Both the position numbers and the translations under genes were made by a program. 52,064 nucleotides of DNA, taken from a virus. Below the pieces are notes generated by a model. That model ran no database searches. It worked only from the letters and a program-made list of their open reading frames with translations, and had not been told where the DNA came from. Where the stretch lies: positions 1 through 52,064 of IMG/VR virus record IMGVR_UViG_3300033064_003389; one strand, given 5' to 3'. This document shows positions 1-52,064 of the stretch, piece by piece; position 1 is the stretch's first letter; every line of letters begins with the position of its first letter.

Positions 1-324
1 CCCGGATTGCATGTAATTTCCATTACTGAAATTATATTCCCATACCACTATTTGGAATTACGTGATGGGGATAAAGCAACATGGGTATCTAAAAAGTTCA
101 ATGTTTCAAATGCAAACTATACCACGCCGGGCTTTGGAGCTCCGTCACACTATAGTAATGGAAAAGAAATATACTTATACTCTGGAATTGATATGAATGA
201 ATCTAGGTTATTAATACAAGATTCAGCATTAGAACAATTCTTACTTTCCAATGTTGGTGATTGGATTATCAGTGAAACATGGGAACCAACACCAGACTCA
301 CTAAATGAGGACAACCTCGCATAA
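1..324 (+). CDS. C-terminal part of an unidentified phage structural-region protein (cut by window edge)
   Basis: The reading frame is open from the first base of the window, so this is probably the last 107 codons of a longer gene; a TTG at position 7 could be a start but has no ribosome binding site visible in the window. The visible part is aromatic-rich (a YHYLELRDGD stretch near the beginning) and ends in an acidic tail, with no membrane segment. I do not recognise the family. It lies 11 bases upstream of a tail-chaperone-like gene, a position often occupied by tail tube, sheath or tail-completion proteins, but nothing in the residues proves such a role. The AAGGAG serving the next gene overlaps its stop codon, which suggests co-translation. 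Confidence 0.6.
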   Translation, partial: PGLHVISITEIIFPYHYLELRDGDKATWVSKKFNVSNANYTTPGFGAPSHYSNGKEIYLYSGIDMNESRLLIQDSALEQFLLSNVGDWIISETWEPTPDSLNEDNLA

Positions 325-335
325 GGAGATAAATA

Positions 336-701
336 ATGAAGTCTAACGAAGAAACAAAAGCACCAGAGGATCCAAAGACAATCTTTCCGTACGGTGAACC
401 AGGTCCATCACAGTTTGACATTGATGAGATGAAAGCTAAACATGGCAAACTAGAGCTTGTCACTCTTGCTGCACAAAATTGGATTTATCGACAGATGAGC
501 AGAACAGAACATCTAGATCTTCTAGATAAAGGACTAATGGATACAGATAGTGATAGTCTAGTTGTTAGAACTCTACTTGTTTGGCCAGATCCTGCAGAAG
601 TTAATTGGGACGATTACGCCGCTGGAATAGTACCTAGTCTATCTGCTGAGATGCTAGTATTTTCTGGCTTTGTAAGAACTACTGCACCAATATCTATTTA
701 A
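336..701 (+). CDS. Putative tail assembly chaperone (first of two)
   Basis: This 121-aa soluble protein starts at an ATG preceded by AAGGAG at good spacing. Its core has the pattern seen in many myovirus tail assembly chaperones: an RQMSRTEHLDLL segment, a V-V-x-x-x-L-x-WPDP motif, then a region ending SAEMLVFSGF. Chaperones of this kind bind the tape measure protein and guide tail tube assembly in the infected cell; they are not expected in the mature virion. It is followed 75 bases later by a second protein with a related pattern and then by a 7.7-kb gene, which is the classical chaperone, chaperone, tape-measure order. The family call rests on pattern and position, not on a database match. 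Confidence 0.6.
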   Translation: MKSNEETKAPEDPKTIFPYGEPGPSQFDIDEMKAKHGKLELVTLAAQNWIYRQMSRTEHLDLLDKGLMDTDSDSLVVRTLLVWPDPAEVNWDDYAAGIVPSLSAEMLVFSGFVRTTAPISI

Positions 702-738
702 TACCAACTGATTAACTATCAACAGTGATAGTAAACTT

Positions 739-775
739 AAAGCCTTCGTATTGACATATCTAATGCGGAGGCTTT
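739..775 (+). promoter_or_regulatory. Hairpin that sequesters the Shine-Dalgarno of the next gene
   Basis: AAAGCCTTCG at 739-748 pairs with CGGAGGCTTT at 766-775: ten base pairs including one G-U, with a 17-base loop. The right arm contains the GGAGG Shine-Dalgarno (767-771) located five bases before the ATG at 777. The helix also ends in TTTT, so it could instead act as a weak intrinsic terminator. Because the ribosome site lies inside the stem, translational control of the second chaperone is the more economical reading. Confidence 0.6.
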
Positions 776-776
776 T

Positions 777-1415
777 ATGTTAGATGCTAAATTACTAGAA
801 AATATTCTAGCGTGGAAAAAACGTTGGGGAGTAATACACAAGTTAGAGCTACCTAGCGAACCAAATGCTGGCTCATGTTATTACCGAAGTTTAACCCCAT
901 TAGAATATAACCATTTACAAGAACTTATTGAGAAAAACCCAAAGGGTGTAGATTGGGATTCTCTTGTTGTATCAGTAGGGTTACTATATCCAAATATAGA
1001 TGACTTACAGTTACCTGGAACTATAAATATTCTCTCTACTAATATATTAAGTATATCAAATCCCACCGAAGAAACACTCTCTGTTGTTGTTGAAGAAACA
1101 AGAAAGTGGGCAGCTAACGCAGCAGAAACTAATTTCTCTATCGGTCTGTGCATGTCTATATGTAATATATACCCAAGTGTGAATCTAGTAGATCTACTTA
1201 ATTTATCTACCGAAAGCTTATTACAAATAACAGCATTGATTGAGCTTGTAACTAAAACACAGATTATTAAAATAGGTAAACAATCTAACATTAAGACAGC
1301 CTCCATAAATAAAGAACACTCAAGTACAGTTAATGAGCATCAACAAAGTATTGATAAGACATCCACAGCCCTTCTGGCTGCTATTGATGCTGCACGGAAA
1401 AAGTTAAAACCCTAA
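777..1415 (+). CDS. Putative second tail assembly chaperone
   Basis: This 212-aa soluble protein follows a strong GGAGG site that lies within a hairpin. Residues about 33-75 repeat the layout of the previous gene: a YYRSLTPLEYNHLQEL segment followed by DSLVVSVGLLYPN. Its C-terminal half is longer, with helical stretches and a charged Lys/Glu-rich tail. In many phages two chaperone forms are made from one locus by ribosomal frameshifting; here they appear as separate genes. Its TAA stop overlaps the ATG of the giant downstream gene (TAATG), so translation of the two is probably coupled. Homology to the first chaperone is inferred from the shared pattern and is not proven. Confidence 0.5.
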   Translation: MLDAKLLENILAWKKRWGVIHKLELPSEPNAGSCYYRSLTPLEYNHLQELIEKNPKGVDWDSLVVSVGLLYPNIDDLQLPGTINILSTNILSISNPTEETLSVVVEETRKWAANAAETNFSIGLCMSICNIYPSVNLVDLLNLSTESLLQITALIELVTKTQIIKIGKQSNIKTASINKEHSSTVNEHQQSIDKTSTALLAAIDAARKKLKP

Positions 1416-4400
1416 TGGCTGAAAACCCAAAAGACGCATACTTTAAAAATCCTGATAGTCCTGGATTAGCTAAACAAGCTGCCGGCTTAGTTGGCACATT
1501 AGCTATGTGGGGCATTGGTTTAGCTGCTGCACATCAAGTACTTCGAAGAGGAAAAACCAGTCTTCTAAAAGGTTGGGCAAAGTACTCAAAAACTCCAGCA
1601 GTAAAAGCAGCGGCACAGTCTAGCCTAGATAAATTCTCCAGTAGCGGTGGAAGCTTAAGTCATTTCTACGCTGATGTTGGTGGCCCAGGCTCCCAGGCAT
1701 TACGTTCACTTAGGTATGCTGCAGAAGAAGCACCACTAATAAGTGCCTATACAAAACTTAGAAAAACTACAAATGTATTTGATAGAGCTGCAGTACTAAA
1801 AGGTAGACGGCCTATAAGAGTTGGTGGTAAAGACATCCACCTTAATAAAGAAAATAGAACTGAATTATATCAAAGTTTTGCAGCAAAATATACACGTGAG
1901 ATGGCAACCATCTCTCCTTTATTCTACGCCGCAGAACAAGTTACTGGTGGTCACGGACAAAGTGCCCATCAACGCGATGGAGAAAATAACCCAGCATGGT
2001 ATAATGTACCGGGTCATGCAGTAAACTTTGCAAAGTGGTTACCACAATTTGCAGCATTTGATATAGCAGCTCGTGGTGCGTTTAAAGGGATCCCTTACGC
2101 ATACCACAGCGTAATGTCAAAAGGAATACGTCCTGATTCTCTTCGCCATTTAACCCTTAATGTAGATAAGTCCCGTGAAGCTCTATCAAAAACAACACAA
2201 GATAATGTATTCATTCAAGCTAAAGCATCTTGGGATTCATTCAAACATATGGTGGGTACCAGAAGAACACCAAGTAATAAAGATAGATTAATTAATTCTG
2301 GCGGTGGAACATCGAACTTCATTAATTGGGCAAAAGGTAACCTAACAAAGTTTAGTAAGAAAAAAGATGAGTACGCAGCTCAGTACGTTAAAGATTTACA
2401 AAATGTAACTCAGTCAACAAGCAGGTACATAGCTGGAGATACATTTACATCACTTGTTAGTCCTCATGAAGGAATAGCAAAAGGGTATGAAAATGTATTT
2501 AGCCTAATGAAACATACAGGCGGCCTAGGACCAGAGTTTAGAAAACGTATGTCTGATCTACTATTTAGTAGAGATAGAAGTCTTATGCCAACACTAGCTA
2601 AGTATGGCGGACTAGAAGACTTACGTCTAGGTCATCTAAAAGAAGCCGGCATGGATAAGCAATATGGTGACATTTTACATACATGGGATAATGCACGCAC
2701 CGTTGCTAGGACTAAACCAAAAAGATCAGGCAAGGGTAAAACCAGAAGACATAGAAAAACTAATAGAGAGTATGATTCCCTATTTAAAGGGGGAAGCGCA
2801 GATAGGGCTACAAAGCCAACACACACTAAAGATGATTTATTAATGTCTAAGGATTTGTTCTGGGATCCTGCATCTAAAAAGATTGTTGATCTAACCAATA
2901 CTAGAGGGTATGATGTATTAGGTAGAGTAACAAATTCACTCCATAAAAAACTTTCATTATTTGATCGTGTTCCTGCGCTTGATTTATTCCCACTAAAAGC
3001 CATAGTTGGTTATAATATGCCAGAGTTTATAGTAGCCAGCAAAAGTGTAATACCACAAAGGTCTAAGACAGATATAATACCAGAAGGCTATTCTAAAAAA
3101 TCTATTATATTTCCTGAGAGTCCAGGTGTATTTATAAAAGATGGCGGTAAAAGAACATATACTCTGTATTCAAGACCAGTAACTAAGGGCGCTTACGGTG
3201 TAGGGGCAACTAACTTATATGGAATGAGTAGATTCGATAGTCAAAAGATGGCAAAAGTCATGGAGTATATGGAAGGCATCGGTAGACCAAAAATTGATGA
3301 TGTTGATAAAGATATAGGACCACTTAGATCATGGCTGTTTAGGCAAACTAATATTGGTGGAGGCTCTCTAACTAAAGATCGTGAATCTGGATTTGCCATG
3401 GGTATGGCACATTGGAAAGGCGATAGCAGAGCATGGGCTATTCTAAAGGATGATTATGGATTAAGAAATATAAAGAGTGTAGCTAACTTTATAGACGACG
3501 CAGACACTGCGTTAAAGCTCGGACAATTAGATAATGTATTTATGCAAGCAAGGCGCGATGCTTTTCAGACACTAGGAAAAGATGATGTATGGAAAAAGAT
3601 AATGGGACCACTGCTTGGTCAAGATAAAGGCGGCAAAACAATAGTTAAAGGTATCCACGGCACATATAATATGGATGACTTATTGAGAGATAAGCCATCT
3701 AAAGACGGTATAGTACCAATCATGGATGTACTAGAAAAACTATTTTCTAAACGTGGTGCTGGCGGACAAACTCGTAGAGCCGCACTAAGACAAGATACCC
3801 CAAGTCTTGATACAATTAGAGATCTAATTAAGTATGACCAGACATATCGCGGAACTGGTGAACTTCCATCTGTTGCTGCTCGTAGGGCATTTACAGAATA
3901 TCATATTCAAACCAATCTATTAAAGCGTAAATCCACACTAACTTATGGTGCCCCAACAGGTCAAGCCGATGCTTCTGGAAATATAGCAGATGTCATTAGC
4001 GGAATACAAGAATCAATAGAGTCAGTAACCAAAGTAATCGATGACGTATTAAATAATAACGCCATGGCTAAAACTAGTTTAATAACTAGAAAAGAAAAGA
4101 CTGCTGTTGATATGGCTGTCCAAGGATTAGCATGGGAAGAAACTCTACGAAATATAGGCTACACTGATGAGGTTCTTACTGGAAGAGCAAGTAGTCCAAG
4201 ACAAGTTATAGGAAACTTATTTAGCTCATCAAAAGAATTAACTATAAAGCAACATAATGAGGCAACGTTCTTAACAAAATTCCTCACTAAGATGTCAACA
4301 ACTTCAGTTAAACAACCTGAAGGGTCACCAGTACAGTTTACTAAGTTGTGGGATGATTATTCTAAATCTGTAGGCAGATGGCGTACACTTGATATCCCTC

Positions 4401-7400
4401 GCACAGAGAGCGAAGCATCAAGTATTATGCAAGAAAGTCTTAGAGACAATCCGTACTTCTGGTTCAACAATGATGCAGCAACTTGGGGTAAATCTATATT
4501 CCATTATGGAGCAGAAACATTCAACACAGTAATGGATATGATTGGTGTTGGTTGGGATCGTGCCCAATATAAAACACTATTTGGAAGTAAAACCGGCGTA
4601 TTAAATCTATGGGGAAGACGGTTAGCATTAGCTGGTGGAGTAGCAGGAGCGTACCAAGCTGTTGACACCCTGACAGATGCAAACCCACTACTAGATGGGA
4701 CAGCCCTCGATGAGGGAGTAACTGTAGCTCTAGCAGATCAAGCAGTCAGAGCAAGAATGATTGCTGGTCATATTTATGACTTTACTGGCGTTACCTCTGC
4801 CATGAAATATATGGAAGGATTAATGCCAAAGAGTTCAAAGATTTTACCAGGCGCAGCAGCAGGATTTGCAATCGGCGGTATACCTGGAATGATTACTGGC
4901 GGGATATTGAATTCCTATATTCAACCCACACTAGCAGAAAGCCCTCTATCTTTCTTATCTATCCTCCCGCCAGTAGCTCCTTTCGTAGCTGATCTTACTA
5001 GATCACATGCTGAACTTAGAGATTTATATAGTGGACGTGATTGGGAAGAAGTAAGACGCGGACAAGGATGGCCTCTAGGTAATCAACCTATAGAAGGCGG
5101 ACGTGTAACACAGATGAGACCTAACTGGTTTCATCTACTAAAATCACAAGCCGCAGCTTCCCCTGTATTATATGGGTCTAAGGTTGAACAATTCTTATTT
5201 AAGGACTTACCACTTCTTGACTTCAGTTTTGGTGATCTAATTGATCCACATTATCTAGAACGTAAGCACGGAGAAGATAGACCTTATCCTGTCCCTGATA
5301 TACCATTCCAAGAAATACCTATTCTTGGTCCAGCAATAGCTGCCACATTAGGTAAAGCATACTTAGCCCTACATCCACTAGGATCGAACACATCTCCAAA
5401 TGAAGCAGCAGCAATAGAAGCTCTCTCAGGCGGGTTTGGTTTTAACCAAGAAGAAGGCTTCGGCCCAAAGTATAGTGGAGCATATGGAGAACAATTTGAT
5501 AATAATAATTCTGATCTTGTCTATGGCACAGCAACTGGCAGAGCACCTATAGTACAATCACCATACAGTACTCACCAGGTTTTAGCTGAACAAATATATA
5601 AAGGCGTAATAGAACCACCCGGACTACTTGGATGGGCAACATCAACAGCCCTATGGGGAGGCGATGAACCGTACGTTGATGAACCAGTATTCTCTGCAGC
5701 CAGTGCAATGGACTCATTCAGTAGAAGATACTGGGACATGCAGTTAGGAGATCCACTATTACTAACTGAAGGTTTCCGTAGATTAGTGCCTCGTCCTAGA
5801 ACCAGTCGTGAAGAAGTCAATCCATTACGTAACAGAATGCCCAACTGGATGCCTGAAGAGTACCAGTACGGCGATCCTTACTGTCTAACGCCAGAAACAA
5901 TGGTTGAAACAATAACTGGGCTTATACGGGCAGATAGCATTAAAGAAGGTACGCTTATCCGCACCATCCATGGCAGATACTTTCCAGTAAGCAGAGTTAA
6001 AGCTCGCCCGGTAAAAGAAAAAGTATATAGAATTAAGATTGAAGGAAGTAATCATATCCTATCTGTTACTGGGGAACATCCATTTTATACTTGTAATGCA
6101 GACACTAACAAAACTCGTGAGTTTGTACAGGCTAAAAATCTGCAAGTTGGCGACTATACTGTGTATCCTCTTCTAAAAACACCACCAGATCAGGTAATTA
6201 AACTTCGTGGAACACCTAGTGCGCGTAAGGGTGGAGGACATTTATCAATACCAGTAAACTCATATACTTCAACTCTCATGGCATTGATGACTAAGTATGG
6301 ATATATAGATAAACATAAACATATTCTTATGGGCGCAACAGAAGCAAGTACTGTATTATTTGATGAGGTGGTTGAAATAGTATTCGGTAAACTACCAAAT
6401 TGGCCACTCATGCAGTTACAACAACTTATAGATTCATATGGTATTCCTCCACAACTGTTCTCAGCCCCATTAAATATATTCTCTAACTATTTAGAACAAT
6501 TTGTTTCTTCAATAGATGAGTGGGATAGAGTTCTAAAATTTGATTTCCCTAATAATAGTATAGCCTATCAAGCGTGGTCTATAATGTTACAGAATAATGT
6601 TATAGGACTACTAGATGGAAATACTATTGAATGCCCAAACTGGCATGTTGATATACATAGTAGTAATGCACGCAAAATACAAAATAAATTACTTTGGTTT
6701 AATATAACCGGGTTACCAGAAACACAATACTCAACTAGAATAGTTGAGCATGTTAAGTCCCCTATTAGGGTCAAACGTAAAGAAATCTATTTTAAAATTC
6801 AATCAATCGATATTGTTGATTATGATGGTGACGTATATGGGTACCAAGTAGACACTGATGACACATTCTGCGTTGCTGGATGTGTTGTACATAATACACG
6901 TATACCATCAGGAGAGGTACTTCTACCTGGATCAGGGTTTGAATCAGTAGCAGACGTAACAATGGATTTCCCAACTGGCGTAAGTAGATTAGGATACTCA
7001 GCCTACGAACAATCATTACATATGATTGGCATATCAGACCCACTATCAAAAGATGTAGAAGAAATTCTTGATACTGGAACTGCAATACATAGAATGGTTC
7101 AAGCCAATCTAACACGTTCGGGTGTTATATCAAAAGCTGAAGCTCATGTATATGATCCATATATGAGAATTTCCTCATATGTTGATGGTATAATGAAACA
7201 ACAGAACGGGCAAGAACTACCACTAGAGATAAAAACAATTAATGCAAAAGGATTTCAGACACTAACTAAGCCTAAGCATAAGCATCTTATTCAAATTAAC
7301 TCCTATATGAAAATGCTAGGTGCCCCTGTTGGATCAGTTTTGTATATAAATAGAGAAGATCCATCTCAGACACGTGAGTATAAAGTCCCATACAGCCCTA

Positions 7401-9130
7401 AACTGTGGGCTGCAACAATGTCAGAACTTGAAACTGCTAGATCATACGCATCAGAGTGGGCCAATCAGGGTTATGGAAATAAACAGGGCGGTTATTCATA
7501 CTTAGATAGATTACAAGTACTATTAAATGCTGATCCGTTCAGTAAAGAATACCGAGAGGTAGGAGATATTGTAGCAGAACAATCTAATCTAGGTATTCTT
7601 GACGATCAAGAGACAGCGCGTTACGAAAATATTATCCGATGGCAGCGAAATATGACTCGCCGCCATGATATGTATCCGTATAGATTTCAAGGGAGCCAAT
7701 TAATTGATCCAGATGCTGAACTTAGACAATACAATTCGAACGAACTTATAAAAGCTGCGGCCGAATATGGGCCACTTGCTCGCGTAGCTGGCAACTTATG
7801 GGAAAAATTCACTCACTTGCGTTCACCAATACACACAAAACTTATTGGTGCATATTCACCAGAAGAACAATACGAGCGTTCTGTTCTATATGGCTCATCA
7901 TTCTATGATTGGCAACAACCAATAGATACAATATTAGAGCCGTGGGCTCGTGGGCTTAAGTCAACCACTGATCCAGTACAGGGAGGAATGTCATTTGGAT
8001 TAGGGGGATTCATGTTAGCTGGCGCACCTGGAGCACTGGCCGGCGCAGCAATAGGTGCAGTATATGGGACGGCCCATGGAGCTTATCGCGCAGCAACAGA
8101 TACCCAATACATACCAGAGAAGTTTGATCGTATGGCAGATATCCAACAATACTTCGATCGAATAAAATATGAACAAGCTCAATATCTTTGGATGGCAACA
8201 AAAGATCCACAATACCAACGACAAATGCAAAACACTGCAGTTGGCTGGTCAGCAGATGCAAGAACACGAAGTGCAACTAACTCTAGGGTATCAAATACAA
8301 ACCAGTATAATGTTAATGATACTGAAAGCAGCATGCTAAGAGGCACCCTATCTAAGTATATGGGTGCTGAGATACCTACCATACATAGGGTATTTGATGG
8401 AGGAAAGAATTGGAGTAGGACTTCCAGAGAATCAAATAGACCAATAGATTTTGATCTTGGCGGCGATCTAGGATTCGGATCCCCATGGAAAGGAACCGAC
8501 ATACAGCAGACCTTAGATTATGATGCATTAAATATAGGTGGAGGTATGGCAGCATCTCCTTATTGGGATAGACCATTCTTTACTGCGTTCCTTGAAACAC
8601 CAGAACCAAGTAGAGATAAAATTCTCCGCATGGTTGATGAAGATTTTGCAGAAATGCTAAAAGCAGCTTGGAGACACGGTAAACCATCAACTCCATCATC
8701 AGAAGAATATTTCGATACACACTACAGCCCACCGAAAGGTGACGCCATCTATTCTCCTCAAACCAATGTAGATGATTGGAAATATGAAACTATAAAAAAT
8801 GAGGGACTAGTAGCGCATGAATTTGGTATAGGGTGGAGAGACCAATTACGATCTATAAATAACTCTCCAATTAATATTCAACCAATTAATATAAACGCAG
8901 AAAATGATGTTGAAACTCCAACTAAAGACTTAAGTGTTAGCAAAGTTAGAGGTGAAGTACAAAATGTATTAAATCGTACAGGATTTGTTGATGCCACTAT
9001 TAGTATAGGGGGATCACCATCAATAAAAGACAAGATTATATTACGCGTACAAGTAAATAGAGATTCAACATCCGAAATAATGCGCGTTTACAATAGTGAC
9101 AATAGAAATGCCAGAGTTAAACGAACATAA
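1415..9130 (+). CDS. Giant tape-measure-position virion protein with intein and PD-(D/E)XK nuclease domain
   Basis: This 2571-aa protein starts at an ATG overlapping the previous stop. It sits directly after two chaperone-like genes, where the tape measure gene normally lies. Hydrophobic Gly/Ala-rich segments occur near residues 17-42, 1070-1085, 1143-1170 and 2197-2228, as in tape measure or ejected proteins that contact membranes. An intein occupies residues 1490-1827. Just after it come the motifs of a RecB/Cas4-like nuclease: GTAIH (His1892), an Asp in SYVDG (Asp1924), LEIKT (Glu1938, Lys1940) and QINSY (Gln1960, Tyr1964). All expected catalytic residues are present, so the domain may cut DNA. 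Known: tape measure proteins set tail length and can be ejected. Inferred: that this is the tape measure and that the nuclease enters the cell. It could instead be a separate inner virion protein. Confidence 0.6.
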   Translation: MAENPKDAYFKNPDSPGLAKQAAGLVGTLAMWGIGLAAAHQVLRRGKTSLLKGWAKYSKTPAVKAAAQSSLDKFSSSGGSLSHFYADVGGPGSQALRSLRYAAEEAPLISAYTKLRKTTNVFDRAAVLKGRRPIRVGGKDIHLNKENRTELYQSFAAKYTREMATISPLFYAAEQVTGGHGQSAHQRDGENNPAWYNVPGHAVNFAKWLPQFAAFDIAARGAFKGIPYAYHSVMSKGIRPDSLRHLTLNVDKSREALSKTTQDNVFIQAKASWDSFKHMVGTRRTPSNKDRLINSGGGTSNFINWAKGNLTKFSKKKDEYAAQYVKDLQNVTQSTSRYIAGDTFTSLVSPHEGIAKGYENVFSLMKHTGGLGPEFRKRMSDLLFSRDRSLMPTLAKYGGLEDLRLGHLKEAGMDKQYGDILHTWDNARTVARTKPKRSGKGKTRRHRKTNREYDSLFKGGSADRATKPTHTKDDLLMSKDLFWDPASKKIVDLTNTRGYDVLGRVTNSLHKKLSLFDRVPALDLFPLKAIVGYNMPEFIVASKSVIPQRSKTDIIPEGYSKKSIIFPESPGVFIKDGGKRTYTLYSRPVTKGAYGVGATNLYGMSRFDSQKMAKVMEYMEGIGRPKIDDVDKDIGPLRSWLFRQTNIGGGSLTKDRESGFAMGMAHWKGDSRAWAILKDDYGLRNIKSVANFIDDADTALKLGQLDNVFMQARRDAFQTLGKDDVWKKIMGPLLGQDKGGKTIVKGIHGTYNMDDLLRDKPSKDGIVPIMDVLEKLFSKRGAGGQTRRAALRQDTPSLDTIRDLIKYDQTYRGTGELPSVAARRAFTEYHIQTNLLKRKSTLTYGAPTGQADASGNIADVISGIQESIESVTKVIDDVLNNNAMAKTSLITRKEKTAVDMAVQGLAWEETLRNIGYTDEVLTGRASSPRQVIGNLFSSSKELTIKQHNEATFLTKFLTKMSTTSVKQPEGSPVQFTKLWDDYSKSVGRWRTLDIPRTESEASSIMQESLRDNPYFWFNNDAATWGKSIFHYGAETFNTVMDMIGVGWDRAQYKTLFGSKTGVLNLWGRRLALAGGVAGAYQAVDTLTDANPLLDGTALDEGVTVALADQAVRARMIAGHIYDFTGVTSAMKYMEGLMPKSSKILPGAAAGFAIGGIPGMITGGILNSYIQPTLAESPLSFLSILPPVAPFVADLTRSHAELRDLYSGRDWEEVRRGQGWPLGNQPIEGGRVTQMRPNWFHLLKSQAAASPVLYGSKVEQFLFKDLPLLDFSFGDLIDPHYLERKHGEDRPYPVPDIPFQEIPILGPAIAATLGKAYLALHPLGSNTSPNEAAAIEALSGGFGFNQEEGFGPKYSGAYGEQFDNNNSDLVYGTATGRAPIVQSPYSTHQVLAEQIYKGVIEPPGLLGWATSTALWGGDEPYVDEPVFSAASAMDSFSRRYWDMQLGDPLLLTEGFRRLVPRPRTSREEVNPLRNRMPNWMPEEYQYGDPYCLTPETMVETITGLIRADSIKEGTLIRTIHGRYFPVSRVKARPVKEKVYRIKIEGSNHILSVTGEHPFYTCNADTNKTREFVQAKNLQVGDYTVYPLLKTPPDQVIKLRGTPSARKGGGHLSIPVNSYTSTLMALMTKYGYIDKHKHILMGATEASTVLFDEVVEIVFGKLPNWPLMQLQQLIDSYGIPPQLFSAPLNIFSNYLEQFVSSIDEWDRVLKFDFPNNSIAYQAWSIMLQNNVIGLLDGNTIECPNWHVDIHSSNARKIQNKLLWFNITGLPETQYSTRIVEHVKSPIRVKRKEIYFKIQSIDIVDYDGDVYGYQVDTDDTFCVAGCVVHNTRIPSGEVLLPGSGFESVADVTMDFPTGVSRLGYSAYEQSLHMIGISDPLSKDVEEILDTGTAIHRMVQANLTRSGVISKAEAHVYDPYMRISSYVDGIMKQQNGQELPLEIKTINAKGFQTLTKPKHKHLIQINSYMKMLGAPVGSVLYINREDPSQTREYKVPYSPKLWAATMSELETARSYASEWANQGYGNKQGGYSYLDRLQVLLNADPFSKEYREVGDIVAEQSNLGILDDQETARYENIIRWQRNMTRRHDMYPYRFQGSQLIDPDAELRQYNSNELIKAAAEYGPLARVAGNLWEKFTHLRSPIHTKLIGAYSPEEQYERSVLYGSSFYDWQQPIDTILEPWARGLKSTTDPVQGGMSFGLGGFMLAGAPGALAGAAIGAVYGTAHGAYRAATDTQYIPEKFDRMADIQQYFDRIKYEQAQYLWMATKDPQYQRQMQNTAVGWSADARTRSATNSRVSNTNQYNVNDTESSMLRGTLSKYMGAEIPTIHRVFDGGKNWSRTSRESNRPIDFDLGGDLGFGSPWKGTDIQQTLDYDALNIGGGMAASPYWDRPFFTAFLETPEPSRDKILRMVDEDFAEMLKAAWRHGKPSTPSSEEYFDTHYSPPKGDAIYSPQTNVDDWKYETIKNEGLVAHEFGIGWRDQLRSINNSPINIQPININAENDVETPTKDLSVSKVRGEVQNVLNRTGFVDATISIGGSPSIKDKIILRVQVNRDSTSEIMRVYNSDNRNARVKRT
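5882..6895 (+). other. Intein (338 residues) within the giant tape-measure-position protein
   Basis: Splicing motifs are clear. The first residue is Cys1490 (CLTPETMVET), block B is VTGEHPFYTC about 60 residues later, block F is YGYQVDTDDTF, and the C-terminal block is VVHN followed by Thr1828 as the downstream nucleophile. Splicing would join GDPY to TRIPSGE. Between blocks B and F are about 220 residues, enough for a homing endonuclease, but the LAGLIDADG-like remnant (LMALMTKYGYID) lacks the expected acidic residue at its core, so the endonuclease is probably degenerate. The insertion lies shortly before the nuclease domain of the host protein, and the frame is maintained throughout. Confidence 0.9.
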
Positions 9131-12100
9131 CGACGTACAACTAAACAAAGTTAAAGACACGCGTGATATACTTATCAGCTACGCGTTGCTTCTTCCTACT
9201 ATACTTGGCATAGTTAAAGCCAGCTCTAGTGGGACAATACTACACTACCGTGACCAAGTTGTGAACTTTCTGAATAACGCTCTTGATGACGGAAGTTTCT
9301 CAGGTCAAAAAGTATTAGTAAACATAGCGTCTAAATCAGCAGATATAACTGGACCAGAAAACGTAGCAACCCGTATAATGGAAAGTCCAGCTGCAGCAAT
9401 AACTAAGTCACCGTCTGCCTCTGAGCACGCACGGCGTATTGCACATAATGATCTAGAGCGTATGCAAGCACAGAAAACATCTGAACTACAAAGCGTTATA
9501 ACAGGTAAACTTGAAGCAGCTAAAAAAGCCCAGAAGAAACTGTTGGGCGCAATAGAGTATATGACATCAGATCCAGCAGAACTTAGATACGTTCAAAATC
9601 CTTTGTATATGCCAACAAAACTTATCGGTCGTGGACCAGAAGACAGAATGCATTTAATGGCCCTTGTCGAGGCGTTTGAAGCCGCTCCTGGCGGAACTAG
9701 GTTAAACCGTGGGGGAGTATCTGTAGATGAACTACGTAATATGCTACGATATAACACTTCACGTCTTGAAGAAATAGTAGATCCAGTTATTCTTGATCGA
9801 TATACAAAGATAATGAATACTAAAGCATTACAAATACGTTCTGGAAAGGCAGTTGAAATGTACTTACGTCCTAATAGAAGTACACAAAGAACTGCAGCTG
9901 ACTATATGAGCCTGCAAGCAGGAAAGACACTTCTTATAAATGGCCGCCCAAATATAAAGACTAGTAAAAATTCAGCTTCAGTAATTAAGCATGAATTAGA
10001 AACCGCAGGAGTAGAGGGACTACTTGATTCTAGAACAAAAGATGCAGTACAAAAACAACTTGATAGAGCCATAACAGGACACCAAGAAGCACTGGGTGTA
10101 AACCATTTAGGCGCTCTATATGGAAACTACTACTCAACTAAAGCACAGGGAAATGAAATTAATAATGTATATCAAAGAATAGCCAGTAAAATACGACATC
10201 TGTCAGGACAAGATGGTGTATTTAAAAATGCCAGTACAAGGCTTGTTTCTGATGAGGGACGTGCGTTTGGTAACATGCCAGTTAAGTACTTTAAAATTAT
10301 GATTGATATACCAAATGGTAGTCCAATTGAAATTCCAATTCCTACTACACAGCTTGGGTATACATTTATTGAGCCAGGAAAAGGCCCAATGAATTCTAGA
10401 CTAGACGCAACGGCCTATACTTTGTCCGGAATGAAAGGTCCACTATCCTCACTAAATCAAAAAATACCATTCTTAGTTAATAAGGCATTGAATGATTATA
10501 ATGAAAACATGTCTGGTACAAAAGCCAGCGAAGTAGTTCTACGAGAGATACACGATTTAATATCAGCACAGTCTCCGGCCACAATTACACGCGGCGATAT
10601 AATGAAACAAAATATTATTGGGCACACAGGTGCAAAGCTTATGGCCGGGCTATCAAATGCAACAGACTATAAGAGAGCCTTTGAGGCCAGTTCTGTAATT
10701 AATTCATGGCGAAATGCAACTCATTTATCCGGTGTACGTATATTCTCTTTTGATACTGAATACATGCGCCCAGGCGGAATGATAAAAAGTGAGGGATCAA
10801 AACTAGCAGTCCAGGAAGACACAAGAATATGGCAACTCGGATTCGATATCCTTGATGGAAACAAACATAAAGCAATGGATAATACAGGTAGCGGTACTCT
10901 TTATATAAGACCAAGTAATTGGGAAGCTATAGAACCAGATGTACGTACATTTTTAATGCGTAACATCACAGGTAAAACTGAAAGCAGAGAAGTACTTGTA
11001 GAAGAGATACTAGATAAGGTTAGAAAAAGTAAAACCACACTTGTTGATGCATTGAAGATTTTAGAAAAGAGACTTGTAATTGACGGAGTACCTACACTTA
11101 TAGCCGGTCAGAACCACACAGAGGCAGATATACCAGCACTAATAAATACTATTGAAAAAGAACTTAGCCCAGTTGAAGCTCGAAACTGGAAAAAGCGTCT
11201 CGGTCCGTTGCTTAATGCTGATCTTACTAGCCCCAATAGCAGACATATTGATGTTATGAAATGGTGGAGAGGCATGACACTTGGAATGAAAACGTCTGAT
11301 GCTAACAGTTCCATATTTGAACAGCTGTATAAAGGTGTTACAGAGGATGAATTCTCTAGACTACTAGAGGGTTCAAAATTGAAGACAGGTGGATTCGAAA
11401 CACAAAAGGGCAAAGTACTAAAAAGCATAATGGATATATTTAAAGAATCACGTGAGTACAGTGCTAAGTCTAATGCTGATAATAAAATAATACGTAATAC
11501 TTGGAAAGCATATCAAACTTTCATTGACGCTGGATTCAGCGGCTCTATAAGCTACACTGCCCATTTGGATGCTAGGTATGACTCAGTAATTACAGCATTA
11601 AATTTATTTGAACTCGATAACTTAGATAGAAATCCAACACTTGAACATAATCAAGCCATGGTTAGAATGGAATATTCATCCAAGCTGTATAGAACTAAAC
11701 AATCCGGAGCCGGAAAGCCATGGGATTATGTACATAAAGTTTACGATAATCCAGAGTTTGCCTACATGATGAGAGAACCATTATATGAGTTAGGTGATCT
11801 ATCCACGTTTGACCCACTAAGCGGACAACTTAAAGCAGATGACTATTACAAAGCTGACGTATTCAGTGTAACTCACAGACAAGCATCCCTAGCAAGAGCT
11901 GGATTGTTCCAACTAGAGCGTCACTTGCCTGGTGGTTTTCTTAATAATGTACTACGTACAAAATTTCAAGTATATAACACAGCAACATTAACAATTAATC
12001 CTGCACAAATATATGATTATCATAAATTATCTAAGGCTGCCCCAACAATGGCACCAATCACAACACAGAGTACCTACACAACAGTAGTAGGATCTAAAAC

Positions 12101-15100
12101 AGATTCAGCACTTGCTGCTACTCGTGAATTTATTCATGTCCCATCTGCTTGGCAGAAAGATAGTATAACAGCAGACGGGATAAGACTACCAACATTATTC
12201 TTACCTGACCACTTAGGGATTGTTAATGAAGGTAAACAGTATCTTAAAGATAGTGTTGCTAAATCTATATTAGTACATAAATATGGAGCAACATCATCAA
12301 CACAAATTACAACAATACATTTACCATCAGCAGACTATTTGGGCCCTCTATCAGAGTACGGTAAAATAGACTCTAAAAATGCATCAACAATTGCTGATCT
12401 ACTTCGTGACCTTGGCTTTGGTTCTAAATTTACTAAGCCATTTGAAGGTAAACCATTGTTTACTAAAGCCGGACAATTAATATCTGATCCAGTACGAGGG
12501 GCATTATATGGTAAATCAATATCTATAGCCCCACAAGAACGTATATTTGGTAACATCGATCCAAGTAGAAATCCACTTGATGGAAAGATACCTCACTCAA
12601 ATAATGACCAATTATATAGAAAACAAGTATCTGGTGACATAGTAAATGTAACATTTAATCCAAAAGATCAAACCATGAATCTTGAAATAGCAAGTCCATC
12701 TCCACTTACAGCAGGAGCAAAAATTATAGGCGGGGACACAATGGTTACTAAAGGAATGCTACACTCAAAGATACCATCATCTGCTGTAGGATTAAATAAT
12801 ATACTGTCAATACAAGGATACAAGTTTGGTGGCAGTAGGGACGAATTGGGATCACTGTTAGAAGTACAAATTAACCGTGTTGTTGATAGAGTATACGCAC
12901 AACACGAAGACATACCAAGTCAAAAAGCAGCAATGAAAAAAGCATTAAAGCCTTTACTTGGATCTAATATACTAACAGGTGACGAGCTGCCTGGTAATTC
13001 TCCTGCATACCCAACCGCTAGACTAGTAGAAGTTTCCACAATAGGCGGCGGAAGAAAAGCAGTTGCTGTTCAGCTTACTGATAAAGGACAAACTGCATTA
13101 TATGAGAAAGCTTCTGACTCCATGGATAAGCCACTTCGTGAGATGCTTGAAATAGCTGGAGTTGATTATGACCATACTAGGAAACAATTTACTAAACAAG
13201 CTCAAGAATTTATTGGTAATCAAAATGAAATTGACAGACAATGGGGATTAGCAATGTCTGAAGGAATTAGATTTTATGATGAAGACATTAATAAGTTAGA
13301 ATCAAAACTTAAGATGGGTGGGTACACCGCAGAAGAAGAGAATCTTATGAGACTAAAACTAGGAAATTTCATAGCTCATAAAAAAGTAATAACAGACGGA
13401 ATGAATGGTACTAAAATACACGGAGGAATGATATTTGATCCATCCACATTTGAACTTGACCCAAGTAAAACTGGACAAGCTAGTGCTGGTATTGGGGTAA
13501 TAACTACCTTCCAGTCTATTCGGGCAGGTATAATGCACCGCGTAGCAGAGACTGCACCATATGATTTTTCTACAGCATTTGTAAGACAAGAGAGTAGATT
13601 TGGCATACCAAGAGGCCCATCAAAGACAAGTGCATATAATGCCATGGTATTAAGACACACAATTAGGGCACTAGATGCACCAGACTTCACCGGGGGCACA
13701 GAGAAATGGATTAGAAGTCTTGAACTAGAAATGGGCGGACTTAAAACATCTATACACTCCCCAGCAAAATCTCTAATAGGCGAACACATGAGAGGGCTAA
13801 GTGTATCTAGATTTAAAATGCTTTACAGCTCTACTAAAGCACTTCCTAAAGTTTTAGCAGATACTCTTGTACAAACTCTTAACTCAGATGCAATAAAAGA
13901 GATTGCAGATACATTGAATACCGATATCAGTGACTCTTCTGCTGAGTTTATCCGTAAAGAATTCAACATAAGCCTTAAAGGAGGACGAGGTGGATGGGCA
14001 AAGCAGTTAGATGAACAGTTAGCAACACGACAAGATCTACATGTAAGACGAGCAGAAATAGAATCTCTTGCTAGATCTAGAAAGGTTACTATACTTGATT
14101 CTAACTCTGTACGTGTACTTACTGACCCAACAAACAAGGCAACCATGTTCGAAGCAAAGCTACATGATTTTGGCACATATAGCGGTAGAGGGTCAACACA
14201 AGAAAAAGCTATGACACGTTTATTAAAAATAGCTCAAGAGGTAGATTCAAGAAGAGGAAGCCCACAAGGTGGTTTAGCTAATTTATTCGACGGCCTAACA
14301 TTTGATATAGAGAGAGATGTAATAAACAAACTAAAAAAAGTCCCAGACTCGTATGGTTCTGAGATTGAACAACTACTTGAAACATCTAAGAAATTTAGAG
14401 GCAGCGGCAAGAGTAGGGTAGGATCCTTAGTACTTCCACGCTTGGTTGGTGTAAACGAATTGTTTAATCCCGGTCACGCTGTTGGCGGGCAGGAAGGAAA
14501 AGTTGTTAGTGGTGGAATGCAAAGACGGGTACTGGAAACCATACAACATATAGCAAACTTAGATGCTGCAGGAACAGAAGTTGAAACCATACTCAGCAAG
14601 TTGGAAGATGATAGTCTAGAAATGAATACTACCATAAGAGAAGCTGCTGTTAAATCTTTACAGAATTATAAAGTTGCACAAAGCGCAATGCAAAATGCAA
14701 TATCTAGTGAGGTTATGCAAAACATAATCAGCCCATCATACTCATTAACTATGCATAAGATGTTTACTTCATGGATGCCAATATCATATGGTAAACTGTT
14801 TGGTCACCTGGGACTAATACCAAAGCTATCTGAATTATATCAGTCTATGGATGTAGTAACCGATAAAACAGCTACTCCAAATTTCGCTATGCTAAACTCT
14901 GAACTCGGTATGAAGGAGGGAGACTTTACAAAGAAAACTGAATTTACGTTTCCTAGCGGCAAGAAACAATCAATCGAATACGATGTTCGTAAAAGTTTTT
15001 ATAACTTACTTAAAAATACAAACGGTAGAGATGCAAATAAATTATTTTCCCCATCAGGTGAGATACTATTTAAAGGACTTGGTATAAATCAAACAATAAT

Positions 15101-17012
15101 TCCATACTCAACTGCTAAACAATTCTTACAGGGAGAGATTGTAGATCAAGGTAGAGACCTATCTGATGATGCTATAGGATGGCTCCAAGGTAAGAAACCA
15201 TTCCCAATGGGCATGAACAGGGATCCAATTCAAATTCACGGGTTCTACGGTGTGTCTGCCAGCTACGTTGTACCGGATGAACTATGGCACCTTACAGGTC
15301 AAGCAGAAAAAGGCAGTGCAATTATAAATTCCTTCATTTATATTGACCCACTTACCAGAGATAGTATGTATGCTGATTTCGATGGTGATATAGGATACCT
15401 ATTATCACTAGGAGATAAGAATTTAAAAGAAGCTGCAACTATAAGTAATAAACATACAGCCCAGTTAATACGACAAGAGGTTCAACGTAATAAAATGAAA
15501 GGCTTAAAAGGCGGCGCAGAGTTTACGTTGGAGTGGGGTGGATTTATAATGAAGGACGCACGTGAAGTATTAAAACAACTAGTTAATCTAAACGAGGGCG
15601 GCAAAGTAGTATCATACAAAAACACACTACAAGATATAGCATTATCTCTCAAAGACAACTCAAGCGACATAAGTCCAGGCTCACTTAAGGAATTAATGCC
15701 AGAATCTCTAAATGCAGCATTCACTGGGGTTGACTATGAAGGAATTAGAGCAACAAGAGTAGATGATTACTTAACACAGAAACTCCTTAGTGGTCCAATG
15801 GGTGCATTACACAAATTCTATACCGTACAAATACTAGATCAAAACAATTCTGCATACACTCAGGTACGTAATTTAGTGGACACACAGGAAGGATCTGCTG
15901 CTCTACAATCATTCCTTTCAAATAATAAAGGACTAAAAAGAGATTTCATGCCAGATGTAGCTAGTTTTAAAAACTATATTGATGACTTCTATAAAATTCA
16001 GTCTGCAGATGGTGTACCATTTTCATTATCTGGAAATGTAACTGGGTGGTCTGGTATACTTACACATGAAACATCAATTCAAAAGAAACTTAACATAGAA
16101 CAAGACAATAGATCTAGAGCTACTAAGTATCTAAGAGCGTGGAAAAAGTTCCAATACGGCGGTAAGTCCGCTAAGGAAATGATTCCAATAATTGATACAC
16201 TTACATGGGACAAGGGAAACTCTGATCTCTCATTCCTTAGAACATATTATCAAGGTAACCTCAATAACAGCAAACCATTAGATGATTTAACTCAAGAAGA
16301 ATTTAATATTCACAGAATGGAAGCTAGAGATGTATTGAGAAAAGACTACGTTGTAAGACAGTTTGGTTCAAGCCAAGGAACAAATGATTTTACCTGGCAA
16401 TTCATACGTAAAGCATCTCAAGGAGATGCAGCCCTTATGATGACTTTAGTTGCTGGAGATTATAATTTATCCAGCGCACTTACCCATGCAACAGCACCGT
16501 GGGCACGAAATCTTGGATTGAATACTAGACATGATATAGCAACAGTTGTAAATCAATTAGCAAATGAAGGAAGTATGTTCAATAGAACTACTGCAGTAGA
16601 AATGTTAAAAACTCAGATGAAATCTTTATTTGGTGGAGCATATAAAACCATGGGTAGAAGTTTTAAGGCCGCAGGTATAGTTGCTCTAGGTGCCATGGCT
16701 CTAGACCCTAATGCTAATAGTCTTCTTATAGGGGACACATTAGGAACAGGAGGAGAACGATATGATTACCCGGATCTTAGTGGATTGTTCCGTTCCCGCA
16801 AGCCACAAGTTAAAAATGAACCAGCACCATTTATTGATAAACTACGTAGAGCTGCTGGTTTACCAAGCGCAACTGTGCCACAACTAAGAAAACAACGCAG
16901 TTCGGTACCACCACGGCCACAAATAAGGTATACCGGTCGCAGAAGAGATACATATAATAAGCTTAATATTAATCAAGCCATTAAAGCCGCAGAACGGGTA
17001 GCGATATCATGA
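9096..17012 (+). CDS. Giant protein with DEDDh exonuclease domain and RNA-polymerase-like double-psi barrels; candidate virion RNA polymerase
   Basis: This 2638-aa protein is numbered from a GTG at 9096; the ATG at 9108 (codon 5) is an equally plausible start, and neither has a good Shine-Dalgarno. Residues about 25-45 are hydrophobic. Residues 550-835 carry the three exonuclease motifs of the DnaQ fold: FDTEY (Asp553, Glu555), GQNHTEADI (Asp678) and AHLDARYD (His823, Asp829). Near residue 1205 a G-x-K-x-x-G...TKG segment (Lys1209, Lys1219), then GSRDELGSLLE, resembles the beta-subunit barrel of RNA polymerase. Residues 2040-2098 read MNRDPIQIH...YADFDGD, closely matching the beta-prime catalytic segment with its three metal-binding aspartates (2094, 2096, 2098). 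Single-chain polymerases of this type are known from YonO and crAss-like phages. Packaging in the virion is inferred from position between tape-measure-like and hub genes. Confidence 0.6.
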   Translation: MTIEMPELNEHNDVQLNKVKDTRDILISYALLLPTILGIVKASSSGTILHYRDQVVNFLNNALDDGSFSGQKVLVNIASKSADITGPENVATRIMESPAAAITKSPSASEHARRIAHNDLERMQAQKTSELQSVITGKLEAAKKAQKKLLGAIEYMTSDPAELRYVQNPLYMPTKLIGRGPEDRMHLMALVEAFEAAPGGTRLNRGGVSVDELRNMLRYNTSRLEEIVDPVILDRYTKIMNTKALQIRSGKAVEMYLRPNRSTQRTAADYMSLQAGKTLLINGRPNIKTSKNSASVIKHELETAGVEGLLDSRTKDAVQKQLDRAITGHQEALGVNHLGALYGNYYSTKAQGNEINNVYQRIASKIRHLSGQDGVFKNASTRLVSDEGRAFGNMPVKYFKIMIDIPNGSPIEIPIPTTQLGYTFIEPGKGPMNSRLDATAYTLSGMKGPLSSLNQKIPFLVNKALNDYNENMSGTKASEVVLREIHDLISAQSPATITRGDIMKQNIIGHTGAKLMAGLSNATDYKRAFEASSVINSWRNATHLSGVRIFSFDTEYMRPGGMIKSEGSKLAVQEDTRIWQLGFDILDGNKHKAMDNTGSGTLYIRPSNWEAIEPDVRTFLMRNITGKTESREVLVEEILDKVRKSKTTLVDALKILEKRLVIDGVPTLIAGQNHTEADIPALINTIEKELSPVEARNWKKRLGPLLNADLTSPNSRHIDVMKWWRGMTLGMKTSDANSSIFEQLYKGVTEDEFSRLLEGSKLKTGGFETQKGKVLKSIMDIFKESREYSAKSNADNKIIRNTWKAYQTFIDAGFSGSISYTAHLDARYDSVITALNLFELDNLDRNPTLEHNQAMVRMEYSSKLYRTKQSGAGKPWDYVHKVYDNPEFAYMMREPLYELGDLSTFDPLSGQLKADDYYKADVFSVTHRQASLARAGLFQLERHLPGGFLNNVLRTKFQVYNTATLTINPAQIYDYHKLSKAAPTMAPITTQSTYTTVVGSKTDSALAATREFIHVPSAWQKDSITADGIRLPTLFLPDHLGIVNEGKQYLKDSVAKSILVHKYGATSSTQITTIHLPSADYLGPLSEYGKIDSKNASTIADLLRDLGFGSKFTKPFEGKPLFTKAGQLISDPVRGALYGKSISIAPQERIFGNIDPSRNPLDGKIPHSNNDQLYRKQVSGDIVNVTFNPKDQTMNLEIASPSPLTAGAKIIGGDTMVTKGMLHSKIPSSAVGLNNILSIQGYKFGGSRDELGSLLEVQINRVVDRVYAQHEDIPSQKAAMKKALKPLLGSNILTGDELPGNSPAYPTARLVEVSTIGGGRKAVAVQLTDKGQTALYEKASDSMDKPLREMLEIAGVDYDHTRKQFTKQAQEFIGNQNEIDRQWGLAMSEGIRFYDEDINKLESKLKMGGYTAEEENLMRLKLGNFIAHKKVITDGMNGTKIHGGMIFDPSTFELDPSKTGQASAGIGVITTFQSIRAGIMHRVAETAPYDFSTAFVRQESRFGIPRGPSKTSAYNAMVLRHTIRALDAPDFTGGTEKWIRSLELEMGGLKTSIHSPAKSLIGEHMRGLSVSRFKMLYSSTKALPKVLADTLVQTLNSDAIKEIADTLNTDISDSSAEFIRKEFNISLKGGRGGWAKQLDEQLATRQDLHVRRAEIESLARSRKVTILDSNSVRVLTDPTNKATMFEAKLHDFGTYSGRGSTQEKAMTRLLKIAQEVDSRRGSPQGGLANLFDGLTFDIERDVINKLKKVPDSYGSEIEQLLETSKKFRGSGKSRVGSLVLPRLVGVNELFNPGHAVGGQEGKVVSGGMQRRVLETIQHIANLDAAGTEVETILSKLEDDSLEMNTTIREAAVKSLQNYKVAQSAMQNAISSEVMQNIISPSYSLTMHKMFTSWMPISYGKLFGHLGLIPKLSELYQSMDVVTDKTATPNFAMLNSELGMKEGDFTKKTEFTFPSGKKQSIEYDVRKSFYNLLKNTNGRDANKLFSPSGEILFKGLGINQTIIPYSTAKQFLQGEIVDQGRDLSDDAIGWLQGKKPFPMGMNRDPIQIHGFYGVSASYVVPDELWHLTGQAEKGSAIINSFIYIDPLTRDSMYADFDGDIGYLLSLGDKNLKEAATISNKHTAQLIRQEVQRNKMKGLKGGAEFTLEWGGFIMKDAREVLKQLVNLNEGGKVVSYKNTLQDIALSLKDNSSDISPGSLKELMPESLNAAFTGVDYEGIRATRVDDYLTQKLLSGPMGALHKFYTVQILDQNNSAYTQVRNLVDTQEGSAALQSFLSNNKGLKRDFMPDVASFKNYIDDFYKIQSADGVPFSLSGNVTGWSGILTHETSIQKKLNIEQDNRSRATKYLRAWKKFQYGGKSAKEMIPIIDTLTWDKGNSDLSFLRTYYQGNLNNSKPLDDLTQEEFNIHRMEARDVLRKDYVVRQFGSSQGTNDFTWQFIRKASQGDAALMMTLVAGDYNLSSALTHATAPWARNLGLNTRHDIATVVNQLANEGSMFNRTTAVEMLKTQMKSLFGGAYKTMGRSFKAAGIVALGAMALDPNANSLLIGDTLGTGGERYDYPDLSGLFRSRKPQVKNEPAPFIDKLRRAAGLPSATVPQLRKQRSSVPPRPQIRYTGRRRDTYNKLNINQAIKAAERVAIS

Positions 17013-17194
17013 ACGTATCAATTGATATAACCCTCAATAACATACAGTACGAGCACGATGTGCACTCAGATATTGCCTATCTTCAGGCATATCTACAAGA
17101 TTTATTCAAGACTGAAGTAGAAGTAGAAATAGATGATCTTGATTATTCAGATAAAATCAGTCTAGCCAAACAGGTAAAAGCATCTAATGGCTAA
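17009..17194 (+). CDS. Small hypothetical protein between giant genes
   Basis: This 61-aa acidic protein starts at an ATG overlapping the TGA of the preceding giant gene (ATGA) and ends overlapping the ATG of the next by eight bases. The double overlap with the same frame order as its neighbours argues that it is a real gene. It has a helix-prone middle (SDIAYLQAYLQDLF) followed by an acidic stretch rich in Glu and Asp, with no membrane segment or cysteines. I do not recognise it. A small baseplate or tail-tip accessory protein, or a chaperone for the giant proteins, would fit the position, but this is only inference. Confidence 0.7.
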   Translation: MNVSIDITLNNIQYEHDVHSDIAYLQAYLQDLFKTEVEVEIDDLDYSDKISLAKQVKASNG

Positions 17195-20100
17195 TTATTT
17201 CTCACAACTTACCCTAGACGAGTCAATTAACATACTGTTAAACTCTTGTCAACCAAAACACATACACCCAAATCATCCGTTTTGGGAATCTACTGAAGCA
17301 CTATCTCTTCCATCTATTCCTAAGTTTAATTTTTCTGATGAGGAGAACAGACAACTTCGAATAGCATATTTATTATATGTGCTAAGCACACAAGGAACTA
17401 CTGCACTAACTAGCCTATCATCATTATATTTGAGTTTTCCACTAGGGTTAATGTCTATAAATGAACAAAGTATTCCAGCGGATATGGCAGATAAATTCAT
17501 AGCATCATTAGAACTTGGCACATACTCTAGCGCATACCCTATAGGGTCGTCATCACATCTTATAACAGAATCCCATGAAATACGTAATCTAACATTAATG
17601 GAATACTGCAGCAGAGAAGGAACCCCATCAAGTATATTAATAGATCTTATGAGCACAACTAGATCATTTTCTGTTAAGTCTTTAATAGATAAATTAAAAG
17701 TTATCTGGCAAGATGAAACTGGAATAATCTGGCGCACATCATGGGAAGATAGGTTTGGTGTCACTATCAACTCAGGTGCAAACTTAAATAAGATCCTTTC
17801 TGATAAAGCAAAAGAAGCAATCAAAGATTCAGGCAATGAAGCAACCTCAACTATTAAGGTAAACAACTACACTGATGAGTACGACTCCAATAACTTACCA
17901 AGACCAACCACTACAGATAATTATAAAACCGATAACAATACAGGTAAACTGGTTATAGGTGATCTTGTATTTCATGTTCCTCCATCATCATTATCATTCT
18001 CTACTGACACACAATCTATAAGTTTGCCATCACTACGTACATCAAGTAACCCGGTTATAACTACTAAATCTTCCACACCTCGTGTAAATATTACATTATT
18101 TTTTGATGGAGTCAAATCAGTTAACAAATTCTTACGCCCATTGTATGCTATGTACAAGAACGCTCCGTTTACAACTGTTCAAAACTCAACAATTAGTAAA
18201 AGCTTTCTTGGAATACAGTTTGATGCAGAAGGAAAGAATGAAATTAGTAATGGAGAATACTTCTCCACCCCTATTCCTATTGTACTTGACGCTGTAAGCC
18301 TGCACACTATATCAGGATACCCAAGCAGTTTTCAGGCTGATATATCAGTATCACTATTTAACTCAGTTCCATATGTAAACGGTGGACTAGAGTTCTTATG
18401 CACAACTGACGCAGCAATTGAACAGGCTGAGTATCATTCCAGGCGAACGTCAAAAGCATTTAACACATACTATCTCGACCACACAGACAGTAAAACTGCA
18501 GGTAAAGCTACATTCATAGAACAGGGCGGAACAATGTCTGATCATGAAGTACCAAGCATACAGGGAATATATAGAACTAAATACCCAGCAGAGAGTTGGC
18601 CCTTTGTAAAAATGTACCGCAGCCCATTAAGTGAGTTTAAATCATACCCAGCATCAATAGCCGATCAAGCTAAGTGGCCTATATACGAATCCGATACACT
18701 AGATTTTGAGATACAATATAACAGTACAAATGAATTAGATATACTACAGTATAGATTTGAAAAACAATTAGATGAGTTTAATAAAATGCAGAATAGACTT
18801 AATCTTATGTTCTTAGTTTTATCAGACCCAAAGGATGATGGTCTCAGGAAAAAGTTCTTTGAATCAAGTGATAGAACTACCGAACTACGATCTAAATGGT
18901 TTTCAAATTTACTAAATATATTCAATGAAGCCCAACAAGTGACTTCATTATTTGAAATCTTAAAGACCGAATTCAAGTACGCACAAACAACCCTACTTGA
19001 GTCTGGTAATTGGGATTCCCTAAATAGACCAAAGCTTGATCTTAATATTAACTTCCTTGATACTTCAGGCATAGATGGTAAAGAAGGAGTTACAAGTCTT
19101 ATACTTGGGTTTGAAAAATACGTAAGTCAGTTAGACATACTATTGTATGCTACTACTTTTCCGGAACTTGAAGCAGGAGAAGAATCTGAATCTATTAAAA
19201 AGGCTCGTAGTTTAATTTCATTAAATAACACAACAAAAGAAGAACTACTTGGTTTAAAAAAGTCAGTCAAAATATTAGAAGAGCTTGGCGGTACAATAAA
19301 ATCTAGATTTTTAAATGAACTATCTAATGTTATACTGTCTGAAGTTGAAGAATCTATTACTCCTACAACCCTTAGACTTGTTAATTCATCTCCTGACGGC
19401 TCAACTGTGGTTCACCATCCATCTAAAAATACTTCCGTATTTGTAACAACCGTTACTGGAATATCGTTAGCTTATGCAAACAATGTAACTGCTCTACCAA
19501 TCATTGGTTATTCGATTCCAACATATCAGCACATGGGTGGATCTAATGCTAGAGTTACAGTAAACCTCCGTACTAATGCTGAAGACCTTATTAAGCATCT
19601 TACTGATATTAAAAATAGTTCTAATGTTATAAATCAATTAGTAACGTCTGGTGAATCTGATCTGATAGACCTATCAAAGGTAAGTATAAAACATAATTTT
19701 TTACAGAGCATTGGACTTGAAGATTTCTCTCTATCAAGTATACGTACAGATACAATTGCTGGAAGTCCTGGTTGGTTTGACATTACAATGGACTTCCTAC
19801 AGAACTCAAACAAGCTAACTGATTATGAATCACTTAGATTACTACAACAACCAAAAGTTTCAGCCGGCGTATGGGAATTCTTCTGCCCATTAAAGAATAT
19901 TAAATTCCCCATTAAAGAGAAAGAAATTGAACAAATAAAATCTGATGCTAGAGACAAATTACTTACACAATTTCCACAACAATACTTTAGCGGACATATA
20001 TTACCTCCACCACCTAGATCCTCCGTCAATGTTCTTATGGAAGAAACCAGTGAGTTTATGGTTTCTAATTATGTTATACCTGATGACCACCTTGTAGACT

Positions 20101-23100
20101 CTAGTATAATTAAAGTTGTTCCAACTTCAGGAGAAGAATATAACGCATTCACATTTACCATAGTAAACAAAAACAACGGGGATCTGAACTCACATCTTAT
20201 GTTTGTATATATTGATACAATCAGAGACTACTTAGATCATATGAATGCACTACTGCAGTACATAGAAAGCATAAATATTGATGGTACTGGAGGAAAAACA
20301 ATTAATTCATTCCAGCGTCAGTTTGAATCAATAGTATTAAAGTACATTAAAATGCTAATTAATAGTCTTAGTGCCCTAGCAAAAACTGAACCAGATCATA
20401 TATTAAAAAATAACGTAGCAGAATTAATACTGCCTGAATTGTTAGGAGACGAAGATGGAAGATTTACAACCATACAGGGGTATGTATTAAATCTTGCAAG
20501 AGTTAAAGACCTAGGTACACTACTACGTCGCTCAGATTCGTTAAAGATCATTGATAGTATTATAGAAAATAAACCATCTGGCGTAGTTCGTAGTAAAAAA
20601 GATAATGATGGCGGACCTGATGACCTAACTATACTGTCCAATTTTAGAACTAGACTTGAAAAACATTATAAAGACTTAGATGCTACAGTTGGAACAACCT
20701 ATCCAGACCTTCCAATACCTGCATTAACATTAGGGGATAAGGCAATAAACCATAAGCTTTTTGGTCCAGCATTTTATACATATATTGATGCTGACTTTAG
20801 TGAGTATAAACTTATGGCAAATACAATAAGCTCTCTACGCCACTCAATAGCGCTGCAGGTAGCTACTCTACAGGGTCAAATAGTTAAAGAGAAGTACGAG
20901 GAGCTTAACGAAAGTTTAAACGAAAGATTTGTTAACATAGTTGGTCAACTAGAGGGTAAAGTACCAGATTTTATTGCAGACAAAGACGGCAATCTAACAC
21001 TTGATAAAACTTTCACAACGTTCATTAATTATCATGCTTCAATGCTACGAGGATATGAGATTGGAGAAGAGTTAGACTTCAAAGCAATTAGAGATATAGA
21101 TCATTATTTTAAAGGCAACTCATTCATAGCAGCGTTCTCAGATGAGATTAGTGTATTTGGTAATACAGAAGACTACCCAGATAATGAAAGCTATGGTTCT
21201 ACAAAGAAATTATGGACTAAAGTAATAATAGCTGGAGCATGCTTGCGTTATTATATATTTATGGGTGCCCTGTCATCTGCTTTAGGAATAAAACAAACCA
21301 TTGTTGACATAGATCTAAATACAAAAAAGGACAAAGAAGGTAAAACCTATACATCTCTGAACTTTATATCAGAAGACGGCTCAATTATAAAACAAACCAA
21401 CTTAGCACTAGCAGCAAGAAAACTTTTTAAGCCGGGATTTAATGAAAATATACTTATCCAAGGATCAATATCATCCACAGACTCTGGTACAGTTGACGAA
21501 GATCGAAGACAAGAATCACGAATACTTAACACGATAGTACAGATCAAAAAAGAACTAGAGTCACTGTTGACTCAGGAAGACCCCAATACACATGCAAATA
21601 TCTTAGGCATAACAGATATTGATTCAGATGTCAATAGATTTGAGCTAGAACAAAAGATTAAATCTGAGTATGAAAACTCTCAGAGTCTTGGACTAGGACT
21701 TGCGTTTCCAACATTCAAGTTATTCTTTATAGAAGAAAATTCTAATGGTCTTATGTTGTTCGACGATTTCTACAGCTACGATGCAGTCCATTCCATTGAC
21801 GTTGTATCTAGTAAGCACGCAGCCAGCTCAACCGCAATAATAAAACTTTCTAATGTTACCAATAAGTTAACCGGACTTGACATAGCATCTCTATATAAAG
21901 ATGGATCATCTCTAGAGTTACCTAGTATGTATCTTAGACCTGGCACCTCTATTGTACTGCGTCTTGGGTACGGAAGTGATTATAGACAACTTCCAATTGT
22001 ATTTCAAGGGGCAATAACTGATGTATCCCCCGGTAGCGTAGTAGAAATAACTGCACAAAGTTGGGGAGCTGAACTAAATCAGCGTATAGCGGTTGAAGAA
22101 AAAGTTGTACATTCTTCAAAAGGTGGAATCACAACACTTGGTGGAGTAATACTAGATGTACTTGATAAGCTAAGTGGACTAAGACATTTTGGCAGATGGG
22201 AACAACGTGGAATAGGTGAAAGCGTAGATGTACTTGCCGGCCCTGAAATAAAACGCATTGCAGCATATGCTAAAAATCCTCTCAGTAGGTGGCTAATTGG
22301 CATGGGTGTAGATTTTGTTACCGACTCATCTATAAGTAAAAGTCTTGATTCTCTATTAGCAGGAACAACAGAAGATAACCTATTTTTAAATATAGGCAAT
22401 TCATTATATGACAACATATATGTTAATGGTCTTCGTACAGATAAATATGCATTTATAAAATTCGCTAAGCTAGACAATCTTCTATACAATTTTGATTGGG
22501 TCATTGATAATGATACTGCCTGGAATGTACTTAATGAAGTGTGCCTACATTTAGGTGACTATATTGTAACCGAACTGCCATACAATGAGGGTAGTAATCC
22601 CCACTCACATGCCCCACGCAACACTCTGTACATAGGACCAAGAGAAGGTAATTATAAATGTGAAGACTCGTTGATATCATATGAATCTTTTGATGAGCTA
22701 ATAAAATCACAAGCAGAAACTTTCTTTAAAGGACTTGAAGATGTTGTACTAGACGAAAAAGATCCAAGCACAAGAGCAGCAAAAATTATACTTGAAACAC
22801 AGGTACCAGCTATTCTCGCTGGAATGAAACGTGCAATTGCTAGATCAACCTACATTAAAGATATTTCAATTAACATTGATGGACCACGAATCCTTGATGT
22901 CTTAAAGAGTTATGAATTTTTATATCTCCATAAGTTAATGCTCGAAACTTACCACACTAATGAAAGCATACAACGATTCTTACTTGATGCTACAGGGGAT
23001 AGGTACGAACGCTTATGGTTTGTCATAGCTCAACTACTAAGTGGCGGAGATGCAAACAAAGCAATTGAGTTTGTTAGAAAACACACAGATAACTCAATTC

Positions 23101-24518
23101 TAAATAAGGATGTACTAAATAAAATCATTGATGCAGAACTAGACAGCGGACATGAGCAACTTAGTAGAACAGCTATAGCCGGCAAAGGCGGACGCCAAAC
23201 TATCAGTGGTGCCCTTGCTACCTATAAACCAAAATTTGATGCAGCACTTAAATCTGATCTATCGTTATCTATAGTTCCAAGATTAGCATCTCAGACAACA
23301 CCAACGTCAACCAGTAATGCAAACACTGTTGAAGCTCTTATTAAATCAAAACTGCTTGCTCTCGGCGGCGCATCCGGAAGTGTATTTAAACCAATTGTTG
23401 AGCATCATTTTTCAAGCAGTCATTCGAATATTATTTCAAATAATATAATGGCCGCATCAGATAGAATGTTTAATGCAGTAGAATTATTATACCCAGATAA
23501 ACCAGGAGAAAAAGCTACAAATATATATCGATCTTTTGCGTCCTATGAATTGGATCCAAACTATCTTAGAACTTATACATCAGTTCAAAATAATATTGAT
23601 CAGCGTACGTATATTGATTTTCAGAAAGCAGACCGTGCTATTGAATATGAAAATCGTGACGCATTGCCTTCGTTTATACAAATAGGACAACAAATCTTAG
23701 CCAACCAGATGCGGCCAATGTACCAAGGTAACTTAACAATACTTGGAAATACAAATATTCGCCCATATCATATTATACATTTGTATGATAATGTTAATGA
23801 TATGTCTGGACCAATAGAAGTAGAGGAAGTACTACACTCATTCTCACCGGCTAATGGATTAACTACTACAATTGTTCCAAACCTTGTACTGTACTCAAGA
23901 AATATGGGATCTTATGTTGATCAAGCATACATAGACGGGCTAGCAACACTTCGTTTTAACCGTGCAGTGTGGAAAACATCAACTAGCATATTGGGTAATG
24001 TATTCCTTGGAACTGCTGTTCAGTTTGGTGGAAACAAAATTAAATCGTGGACAGATAAAACAATCGGAGCAGCTAAGGAAGCCAAGGCTGAAGCATTCAA
24101 AGCAAAAGTAATGAAGGATGTAGAAGAAACCGCCGAAGATGTAGCAAAGCGTACAAAAGGATTCGGTGTTAAAACATCCAAGCAGATATCATCAATAGGA
24201 AAATTCTTAGCAAAAGTTCCCCTTAATGGTTTATTTTCTGCTTATGTTATAGGAAAAGCTGTAACAACATTCTTTAATGTTTATATGTCACAAACAATAG
24301 GAATGGCTGGACTTATATCAGGACATAATCCAATTATATTTGTCCCATTAATATACAACGGCAGACCGTATCTTGCTGGATTAGAAGGAGTTGACTCATT
24401 CAATAGAAGCCTTAGTTCAGTTATGTTAGGACAAATAGAAGATGCAAATGGAGCCCCTCAAGGTAAGGTGCACGCAATATTGGTTCCATTCTTATTGAAT
24501 GATCCAAACAAAAGATAG
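17187..24518 (+). CDS. Giant tail hub / baseplate protein with late-control-D-like domain
   Basis: This 2443-aa protein is far larger than usual hub proteins (a few hundred residues). Two beta domains share a pattern near residues 257-335 (VIGDLVFHVPPSSL...) and 750-808 (VTGISLAYANNVTALPIIG, then IPTYQHMGG), suggesting internal duplication. Residues about 1510-1635 contain LRPGTSIVLRLGYG, VFQGAITDV and VEITAQSWGAEL, and residues about 2180-2235 contain GNLTILGN, IHLYD and VEEVLHSFSPANGLTT; both fit the hub fold of gpD/gp27-type proteins. A C-terminal helical, Lys/Ala-rich stretch and a hydrophobic segment (near 2355-2385) follow. Such proteins form the trimeric hub joining tail tube to spike. 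The next genes encode spike-like, gp25 and J-like proteins, which supports the role. The long helical insertions are unexplained. Confidence 0.7.
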   Translation: MANYFSQLTLDESINILLNSCQPKHIHPNHPFWESTEALSLPSIPKFNFSDEENRQLRIAYLLYVLSTQGTTALTSLSSLYLSFPLGLMSINEQSIPADMADKFIASLELGTYSSAYPIGSSSHLITESHEIRNLTLMEYCSREGTPSSILIDLMSTTRSFSVKSLIDKLKVIWQDETGIIWRTSWEDRFGVTINSGANLNKILSDKAKEAIKDSGNEATSTIKVNNYTDEYDSNNLPRPTTTDNYKTDNNTGKLVIGDLVFHVPPSSLSFSTDTQSISLPSLRTSSNPVITTKSSTPRVNITLFFDGVKSVNKFLRPLYAMYKNAPFTTVQNSTISKSFLGIQFDAEGKNEISNGEYFSTPIPIVLDAVSLHTISGYPSSFQADISVSLFNSVPYVNGGLEFLCTTDAAIEQAEYHSRRTSKAFNTYYLDHTDSKTAGKATFIEQGGTMSDHEVPSIQGIYRTKYPAESWPFVKMYRSPLSEFKSYPASIADQAKWPIYESDTLDFEIQYNSTNELDILQYRFEKQLDEFNKMQNRLNLMFLVLSDPKDDGLRKKFFESSDRTTELRSKWFSNLLNIFNEAQQVTSLFEILKTEFKYAQTTLLESGNWDSLNRPKLDLNINFLDTSGIDGKEGVTSLILGFEKYVSQLDILLYATTFPELEAGEESESIKKARSLISLNNTTKEELLGLKKSVKILEELGGTIKSRFLNELSNVILSEVEESITPTTLRLVNSSPDGSTVVHHPSKNTSVFVTTVTGISLAYANNVTALPIIGYSIPTYQHMGGSNARVTVNLRTNAEDLIKHLTDIKNSSNVINQLVTSGESDLIDLSKVSIKHNFLQSIGLEDFSLSSIRTDTIAGSPGWFDITMDFLQNSNKLTDYESLRLLQQPKVSAGVWEFFCPLKNIKFPIKEKEIEQIKSDARDKLLTQFPQQYFSGHILPPPPRSSVNVLMEETSEFMVSNYVIPDDHLVDSSIIKVVPTSGEEYNAFTFTIVNKNNGDLNSHLMFVYIDTIRDYLDHMNALLQYIESINIDGTGGKTINSFQRQFESIVLKYIKMLINSLSALAKTEPDHILKNNVAELILPELLGDEDGRFTTIQGYVLNLARVKDLGTLLRRSDSLKIIDSIIENKPSGVVRSKKDNDGGPDDLTILSNFRTRLEKHYKDLDATVGTTYPDLPIPALTLGDKAINHKLFGPAFYTYIDADFSEYKLMANTISSLRHSIALQVATLQGQIVKEKYEELNESLNERFVNIVGQLEGKVPDFIADKDGNLTLDKTFTTFINYHASMLRGYEIGEELDFKAIRDIDHYFKGNSFIAAFSDEISVFGNTEDYPDNESYGSTKKLWTKVIIAGACLRYYIFMGALSSALGIKQTIVDIDLNTKKDKEGKTYTSLNFISEDGSIIKQTNLALAARKLFKPGFNENILIQGSISSTDSGTVDEDRRQESRILNTIVQIKKELESLLTQEDPNTHANILGITDIDSDVNRFELEQKIKSEYENSQSLGLGLAFPTFKLFFIEENSNGLMLFDDFYSYDAVHSIDVVSSKHAASSTAIIKLSNVTNKLTGLDIASLYKDGSSLELPSMYLRPGTSIVLRLGYGSDYRQLPIVFQGAITDVSPGSVVEITAQSWGAELNQRIAVEEKVVHSSKGGITTLGGVILDVLDKLSGLRHFGRWEQRGIGESVDVLAGPEIKRIAAYAKNPLSRWLIGMGVDFVTDSSISKSLDSLLAGTTEDNLFLNIGNSLYDNIYVNGLRTDKYAFIKFAKLDNLLYNFDWVIDNDTAWNVLNEVCLHLGDYIVTELPYNEGSNPHSHAPRNTLYIGPREGNYKCEDSLISYESFDELIKSQAETFFKGLEDVVLDEKDPSTRAAKIILETQVPAILAGMKRAIARSTYIKDISINIDGPRILDVLKSYEFLYLHKLMLETYHTNESIQRFLLDATGDRYERLWFVIAQLLSGGDANKAIEFVRKHTDNSILNKDVLNKIIDAELDSGHEQLSRTAIAGKGGRQTISGALATYKPKFDAALKSDLSLSIVPRLASQTTPTSTSNANTVEALIKSKLLALGGASGSVFKPIVEHHFSSSHSNIISNNIMAASDRMFNAVELLYPDKPGEKATNIYRSFASYELDPNYLRTYTSVQNNIDQRTYIDFQKADRAIEYENRDALPSFIQIGQQILANQMRPMYQGNLTILGNTNIRPYHIIHLYDNVNDMSGPIEVEEVLHSFSPANGLTTTIVPNLVLYSRNMGSYVDQAYIDGLATLRFNRAVWKTSTSILGNVFLGTAVQFGGNKIKSWTDKTIGAAKEAKAEAFKAKVMKDVEETAEDVAKRTKGFGVKTSKQISSIGKFLAKVPLNGLFSAYVIGKAVTTFFNVYMSQTIGMAGLISGHNPIIFVPLIYNGRPYLAGLEGVDSFNRSLSSVMLGQIEDANGAPQGKVHAILVPFLLNDPNKR

Positions 24519-24536
24519 TGGCATAACTAAATTATC

Positions 24537-25238
24537 ATGAACAGTATATTTAATACATCAGAATTTTACACAGGATCAAATGATTCAAGTACTGTATCCT
24601 ATTATAGCCACAAGACCCGCATAGCAGCAGTGCAGGGAGATGCTCCTGGAGAATCATATTACATATGGATCGCTGCATTGCCCGACACAAGATCTCCCGG
24701 ACCAGATACTCACGTAGTTGAATGGATACCCAGATCAGGACATATTACCAGGCACAAGGGATCAGAGAGTCTACCGATTAGTGTAGACAGAGTAGACGGT
24801 ATAGGATTCCTTCGCCCGAAGGTAGTTATTGATGATTTCCTAATGGATCCAAGTACAACTACAATTACTGGAGGATCAGAACCAGCGAGCGGCCCAAAAC
24901 AACATGCTATATACCCTGGACGAAGATCTTTAAATGCAGATGATAGATCCGGGTTAGGTTTTGATCTATTTACTGGAGAGGCGTTACTAAAAGGACCAAA
25001 GGGCGTTGCAATAAAACTATCCGAGGATGGAATACACGCAACTAAACCAATTAAAACCCTTGAAATGAACGATCGTGCGTGGCAGAGTGAAAACTTTCTA
25101 GCAGATTTCTTGCCAAGCTTCCCAACCTTCCCATTTGGTATGGAGCGTCTTCCAAATCTACCAATGATGGCAGAAATGTTTGGAAAGATAGGAAACATAA
25201 TGAACGCAATAAACACACTTAAAAGTCTTGTAAAATAA
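24537..25238 (+). CDS. Putative baseplate spike / central tail-tip protein
   Basis: This 233-aa protein begins 18 bases after the hub gene. Its N-terminal two thirds are Gly/Pro/Ser-rich and beta-like, with a KTRIAAVQGDAPGESYYIWI segment that could belong to an OB-type fold. The later GLGFDLFTGEALLKGPKG and AIKLSEDGIHATKPI segments resemble the repeating strands of gpV/gp5-type spikes. The last 50 residues are Met/Pro/Phe-rich and helical. Gene order of hub, spike, gp25, J is standard in contractile tails. Family assignment is from context and fold impression; no HxH metal tip or PAAR motif is visible, so the membrane-piercing tip may be elsewhere. Confidence 0.5.
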   Translation: MNSIFNTSEFYTGSNDSSTVSYYSHKTRIAAVQGDAPGESYYIWIAALPDTRSPGPDTHVVEWIPRSGHITRHKGSESLPISVDRVDGIGFLRPKVVIDDFLMDPSTTTITGGSEPASGPKQHAIYPGRRSLNADDRSGLGFDLFTGEALLKGPKGVAIKLSEDGIHATKPIKTLEMNDRAWQSENFLADFLPSFPTFPFGMERLPNLPMMAEMFGKIGNIMNAINTLKSLVK

Positions 25239-25741
25239 TGTACAACACAGGACAAACCGGACTTGTTTGGACAACCGACGGTGATCTACTAAAATCATCT
25301 GATAGAAAGCTTATAAAAGTTAGCGGATTTGATAATTTTATACGCAGAATAATGTTTCTACTACAAACTGAACCAGGAACATACAGGTATGATCCAAGTG
25401 TTGGTGCCGGTTTAACTAGATATGTTGGTAGAGTAAATACAAGTGAATTACGTGATGAAATTCAACGCACAATATTAAACCAACTAATTTCAAATGATAT
25501 TGTATACCCATACATACCATCTGTTGTTGTAACCAAAATTAACCAACAGGCAATAAACATTTCTATCTCTATAAATAATGAACATTTTACATATCAATCA
25601 GCAATTGCATTTGATATAAAAAACAATAAAGTTGTTGCTATCGGGGCAGATCAAACACTAACTCCACATGATACTGTACCGCCGCTGTCACCGGGCTCAA
25701 AGTCCTCAGCTAACACAAATAAGTACCTATCGAGGAAATAA
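25238..25741 (+). CDS. gp25-family baseplate wedge protein
   Basis: This 167-aa protein starts at an ATG overlapping the spike gene stop (TAATG). The segment FLLQTEPGTYRYDPSVGAGL (residues about 40-60) is the hallmark of the GPW/gp25 family, where L-x-T-x-x-G-x-x-x-x-x-P-x-x-G precedes helices and the strands of the core domain. Proteins of this family form the inner baseplate wedge and act in initiating sheath assembly in T4-like and P2-like phages and in type VI secretion. The C-terminal 40 residues are polar and probably flexible. It is followed after two bases by the J-like gene, the usual partner. Assignment is strong. Confidence 0.88.
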   Translation: MYNTGQTGLVWTTDGDLLKSSDRKLIKVSGFDNFIRRIMFLLQTEPGTYRYDPSVGAGLTRYVGRVNTSELRDEIQRTILNQLISNDIVYPYIPSVVVTKINQQAINISISINNEHFTYQSAIAFDIKNNKVVAIGADQTLTPHDTVPPLSPGSKSSANTNKYLSRK

Positions 25742-25743
25742 TT

Positions 25744-26943
25744 ATGCCACTTATTACACGAACTCTGACCGAAATCCTTAAACGCATAAAAGATCGATTT
25801 GATGCTGCAGGTTATTCTGATGTATCAGAAGTGGGCAGTCCTGCTAATGTTATATCAAATACTTTATCTCCAGAAATCAGTAGCCTATATAGGTCTATTG
25901 AACAAGCACATAAATCTACCGACATAACAAAGGCTGTTGGAGATGAACTATCTGCTTTTGCAAAGATGTTTGGAATCTCTCGCGGCACCAATCAGCCCGC
26001 CGTGGATACCAGCACAAATAATGTAAAGTTTTTTATTGATCCAATAATAAATAAAACCGCGTCAACTCTAGCATCAGAGTACAGCTTAACTGTTATAACT
26101 ATTCCTCTAGGGACAATATTAAGAGCCGGAGGAGTTCAATATAAAACTACATCTGAAGTAGAGCTTGCTGGAAATAACACTGAAGTATTTGTACCTGTAT
26201 CTGCTATGGGTACTGGAGAATCATATAATGTTATATCCGGTGAATTATCAAAACACAATCTATCAGCATATCCTGTACTTGCAAAGGTAGCATCATTTAT
26301 AAAGTGTACAAACTTACTACCAATATCATCCGGTCAAGACGTTGAAAGTGATGGTGATCTCCGCCAACGAGTAAGAAATGCTAACAGTGTTGGGGCAACT
26401 GCAAACCAATTAGCTATAATCGCTGCAGCACGTAACGTCTCAGGCGTATCAGACGCAGCTATACTGCCTTATATCTATGGCTCTGGAACTCTTGCTGTAT
26501 TTATTGAAAGTACAACACCAGTTGTATCACCTGGGCTTATAAATGCAGTTCAGGTTACTGTTGACTCTGTAAAAGCAGATGGAAATCGTGTGTATGTACA
26601 ATACCCAGACTACAAAGCATTAAAAATATATATTGAAGCAACACTAAGCACTGGTTCTAACGAGGATGAGTATACTAATGCTGTTAAACCAGCAGTAGTT
26701 GATTATGTAAACAATCTTCCACGCGGTGAATCATTCACTGTTAGAAATCTTCAGTCCATATTATCTGCTAATGGTGTTGCTGTAAATGCCATTGTTCAGA
26801 AGATACAAGTTGGAGAATATAACATCTATACACGTAAACTTCTTAATGTGCAGACTTTTTTACCAACCACTCAAATGTTAGCACAAACAGAAAAATGGTA
26901 CACAAATTCAAGCCTAGTTGATATCTGCATAGTAAATGAGTAA
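25744..26943 (+). CDS. Baseplate_J family wedge protein
   Basis: This 399-aa protein has the expected length for gpJ/gp47-type wedge proteins. The N-terminal part describes the usual helix and strand core with EVGSPANVISNTLSPEISS and a DELSAFAKMFGISR segment. The central part has SGQDVESDGDLRQRV, then GATANQLAIIAAARNVSGV (residues about 205-240), which is the conserved J signature in which the chain loops through a helix before the strand VFIESTTPVVSPG. The protein forms part of the inner wedge contacting gp25 and the sheath. The final 30 residues extend beyond the core and overlap the next gene by eight bases. Assignment is strong. Confidence 0.88.
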   Translation: MPLITRTLTEILKRIKDRFDAAGYSDVSEVGSPANVISNTLSPEISSLYRSIEQAHKSTDITKAVGDELSAFAKMFGISRGTNQPAVDTSTNNVKFFIDPIINKTASTLASEYSLTVITIPLGTILRAGGVQYKTTSEVELAGNNTEVFVPVSAMGTGESYNVISGELSKHNLSAYPVLAKVASFIKCTNLLPISSGQDVESDGDLRQRVRNANSVGATANQLAIIAAARNVSGVSDAAILPYIYGSGTLAVFIESTTPVVSPGLINAVQVTVDSVKADGNRVYVQYPDYKALKIYIEATLSTGSNEDEYTNAVKPAVVDYVNNLPRGESFTVRNLQSILSANGVAVNAIVQKIQVGEYNIYTRKLLNVQTFLPTTQMLAQTEKWYTNSSLVDICIVNE

Positions 26944-29134
26944 AAAGAACTATAGAACCCGGTACCGTTCATTTAGAACAAAAGCTCAAATGGAAAATTT
27001 ACCATTGTGGCTAAAGCGTTCTCCGTCTAATGCGTTATGGAATTTGTTAAATCCACCAAACATTTTAATAGACGAAGCACAAGAATTTATTAATGATACC
27101 AAATATAATATGCTCCCAGGCACATTCAACCCGGGAGATCGTAACCCTGTTTATATATCAATCCAACAGGTAGCTGATCCAAGTGCTGACTACTCTTCAG
27201 AGAGCGGTAACATTTCAATCACAGTAACCAACGAACTAGAAGATTTCTTCTATGGAGTGCCTACTAGAATTGTTGGAGAGACTGGAGATGCAAGATCAAT
27301 ACCTGAGATTACAAGAACACCGATCGATGTACACTACATTGAGAATATGAGATTAGATTCTGGAGATGATGACATCTATGAAAGTGGCGGATCTATTGTA
27401 GTATTACAAGAGAATACATATAATGATGACGATGCGTTTACATTCTTTAATATTAAATGGGGAAACATAACAACTTCTGAAGTAAAACAAAGTACACAAG
27501 ATTTTTCCACTCAACCATCTGATGAGTGGGTTACACCAGGAGACAGCGGAAATCTATTTTATAAACTAAATAAATTCCCACTAAAAGATACAGTAGTAGT
27601 TCGTAATGTTTTAGGCTTAGATAGCTGGGGCAATGCACAAGAAATTCCTACCTCATTTACCGAAAGCGGTAGATTTATTGTTTTTGATGAAGACATACTA
27701 GGTAGTGGGATGTTCATAGCAGAGTATGACTTTATTCCTGACCTTGTTCTTAGATCATTTGGACCACTAAACTATAGAGGACTTGTAGGGGTACAAGGAA
27801 ATAATCCAAAATTCACTGAATCCATAATTCTACAACCAACCAACACGGTTGTAATGGATCCGGCTATTGATATGCAGCTTGATCCTGACGTTACTCACAG
27901 TCTTACTTCAGTAAAAGAAATGGTACCAGTAAATATAGACGAGCTTGGTACCAATAATACTCTATTCTATTTAAGATTTACACCAGATCAACTACGTCCA
28001 GGTATGGAAGTTGTAGTCGATTACAAAAATGAATATGGAATATCAAGACCATACAGCTTGACTGCAGTTAAGATTAGTAATGATTATAGTACGTATATGG
28101 GAACTCCAACATATAAAGTAGGCGTAGATGTAACATCACTTCTTCCTGGCGATCGATCAACATTTAATATAAGAAACTTCAAAGTATCTCGTTATGTTGA
28201 CTATGCAAGTATAATCAGTGGTATGGAAATTCATGTATATGATGACGGTAAAATTTCCCATACACCACACTATGCTCTTGATAGGGTAGGACAATATATA
28301 GAAGAACGGTCACCAGAGTCTGGTGGATTTGTTAGGCGCAATTTAATTGGTCAGTCATACGCAACTACTGATCTACCTAACCTTAAAGTAACCCACCCAA
28401 CTGTGCAGACTGCGTTATTCAATAAAGCAAAGCTTCTTGATCCAACAATACCAACCTCTGTTCCTATTGCAATACGTCGTTGGGCGTCTTGGATACTACT
28501 ACTTAGAAAAACTTCCTCGTCAACTACACCGTATAGTAGATTCTTTCAACCTACTAACCAAGGCGAAACGCGGGCCTACCAACTGGTGTTTATTGATATA
28601 GATACATTTGAAGAGTACACAACTATGGATGTAACTCTTGGATTTGAAGCTACCTCATTTACTATTGATGATGATGAAAACATACATATTATTGGGTACA
28701 CTGGTCTTGCAAAATCAGACTATGCTACACCTCATACAATATCTATTAGTTCTGTACTAGCCATAACTAAGCCGGCCTCAACAGTTCATAGGTATGACGT
28801 GGTTGACTTTACAATTGATATTGATGATGCACTTGCTAATGTTAGTATTAAACATGTTCCATCAGATACACTAGTATACTCAAGCAATGCCAGTCACTCA
28901 GGTCAGTTTACTTCTGAAGGATGGGGAACATATAGAATTTCAGGCGACTATAGTGGTACAGTATTTAACGATACATTCGAAATTGAACCAACTACCAATC
29001 GCAGAGTAATGAGACAGACACTACAATTCAAATATGATTATGCAATACGCGTACCAATAGACGATGAAAATGAAATTGTCTACTTCCGTGAACGATATAA
29101 ATGGGGAATAGATAAAGATACTACCGATGCCTAG
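26936..29134 (+). CDS. Large beta-rich baseplate-region protein, family not recognised
   Basis: This 732-aa protein overlaps the J-like gene by eight bases. It opens with a basic segment (KKNYRTRYRSFRTKAQ) and a helical part containing LPLWLKRSPSNALWNLLNPP, followed by long beta-rich sequence with many Asp, Thr and Ser residues. No transmembrane segment, coiled coil or enzyme motif stands out. Its position straight after gp25 and J genes fits the gpI/gp6-gp53 slot, where a wedge protein connects the inner baseplate to peripheral parts. The N-terminal helical domain could be the attachment point and the rest a peripheral or fibre-carrying part. Function is inferred from position only. Confidence 0.55.
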   Translation: MSKKNYRTRYRSFRTKAQMENLPLWLKRSPSNALWNLLNPPNILIDEAQEFINDTKYNMLPGTFNPGDRNPVYISIQQVADPSADYSSESGNISITVTNELEDFFYGVPTRIVGETGDARSIPEITRTPIDVHYIENMRLDSGDDDIYESGGSIVVLQENTYNDDDAFTFFNIKWGNITTSEVKQSTQDFSTQPSDEWVTPGDSGNLFYKLNKFPLKDTVVVRNVLGLDSWGNAQEIPTSFTESGRFIVFDEDILGSGMFIAEYDFIPDLVLRSFGPLNYRGLVGVQGNNPKFTESIILQPTNTVVMDPAIDMQLDPDVTHSLTSVKEMVPVNIDELGTNNTLFYLRFTPDQLRPGMEVVVDYKNEYGISRPYSLTAVKISNDYSTYMGTPTYKVGVDVTSLLPGDRSTFNIRNFKVSRYVDYASIISGMEIHVYDDGKISHTPHYALDRVGQYIEERSPESGGFVRRNLIGQSYATTDLPNLKVTHPTVQTALFNKAKLLDPTIPTSVPIAIRRWASWILLLRKTSSSTTPYSRFFQPTNQGETRAYQLVFIDIDTFEEYTTMDVTLGFEATSFTIDDDENIHIIGYTGLAKSDYATPHTISISSVLAITKPASTVHRYDVVDFTIDIDDALANVSIKHVPSDTLVYSSNASHSGQFTSEGWGTYRISGDYSGTVFNDTFEIEPTTNRRVMRQTLQFKYDYAIRVPIDDENEIVYFRERYKWGIDKDTTDA

Positions 29135-31583
29135 TAATAAAGTAACAACTAAAAAACATTTTGTTTGGACTGAACTGGATTCATGGGGATTACCATTCGG
29201 TATTAAACGCCTACCAATGGAGTCTAATCGTGATTTTAAAGAACGCCTTCTTACTGTTATGGGCGCTCACGGCGACTCAAGTAGGCAAGGTTTAATCGAC
29301 GGCCTATCTGCATTATTCAGAGTAAATACATATAACTCAGGTGACCAGAAACATTTTTATCTTAATCTTACTCCGTTTGAGTATAATGATAGTGGTACTG
29401 TACTAAATATAACAGTATCTATTGACAATACAACACAAACTCAAAATATTGAATACTATTCCCCAGAAGATTGGATGTCTGGTGGACGTGACAACTATGT
29501 TTTTGATACAGACGCAGAAGGATTTATAATCTGGCGGGATACTAATGGTAAATACACTGATCATTTAGAATTTCTTACTGCCCCTCCCAGCGGCACTGCA
29601 ATTACAATTAATTACTGGACCAAAATTGGTGATGATTACTTAAATGTTATTGAAACTGTAAACGAAAATCCAAGCCTCGTTCCTCAATCAGAAACTACAC
29701 CAAATGAACGACAAATAACTATACAACAATTATTCGATTCAGATTTTATCTCTGAACATACAAAGTCAACTGGTGTACCAGATGAATCTCTGCAAAAGAT
29801 TATCTCTGATGTAAATGAAATATATCCATTCCAATGGGGAGATTTTATATGGGATAAATTCCATTGGGATGTTAAAGTAAATGAGGGACTACTACCATCA
29901 TATTATGATGGAACTACACAATCAGGAGATTTTAAATCCGGAACCGGACATGGAGATGCTTTAAAAATTGAAGATATTGATGCCGTTGGTCAGCCTAAAA
30001 TTCATCCAGGTTATTTATACTATGCTGGTAGAGAATTTTATATGTATAAGCTTATGGATTATCAAGAGTCAGAATCTGGAGACTATGATGTTACTCTGGT
30101 AGATGAATCTGGTAACTATGTTAACATTAATCGCAATGCGCCGGTTGTTGTTAAAGCACAAATTCCAACCTCATTACTTATTGCCCCTACAGGAAGTCTG
30201 CTAACAGGAAAGAGTCAGATATTCCCATATGATAATGAAGATCCAACTAATACTGTATTTACACTGACTGCAGGAACCCCATCTAATACAGACTATATAA
30301 GCGTAAAACGTTACCAAGCCGGTGACGCAGAAACTGAAGTAGGTTGGGTATATACTGCAGTATCTAATACTATTACACTGCTCACAGCGCTAGAATCCAC
30401 CCAAGAATTAGTTGTAATATGGCCAGAGTCAGATACAAGATATATTTCTGTAGACGTAACAGAGTCTGTTAACGGAACAAACATTGCCCGCACACATGAA
30501 GAAGGTTACCGTATTATAATGGATGATCTGGTAACTACCTCAACACTAGATTCTGATCTAGTAATTGTAACAGAGGGAGACCATAATCATTACGTTAAAC
30601 TTACTGACCCCTATCTTCAGAACGGAGTTCTAGAAGACGAGGCTATTGCTGGGGAAAGTGGAAACATTGCACCAATAATGGGGCTATATACAACATGGTA
30701 TCCAGATGAAGCTGGATATATGGAACTATTAGCTAAAGATCACACCCATACAATAGTAAGCGGAGCTGTACAGTCAGCAAATATAACACTAAATGATGGC
30801 ACAATACTTAGTCATACACATGCAATAGTATTCCCTACCAATTTTGGATGGGTTGAGCCAACATCAGATATTTTACCACATAAACCTAATCCTAAATCAA
30901 TATCATTAGTATCAGGAGCAGCACAAACATTCCTTGAGACAGCGTGGGATAATATTTCTCTAGATTCTGAGACATATGCATATGGATCCTATACAATGCG
31001 CCAAGAAAGCGGTGGTCTTAGAATGGATATTGCTGGCTCTGTTAATCCACACACAGTGTTCTATGAAAGAGGCGCATACGTACCAGATGAGGATTACTAT
31101 ACTTTATCACCGGCAGATTGTCCATCACTGCACTATGCTCAAGGTAAAATATTGGTTATTGGAAAAGATTTACCAGCGTTCTTCCTAAATATATACCCAG
31201 AACGTACCGTAGTATCTGAGTGGGGCAAAGCTTTAGGAATTACTATTGAAGCACTAGATACAGAAGGTCTTGGATCAGTAAAAGATTGTACTATATCCAT
31301 AACGCCATCTGGAGACTACTGCACAGTAGACACAAAGATTGATAACATTGTAACTAATATTTATGGTACTGTTTACGTACGTCCTGTAATAGGTGAAGGC
31401 GGAACTGCCATAACTAAAGGAGATACATTTAGTATCGTGGTTGAGGGAGAGTTTACTACCAAATACAAGTATGACAAACCAATACCATCATCCGTTACTG
31501 AGTCAGAAAGTGGCCCAGTAGGTGATAAAACATACACATACACCATCACAAAGACTTCTAGTCTTACGTGGATAGGAGACTAA
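29127..31583 (+). CDS. Large baseplate/fibre protein with three HxH motifs
   Basis: This 818-aa protein starts eight bases inside the preceding gene. Residues about 12-70 contain LDSWGLPFGIKRLPMESNRDFKERLL and a helical region, a layout seen at the start of some phage baseplate-associated proteins. The remainder is beta-rich. Three HxH motifs occur at residues 486-488 (DHNHY), 539-541 (DHTHT) and 563-565 (SHTHA); in known phage fibres and spikes such pairs can coordinate iron or stabilise trimers. The C-terminal portion includes an Ig-like-looking stretch (LGITIEALDTEGLGSVKDCTI). I infer a peripheral baseplate or short fibre component. The metal-binding idea is untested. Confidence 0.5.
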   Translation: MPSNKVTTKKHFVWTELDSWGLPFGIKRLPMESNRDFKERLLTVMGAHGDSSRQGLIDGLSALFRVNTYNSGDQKHFYLNLTPFEYNDSGTVLNITVSIDNTTQTQNIEYYSPEDWMSGGRDNYVFDTDAEGFIIWRDTNGKYTDHLEFLTAPPSGTAITINYWTKIGDDYLNVIETVNENPSLVPQSETTPNERQITIQQLFDSDFISEHTKSTGVPDESLQKIISDVNEIYPFQWGDFIWDKFHWDVKVNEGLLPSYYDGTTQSGDFKSGTGHGDALKIEDIDAVGQPKIHPGYLYYAGREFYMYKLMDYQESESGDYDVTLVDESGNYVNINRNAPVVVKAQIPTSLLIAPTGSLLTGKSQIFPYDNEDPTNTVFTLTAGTPSNTDYISVKRYQAGDAETEVGWVYTAVSNTITLLTALESTQELVVIWPESDTRYISVDVTESVNGTNIARTHEEGYRIIMDDLVTTSTLDSDLVIVTEGDHNHYVKLTDPYLQNGVLEDEAIAGESGNIAPIMGLYTTWYPDEAGYMELLAKDHTHTIVSGAVQSANITLNDGTILSHTHAIVFPTNFGWVEPTSDILPHKPNPKSISLVSGAAQTFLETAWDNISLDSETYAYGSYTMRQESGGLRMDIAGSVNPHTVFYERGAYVPDEDYYTLSPADCPSLHYAQGKILVIGKDLPAFFLNIYPERTVVSEWGKALGITIEALDTEGLGSVKDCTISITPSGDYCTVDTKIDNIVTNIYGTVYVRPVIGEGGTAITKGDTFSIVVEGEFTTKYKYDKPIPSSVTESESGPVGDKTYTYTITKTSSLTWIGD

Positions 31584-31595
31584 GGAAATACCACT

Positions 31596-33920
31596 ATGAG
31601 CGAAACAGGTAATTATAACATAGTTCCACAAGCTTTTTATTTTAATGAAGACGGATCAGAAGTAGCCACTCCTGGACGTTTTAACATTATTTTTGACGCA
31701 ATCAATGCCAATACCGAAAAAGATATAACCCCTGCTCCAGTATGTGATGCATTTACTGACCTTGTTACTTATATAACTAATGGAGTTACTGCCGTAACAT
31801 TGCCAGCAACAGTTACAATATCAGATGTAACCGCGTGGCCTACTAGTATTGGAAGCATAGTAAATATTTCATTTGAGGCAGAATCAGGCAATATAGGACA
31901 ACTAGGCACACCTTCCGGATCTGGAGCTGGAGCTCAAGTAGACTGGAGTATTGGTACTTATATAAGTTCTTTAGGTACTGACAACACAGAGACAGTTACA
32001 ATTAAAATGACAGCTACTTGGAATACAACAACCAAGTATGCATACACAACATTTAATCTTACTAACCCATCAGAGAAAGGTGACCCAGGAGTTGATCGAC
32101 TGGTTCCTCGCATACACTGCGCTGATGTAGATATGGGCTTAGATGGCCCAATTAGTGGGGATGCAGAGTATATCGTTAGTGATATGTCCATGGCACTAGC
32201 AGATGACACAATAGCTCGTGCATGGAAGCTATACCACGCAAATGATTTAGGCACAGAATTACTTGCTACTGCTCCTAACATATATGTAGGAACAATAACA
32301 GGTAATATAGGTGATCCTGATTTCCTTGGCGGAACAAATGGTGCTACTTCAGTGCGTATACCTATTAAACAGGCTGGACAATATGTACTAGAATTATATG
32401 TTAAGGGAATATTGGATACTGCTCTTGGTGATGCAATAACAACAACTACAGCAGTAAATGATGCACTTAATCTGCTAGTAAAACCATACGCAGCAAATAC
32501 CATTACATTTAATGATGGATTCGAACCAAGATTTCCAATCCATGTAAGCATAAGTCAAGGGGTATCTGGCTCTACTATTGTAGACTCTGATTTCTCTGAC
32601 AATAAGGCATTTACAACTGATGATAAAATTCACTATGTTGGTGTTGATTGGGGCTATAAACCAAATGAACCAGACTCAGATCAGGCTAATATTGTTAAGT
32701 TAAGCGCAGCCGGTATATCAGCACTCAATCTAACTCAAGGAGAATACTATCTTATTAGTGTAAATACAGGATCATTGAGAGCCGCTGACTACTGGAATAC
32801 ACTACGAATATGGTTTGAAGGTCAAGGTACATCTGGATTCGAAATTATTGATACACTATCATCTGCAGAGCGCACAACTATTGACGGCCTATATGCAACA
32901 TTCAATAGAGCTACATTTGATACAATAGTTATATCTACCCACAGCAATGCAATTGTTGATGGATCAGACTATACTTCAGTACTAACTTCTGCTATATGGC
33001 AGATCGGACCAGGAGCCGAGAAATATAAGGTAGAATTGGCGGTTCTATCCCCGGTTGATAATACTATTCAATCGGTATGGAATCAAACCAAACTATTAAG
33101 TCTTGATGGCAGTAGGCCTGCACCAGTAAGTTATAGATTTACAGGAGTACCAAAAGGTCTTAAAGTTCTGGCAAGAATAACTAGTATTAATGGGTCAGTA
33201 GCTACCGCACCACAAGTAACATCTGCTTTAGTAGTTGGATATGATGCATCGTGGATATTAGATGCACCAGCTAACCTTAATACGGCCGCTAGAACGTTCG
33301 GTGTAATTCTAACATATGACGCAGTAACTAATGCAAATGCATATGAAATTGCGTACGGTTCTTCTGCAAATCCAACTTTTGGCGGAGATAATGTAATTCT
33401 CTATACAAAACATACTCGTATATTCTTACCTGCTGAGGTAGGAAGTACAGTATATGCAGCAGTTCGTGCAATTCACGCATCTGGCGTAGCTGGAACAACT
33501 GCAACTACAAGTGGAAGTGTATCCAATGTTCCTATTGGTGCACAAAATAAATTCCAAGTTGTTGGTGCTAGATCTGTCGGGTCGGGGGATATAACTCGTG
33601 ACTCACGTACATTAACATACCATAACAGTCCAGGACCTATTAGAGTTCGAAAAATGGGAGTATATGTACACTCATTAACTCTACAGGGAGCCAATACTAA
33701 CGAACAGATTACACTGTACAATGGCGATGATACAACATACTACAGTATACCAGTTTCAGGTGAAGGTTACTTCACAGATGACGCGTTCCCTGTAATAAGC
33801 ATAGGACAAAATGAACGAATAAGAGTTGCAGCTTGGAACCCAAGTGGCGCTCCAGATGTATTCAATGATATTGAATACAGTATCGATTACATGTACGATG
33901 AATTAGACTCAGTTGATTAA
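31596..33920 (+). CDS. Large beta-rich virion protein with fibronectin-III-like domain
   Basis: This 774-aa protein follows an AAGGAAA site. The sequence is dominated by Thr, Ser, Gly and Ala with alternating strands. Residues about 559-650 look like a fibronectin type III domain: APANLNTAARTFGVILTYDA, then ANAYEIAYG, then VYAAVRAIHASG, ending SNVPIGA. A segment before it (residues 505-545) has the same type of framework and could be a second, divergent copy. The C-terminal 120 residues form a beta-sandwich-like region ending in an acidic tail. Fibronectin and Ig-like domains are common on phage virion surfaces and often bind weakly to cell-surface sugars. Exact role is unknown. Confidence 0.55.
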   Translation: MSETGNYNIVPQAFYFNEDGSEVATPGRFNIIFDAINANTEKDITPAPVCDAFTDLVTYITNGVTAVTLPATVTISDVTAWPTSIGSIVNISFEAESGNIGQLGTPSGSGAGAQVDWSIGTYISSLGTDNTETVTIKMTATWNTTTKYAYTTFNLTNPSEKGDPGVDRLVPRIHCADVDMGLDGPISGDAEYIVSDMSMALADDTIARAWKLYHANDLGTELLATAPNIYVGTITGNIGDPDFLGGTNGATSVRIPIKQAGQYVLELYVKGILDTALGDAITTTTAVNDALNLLVKPYAANTITFNDGFEPRFPIHVSISQGVSGSTIVDSDFSDNKAFTTDDKIHYVGVDWGYKPNEPDSDQANIVKLSAAGISALNLTQGEYYLISVNTGSLRAADYWNTLRIWFEGQGTSGFEIIDTLSSAERTTIDGLYATFNRATFDTIVISTHSNAIVDGSDYTSVLTSAIWQIGPGAEKYKVELAVLSPVDNTIQSVWNQTKLLSLDGSRPAPVSYRFTGVPKGLKVLARITSINGSVATAPQVTSALVVGYDASWILDAPANLNTAARTFGVILTYDAVTNANAYEIAYGSSANPTFGGDNVILYTKHTRIFLPAEVGSTVYAAVRAIHASGVAGTTATTSGSVSNVPIGAQNKFQVVGARSVGSGDITRDSRTLTYHNSPGPIRVRKMGVYVHSLTLQGANTNEQITLYNGDDTTYYSIPVSGEGYFTDDAFPVISIGQNERIRVAAWNPSGAPDVFNDIEYSIDYMYDELDSVD

Positions 33921-33935
33921 TGGACACGAATAGCT

Positions 33936-35945
33936 ATGGATCTACGATTTAAACTAGTCTCATCAATCTACGAGTCACCGGCTGTCCCTATTGCTGCTGT
34001 TTCTGCACCAGAAACAAACAGTAGTTCTGTATCTGTTAGTCCTGGAGATCTTGAAAAGTTTCGTAAACTAAATGATGAAACTTTTGAATACAACCAGAAC
34101 AGCATTGATGTAGCAAATACTGATTACTTTAAAGTCCCACTTAAGAGTTTCATGCCACCACAGGCTGAGGCATACTCATCTAGTATAGTAGACGATATTC
34201 TATTAGGCCCAATCAATGAAAATATGGTTTGGGAAGTTAAAGATCTAGCTGGAAATTGGATAAAATCCAACAATCAATACCTATCTATCGTAGACTTACG
34301 TACTAACCAGCTTATGGAGGCAGGTGTACAGTACAGCTCTGATGGCTCAACATGGGGAACTGATACAGCACTTAATTATATACGCTTACTGTTCTCATCA
34401 GAAAGCTTAATTGGCGCTATACCTCTTGTAACGTTTGCTGATATAACTCCAAGTGGCACAATAATGTACCATAGATTGATAACTCCTACTGCTAGATTCA
34501 CTGATTTCAGTATAAGTGAATCAATAGACGCTAGAAGTAAGACTAAATACAGTATACGGTTTCATAGGGATAATTATAAGACTGAGTTTGGACTAACTAG
34601 TGATACTCTTACATGGCAAAATGATCCAATTAGTAATATTGATATAGTCATCCCAAGGCGACGTAAAACACAGGCGTGGACATTCCAGATACGTAAAGCC
34701 ACTGAAGTACTTGGAGATATATTTGTATCTACTATTAACCTGGTAGGATCTCGACCAGCAGTAACAACAGCAGAAGTACCGCACAGGATAACTCCAGGCG
34801 TACTAAAGCTCAGCCAAAAAGACCTTAACGTTATATCTAGTGGTGTAGTAGCTGACCTGCATGATGACTGGACTGTTGGAATACATTTAACAATAAATGG
34901 TAAAGATAAGACCAACACTATTCTAGATGTAAATGAGAAGGAAGGGTACATATTACTTAAGCAACCAGTATCTAGAAGTAGCTCTATACTTGTAGACTAT
35001 GCTGTAGATACAGATAACTGGGTAGAAGTAAACTTCGATCTTAACCCCCGTGCTGAACGAAAAACTCTACGACCTGGCTGGATGGATTTTGATGTTGATG
35101 ATAGTGACTACAGTTTATATATACAGCGTAATACAGTAGGACCAGATTTCTTTATTGGACCATCTGCTAGGCTGAATAAAATATACCCATACCCGGCAGA
35201 CATAGAAGATCCAAAAACTGCAGCAGATTATATAACTAAGCGTCCATCTCAAATATCTTTAGGCTCTATTAGCGTACGTAGCGTAAAGAAGGTATCAATT
35301 GTAGACATTAGACGCCCAGGCGGAGGGTTGAAAGATAAATATAAGACCGATACAAGTTATGATCTTAAAAGTCACACTAGTCTTGGATTTTATGACGGCC
35401 TACCAATACAAGAGAATGTAGTGGTTCTAAAACTACCAACTGAAATTTATCGATCGATATATGACAGGCATGTAGTAACAGATACAAATAGCAGACTGGA
35501 TAAGACAGATACATTCGTTCGTGGCAGTACATTATCTTTGTCATACAGCCCGCACTTTAACTATACTCTGTATGATTGGTTGAAAGAAAAATGGGACCTG
35601 TCACAGATAACAGTTGATGTTACTGATTCAAACGGAACCAGCAGGGCTATTGATGTAACTAACTACACTAATTTAATTGATGTGCCAACACTAACTGCTT
35701 TCTCTTCTTCTGCGCAGTATACATACTACTATTATAGAGGTAAAATATACCTAAATGCTTCAAGCTATATACTTGCAAGCGTGTCGTATAAGTATGTAGT
35801 GACAGAATCGATAGATCAAAATGCACATATTGCTGCCAGTAACTATATAAATGATGCAATAAATTCTTTTATAGCAGCCGGTACATTTTTTGTCGTACAA
35901 GATACGGATGGAAATCCGTACCCAGCAGAGCGTGAGAGCAAATAA
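33936..35945 (+). CDS. Beta-rich baseplate/adhesin-region protein, unknown family
   Basis: This 669-aa protein begins 15 bases after the preceding gene and its stop overlaps the next gene by one base (TAATG). It is beta-rich and polar, without membrane segments. The C-terminal region has a YYYYRGKIYLNASSYI motif; the following gene has a matching RGNKIYLNSGLYHQI motif near its C-terminus, so the two proteins share a paralogous domain. Most of the rest cannot be assigned. Position suggests a peripheral baseplate or adhesin component assembled with its neighbours. Confidence 0.5.
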   Translation: MDLRFKLVSSIYESPAVPIAAVSAPETNSSSVSVSPGDLEKFRKLNDETFEYNQNSIDVANTDYFKVPLKSFMPPQAEAYSSSIVDDILLGPINENMVWEVKDLAGNWIKSNNQYLSIVDLRTNQLMEAGVQYSSDGSTWGTDTALNYIRLLFSSESLIGAIPLVTFADITPSGTIMYHRLITPTARFTDFSISESIDARSKTKYSIRFHRDNYKTEFGLTSDTLTWQNDPISNIDIVIPRRRKTQAWTFQIRKATEVLGDIFVSTINLVGSRPAVTTAEVPHRITPGVLKLSQKDLNVISSGVVADLHDDWTVGIHLTINGKDKTNTILDVNEKEGYILLKQPVSRSSSILVDYAVDTDNWVEVNFDLNPRAERKTLRPGWMDFDVDDSDYSLYIQRNTVGPDFFIGPSARLNKIYPYPADIEDPKTAADYITKRPSQISLGSISVRSVKKVSIVDIRRPGGGLKDKYKTDTSYDLKSHTSLGFYDGLPIQENVVVLKLPTEIYRSIYDRHVVTDTNSRLDKTDTFVRGSTLSLSYSPHFNYTLYDWLKEKWDLSQITVDVTDSNGTSRAIDVTNYTNLIDVPTLTAFSSSAQYTYYYYRGKIYLNASSYILASVSYKYVVTESIDQNAHIAASNYINDAINSFIAAGTFFVVQDTDGNPYPAERESK

Positions 35946-38002
35946 TGTTAGTCAGTTATAATATACAAGCATCTAAAGATAAAGAAATTGAAGTTCTTGT
36001 CCAGCACATAGCCAAACAATTTAATATTACTGATCCACTGGATATCGCGGACCTACGTCAGACTCTAATAGCTAAGACAGATACATCGAATCCTCTAATT
36101 GACTACCAAGAAGTAGAACGTGCGTCAAGCTCTAGTTTCAGAACTGATGTTCGTAACTCATACATTGATCTTGCTGCTTATTTTATTCAACTTAGGGATG
36201 TAGAAGCAGCACTACGGCTAGCAGAAATTGACAGTCGCCGTGTATTTGATTCATTTGAGAATCGTAGAAAATCATTAGCCTCTCTTATACAGCCAGAAGA
36301 TTCAGACCTTGTACGTAAAGAATTATTCTCATCTGAAGAAGAGAATGGATACTACAGCGGTGTGCGTGTTAATAACGGTAAGCTTAGCCTTAGGATGCAG
36401 GACGTTAATACACCATATCAGCTAGTCAGTACAACAATAAATACTTATCCATCTGCAAACGCAAAAGATAGAATATATCAGTCCGAAACCGGACTACAGT
36501 CTACAATATTAGACACCGGTGTTGGAGCTAAACTGTGGTCGGTTGATGTATATACCCCAGAAAAGCCAGTTATGTACTGGACACAAAGTATATCAGGATC
36601 CAGTACCTCTGAAGGTGCAAATTATTTACATAAAGGCATACTAATAGACGTACGTATGACCTTATCAAAAGCAGTTAAGTTAAACTACATATCTGCTAAG
36701 TTTCTTACTAAGTCTCGCTTGGTTCGTGCCTATATAGATATATCTTCTGAAAGTGAACCTAGTGTGTGGGAACCTCTGCTAACAGCTGACGGTACGTTTG
36801 TACAAACATGGGACTACTCAAGAACTCTAGAAGTATTTGACTTTAAAGCATCAGAAACATCAAATCAAATACGATTAGTATTAAATGTTAATCAACCAGA
36901 GACTACAGTACAACATGATTTCATTCTAGATAAAATGTACAGCAGAAAAGAAATATTTCAAGGCGTATCATCAGACTCTGTAGATTTTGACCAACAAGTT
37001 AGATTACCTGACAGTTTTCTATATACATTTGGAATTTATAACCTACGTCTACGTAACCGTGAGCCTGCAGTAACTAATGGTATTTTTATATCAGACTCAT
37101 ATATAACAGACCAAGGTGCAGTTATTGGTGCTAAAATAAAATCTAATGATAGCGGTCTTATATCAGGATCACAGATATATACTGTAAAATTTGGCAACAG
37201 TTCAGAAATGGCTTTACTCCCTGAAGGATCAAGCAGAGAAATTACTGAGTTAGTGGATACTGATGCCAGAGGATTCGCAATATTATCATTCCCATCAGTT
37301 AGAAATGTAACATCACTTGGTTACACGTTTGAGCCGCTAACTTCCGGAAATTTACGTATGGGAACCATACAATCTGTTAGAAAAAATGGAACTGAAGTAC
37401 TAAATGGTAGAAATATACCTGTGTCATATCAGACACATGAAGTTACTAGATATGCGTTTACTAATGAATCTTTTAATCTATTTACCACACAGTATGCTAA
37501 TGATCCTGGAGCCTCATGTACAATATTTATTAGAATTCCATATGACAATAACTTCCCTACTCCATATGTATCAGTGTATGAAGCTATTCCAGTTGCATCC
37601 TACTACATCAGTGAAACTTTCTTCGGTCAGAGTACACTCGAGCTGGATAACTTTCCGTGGATAGATATTTCCGGTAACTATCCAGTGAAACTTACTATAC
37701 TACCAGAAGTCGGTGGAGAAGCATTCAGTAATGAAACTCACCCAAACCTACTAGTTGACAGAACTAATTACTACAACAGACGTATTCAACCAATGTTAGA
37801 AAACTACGACGCTGTTGATAGGTATGAGTATTTTATTCGTGGTAACAAAATTTATTTAAACAGCGGACTCTACCACCAGATTCAAGTGGATTACCCTGTA
37901 AAGACTGAGGGAGTAAGAGTACAAATTAATCAACAAGCAAATGGTAATCTATCGCCATGGGTGGATGATTACACACTGTATCTAACTACTCAAAAAGATT
38001 AA
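35945..38002 (+). CDS. Beta-rich protein with helical N-terminus, related to flanking genes
   Basis: This 685-aa protein has a helical first 130 residues (including VEAALRLAEIDSRRVFDSFENRRKS) and a beta-rich remainder. Residues about 235-320 have the feel of a carbohydrate-binding-type beta-sandwich (AKFLTKSRLVRAYIDIS, then TSNQIRLVLNVNQ). Near the C-terminus the RGNKIYLNSGLY motif parallels one in the previous protein, and the final strand region (VRVQINQQANG, then DDYTLYLTTQ) resembles the ends of three downstream proteins. The pattern suggests a family built by duplication of a shared module. A structural peripheral tail role is inferred. Confidence 0.5.
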   Translation: MLVSYNIQASKDKEIEVLVQHIAKQFNITDPLDIADLRQTLIAKTDTSNPLIDYQEVERASSSSFRTDVRNSYIDLAAYFIQLRDVEAALRLAEIDSRRVFDSFENRRKSLASLIQPEDSDLVRKELFSSEEENGYYSGVRVNNGKLSLRMQDVNTPYQLVSTTINTYPSANAKDRIYQSETGLQSTILDTGVGAKLWSVDVYTPEKPVMYWTQSISGSSTSEGANYLHKGILIDVRMTLSKAVKLNYISAKFLTKSRLVRAYIDISSESEPSVWEPLLTADGTFVQTWDYSRTLEVFDFKASETSNQIRLVLNVNQPETTVQHDFILDKMYSRKEIFQGVSSDSVDFDQQVRLPDSFLYTFGIYNLRLRNREPAVTNGIFISDSYITDQGAVIGAKIKSNDSGLISGSQIYTVKFGNSSEMALLPEGSSREITELVDTDARGFAILSFPSVRNVTSLGYTFEPLTSGNLRMGTIQSVRKNGTEVLNGRNIPVSYQTHEVTRYAFTNESFNLFTTQYANDPGASCTIFIRIPYDNNFPTPYVSVYEAIPVASYYISETFFGQSTLELDNFPWIDISGNYPVKLTILPEVGGEAFSNETHPNLLVDRTNYYNRRIQPMLENYDAVDRYEYFIRGNKIYLNSGLYHQIQVDYPVKTEGVRVQINQQANGNLSPWVDDYTLYLTTQKD

Positions 38003-38003
38003 T

Positions 38004-39509
38004 ATGGCCAGTACAGCAAATATCAAAAATAAGTACCTTAAAATGCTTGATACATTTAAGTCTGGTAATATACAGACCAAAGAACAGCAGCATATTCAGG
38101 CACTATCTCTACTAACACAAGCATTTGATAATGAAAACTACATACATATGCCAGTTGACGGAGAGCGTGCTACTCGCGCACCTCTTGATGAGGCATTTAA
38201 AACCATACAGGCTAACCATAAAGATATAGAAGCAGGTCTAGCGGCCTTGGTGGCTAACACTAATTCATTGGAAGACGATCTGTCACTTAACGAAGACGAA
38301 TTAAACGTATTACTGGAGGTTCTTAAAGCAGAACTAACAGTAAGAGCATTAAATACTTCAGGACAAGAACAATATGAACGACAGATAACTGAATCATTCG
38401 GCTGGCCTCTAACATTAGCACCAACTAATAGCACTAATAAAACTTATTTTGCTACAGATATTGAATGGGTTCCAAATGATCCATTAGCAATAGCATGGGT
38501 AGGAGATATAGAATCTTCTGCTAGTTCACCAACTGTATCAAGCCTAGCAGATCTACTAGTTGGTAAGTCAATAACTGTACAGATGATTTCTTGGTCGTTG
38601 AATACAGATATTAGTCCAATTCTACTTAATGCCCTAACAGCAGCACTAGCAAATCTCACTGACGGGCAACCTCTAGATGAGAATGATTTCTTTATTATAT
38701 CAGAGGTTGGGGTTGATTCCCCAGCAACAGACAACCATGATGGCAGTGGAACACTAAAAATTAAACTTGCTGTTCCGGAATTAATTAGTAAAATCGGATT
38801 AGATACAGTACCAAGTAATGCAATAGACCATGTAGTTATCATAAACCATCAAGGTGTACCAACTATGTACCAGATGATTGACTCACACGCATACATTAGA
38901 CCAACAGTTGTAAAGGAAATTCATTTCAATATAACTGGTGGAGTAGGTACCACAAGACTAAGTACATTTTTTACTGCAATATTAGATCATGAAGATGTTG
39001 AAGGGGGATCCCCACACATAACAGGACACTTCTCTGACCGTATAAGTCATAATGTACTAAATACAGATGTAGCTCTTACTGGTAACAGGGGTGAGGCAGC
39101 AGCGGCTTTGAAAAAACAAATCTCTGCTAAGACAAGACGGGATAGCGAGAGTAACCGTAAATCTATTTCTGGATTACAATCTGCCACATCAAAAGATATG
39201 CGCAGTGTTGGACCAGAAACTGCTAGAGATAATATCAGACGGCCCGGAGATGGCTCTAAAGAATTGAAAACTAATAGAAATAAAGCTGGAGGCGTAAAAG
39301 GTAAAGGCAGCAGTAGAGAAGATATAGTTACAAAACCAGGTAATTCAGTATCTAGATCCCCAGGCGGTAATACTAGATCTTTTGCACGAGATGCTCGTAA
39401 GGGTAGACTATCATCAACTACACCAAATGACGCAGTAATTGTTCCTAGTCCACCACCAAAGACATCAAATAACACTACACCATCATCAACCAAAGACAAT
39501 GGCAAATAA
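38004..39509 (+). CDS. Structural-region protein with disordered basic C-terminal tail
   Basis: This 501-aa protein begins one base after the preceding stop. The first 120 residues are helical, with a coiled-coil-like part (EAGLAALVANTNSLEDDLSL). Residues about 130-345 are mixed alpha/beta. From about residue 350 on, the sequence turns into low-complexity Ser, Lys, Arg, Gly and Asn without hydrophobic core residues, so it is very likely disordered. The next gene starts inside the last codons of this one and is also disordered and basic, so the two tails may work together, for example to bind DNA or an acidic partner. Family unknown. Confidence 0.5.
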   Translation: MASTANIKNKYLKMLDTFKSGNIQTKEQQHIQALSLLTQAFDNENYIHMPVDGERATRAPLDEAFKTIQANHKDIEAGLAALVANTNSLEDDLSLNEDELNVLLEVLKAELTVRALNTSGQEQYERQITESFGWPLTLAPTNSTNKTYFATDIEWVPNDPLAIAWVGDIESSASSPTVSSLADLLVGKSITVQMISWSLNTDISPILLNALTAALANLTDGQPLDENDFFIISEVGVDSPATDNHDGSGTLKIKLAVPELISKIGLDTVPSNAIDHVVIINHQGVPTMYQMIDSHAYIRPTVVKEIHFNITGGVGTTRLSTFFTAILDHEDVEGGSPHITGHFSDRISHNVLNTDVALTGNRGEAAAALKKQISAKTRRDSESNRKSISGLQSATSKDMRSVGPETARDNIRRPGDGSKELKTNRNKAGGVKGKGSSREDIVTKPGNSVSRSPGGNTRSFARDARKGRLSSTTPNDAVIVPSPPPKTSNNTTPSSTKDNGK

Positions 39510-40620
39510 TAATACACCACCAGAAACTAATAGCGGATCTACCACTCCACCGGCCAACGTTACTCCAGACAGCCAAGACGTAGTAACACAGCCGGAGCTA
39601 GATGGGTCTACTGATACTGATATTGTTGACGATAAACATAATCGTGACGTTACTCCTACAAAAACAACTCGTACAGTGTTAAGTAACCCACAACAAGCTA
39701 AGAATATATTATTTCAGCAAGCTGATAAAGCCAGAAACCCTGACAAAAATCCTAAGTCTTCTAAGAAATCTCCTACATCTGATAGTAAGCTAACTAAACC
39801 AAAATTAAAGCGCCAGTCTATTGCCCCTATAAAGCTTGCAGGGCCAAAACCACTTAGGAAAAGACAAACATCATCTATTCAAACAAGTATGGCGGCCATA
39901 CTCCCAGCCAGTCCAACCAGGCAAACACAGGGAATGCCTATGTACAGGTCTATTGAAGAAGCATCTGCTGCGGCAATTCTTCCCCCTGCCCCATCATTGT
40001 TACCACAAACTAGTCCAAGTCTGGGAGCAAGAAAACCCGGAACAGTTGGTTCTGTTCCAAGGTCTAAAGATCCATTCGCTTCTGCTCGTAAACAAAAACC
40101 AAAAGTAAATAGACGCCCAAACTCCGCTGTAAAGAAAGACGACCCTAAAGCTGCAGAACAGAAACCCCTATCAGTGGCTGAAATAATGAAGACTGAAGAT
40201 ACCATAGTTAAAAAACCTGCTGACGCGAAAGCCAAATTAGATATTGATAAGCGTGAGAGCGATAAAGCTAAAGAAGATTTTGATAATAAAGAAGAGACAA
40301 AAAATATACGTGCAGTAGGCAAGGAGCAGGCTGAATTAAATTCCTCTAAGAAGAAAAAGGAAGCCAACTCAGAACCTCGTAAACACAAACAAGAGTCAAA
40401 ACCAGAGGATACTATATCCGATATTAAGTCTGCCAGTAGAGTACCGATAGGTAAACAACCATCTCCACCGAGACTAGCTGAACCTAAACCACTTGTTGCA
40501 GCAGTAGTTACACGAAAACTTCCTGCCACAACTATTGTAGCGGATAAGCGTAAAAATACAAAAGCCATACCAAGGATATCACGTAAACAAACACCTAAAG
40601 TTGGGCGCAATAAACGGTAG
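39499..40620 (+). CDS. Highly basic, intrinsically disordered protein
   Basis: The start is set at the ATG at 39499, 11 bases inside the preceding gene; the frame extends 60 bases further upstream but those codons overlap the preceding gene and give a His-rich sequence unlike the rest. The 373-aa product is almost wholly Pro, Lys, Arg, Ser, Thr, Glu and Ala, with no hydrophobic core and no recognisable fold. Two short similar motifs, MAAILPASP and AAAILPPAP, lie about 35 residues apart and could be binding peptides. Middle parts (EAELNSS-type stretches around residues 250-300) are charged and may form helices. Such a protein in a structural operon is unusual; linker, scaffold or DNA-binding roles are possible. 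Confidence 0.6.
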   Translation: MANNNTPPETNSGSTTPPANVTPDSQDVVTQPELDGSTDTDIVDDKHNRDVTPTKTTRTVLSNPQQAKNILFQQADKARNPDKNPKSSKKSPTSDSKLTKPKLKRQSIAPIKLAGPKPLRKRQTSSIQTSMAAILPASPTRQTQGMPMYRSIEEASAAAILPPAPSLLPQTSPSLGARKPGTVGSVPRSKDPFASARKQKPKVNRRPNSAVKKDDPKAAEQKPLSVAEIMKTEDTIVKKPADAKAKLDIDKRESDKAKEDFDNKEETKNIRAVGKEQAELNSSKKKKEANSEPRKHKQESKPEDTISDIKSASRVPIGKQPSPPRLAEPKPLVAAVVTRKLPATTIVADKRKNTKAIPRISRKQTPKVGRNKR

Positions 40621-40625
40621 TAGTT

Positions 40626-41450
40626 ATGATTAGAATAAATGACATAACATACAATATCATTCCAGTTGTAGGAACAGCAACTCCTACATATAATATTACG
40701 TTTTCTATCCCAAGTACTAGCCCAGCCGAGCGTATACGATATTACAGATCAGACATAGCAGCAATAGATAGTGGGCTACATGATCCAGCAGATGAGTCCA
40801 CAGCATATTCATATGAATTCACAGGACTAACAGAATCTGATATTGAGGGCACATGGACAATCGAGTGGAGAAATGATGCTGAATTAGAATCATTAACCAG
40901 TACTCTTACAATACCAAACAGTGCAGTAACATCAACTACTGAAGCTGGTGGTCTAGATCCTGTTCCTTCTTCTGTTGACATAACAATATCAGGAGATAAC
41001 TCTCCATATGTTATGAAGAAAGTAGTGGCATCTAATTTTACAATGGGACTTGAAACATTTAGTATAGCAGCTGAATACGCGCCAATAAAAACTTACGTAC
41101 TGCCAAATGGTGCTAGAGCTGTAATGCTAGAAGTTAATGATTATGTTCCTAGTTCTTTTGGCACAAATAGAGAAGACTGGATTGTATATTCATTGATTAT
41201 TGAGAATCAAACCTATCAGATTACACCTAGAAATAGACAGGGACAATACCCTGTTATTTATCACCTAAATAGTCCACTTGTTGGCCCTGTTAGGGCAGTC
41301 AGAGAAGACAACAATGAAGGATTTATTGATACAACCTCAGGTAAGATAACAGAGGTTGGTATAAAAATAGAACTTGGTAGACCTGAGGCACAAACCTCAT
41401 CTACTCCAATAGTATTTGGATATAAATTGAAATACATAGATTATGACTAA
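40626..41450 (+). CDS. Beta-rich structural-region protein
   Basis: This 274-aa protein starts five bases after the preceding stop and overlaps the next gene by eight. It is rich in Thr, Ser, Ile and Val in alternating patterns. The first 100 residues look like an Ig-like or immunity-type beta-sandwich (RYYRSDIAAIDSG, then EGTWTIEWRND), and the last 130 form another with VMKKVVASNFTMGLETF and a C-terminal strand pair (VGIKIELGRP, then FGYKLKYI) that resembles the ends of the neighbouring proteins. I cannot name the family; the location argues for a peripheral baseplate or fibre-attachment part. Confidence 0.5.
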   Translation: MIRINDITYNIIPVVGTATPTYNITFSIPSTSPAERIRYYRSDIAAIDSGLHDPADESTAYSYEFTGLTESDIEGTWTIEWRNDAELESLTSTLTIPNSAVTSTTEAGGLDPVPSSVDITISGDNSPYVMKKVVASNFTMGLETFSIAAEYAPIKTYVLPNGARAVMLEVNDYVPSSFGTNREDWIVYSLIIENQTYQITPRNRQGQYPVIYHLNSPLVGPVRAVREDNNEGFIDTTSGKITEVGIKIELGRPEAQTSSTPIVFGYKLKYIDYD

Positions 41451-43515
41451 ACGTAAAGAACAAGTATACACAAAGATCATTAAAGATTTTGTTGCTGAAC
41501 ATGGTAGAGTACCTACTGAGGGAGAACTACATAAACTATCTGGAAATGATATGTATGTTCCTCTAACTGTTCCAATTGTTCCAAAAGATAAAGCTGTAAG
41601 TAATACAACATATTTTAAATCCACAGTACAAGGACTTCTTGATGACGGTTATGATATTATGAATCTTATCAAATATCAGACTGATCAAATCAAGCAGCTC
41701 CGCACCGCAATGCAGGCTCGCCAGGTTGAAAGCGAATTGAATCTGCGTAACAGTATAAACGAAATCCGGTTGCAGGAAACTTTAGAAGATTCCCGTGCAG
41801 CTGTAGTTGGTATTTTACCAGAGCCCTTAGAGAGGCTTTCAACCAATGTCATTCGCTCTGGCGATACTATCACCTTACTATCAGACCATAGCTACCCCAT
41901 TGAATATAGCATCGTTGACATGAAACCCTTCGCTGACAAGAGTGTACGTCGTTCTCAACTTGGTGAGTTTACTATCCCATATACTGCGATAGTGGCAGCA
42001 GAAAAGACATCTGCATATAGTGGAATTCAATTTCAAATGCTTCTAACGGAAGAAGCTCTAGTAACCCGACTACATTATGAGGGTAGTTCGTGCTTTGGTA
42101 CAGTAGAGATACTAAATGGAAACTCTGAAGAATGGCAAGCAATTACATCTAAACACTTCAGCGGAGATGATGATATTGCTATCTCTGAAAATGCAATCCG
42201 TATTAGAATTACTCTAACACAAGACTTAAATAGATCCTTAATTCGTATAAGTGATCTTCTATTATTCCAAGAACGCTATCCATCACAAGGATCATATACT
42301 TCATCCCCAATAAAACTTGTAGGTACTGGATCTTTAGACTTTAACTTCGAACAATATGTACCTAAAGGCACAAATATATCATGGGAATATGCAATAGATT
42401 CAAATGTTTCAGGAGATTATGTAAATCTATATGGAGACAGTGTTCCATTAGACAGTCCAAGTTTTGGTAATGCAACTTATAATTCCATAGCTGCTAGTGC
42501 AATTACATTTGCTACCATAGCCGGCTATGATTTGAATGAACAGTATCAAAGTCCAGCATGGGATACCATGGATGGAAGTGCATTATATAATATTGAATCC
42601 GGAAACTATCCGGAATTTACCGGATCGAGTGAAGTTGGTCCTGAACAATCCCCAGTCATTGACTTAGCAACTATAAGTGAAAAAGCTGTAGATGGTATGG
42701 TAAATATTACATATGGAAAGAATGCCTGGATATTTCGTGTAGGTACCCTTGAACGTGCAGTAATAGATGAGTCTGGTATTAGACGTATGGCTATGACTGG
42801 CTACCCTCACTGGTCAACACATCTACTAGTTGAGAATGATTTTGAACTTAGTGTGGATGATCCTTATGAAAGAATAAATTATATTCTTCTCGAACTCGGA
42901 GGACATGTATTAGTTCTTAAAAGGCCATTTACTTATACCCTGGTAAAAGGTATTTGGAAGTGCACTATAGCAATCGATGACGAGTATCTACAGACACAAG
43001 AAGATTTATCTGCTGTTAACAGAGCAGTTTCTTGTAGTGGTATTGATCCTAGGACGGCTATAAATACAGTTGATAAGAATGGGTCAATTCTTAAATTTTA
43101 TATCCAACCATTCCCTGTACCTATAGTATCAGAGCAGAGAATATTTACTGATCCAGATTACTCTGACTTCCAACGAGCTGCTGTAGCTTCGCGTATAGGG
43201 GAGAAGCACATACTTGTTCCAGATATGAGCGTAGATGCATCTAGTGTTGACTTTATATCTACAACATTTGAGATAAATTCTTTATCAGATATTTATGTTG
43301 TATCTAATATGGCAAACTTCTTTGACATAACTTATATGCAAGAAGTAGACAGCCCAGCTAAGTACATATTTGTACGAGCCAAGCTATCAACAACAGACAA
43401 AGATTTAACCCCAACTATAAGGGGAATATCATTATCGCTTAATGATGTTAAACGTGAGCCACCAGCTATAGTTAAACGACTAAAGAATGAAGGCTCAGTA
43501 AATCCACTGGAGTAA
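41443..43515 (+). CDS. Large structural-region protein with helical N-terminus and shared C-terminal beta module
   Basis: This 690-aa protein starts eight bases inside the previous gene. Residues 1-35 (KIIKDFVAEHGRVPTEGELHKL) look like a small helical domain, followed by a coiled-coil-like stretch near residues 70-120. The middle contains a galactose-binding-type beta-sandwich pattern (TRLHYEGSSCFGTVEI, then NAIRIRITLTQ). The C-terminus (YIFVRAKLSTTD, then LTPTIRGISLSL) matches the ends of nearby proteins. Codon use between about 41690 and 41970 is visibly different, with more CAG, CTG, CCC, ATC and CGC, suggesting this part may have a separate origin. Role is inferred as tail periphery. Confidence 0.5.
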   Translation: MTKRKEQVYTKIIKDFVAEHGRVPTEGELHKLSGNDMYVPLTVPIVPKDKAVSNTTYFKSTVQGLLDDGYDIMNLIKYQTDQIKQLRTAMQARQVESELNLRNSINEIRLQETLEDSRAAVVGILPEPLERLSTNVIRSGDTITLLSDHSYPIEYSIVDMKPFADKSVRRSQLGEFTIPYTAIVAAEKTSAYSGIQFQMLLTEEALVTRLHYEGSSCFGTVEILNGNSEEWQAITSKHFSGDDDIAISENAIRIRITLTQDLNRSLIRISDLLLFQERYPSQGSYTSSPIKLVGTGSLDFNFEQYVPKGTNISWEYAIDSNVSGDYVNLYGDSVPLDSPSFGNATYNSIAASAITFATIAGYDLNEQYQSPAWDTMDGSALYNIESGNYPEFTGSSEVGPEQSPVIDLATISEKAVDGMVNITYGKNAWIFRVGTLERAVIDESGIRRMAMTGYPHWSTHLLVENDFELSVDDPYERINYILLELGGHVLVLKRPFTYTLVKGIWKCTIAIDDEYLQTQEDLSAVNRAVSCSGIDPRTAINTVDKNGSILKFYIQPFPVPIVSEQRIFTDPDYSDFQRAAVASRIGEKHILVPDMSVDASSVDFISTTFEINSLSDIYVVSNMANFFDITYMQEVDSPAKYIFVRAKLSTTDKDLTPTIRGISLSLNDVKREPPAIVKRLKNEGSVNPLE

Positions 43516-43521
43516 ACACAA

Positions 43522-43800
43522 ATGGGCATAAATAATATAGCACCAGTACACCAGCCGCGCAATTTCCCGGCCAATCGGCCTATATCAAGCCGAAGGTTGA
43601 ATGTATCGTTCGATGAGATGCTCCGTGACCTTGTTGAATTATTTAATTCTCCGCTTCCAGGACTTGGTGCACTTAAGACTGCACTTGATTTATCTAATGG
43701 TAGACGATTCCATGGAATACAGACTACTGATAGGCTCGTACATGGAGGAACTGAAGGTCTTGAACAAGGGGATCATACAAAGAATTGGAGGAAAATCTAG
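43522..43800 (+). CDS. Small hypothetical structural-region protein
   Basis: This 92-aa protein is placed six bases after the preceding gene and its stop overlaps the next start. It opens with a Pro/Asn/Arg-rich stretch (HQPRNFPANRPISSRR), then has a helix (SFDEMLRDLVELFN) and a Gly-rich, His-containing C-terminal half (FHGIQTTDRLVHGG). There is no signal peptide or membrane segment. I do not recognise it; it might be an adaptor that joins one of the large beta-rich proteins to the tail. Confidence 0.6.
   Translation: MGINNIAPVHQPRNFPANRPISSRRLNVSFDEMLRDLVELFNSPLPGLGALKTALDLSNGRRFHGIQTTDRLVHGGTEGLEQGDHTKNWRKI
43787..43791 (+). promoter_or_regulatory. Ribosome binding site that sets the start at 43800
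   Basis: GGAGG at 43787-43791 lies eight bases before a GTG at 43800, which overlaps the TAG of the preceding gene. The only upstream in-frame alternative, TTG at 43785, overlaps the Shine-Dalgarno itself and so is unlikely to be used. The GTG start is therefore preferred. Confidence 0.7.
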
Positions 43801-44969
43801 TGGATAAATTAGCACGCGGTGCAAATATCGACTCAATAGTTCTTAATAAGAACATGACTGAGCTTAGCTCACTACTTGCTCAAGCGTTTTCATATAATAG
43901 TGAACTTCGTGGACGCCAAGCCATCCTTGACACGGCCTTACAAGGCGCATTAACTGCACTAGCAGACTATGGGGATCGTGTAGTTCCCAATCTAACTAAA
44001 TATAATGTTGAGTATAATTCAACTGGCGCATCAGCGAGTGAGCATATGTGGGCAGGTAACCCACCACATCTACTAAGTCAATTGCTATTCAATACAGTAC
44101 CATCAATCTCAACATGGGTATTCAATACTGCAATATCTAATAACAGTCTAACTATTGGTGTTGATAAATACTATTCAAAGATTTCTACCATCCCTAATGA
44201 CTATGGTGAAGAGATTCCATCTGCAGGAACTGTTGTCCTGATTGATGGAATTGAAGATGAAGACTGGGGATGGACATTATTATCTCCAGATATTCTATGG
44301 TGTAAAACTAGCTCATCTAATACAATGAATATTGTTATAACCCTACCACCAGGACTATCTCCAAATGTAAATCACATTGGTGTACAAACATTATTCCCAG
44401 TGAAGAACACATATCAAGTTAAGTATAAAAGCGTTGATGGATCTATTAATTTACTTAAAGACTCTCAAGGAACTACAACTCATAGTGTAACTAATGATTT
44501 CTATTTTCCTAATGCAAAATTTGGTGGACAGATAATACTTGAACTAACTAGTACACTACAAGACTCTGATGGAGATTATATATTTGGATTATCAGGTATT
44601 GTAGCTAGAGAGGACTTCTTTCAGCCCACTGGTTATATGATTAAACAAATTAGTCTACATGCGATAGACTCAGACTTAACTGCACGTTACTTGCACTCTA
44701 TATACTACTCTGGATCATTACAGTCTGTCTCTAGACTTAGTGATGCCATTCGTATACAAATAGGTTCTAGCCTTATCGATGATTCTGCTGGCAATAAAAA
44801 TGTATCAGGTGTAATATATGATAGTAATGTACATCCTCTTAGTGGAATTGGGGCTTATGGAATAAACCTAAGCTCGTCAACCTACTATGTGAAGGTCACA
44901 CTTAACACAGTTAATGGAATAACCCCAACACTTGAAGGTCTGCTATTTGAATATAGCAACGAGGTATAA
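43800..44969 (+). CDS. Beta-rich structural-region protein with C-terminal shared module
   Basis: This 389-aa protein starts at GTG, preceded by a strong GGAGG. The first 60 residues are helical (TELSSLLAQAFSYNSEL); the remainder is beta-rich. The final part (YYVKVTLNTVNG, then TPTLEGLLFEYSN) matches the ends of the two genes just upstream (YIFVRAKLSTTD, then TPTIRGISLSL), so the three proteins probably share a C-terminal beta-sandwich module. The role in the virion is unknown; the operon position suggests the periphery of the baseplate or a fibre base. Confidence 0.55.
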   Translation: MDKLARGANIDSIVLNKNMTELSSLLAQAFSYNSELRGRQAILDTALQGALTALADYGDRVVPNLTKYNVEYNSTGASASEHMWAGNPPHLLSQLLFNTVPSISTWVFNTAISNNSLTIGVDKYYSKISTIPNDYGEEIPSAGTVVLIDGIEDEDWGWTLLSPDILWCKTSSSNTMNIVITLPPGLSPNVNHIGVQTLFPVKNTYQVKYKSVDGSINLLKDSQGTTTHSVTNDFYFPNAKFGGQIILELTSTLQDSDGDYIFGLSGIVAREDFFQPTGYMIKQISLHAIDSDLTARYLHSIYYSGSLQSVSRLSDAIRIQIGSSLIDDSAGNKNVSGVIYDSNVHPLSGIGAYGINLSSSTYYVKVTLNTVNGITPTLEGLLFEYSNEV

Positions 44970-44974
44970 TAGTT

Positions 44975-45331
44975 ATGAGCACTGAAACAAGATTAATGGT
45001 ACTTGAAAGTAAAATAAAAGAACTAGAGGCAGAACTTGATGCATATAAAGTTTCATCAGCTGCCCAGTTTCAGACTGTTACGGCGGCAACAGTGGTTGAG
45101 TCTACACTTGAAGCCCTTATAACGGCACTCACTACAACAGTAACTGAACATACAGCAAAGTTTGCTCTTGTAAATCTACCATCAGAAAGTCAATACTATC
45201 TTAGACAAAATGATATAGTCGGATTAAAAAAGATTGTTGCACAAGCAGCAGCACTTAAATCCGAGGTTGATAAACAAATGAGTGCTCTAATATCTGCCTG
45301 GAGATCATTCAAAGCACAGCAAAACATATAA
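44975..45331 (+). CDS. Small coiled-coil protein upstream of the lysin
   Basis: This 118-aa protein begins with a strong heptad-type stretch (TRLMVLESKIKELEAELDAY) and has a second long helix near the end (KKIVAQAAALKSEVDKQMSALI). It lacks a hydrophobic membrane segment, so it is not an obvious holin. Its stop overlaps the next start (TAATG), so it is probably translated together with the M15 peptidase. It might be a structural coiled coil, a trimeric connector for fibres, or a partner of the lysin. No family is recognised. Confidence 0.55.
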   Translation: MSTETRLMVLESKIKELEAELDAYKVSSAAQFQTVTAATVVESTLEALITALTTTVTEHTAKFALVNLPSESQYYLRQNDIVGLKKIVAQAAALKSEVDKQMSALISAWRSFKAQQNI

Positions 45332-45729
45332 TGTCAGATTACATAAGACCAAATATAACAATAGCTGAAGCATCCTGCTCACACTGCGGTGTTCTACCAT
45401 CAGATCAATACTTAGACTGGTTCCAACATCTAAGAACTGTGTGTGGTTTTGCTCTTCCGTTTAGATCAATGTACAGGTGTCCTGATTGGAATGATAATAT
45501 CGGTGGATCCCCGTCTTCAGTACATTTACTATGTGCAGAAGATAATATATTTGGAGCAGCAGATATTGGAATATCTCGTAGTCAACCACGGAAACGATGG
45601 ACAATTATGGCTGCCGCATTAGAGTTTGGGATGAATAACTTTGAAGTCTGTGACTACCACCTACATATTGGCATAGCCCCAATTGATCACATACAGGTCC
45701 ATAAATTATATTGGAACACGAGTAAGTAG
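45331..45729 (+). CDS. M15-type zinc peptidase, likely endolysin or virion-associated lysin
   Basis: This 132-aa protein has the signature of the D-Ala-D-Ala carboxypeptidase-like M15 family: FRSMYRCPDWNDNIGG, then SSVHLL (His65), GAADIGI (Asp78) and YHLHIGI (His112). The three residues are the expected zinc ligands. In most family members the first His and the Asp are six or seven residues apart; here they are 13 apart, because about six residues (CAEDNI region) are inserted between them. Such enzymes cut peptide cross-links of peptidoglycan during entry or lysis. Translation overlaps the upstream coiled-coil gene. No signal peptide is visible, and no holin gene is adjacent. Confidence 0.75.
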   Translation: MSDYIRPNITIAEASCSHCGVLPSDQYLDWFQHLRTVCGFALPFRSMYRCPDWNDNIGGSPSSVHLLCAEDNIFGAADIGISRSQPRKRWTIMAAALEFGMNNFEVCDYHLHIGIAPIDHIQVHKLYWNTSK

Positions 45730-46921
45730 ACTGTGCTGTTGACATAACTAAGTCATAGGTATAGTAAATGTATAGAAGCCATAAAATAAGGTTATATCCA
45801 ACAACTAAACAATCTATCTACTTCATAAAAGCAGCCGGATGTTCTAGGCTTGCATATAATTGGTGTCTTTTCAAATGGAAATATATATATAACTCCGGGG
45901 GTAGTCCTTCCATATATGCATTAAAAAAACAATTTAATTCAATTAAAGCAATAGAATTTCCTTTTGTATACGAAGTAACAAAAACTGCCTGTGAGGGAGC
46001 ATTTAGAAATCTTAATAAAGCTTTTAACAACTTTTTTAATGGCACTGCAAAATATCCCAAGTTCAAAAAGAAAGGCATACATGACTCATTTTATATGAGT
46101 AATGATGTTTTTAAACTAGGAAATAAGTATATAATTATCCCAAAGCTAGGTAAAGTACGTATGGCTGAGTCTCTTCGTTTCAAAGGTAAAATTCTTTCTG
46201 CTACAGTATCTCGTACAGCGGATTTATGGTTTGTTTCAATTTCTATGAAAATACCAGATATTGTTGGGTGTGACAAAAACCAAGCACATCCAGCCATTGG
46301 TATAGATCTTGGATTGAACAAACTAGCGACCCTATCTGACGGAACAGTGTTCGAAAATCATAGAACAACAAAGCAACATGAAAATAGATTACGCATGCTA
46401 AATAAATCTCTGTCCAGAAAGAAGATAGGCAGTAATAACTACAATAAAGCTAAAACTAAATTAGCTAGAGCACACTATAAAATAATGTGTATCCGTCAAG
46501 ATGCCCTTCATAAAATGACAACATGTATTGCTAATAACTACTCGGATATTTATATAGAAGATCTGAATAATATTGGCCTATTAAAAAATAGAAGATTGTC
46601 TAAATCATTGTCAGATGCATCGTTTGGAGAAATACGTAGACAGCTAGAATATAAGTCAGATAAAGTCTGCACTGTAGACAGGTTCTTTCCTAGTACAAAA
46701 CTATGTATGAATTGTGGCACATTGCATGATATGCCACTAAACAAGAGAACTTTTAAATGTGATTGTAATAATATAGAGATAGATAGAGATATTCATGCAG
46801 CACAAAATATATTACGGCAGGGTTTGTCGTTTAAGCCTGTGGAGTCAGAAGCTCTGGTTCATAAACATTCGTTGATGAACGAAACTACTGACTGTGAAGC
46901 AGGAAGTCTAGGAGGATAGAC
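45730..46921 (+). mobile_element. IS200/IS605-type tnpB-only element (ends approximate)
   Basis: A tnpB gene without a tnpA partner is inserted in an otherwise uninterrupted structural operon. On the left, the interval 45730-45767 holds TTGAC within a small TGAC...GTCA palindrome (45740-45755), which could be part of a left end. On the right, hairpins overlap the 3' end of tnpB and the next gene begins immediately. IS605 elements make no target duplication, so exact ends cannot be fixed without an empty-site comparison. The given limits are my estimate. Confidence 0.5.
45768..46919 (+). CDS. tnpB: TnpB RNA-guided nuclease (IS200/IS605 OrfB family)
   Basis: This 383-aa protein has the full TnpB layout. 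The N-terminal helix-turn-helix-like part begins MYRSHKIRLYPTTKQ; the central part includes KYPKFKKKG; the RuvC-like nuclease has GIDLGLNKLA (Asp180), IEDLNNIG (Glu264) and IDRDIHAAQNI (Asp339/Asp341). The zinc finger between the last two has CMNC (313-316) and CDC (331-333); most family members have CxxC for the second pair, so this one is slightly unusual. The C-terminal extension (PVESEALVHK to EAGSLGG) is typical of the region overlapping the guide RNA gene. All catalytic residues are intact, so it may be active. No tnpA is present, so it cannot transpose alone. Confidence 0.93.
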   Translation: MYRSHKIRLYPTTKQSIYFIKAAGCSRLAYNWCLFKWKYIYNSGGSPSIYALKKQFNSIKAIEFPFVYEVTKTACEGAFRNLNKAFNNFFNGTAKYPKFKKKGIHDSFYMSNDVFKLGNKYIIIPKLGKVRMAESLRFKGKILSATVSRTADLWFVSISMKIPDIVGCDKNQAHPAIGIDLGLNKLATLSDGTVFENHRTTKQHENRLRMLNKSLSRKKIGSNNYNKAKTKLARAHYKIMCIRQDALHKMTTCIANNYSDIYIEDLNNIGLLKNRRLSKSLSDASFGEIRRQLEYKSDKVCTVDRFFPSTKLCMNCGTLHDMPLNKRTFKCDCNNIEIDRDIHAAQNILRQGLSFKPVESEALVHKHSLMNETTDCEAGSLGG

Positions 46922-46923
46922 AT
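46816..46923 (+). ncRNA. Candidate omega-RNA (TnpB guide RNA) overlapping the tnpB 3' end
   Basis: Three hairpins can be drawn. CAGG at 46818-46821 pairs with CCTG at 46836-46839. GTTCAT at 46857-46862 pairs with ATGAAC at 46875-46880 and the helix continues with AAC/GTT after an A-G mismatch, closing an ATTC tetraloop. GTCTA at 46906-46910 pairs with TAGAC at 46917-46921 around a GGAGGA loop. Known TnpB guide RNAs are encoded in exactly this place, with the guide coming from sequence just past the right end. The guide would then read into the start of the next gene. Confidence 0.45.
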
Positions 46924-46968
46924 ATCAGCACTCGTCGATATGAAACCACAGTAACAACAAACGCAAGT

Positions 46969-47211
46969 GTGTCTATTACCCAGCAGGGAGGTCTAAAACG
47001 ACTCTTCCGAAAAGCTGATGTAGACGGGCATGTGTATTTTTATGACTACGAACTCCCCTATGATACAATTTGGGATGTTAAATACATGCAGGAAGATGAA
47101 GACTTCTGGCGTTTTCACGAGGAACTTAGTGTACGTGAAGCAGTTAGTGAGGATCAAGTACCTCCAGATAACTCTGACTATCAAACAAGCAGAACAGGAA
47201 TGGAAGCATAA
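46969..47211 (+). CDS. Small structural-region protein with apparently damaged or non-canonical start
   Basis: The annotated start is a GTG with no ribosome site, giving 80 aa. The frame stays open upstream to 46912 and reads ISTRRYETTVTTNASV, which looks like genuine protein sequence. A GGAGG at 46911-46915 lies eight bases before an ATC codon at 46924, exactly where an ATG would be expected. The true N-terminus is therefore probably at 46924, with ATC as start or as a mutated ATG. The product is acidic, with RLFRKADVDGHVYFYDYELP and IWDVKYMQEDEDFW segments; the family is unknown. Its stop overlaps the next ATG. The tnpB insertion immediately upstream may have caused the change. Confidence 0.55.
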   Translation: MSITQQGGLKRLFRKADVDGHVYFYDYELPYDTIWDVKYMQEDEDFWRFHEELSVREAVSEDQVPPDNSDYQTSRTGMEA

Positions 47212-48473
47212 TGCCAACAACACTTCCACCAATTAACCACGAAAAAGCGTATCAAATTGCATGCACTGGCGCAGTAGATAACGTCGGAGGCAGTGGTGTT
47301 GATACCTATTTAATATATGCAGAAAGTTATACAGGAAGTCCAGCTGATCCCTTAGCTGGAAACTTTGAAAATGCCATAAAGATTGGTGAACTTACTGAAT
47401 TAGAATTACTTCCATGCTATTATAAAGACAGCTCTAAAGCTAATTGGAACGAATTAAAGCTAAGACAATCAGATGGAACACCTGTTGTTGCGGGCACTCT
47501 TCCACGTTACGGAGCAGATAATGTATACATGCTCAATTGGAGAGATTGGGATGCTAAATATAAATATAGAATTTGGATCCTTTCAATTGATAAGTTTAAA
47601 AACAAGGAAGCATTAAACACTTCTGGAACCAATAGCCTTACAAGAGCACTACACTATACAGGGGCGCTTGTTGCGTCTGAACTTACATTTCTCATAACTC
47701 CCACAATTAATGTACTTGAAGGAAGTTCTGGGGATAATAGTGTATCAATAGATGCTAATGGGAATGAGTATTCTACTGCTGAAATTACTTTTGGTAATAT
47801 GCAGGAGAATATAGGAACAGTACGAAGTATAAAAATGGAGTACAAACAAGCTTCACAGGCCAACTGGAAACCATTCGCTGAATACAAGTATCACCCAGAT
47901 ATAGATAACATGAGTGAATCTGGTGCTTTCCTTACTGAGAAGATTATACTAGATAGTCGTCCAGTTACATATGATTTTCGTGCTACATTCTTGAACTATA
48001 ATAATGAACCAGCTGAAGACAGTGGCTCTCTATTAACTATATCAGATACAAGTGTCACATTTGATGGCATCTCACAGTATACAGAATACATTGGGTGCAA
48101 AGATGTTGTATGTGAAAACCACACAGCTGACGTTTTACCTAATGATATTGTTGAACTAACATGGTCTATCCCTGTTGAGAGTACCTTCTCGGACGCATAT
48201 GGTAATGCTGTAAGCCCTAACACAGATGAGCTTACTTTACTTAACCATTATATAGTTATGATGTATGTACCAACTGACTCACTTGATGCAACATACCAAC
48301 GGCCTGGATTAAATGGCGGAGAATCAGAAAACGGAACATGGTACTACATGGGAAGGTTCGAAGGTAACAGCGCACGTATAACATGCCCTAGAGGGCTACA
48401 AGTTGCTTTCTGGGTTGGCTTTTCTACAAAAGATATTTCTACAGCTCTAACATTTACTGCATACACTAGCTAA
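47211..48473 (+). CDS. Beta-rich structural-region protein, unknown family
   Basis: This 420-aa protein starts at an ATG overlapping the previous stop and ends overlapping the next start (TAATG). It is beta-rich, with Thr, Ser, Asn and Gly, and contains repeated strand-type segments such as TYLIYAESYTG, YKYRIWILSIDKF, VRSIKMEYKQASQANWKPF and YIVMMYVPTDS. It may contain two or more Ig- or fibronectin-like domains, but I cannot place their limits. Position between a small protein and a long fibre suggests a fibre-base, adaptor or fibre chaperone role. Confidence 0.5.
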   Translation: MPTTLPPINHEKAYQIACTGAVDNVGGSGVDTYLIYAESYTGSPADPLAGNFENAIKIGELTELELLPCYYKDSSKANWNELKLRQSDGTPVVAGTLPRYGADNVYMLNWRDWDAKYKYRIWILSIDKFKNKEALNTSGTNSLTRALHYTGALVASELTFLITPTINVLEGSSGDNSVSIDANGNEYSTAEITFGNMQENIGTVRSIKMEYKQASQANWKPFAEYKYHPDIDNMSESGAFLTEKIILDSRPVTYDFRATFLNYNNEPAEDSGSLLTISDTSVTFDGISQYTEYIGCKDVVCENHTADVLPNDIVELTWSIPVESTFSDAYGNAVSPNTDELTLLNHYIVMMYVPTDSLDATYQRPGLNGGESENGTWYYMGRFEGNSARITCPRGLQVAFWVGFSTKDISTALTFTAYTS

Positions 48474-51400
48474 TGGCTACATATATTACATTAAAAACTG
48501 TTCCATCTTTACCTGAGGGTGACCTTCCGGATAATGCTGTAATTGTAAACAGTTCTGGTGACCTAGACCAACTAGGTGCTGGAAGTGTTGACATGGATTC
48601 TGTTCCTGATAGTGCTGTATTTGTAAAAGACACGGTAAGAGTAAACTCAGCTGACGCCCAAACTGATCTTGAATCAATGCTGTCAGAACGTGGGGCAACA
48701 CCTAAGATCAAAGCATCTAAGCTATATGAAGACAGTGGAACCAATTCACTGATAGATTCAGCAGGTAAAGTAACAACAAGTTTAACTACAGAGAGTGGAA
48801 ATGCAATTGGAACCATAGCAGACCAAGCAGAAATTGATCTCGGCGCAATGCTTACTGCTCGTGGAGAAGCACCAAAGATTAAGGGTTCCAAGCTATACAA
48901 GGATGATGGTTCAGGGGCACTAATAACATCAACTGGTAAAGTAACATCTTCGTTACAAACTGAAAGTGGAAACGCACTTGGTGAAATAGCTGATGCAGCT
49001 AATGTTGACTTAAACGTTATAGTAGCAGGTACTCGTGGTGCAGGAGCAGGAATTAAAGCACAGAAGTTAATGTCAGCTGATGACTTTACTCCTCTTATTG
49101 ATGCCAGTGACCAAATAACTACCGGACTAAAAACAGCAACTGGTAATACAATATCAACTGCCGCAGACGCAGCAAACACAGGGTTAGATTTAACTACTGG
49201 TAAAGTAAAAATAAATGTACCAATAGCATTTGCTTCAGCAGAAATGCCAGCTATCGATTCTGGAACAGGAAAGCTAGATGTAACACAAAATACATCCGAC
49301 GGAAAACCGCCATTCACGTCACTTGGTGGAACTATTGATGGCAACGTAACAGTAGTAGGTAATTTAACTGTCCAGGGTACACAGTTTATAATAAATACCG
49401 AAATTGTCCAAGTCGAGGATAATGTAATGCTCTTAAATTATGGAGAAGTAGGAGCAGGGGTAACAGGTGGAACTGCTGGTATTGAAATTGATCGTGGATC
49501 TTTAAATAATTATCAGTTTGTATTTGACGAATCTGATGATGCATTTAAAATTGGAGAAGCTGCGTCACTACTTCCAGTAGCAACAAGACAAGATACTCCA
49601 ACAAATACTGGTGTTGCTTATTGGGATTCTACTGGTTTTAAGTTTAACACAAGCTCAAATCTTGTGTTTGATGGTACAAACTTAGGTATTGGTAGTACAC
49701 CTACGTACACTTTAGATATAATTAAAAGTCTCGACGGTGTAATTTATACATCAGTAAATAATTCAAATATTGGCAGCAGCGCAATTGCTGGATATATAGC
49801 ATCATCGGATACTGCTATCTTATATGTACGAACACATTCTGATGCACGAGTTGCTACCCAATTTGGTACAGCAGTGGGTGGATATTCTGAAATAACATCT
49901 TCCGGCGGAATGATGTTGGGCACAACAGGAGCAGCACAATTAATAATTGGTACAAATAATGTAGCCAGACTTACAATAGCGTCTGGCGGAGTTGCAAATT
50001 TCTCTGTTACTCCAACCGTAGGCGGAACAGCTGTAACACTAGTTGGTCATGCACATGCTACAGGTGATGTAACTTCCGGTACATTTGCTGATGCACGTGT
50101 AGCACAATCAAATGTAACACAGCACCAGGCAGCATTAAGCCTAACTTGGAGTCAATTGACCGACGCACCTAATGTTCAGTATACTTCTGCAATTGCTGAG
50201 GGAAATAGTGGGTTGGTTCCAGCCCTTGGAAGTGCAAATCAATATCTACAGTATGATGGTACATGGTCTATACCTGCTGGAGGAAGTCACTCACTCGATA
50301 GTCACAGTAATGTAACAATTACCACAATTGCCACCGGCGAACTATTAAAGTGGAGTGGCGCAGCTTGGATAAATAATACCCTTGCTGAAGCTGGAATTTC
50401 GGATACCAGCCATACTCATGCGTATTTATCTAGCTCCTCCTCTTCTGCACAGTCTGGATATTTTGGTGCAGTTTATATAAAAGAAGATACCCATTATATG
50501 GTATTGGATGTAGCATCAGATCTAACTGCTGACCGTGCTCTTACGTTTGATCTAAATGATACTGCTAGAACTTTGAGTATACATGGGGATACAACATTAT
50601 CTGGAGGTACTCACTCTGGCACAAATACTGGTGATCAAACAATTACATTAACTGGTGATGTTACTGGTACAGGAACTGGCAGCTTCGCTGCAACAATAGC
50701 AAATGATGCAGTAACCTATGCAAAAATGCAAAATATATCTGCAACTAGCAAAATACTAGGTAGAGCAACAGCTGGCGCTGGAAATACAGAAGAATTAACA
50801 GCAGCACAAGTAAAAACTATATTGAGTTTAAATAATGTAGAGAATACTGCAGTCTCAACATGGGCAGGTACATCAAACATTACCACAATAGCCGCGTCTG
50901 CTGTAACTGCGCACCAAGCAGCTTTGTCTATAGCGTGGTCACAAATTACTTCTACACCAACTACTGTAGCTGGGTACGGTATAACAGATGTTGCTTATAC
51001 ATCAGCAATCTCAGAAGGTATAAGTGGTCTAGTTCCATCTGGAGGATTAGCAACAGAATTTCTATACTATGATGGTACATGGGTAACTCCATCAGGCTCT
51101 AGTCACTCTCTTGATAGTCACAGTAATGTAACAATTACAACAATTGCCACTGGCGAACTATTAAAGTGGAGCGGCTCAGCTTGGATAAATAATACCCTTG
51201 CTGAAGCAAACATAGCACCAGCTGCAAGTCCTACATTTACAGGAACAGTTACAATACCAACTCCGTTCACATTGGGAGCAGTCTCAGTTACAACAACCGG
51301 TACTCAACTTAATTACTTAAGTGCAGCAACAGGTACTACAGGCACTGCCTCTACTAATGTAGTATTCTCTACTTCCCCCACATTAGTTACACCGGTACTT

Positions 51401-52064
51401 GGGGTTGCAACTGGAACGTCACTTGATTTAGGCGGAACAACACTATATGCATCACGTGCGATCACCGTAGACACTGGTGGCGTACTTAATATTGTACTTG
51501 CTTCTGTAGCCGGCGATGACTTCACTGTTGATACCAACAAGCTTGTGGTTGAAGGGGACACAGGTAACGTAGGAATAGGTACAGCTACTCCAGGATCAAT
51601 GCTACATGTACTAGGTGATACGGCCGACGAATCCCTCTTCAAAGTTGAAGGCACTAATGGTGTTATCTTTGAACTATTTGACACCGTTACAGGAACACTG
51701 TTTGCAGTTAACGACGGTTCAGGAATCCCTATTCTACAAGTAGATGCTGATGATACAGTACTTATGGCACCTTACGCTGCAACACCACTTGTAGGAATAG
51801 GAGTTACTGACCCAGATACTGCACTCGAAATACTTTATGCTGGCAATCAACTAAAACTCAGTTTTGATGGAACAGACAATGCAGTATTTGCTGTTGATAC
51901 GTCTGGAAATTTAACTATCACACCAAGTGGGACTACAGTAGATATAGCTGGAGCATTCACTGCTTCTACAATAACCTCAGATGCAGGAGTAGCTGGAACT
52001 ACAGGTACATTCTCTGGGGTATTATCAGTAGATGATGTAACCAACTCCACCTCAGGAACCACCG
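48473..52064 (+). CDS. Long repetitive tail fibre protein (N-terminal part, runs off right edge)
   Basis: The frame opens at an ATG overlapping the preceding stop and remains open for 1197 codons to the end of the window. The composition is Thr/Ala/Gly/Ser-rich with few aromatic residues. Three tandem repeats of 56-58 residues (nt 48650-49162) share a rGa-PKIKaSKLY...GKVTtsL.TESGNA pattern. Then VVGNLTVQGTQFII and DNVMLLNYGE with AGIEIDRGS follow, a module common in phage tail fibres. Two longer repeats (around 50120-50391 and 50907-51207) include SHSLDSHSNVTITTIATGEL. HAH and HTH motifs occur in GHAHATGD and SHTHAYL. The protein very likely forms a trimeric fibre that binds the host; the receptor-binding tip is beyond the window. 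Confidence 0.85.
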   Translation, partial: MATYITLKTVPSLPEGDLPDNAVIVNSSGDLDQLGAGSVDMDSVPDSAVFVKDTVRVNSADAQTDLESMLSERGATPKIKASKLYEDSGTNSLIDSAGKVTTSLTTESGNAIGTIADQAEIDLGAMLTARGEAPKIKGSKLYKDDGSGALITSTGKVTSSLQTESGNALGEIADAANVDLNVIVAGTRGAGAGIKAQKLMSADDFTPLIDASDQITTGLKTATGNTISTAADAANTGLDLTTGKVKINVPIAFASAEMPAIDSGTGKLDVTQNTSDGKPPFTSLGGTIDGNVTVVGNLTVQGTQFIINTEIVQVEDNVMLLNYGEVGAGVTGGTAGIEIDRGSLNNYQFVFDESDDAFKIGEAASLLPVATRQDTPTNTGVAYWDSTGFKFNTSSNLVFDGTNLGIGSTPTYTLDIIKSLDGVIYTSVNNSNIGSSAIAGYIASSDTAILYVRTHSDARVATQFGTAVGGYSEITSSGGMMLGTTGAAQLIIGTNNVARLTIASGGVANFSVTPTVGGTAVTLVGHAHATGDVTSGTFADARVAQSNVTQHQAALSLTWSQLTDAPNVQYTSAIAEGNSGLVPALGSANQYLQYDGTWSIPAGGSHSLDSHSNVTITTIATGELLKWSGAAWINNTLAEAGISDTSHTHAYLSSSSSSAQSGYFGAVYIKEDTHYMVLDVASDLTADRALTFDLNDTARTLSIHGDTTLSGGTHSGTNTGDQTITLTGDVTGTGTGSFAATIANDAVTYAKMQNISATSKILGRATAGAGNTEELTAAQVKTILSLNNVENTAVSTWAGTSNITTIAASAVTAHQAALSIAWSQITSTPTTVAGYGITDVAYTSAISEGISGLVPSGGLATEFLYYDGTWVTPSGSSHSLDSHSNVTITTIATGELLKWSGSAWINNTLAEANIAPAASPTFTGTVTIPTPFTLGAVSVTTTGTQLNYLSAATGTTGTASTNVVFSTSPTLVTPVLGVATGTSLDLGGTTLYASRAITVDTGGVLNIVLASVAGDDFTVDTNKLVVEGDTGNVGIGTATPGSMLHVLGDTADESLFKVEGTNGVIFELFDTVTGTLFAVNDGSGIPILQVDADDTVLMAPYAATPLVGIGVTDPDTALEILYAGNQLKLSFDGTDNAVFAVDTSGNLTITPSGTTVDIAGAFTASTITSDAGVAGTTGTFSGVLSVDDVTNSTSGTT
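48650..49162 (+). repeat. Three tandem 56-58-codon repeats in the tail fibre
   Basis: Units begin near 48650, 48818 and 48989, and a fourth partial start is near 49163. Each begins with an Ala-Asp-x-Ala type motif followed by a DL...L..RGA segment, an IK-K-KL or similar, a LID.aGK.TT-L and GNA. Amino acid similarity is clear while the DNA has diverged, so the duplications are not recent. Confidence 0.75.
50285..50391 (+). repeat. Direct repeat copy A in the tail fibre
   Basis: This 107-base stretch matches 51101-51207 at nearly every base, with only a handful of mostly silent differences. Both copies are in the fibre frame and encode SHSLDSHSNVTITTIATGEL and onward to NNTLAEA. It is the best-preserved part of a longer repeat of about 270-300 bases that begins around 50120 and 50907. 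Confidence 0.85.
51101..51207 (+). repeat. Direct repeat copy B in the tail fibre
   Basis: Second copy of the 107-base repeat found at 50285-50391. The upstream flank (from about 50907) matches the first copy only at protein level and has about 30 extra bases encoding VAGYGITDV-type residues, so the strongly conserved core may have been homogenised by recombination while the rest drifted. Confidence 0.85.

Follow-up and report, generated by a model that had tools for sequence, protein, structure and literature searches.

A giant gene in the tail module of a jumbo phage lineage very likely encodes a single-chain, two-barrel RNA polymerase

What kind of protein is encoded by a giant gene that lies in a contractile-tail cluster and yet carries the catalytic signature of an RNA polymerase? 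The question is raised by a stretch of 52,064 nucleotides of viral DNA (IMG/VR record IMGVR_UViG_3300033064_003389), hereafter the window, part of the genome of a jumbo phage in the lineage of Bacillus phage 0305phi8-36, ME3 and KLEB27-3. An initial annotation, made from sequence alone, had proposed that the gene encodes a polymerase with both catalytic barrels in one chain, carried in the virion and ejected for early transcription. We find it very likely that the product is a single-chain two-barrel RNA polymerase, probably virion-borne and ejected to start transcription. The sequence motifs, their conservation across the family, the fold of relatives and the position of the gene are shown below. 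The open reading frame encodes 2638 residues, beginning with GTG and with an alternative ATG at codon 5, and contains the following features.

9096 to 17012, plus strand: giant gene, predicted exonuclease and single-chain two-barrel RNA polymerase (open reading frame; a homologue lies at the same place in all lineage relatives examined)
9168 to 9224, plus strand: near the N-terminus, at residues 25-43, a hydrophobic stretch that may span the membrane (its hydropathy peaks at 1.86, and the closest homologue, L013, conserves it)
12720 to 12722, plus strand: K1209, equivalent of a lysine invariant in 18 of 18 relatives
15216 to 15227, plus strand: NRDP motif, residues 2041-2044 (MNRDPIQIH begins at residue 2040)
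15375 to 15389, plus strand: DFDGD catalytic metal-binding motif, residues 2094-2098 (L013 keeps the three aspartates, as do 25 of 26 distinct relatives)

The initial annotation had placed MNRDPIQIH…DFDGD at residues 2040-2098, which proved exact, and its positions for K1209, K1219 and GSRDELGSLLE held as well. The strict pattern NRxP-(28-58)-DxDGD was met by only 1 of 3000 shuffles of the giant protein. Direct searches of this protein gave no match in Pfam, PHROGs, PDB or the phage collection, and scanning IMG/VR and genome contigs with it, or with its alignment to L013, returned two near-identical contigs only; a contig scan with the KLEB27-3 homologue as query gave no match. An AlphaFold model of the window segment, built from a two-row alignment, reached a pLDDT of 31 and offered no usable fold. 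The absence of a direct database match favours the view that an unrelated giant tail protein carries the motif by chance, a reading all but excluded by the family conservation, profile and structure evidence that follows.

The neighbouring giant proteins match those of Bacillus phage KLEB27-3, Moorella phage MTATph1 and Acinetobacter phage ME3, the last annotated in its record as related to Bacillus phage 0305phi8-36. Two of these neighbours flank the gene.

1415 to 9130, plus strand: upstream giant gene, tape-measure-like (KLEB27-3, MTATph1 and ME3 have homologous genes in this position; Gly/Ala hydrophobic segments)
17187 to 24518, plus strand: downstream tail hub / cell-wall hydrolase protein (tblastn to KLEB27-3 at 4e-15, MTATph1 at 1e-11 and the ME3 hub at 1e-4; phrog_20474 endolysin)

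Baseplate genes follow downstream in the same tail cluster. In KLEB27-3, MTATph1 and ME3 alike, a giant gene sits after the tape-measure-like gene and before the hub; in the window and its relatives the giant gene is thus housed in the virion structural cluster. The location given in the initial annotation, between the tape-measure position and the hub of a contractile-tail cluster, is thus upheld. Some further features were also seen in these modules. Within residues ~1490-2012, the 1415-9130 protein carries an intein (PF14890) with a segment resembling the Cas4 exonuclease directly behind it (phrog_1706, E=4e-21), and the transposase gene of an insertion sequence lies at 45768-46919 of the window (phrog_506, E=1e-106), within the tail/baseplate module. 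In KLEB27-3, the tape-measure-like gene is in two parts around a small gene (gp031-gp033; locus L004, 7827-14980), possibly a homing-endonuclease or intron insertion.

The closest homologue, L013 (2634 aa, 28% identity), keeps all three aspartates (as ADWDGD) and K1209, with GKQP in place of NRDP. Further relatives were found through the conserved hub motif YPDLELPTY in IMG/VR (31 loci), reading the gene upstream of the hub in each. The pattern RxP-(30-62)-DxD[GS]D was present in 25 of 26 distinct pre-hub genes, compared with 25 of 5200 shuffled versions, and RxP…DxD[GS]D was present in none of 80 other large open reading frames of the same loci. It sits 413-951 residues from the C-terminus in relatives; one partial gene (L034) is cut short. 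A tblastn search with the KLEB27-3 hub led to phage-plasmids of Bacillus, Cytobacillus and Paenibacillus, and all five phage-plasmid pre-hub genes read carry R(Y/N)P(S/T)…DxDGD. When 18 relatives sharing 17-53% identity with the first were aligned, K212, R663, P665, D701, D703, G704 and D705 were among the invariant residues. The initial annotation had allowed that homologues without the three aspartates would refute it; 25 of 26 distinct relatives keep them. In most relatives examined, a hydrophobic segment lies near the C-terminus instead of the N-terminus.

The phage-plasmids are, as a side observation, filed as 'non-mobilizable plasmids' of 200-240 kb from Bacillus, Cytobacillus and Paenibacillus, and with their hub gene they are likely members of the 0305phi8-36 lineage (NZ_CP065512, NZ_AP024502, NZ_CP118109, NZ_CP048288, NZ_CP114067, NZ_CP035189, NZ_AP025341, NZ_CP021670 and NZ_CP014843). 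Those read so far carry the whole tail module.

The fold is best seen in the relatives. Searched against PDB, the 18-relative profile found the beta' subunit of the phiKZ non-virion RNA polymerase (7ogp) as its best match (E=0.0039); RNA polymerases made up six of the seven matches, and in the alignments shown RxP and DxDGD line up. An earlier five-sequence profile likewise ranked beta' first, while early hhalign runs with shallow profiles were uninformative even between known polymerases. Among Pfam families, only RNA_pol_Rpb1_2 was matched by several members (5 of 18, best 4e-4). An AlphaFold2 model of one relative, L046, built with the 18-relative alignment, reached a pLDDT of 73.5 and a pTM of 0.69, and its 1138-aa segment holds both barrels in one chain. 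When this model was compared with PDB by Foldseek, the top 50 matches were all RNA polymerases at E ~1e-6, led by the AR9 nvRNAP (7s01), RPB1 and beta', with some beta-type subunits. VIA-align matched it to RNA polymerase beta chains (Z 15.5, rmsd 3.6 over 272 residues, model residues 5-358), and among viral models it matched ME3_36, the positional homologue in ME3, at 8e-14.

Family profiles of each barrel were then placed on the window protein.

12522 to 12956, plus strand: beta-like double-psi barrel spanning residues 1143-1287 and including K1209 and GGSRDELG (hhalign family profile E=0.0022; blastp to L051)
14676 to 14807, plus strand: beta'-like segment ahead of the second barrel, at residues 1861-1904 and containing MPISYGKLF (second-best family-profile match, collinear, E=0.25)
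15177 to 15491, plus strand: beta'-like double-psi barrel, residues 2028-2132 (top family-profile match, E=0.14)

Against the whole window/L013 pair, the beta-barrel profile of the relatives matched best at residues 1143-1271 (E=0.0022); the next match was at 0.31, the reversed sequence gave 0.65 and the best unrelated window protein 0.061. In this alignment IAPQERIFG corresponds to PGDxLG, the K1209 region to the invariant-lysine region, and GGSRDELG to KHKDFG. By blastp, residues 1139-1300 of the window protein matched the relative L051 at E=0.017. The beta'-barrel profile was best at residues 2028-2111 with RxP and DxDGD in register, at a weak E=0.14 (reversed 0.57). Such scores can be weak evidence, as P23-45 gp96 gave a false match at E=0.02 in the window barrel test. 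Because the family profiles land on K1209…SRDELG and NRDP…DFDGD, both barrels lie in one chain. Homology of the window gene to the family is likely and well supported, though less strongly than for the Bacillota members, and it rests also on the shared locus.

The barrel claims of the initial annotation mostly stood. The beta-like barrel around K1209…SRDELG was recovered, and the presence of both barrels, their order and the single chain were upheld through homologues, profile searches and the confident model of a relative; support for RNA polymerase barrels comes from the relatives, not from a model of the window protein. The naming of K1219 as the second barrel lysine, with a spacing two residues longer, held only in part. 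The second Lys or Arg lies 7-8 residues after the first in most relatives and in L013, compared with 10 in the window, so that K1219 is displaced; in L013 a tryptophan aligns with it, and that protein's own lysine is 7 residues past its K1235.

The initial annotation had missed two things: a DEDDh exonuclease in the family, and a separate YonO-like polymerase in about half of the records. The first has a counterpart upstream of the barrels in the window.

10752 to 11582, plus strand: DEDDh exonuclease-like segment, D553/E555, D678, H823/D829 (motifs conserved in L013; motif-level only in the window)

Here FDTEY (553-555), D678 and H823/D829 are conserved with L013. The segment has no Pfam match and no significant profile match, and a profile scan of the window pair gave no convincing placement. 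Among relatives, an N-terminal DEDDh exonuclease was found in all 12 complete sequences aligned, with RNase_H_2 matched in 11 of 12, RNase_T over the cut-off, and D135, E137, N303, D308, H382 and D387 invariant. ME3_36 has the barrels, apparently without the exonuclease (by inspection), while MTATph1 has the exonuclease half without the barrels, and the two modules are therefore separable. It is likely that the giant protein of this lineage is usually a polymerase fused to a DNA- or RNA-trimming exonuclease; its activity is inferred.

The shared chain brings up a further reading, in which the barrels would make or prime DNA with the fused exonuclease as proofreader, as a PolD-like enzyme in one chain. 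The same two-barrel active site is found in DNA polymerase D, and the exonuclease accompanies the barrels in 12 of the 12 complete relatives aligned. We consider this very unlikely, as the Foldseek, VIA and profile matches listed were almost all RNA polymerases and the modules occur apart in ME3_36 and MTATph1.

A referee may also ask whether the protein is mainly structural, or a tape measure, with a polymerase fold that is no longer active. In its favour, the gene before the hub in 0305phi8-36, orf146, was assigned as tape measure from gene length against tail length (PMC2147016), and some members lack the polymerase core. Against it, the three aspartates, RxP and the lysine are invariant at 17-53% identity, as an active enzyme would keep them, and the usual tape-measure hydrophobic segments are in the upstream gene. 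This reading is unlikely. Only the last 60 residues of orf146 could be aligned to a relative (PMC2147016).

Members without the core were observed in two forms. In one relative (L057/L058), the gene in front of the hub is apparently split into two open reading frames, 1453 and 1246 aa long, which keep the C-terminal motif and lack RxP…DxDGD. In MTATph1 (locus L005, 12513-19869), the exonuclease half is followed by a transposase and an ATPase-like gene, then by a short gene that retains the conserved hydrophobic segment of the C-terminus together with the tail motif; this is an apparent natural loss of the polymerase core. These cases mean that the core is not indispensable in every member.

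Comparison with known polymerases places the lineage beside, rather than within, described groups. The claim of a YonO/crAss-phage type was only partly upheld: enzymes of the YonO/RdRP type (PF05183) likewise hold both barrels in one chain, and the likeness to YonO is architectural only. Membership of that family was rejected for the giant tail protein, which has no PF05183 match and is a different gene at a different genome position. PF05183 is absent from the window record; it was found elsewhere in the genome in 10 of 22 lineage records searched, always as a separate gene, and orf99 of 0305phi8-36 is such an enzyme (PMC2147016). A close parallel in plan is gp96 of Thermus phage P23-45 (PMC10770324), also a single-chain two-barrel polymerase in a giant tail protein, with DFDGD almost its sole recognisable motif. 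P23-45 encodes virion and non-virion polymerases in one genome, which resembles the lineage members with a second, YonO-like enzyme. However, P23-45 is a siphophage, and its 5002-aa tape measure, which includes a metallopeptidase, has the enzyme at the N-terminus. The window phage is contractile; its polymerase occupies the C-terminal half of the chain behind an exonuclease-like segment, and the gene that precedes it is a separate one resembling a tape measure. With regard to a tape-measure fusion of the P23-45 type, orf146 was assigned as tape measure, yet in the window it is the gene upstream of the giant gene that has tape-measure-like hydrophobic segments. The crAss-like phage phi14:2, a podovirus unlike the window phage, has a single-chain two-barrel virion polymerase (gp66; gp077 in the record used) among giant structural proteins, with the motif RxPN…DFDID. 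No sequence similarity to gp96 or to the phi14:2 polymerase was found. The phiKZ/AR9 jumbo-phage polymerases supply the family's best sequence match (7ogp) and top Foldseek match (7s01), but are split over several subunits, unlike the one chain seen here.

Packaging in the virion and ejection are inferred from gene position and by analogy with P23-45 and crAss-like phages; they remain the natural reading, as the initial annotation had held. A rival accepts the two-barrel RNA polymerase and keeps it inside the cell, where a gene in the late operon would serve to transcribe late genes. Position alone does not prove packaging, and the present analysis had no virion proteomics to draw on. Nevertheless, the gene is always flanked by the tape-measure-like gene on one side and the hub on the other, the KLEB27-3 record labels gp034 a 'structural protein' (we saw no primary data), orf146 at the same position was assigned as tape measure, and many lineage phages already encode a separate YonO-like polymerase. 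The intracellular reading is thus unlikely.

Under the preferred, virion-borne reading, the chain would run from the exonuclease-like segment (3'-5') through the beta-like barrel with the catalytic lysine to the beta'-like barrel with DFDGD. The polymerase would be made together with the tail proteins and probably packaged in or at the tail. It would then enter the cell with the DNA and start transcription of the first phage genes ahead of the host RNA polymerase or independently of it. The exonuclease may share its nucleic acid substrate, for instance to trim or proofread transcripts, or may attack nucleic acid of the host. Polymerase activity and the early-gene role are inferred. A bolder version is possible but no more than that: a lineage-wide virion polymerase that is delivered through a contractile tail and whose own chain includes the exonuclease as its proofreader or processor. 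Its polymerase organisation is undescribed for any phage in the open-access literature searched.

We found no description of the giant tail gene as a polymerase in the open-access full-text literature searched, and it is likely that the gene has not been described as such; tail-borne two-barrel polymerases themselves are known (P23-45 gp96, crAss-like phi14:2). A 2021 overview of jumbo phages listed none with its own RNA polymerase except the phiKZ-like group and two others (PMC7824862). On the present reading, ME3 and KLEB27-3, which stand outside the phiKZ-like group, would carry a divergent polymerase in the tail module, and so would several phage-plasmids of Bacillus and Paenibacillus and many relatives known from metagenomes. 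Tail-borne two-barrel polymerases, so far seen in siphophages and crAss-like podophages, would thereby be extended to contractile jumbo phages, with a fused exonuclease in addition. Because isolates with cultured hosts exist, how transcription starts in the 0305phi8-36 lineage can now be tested.
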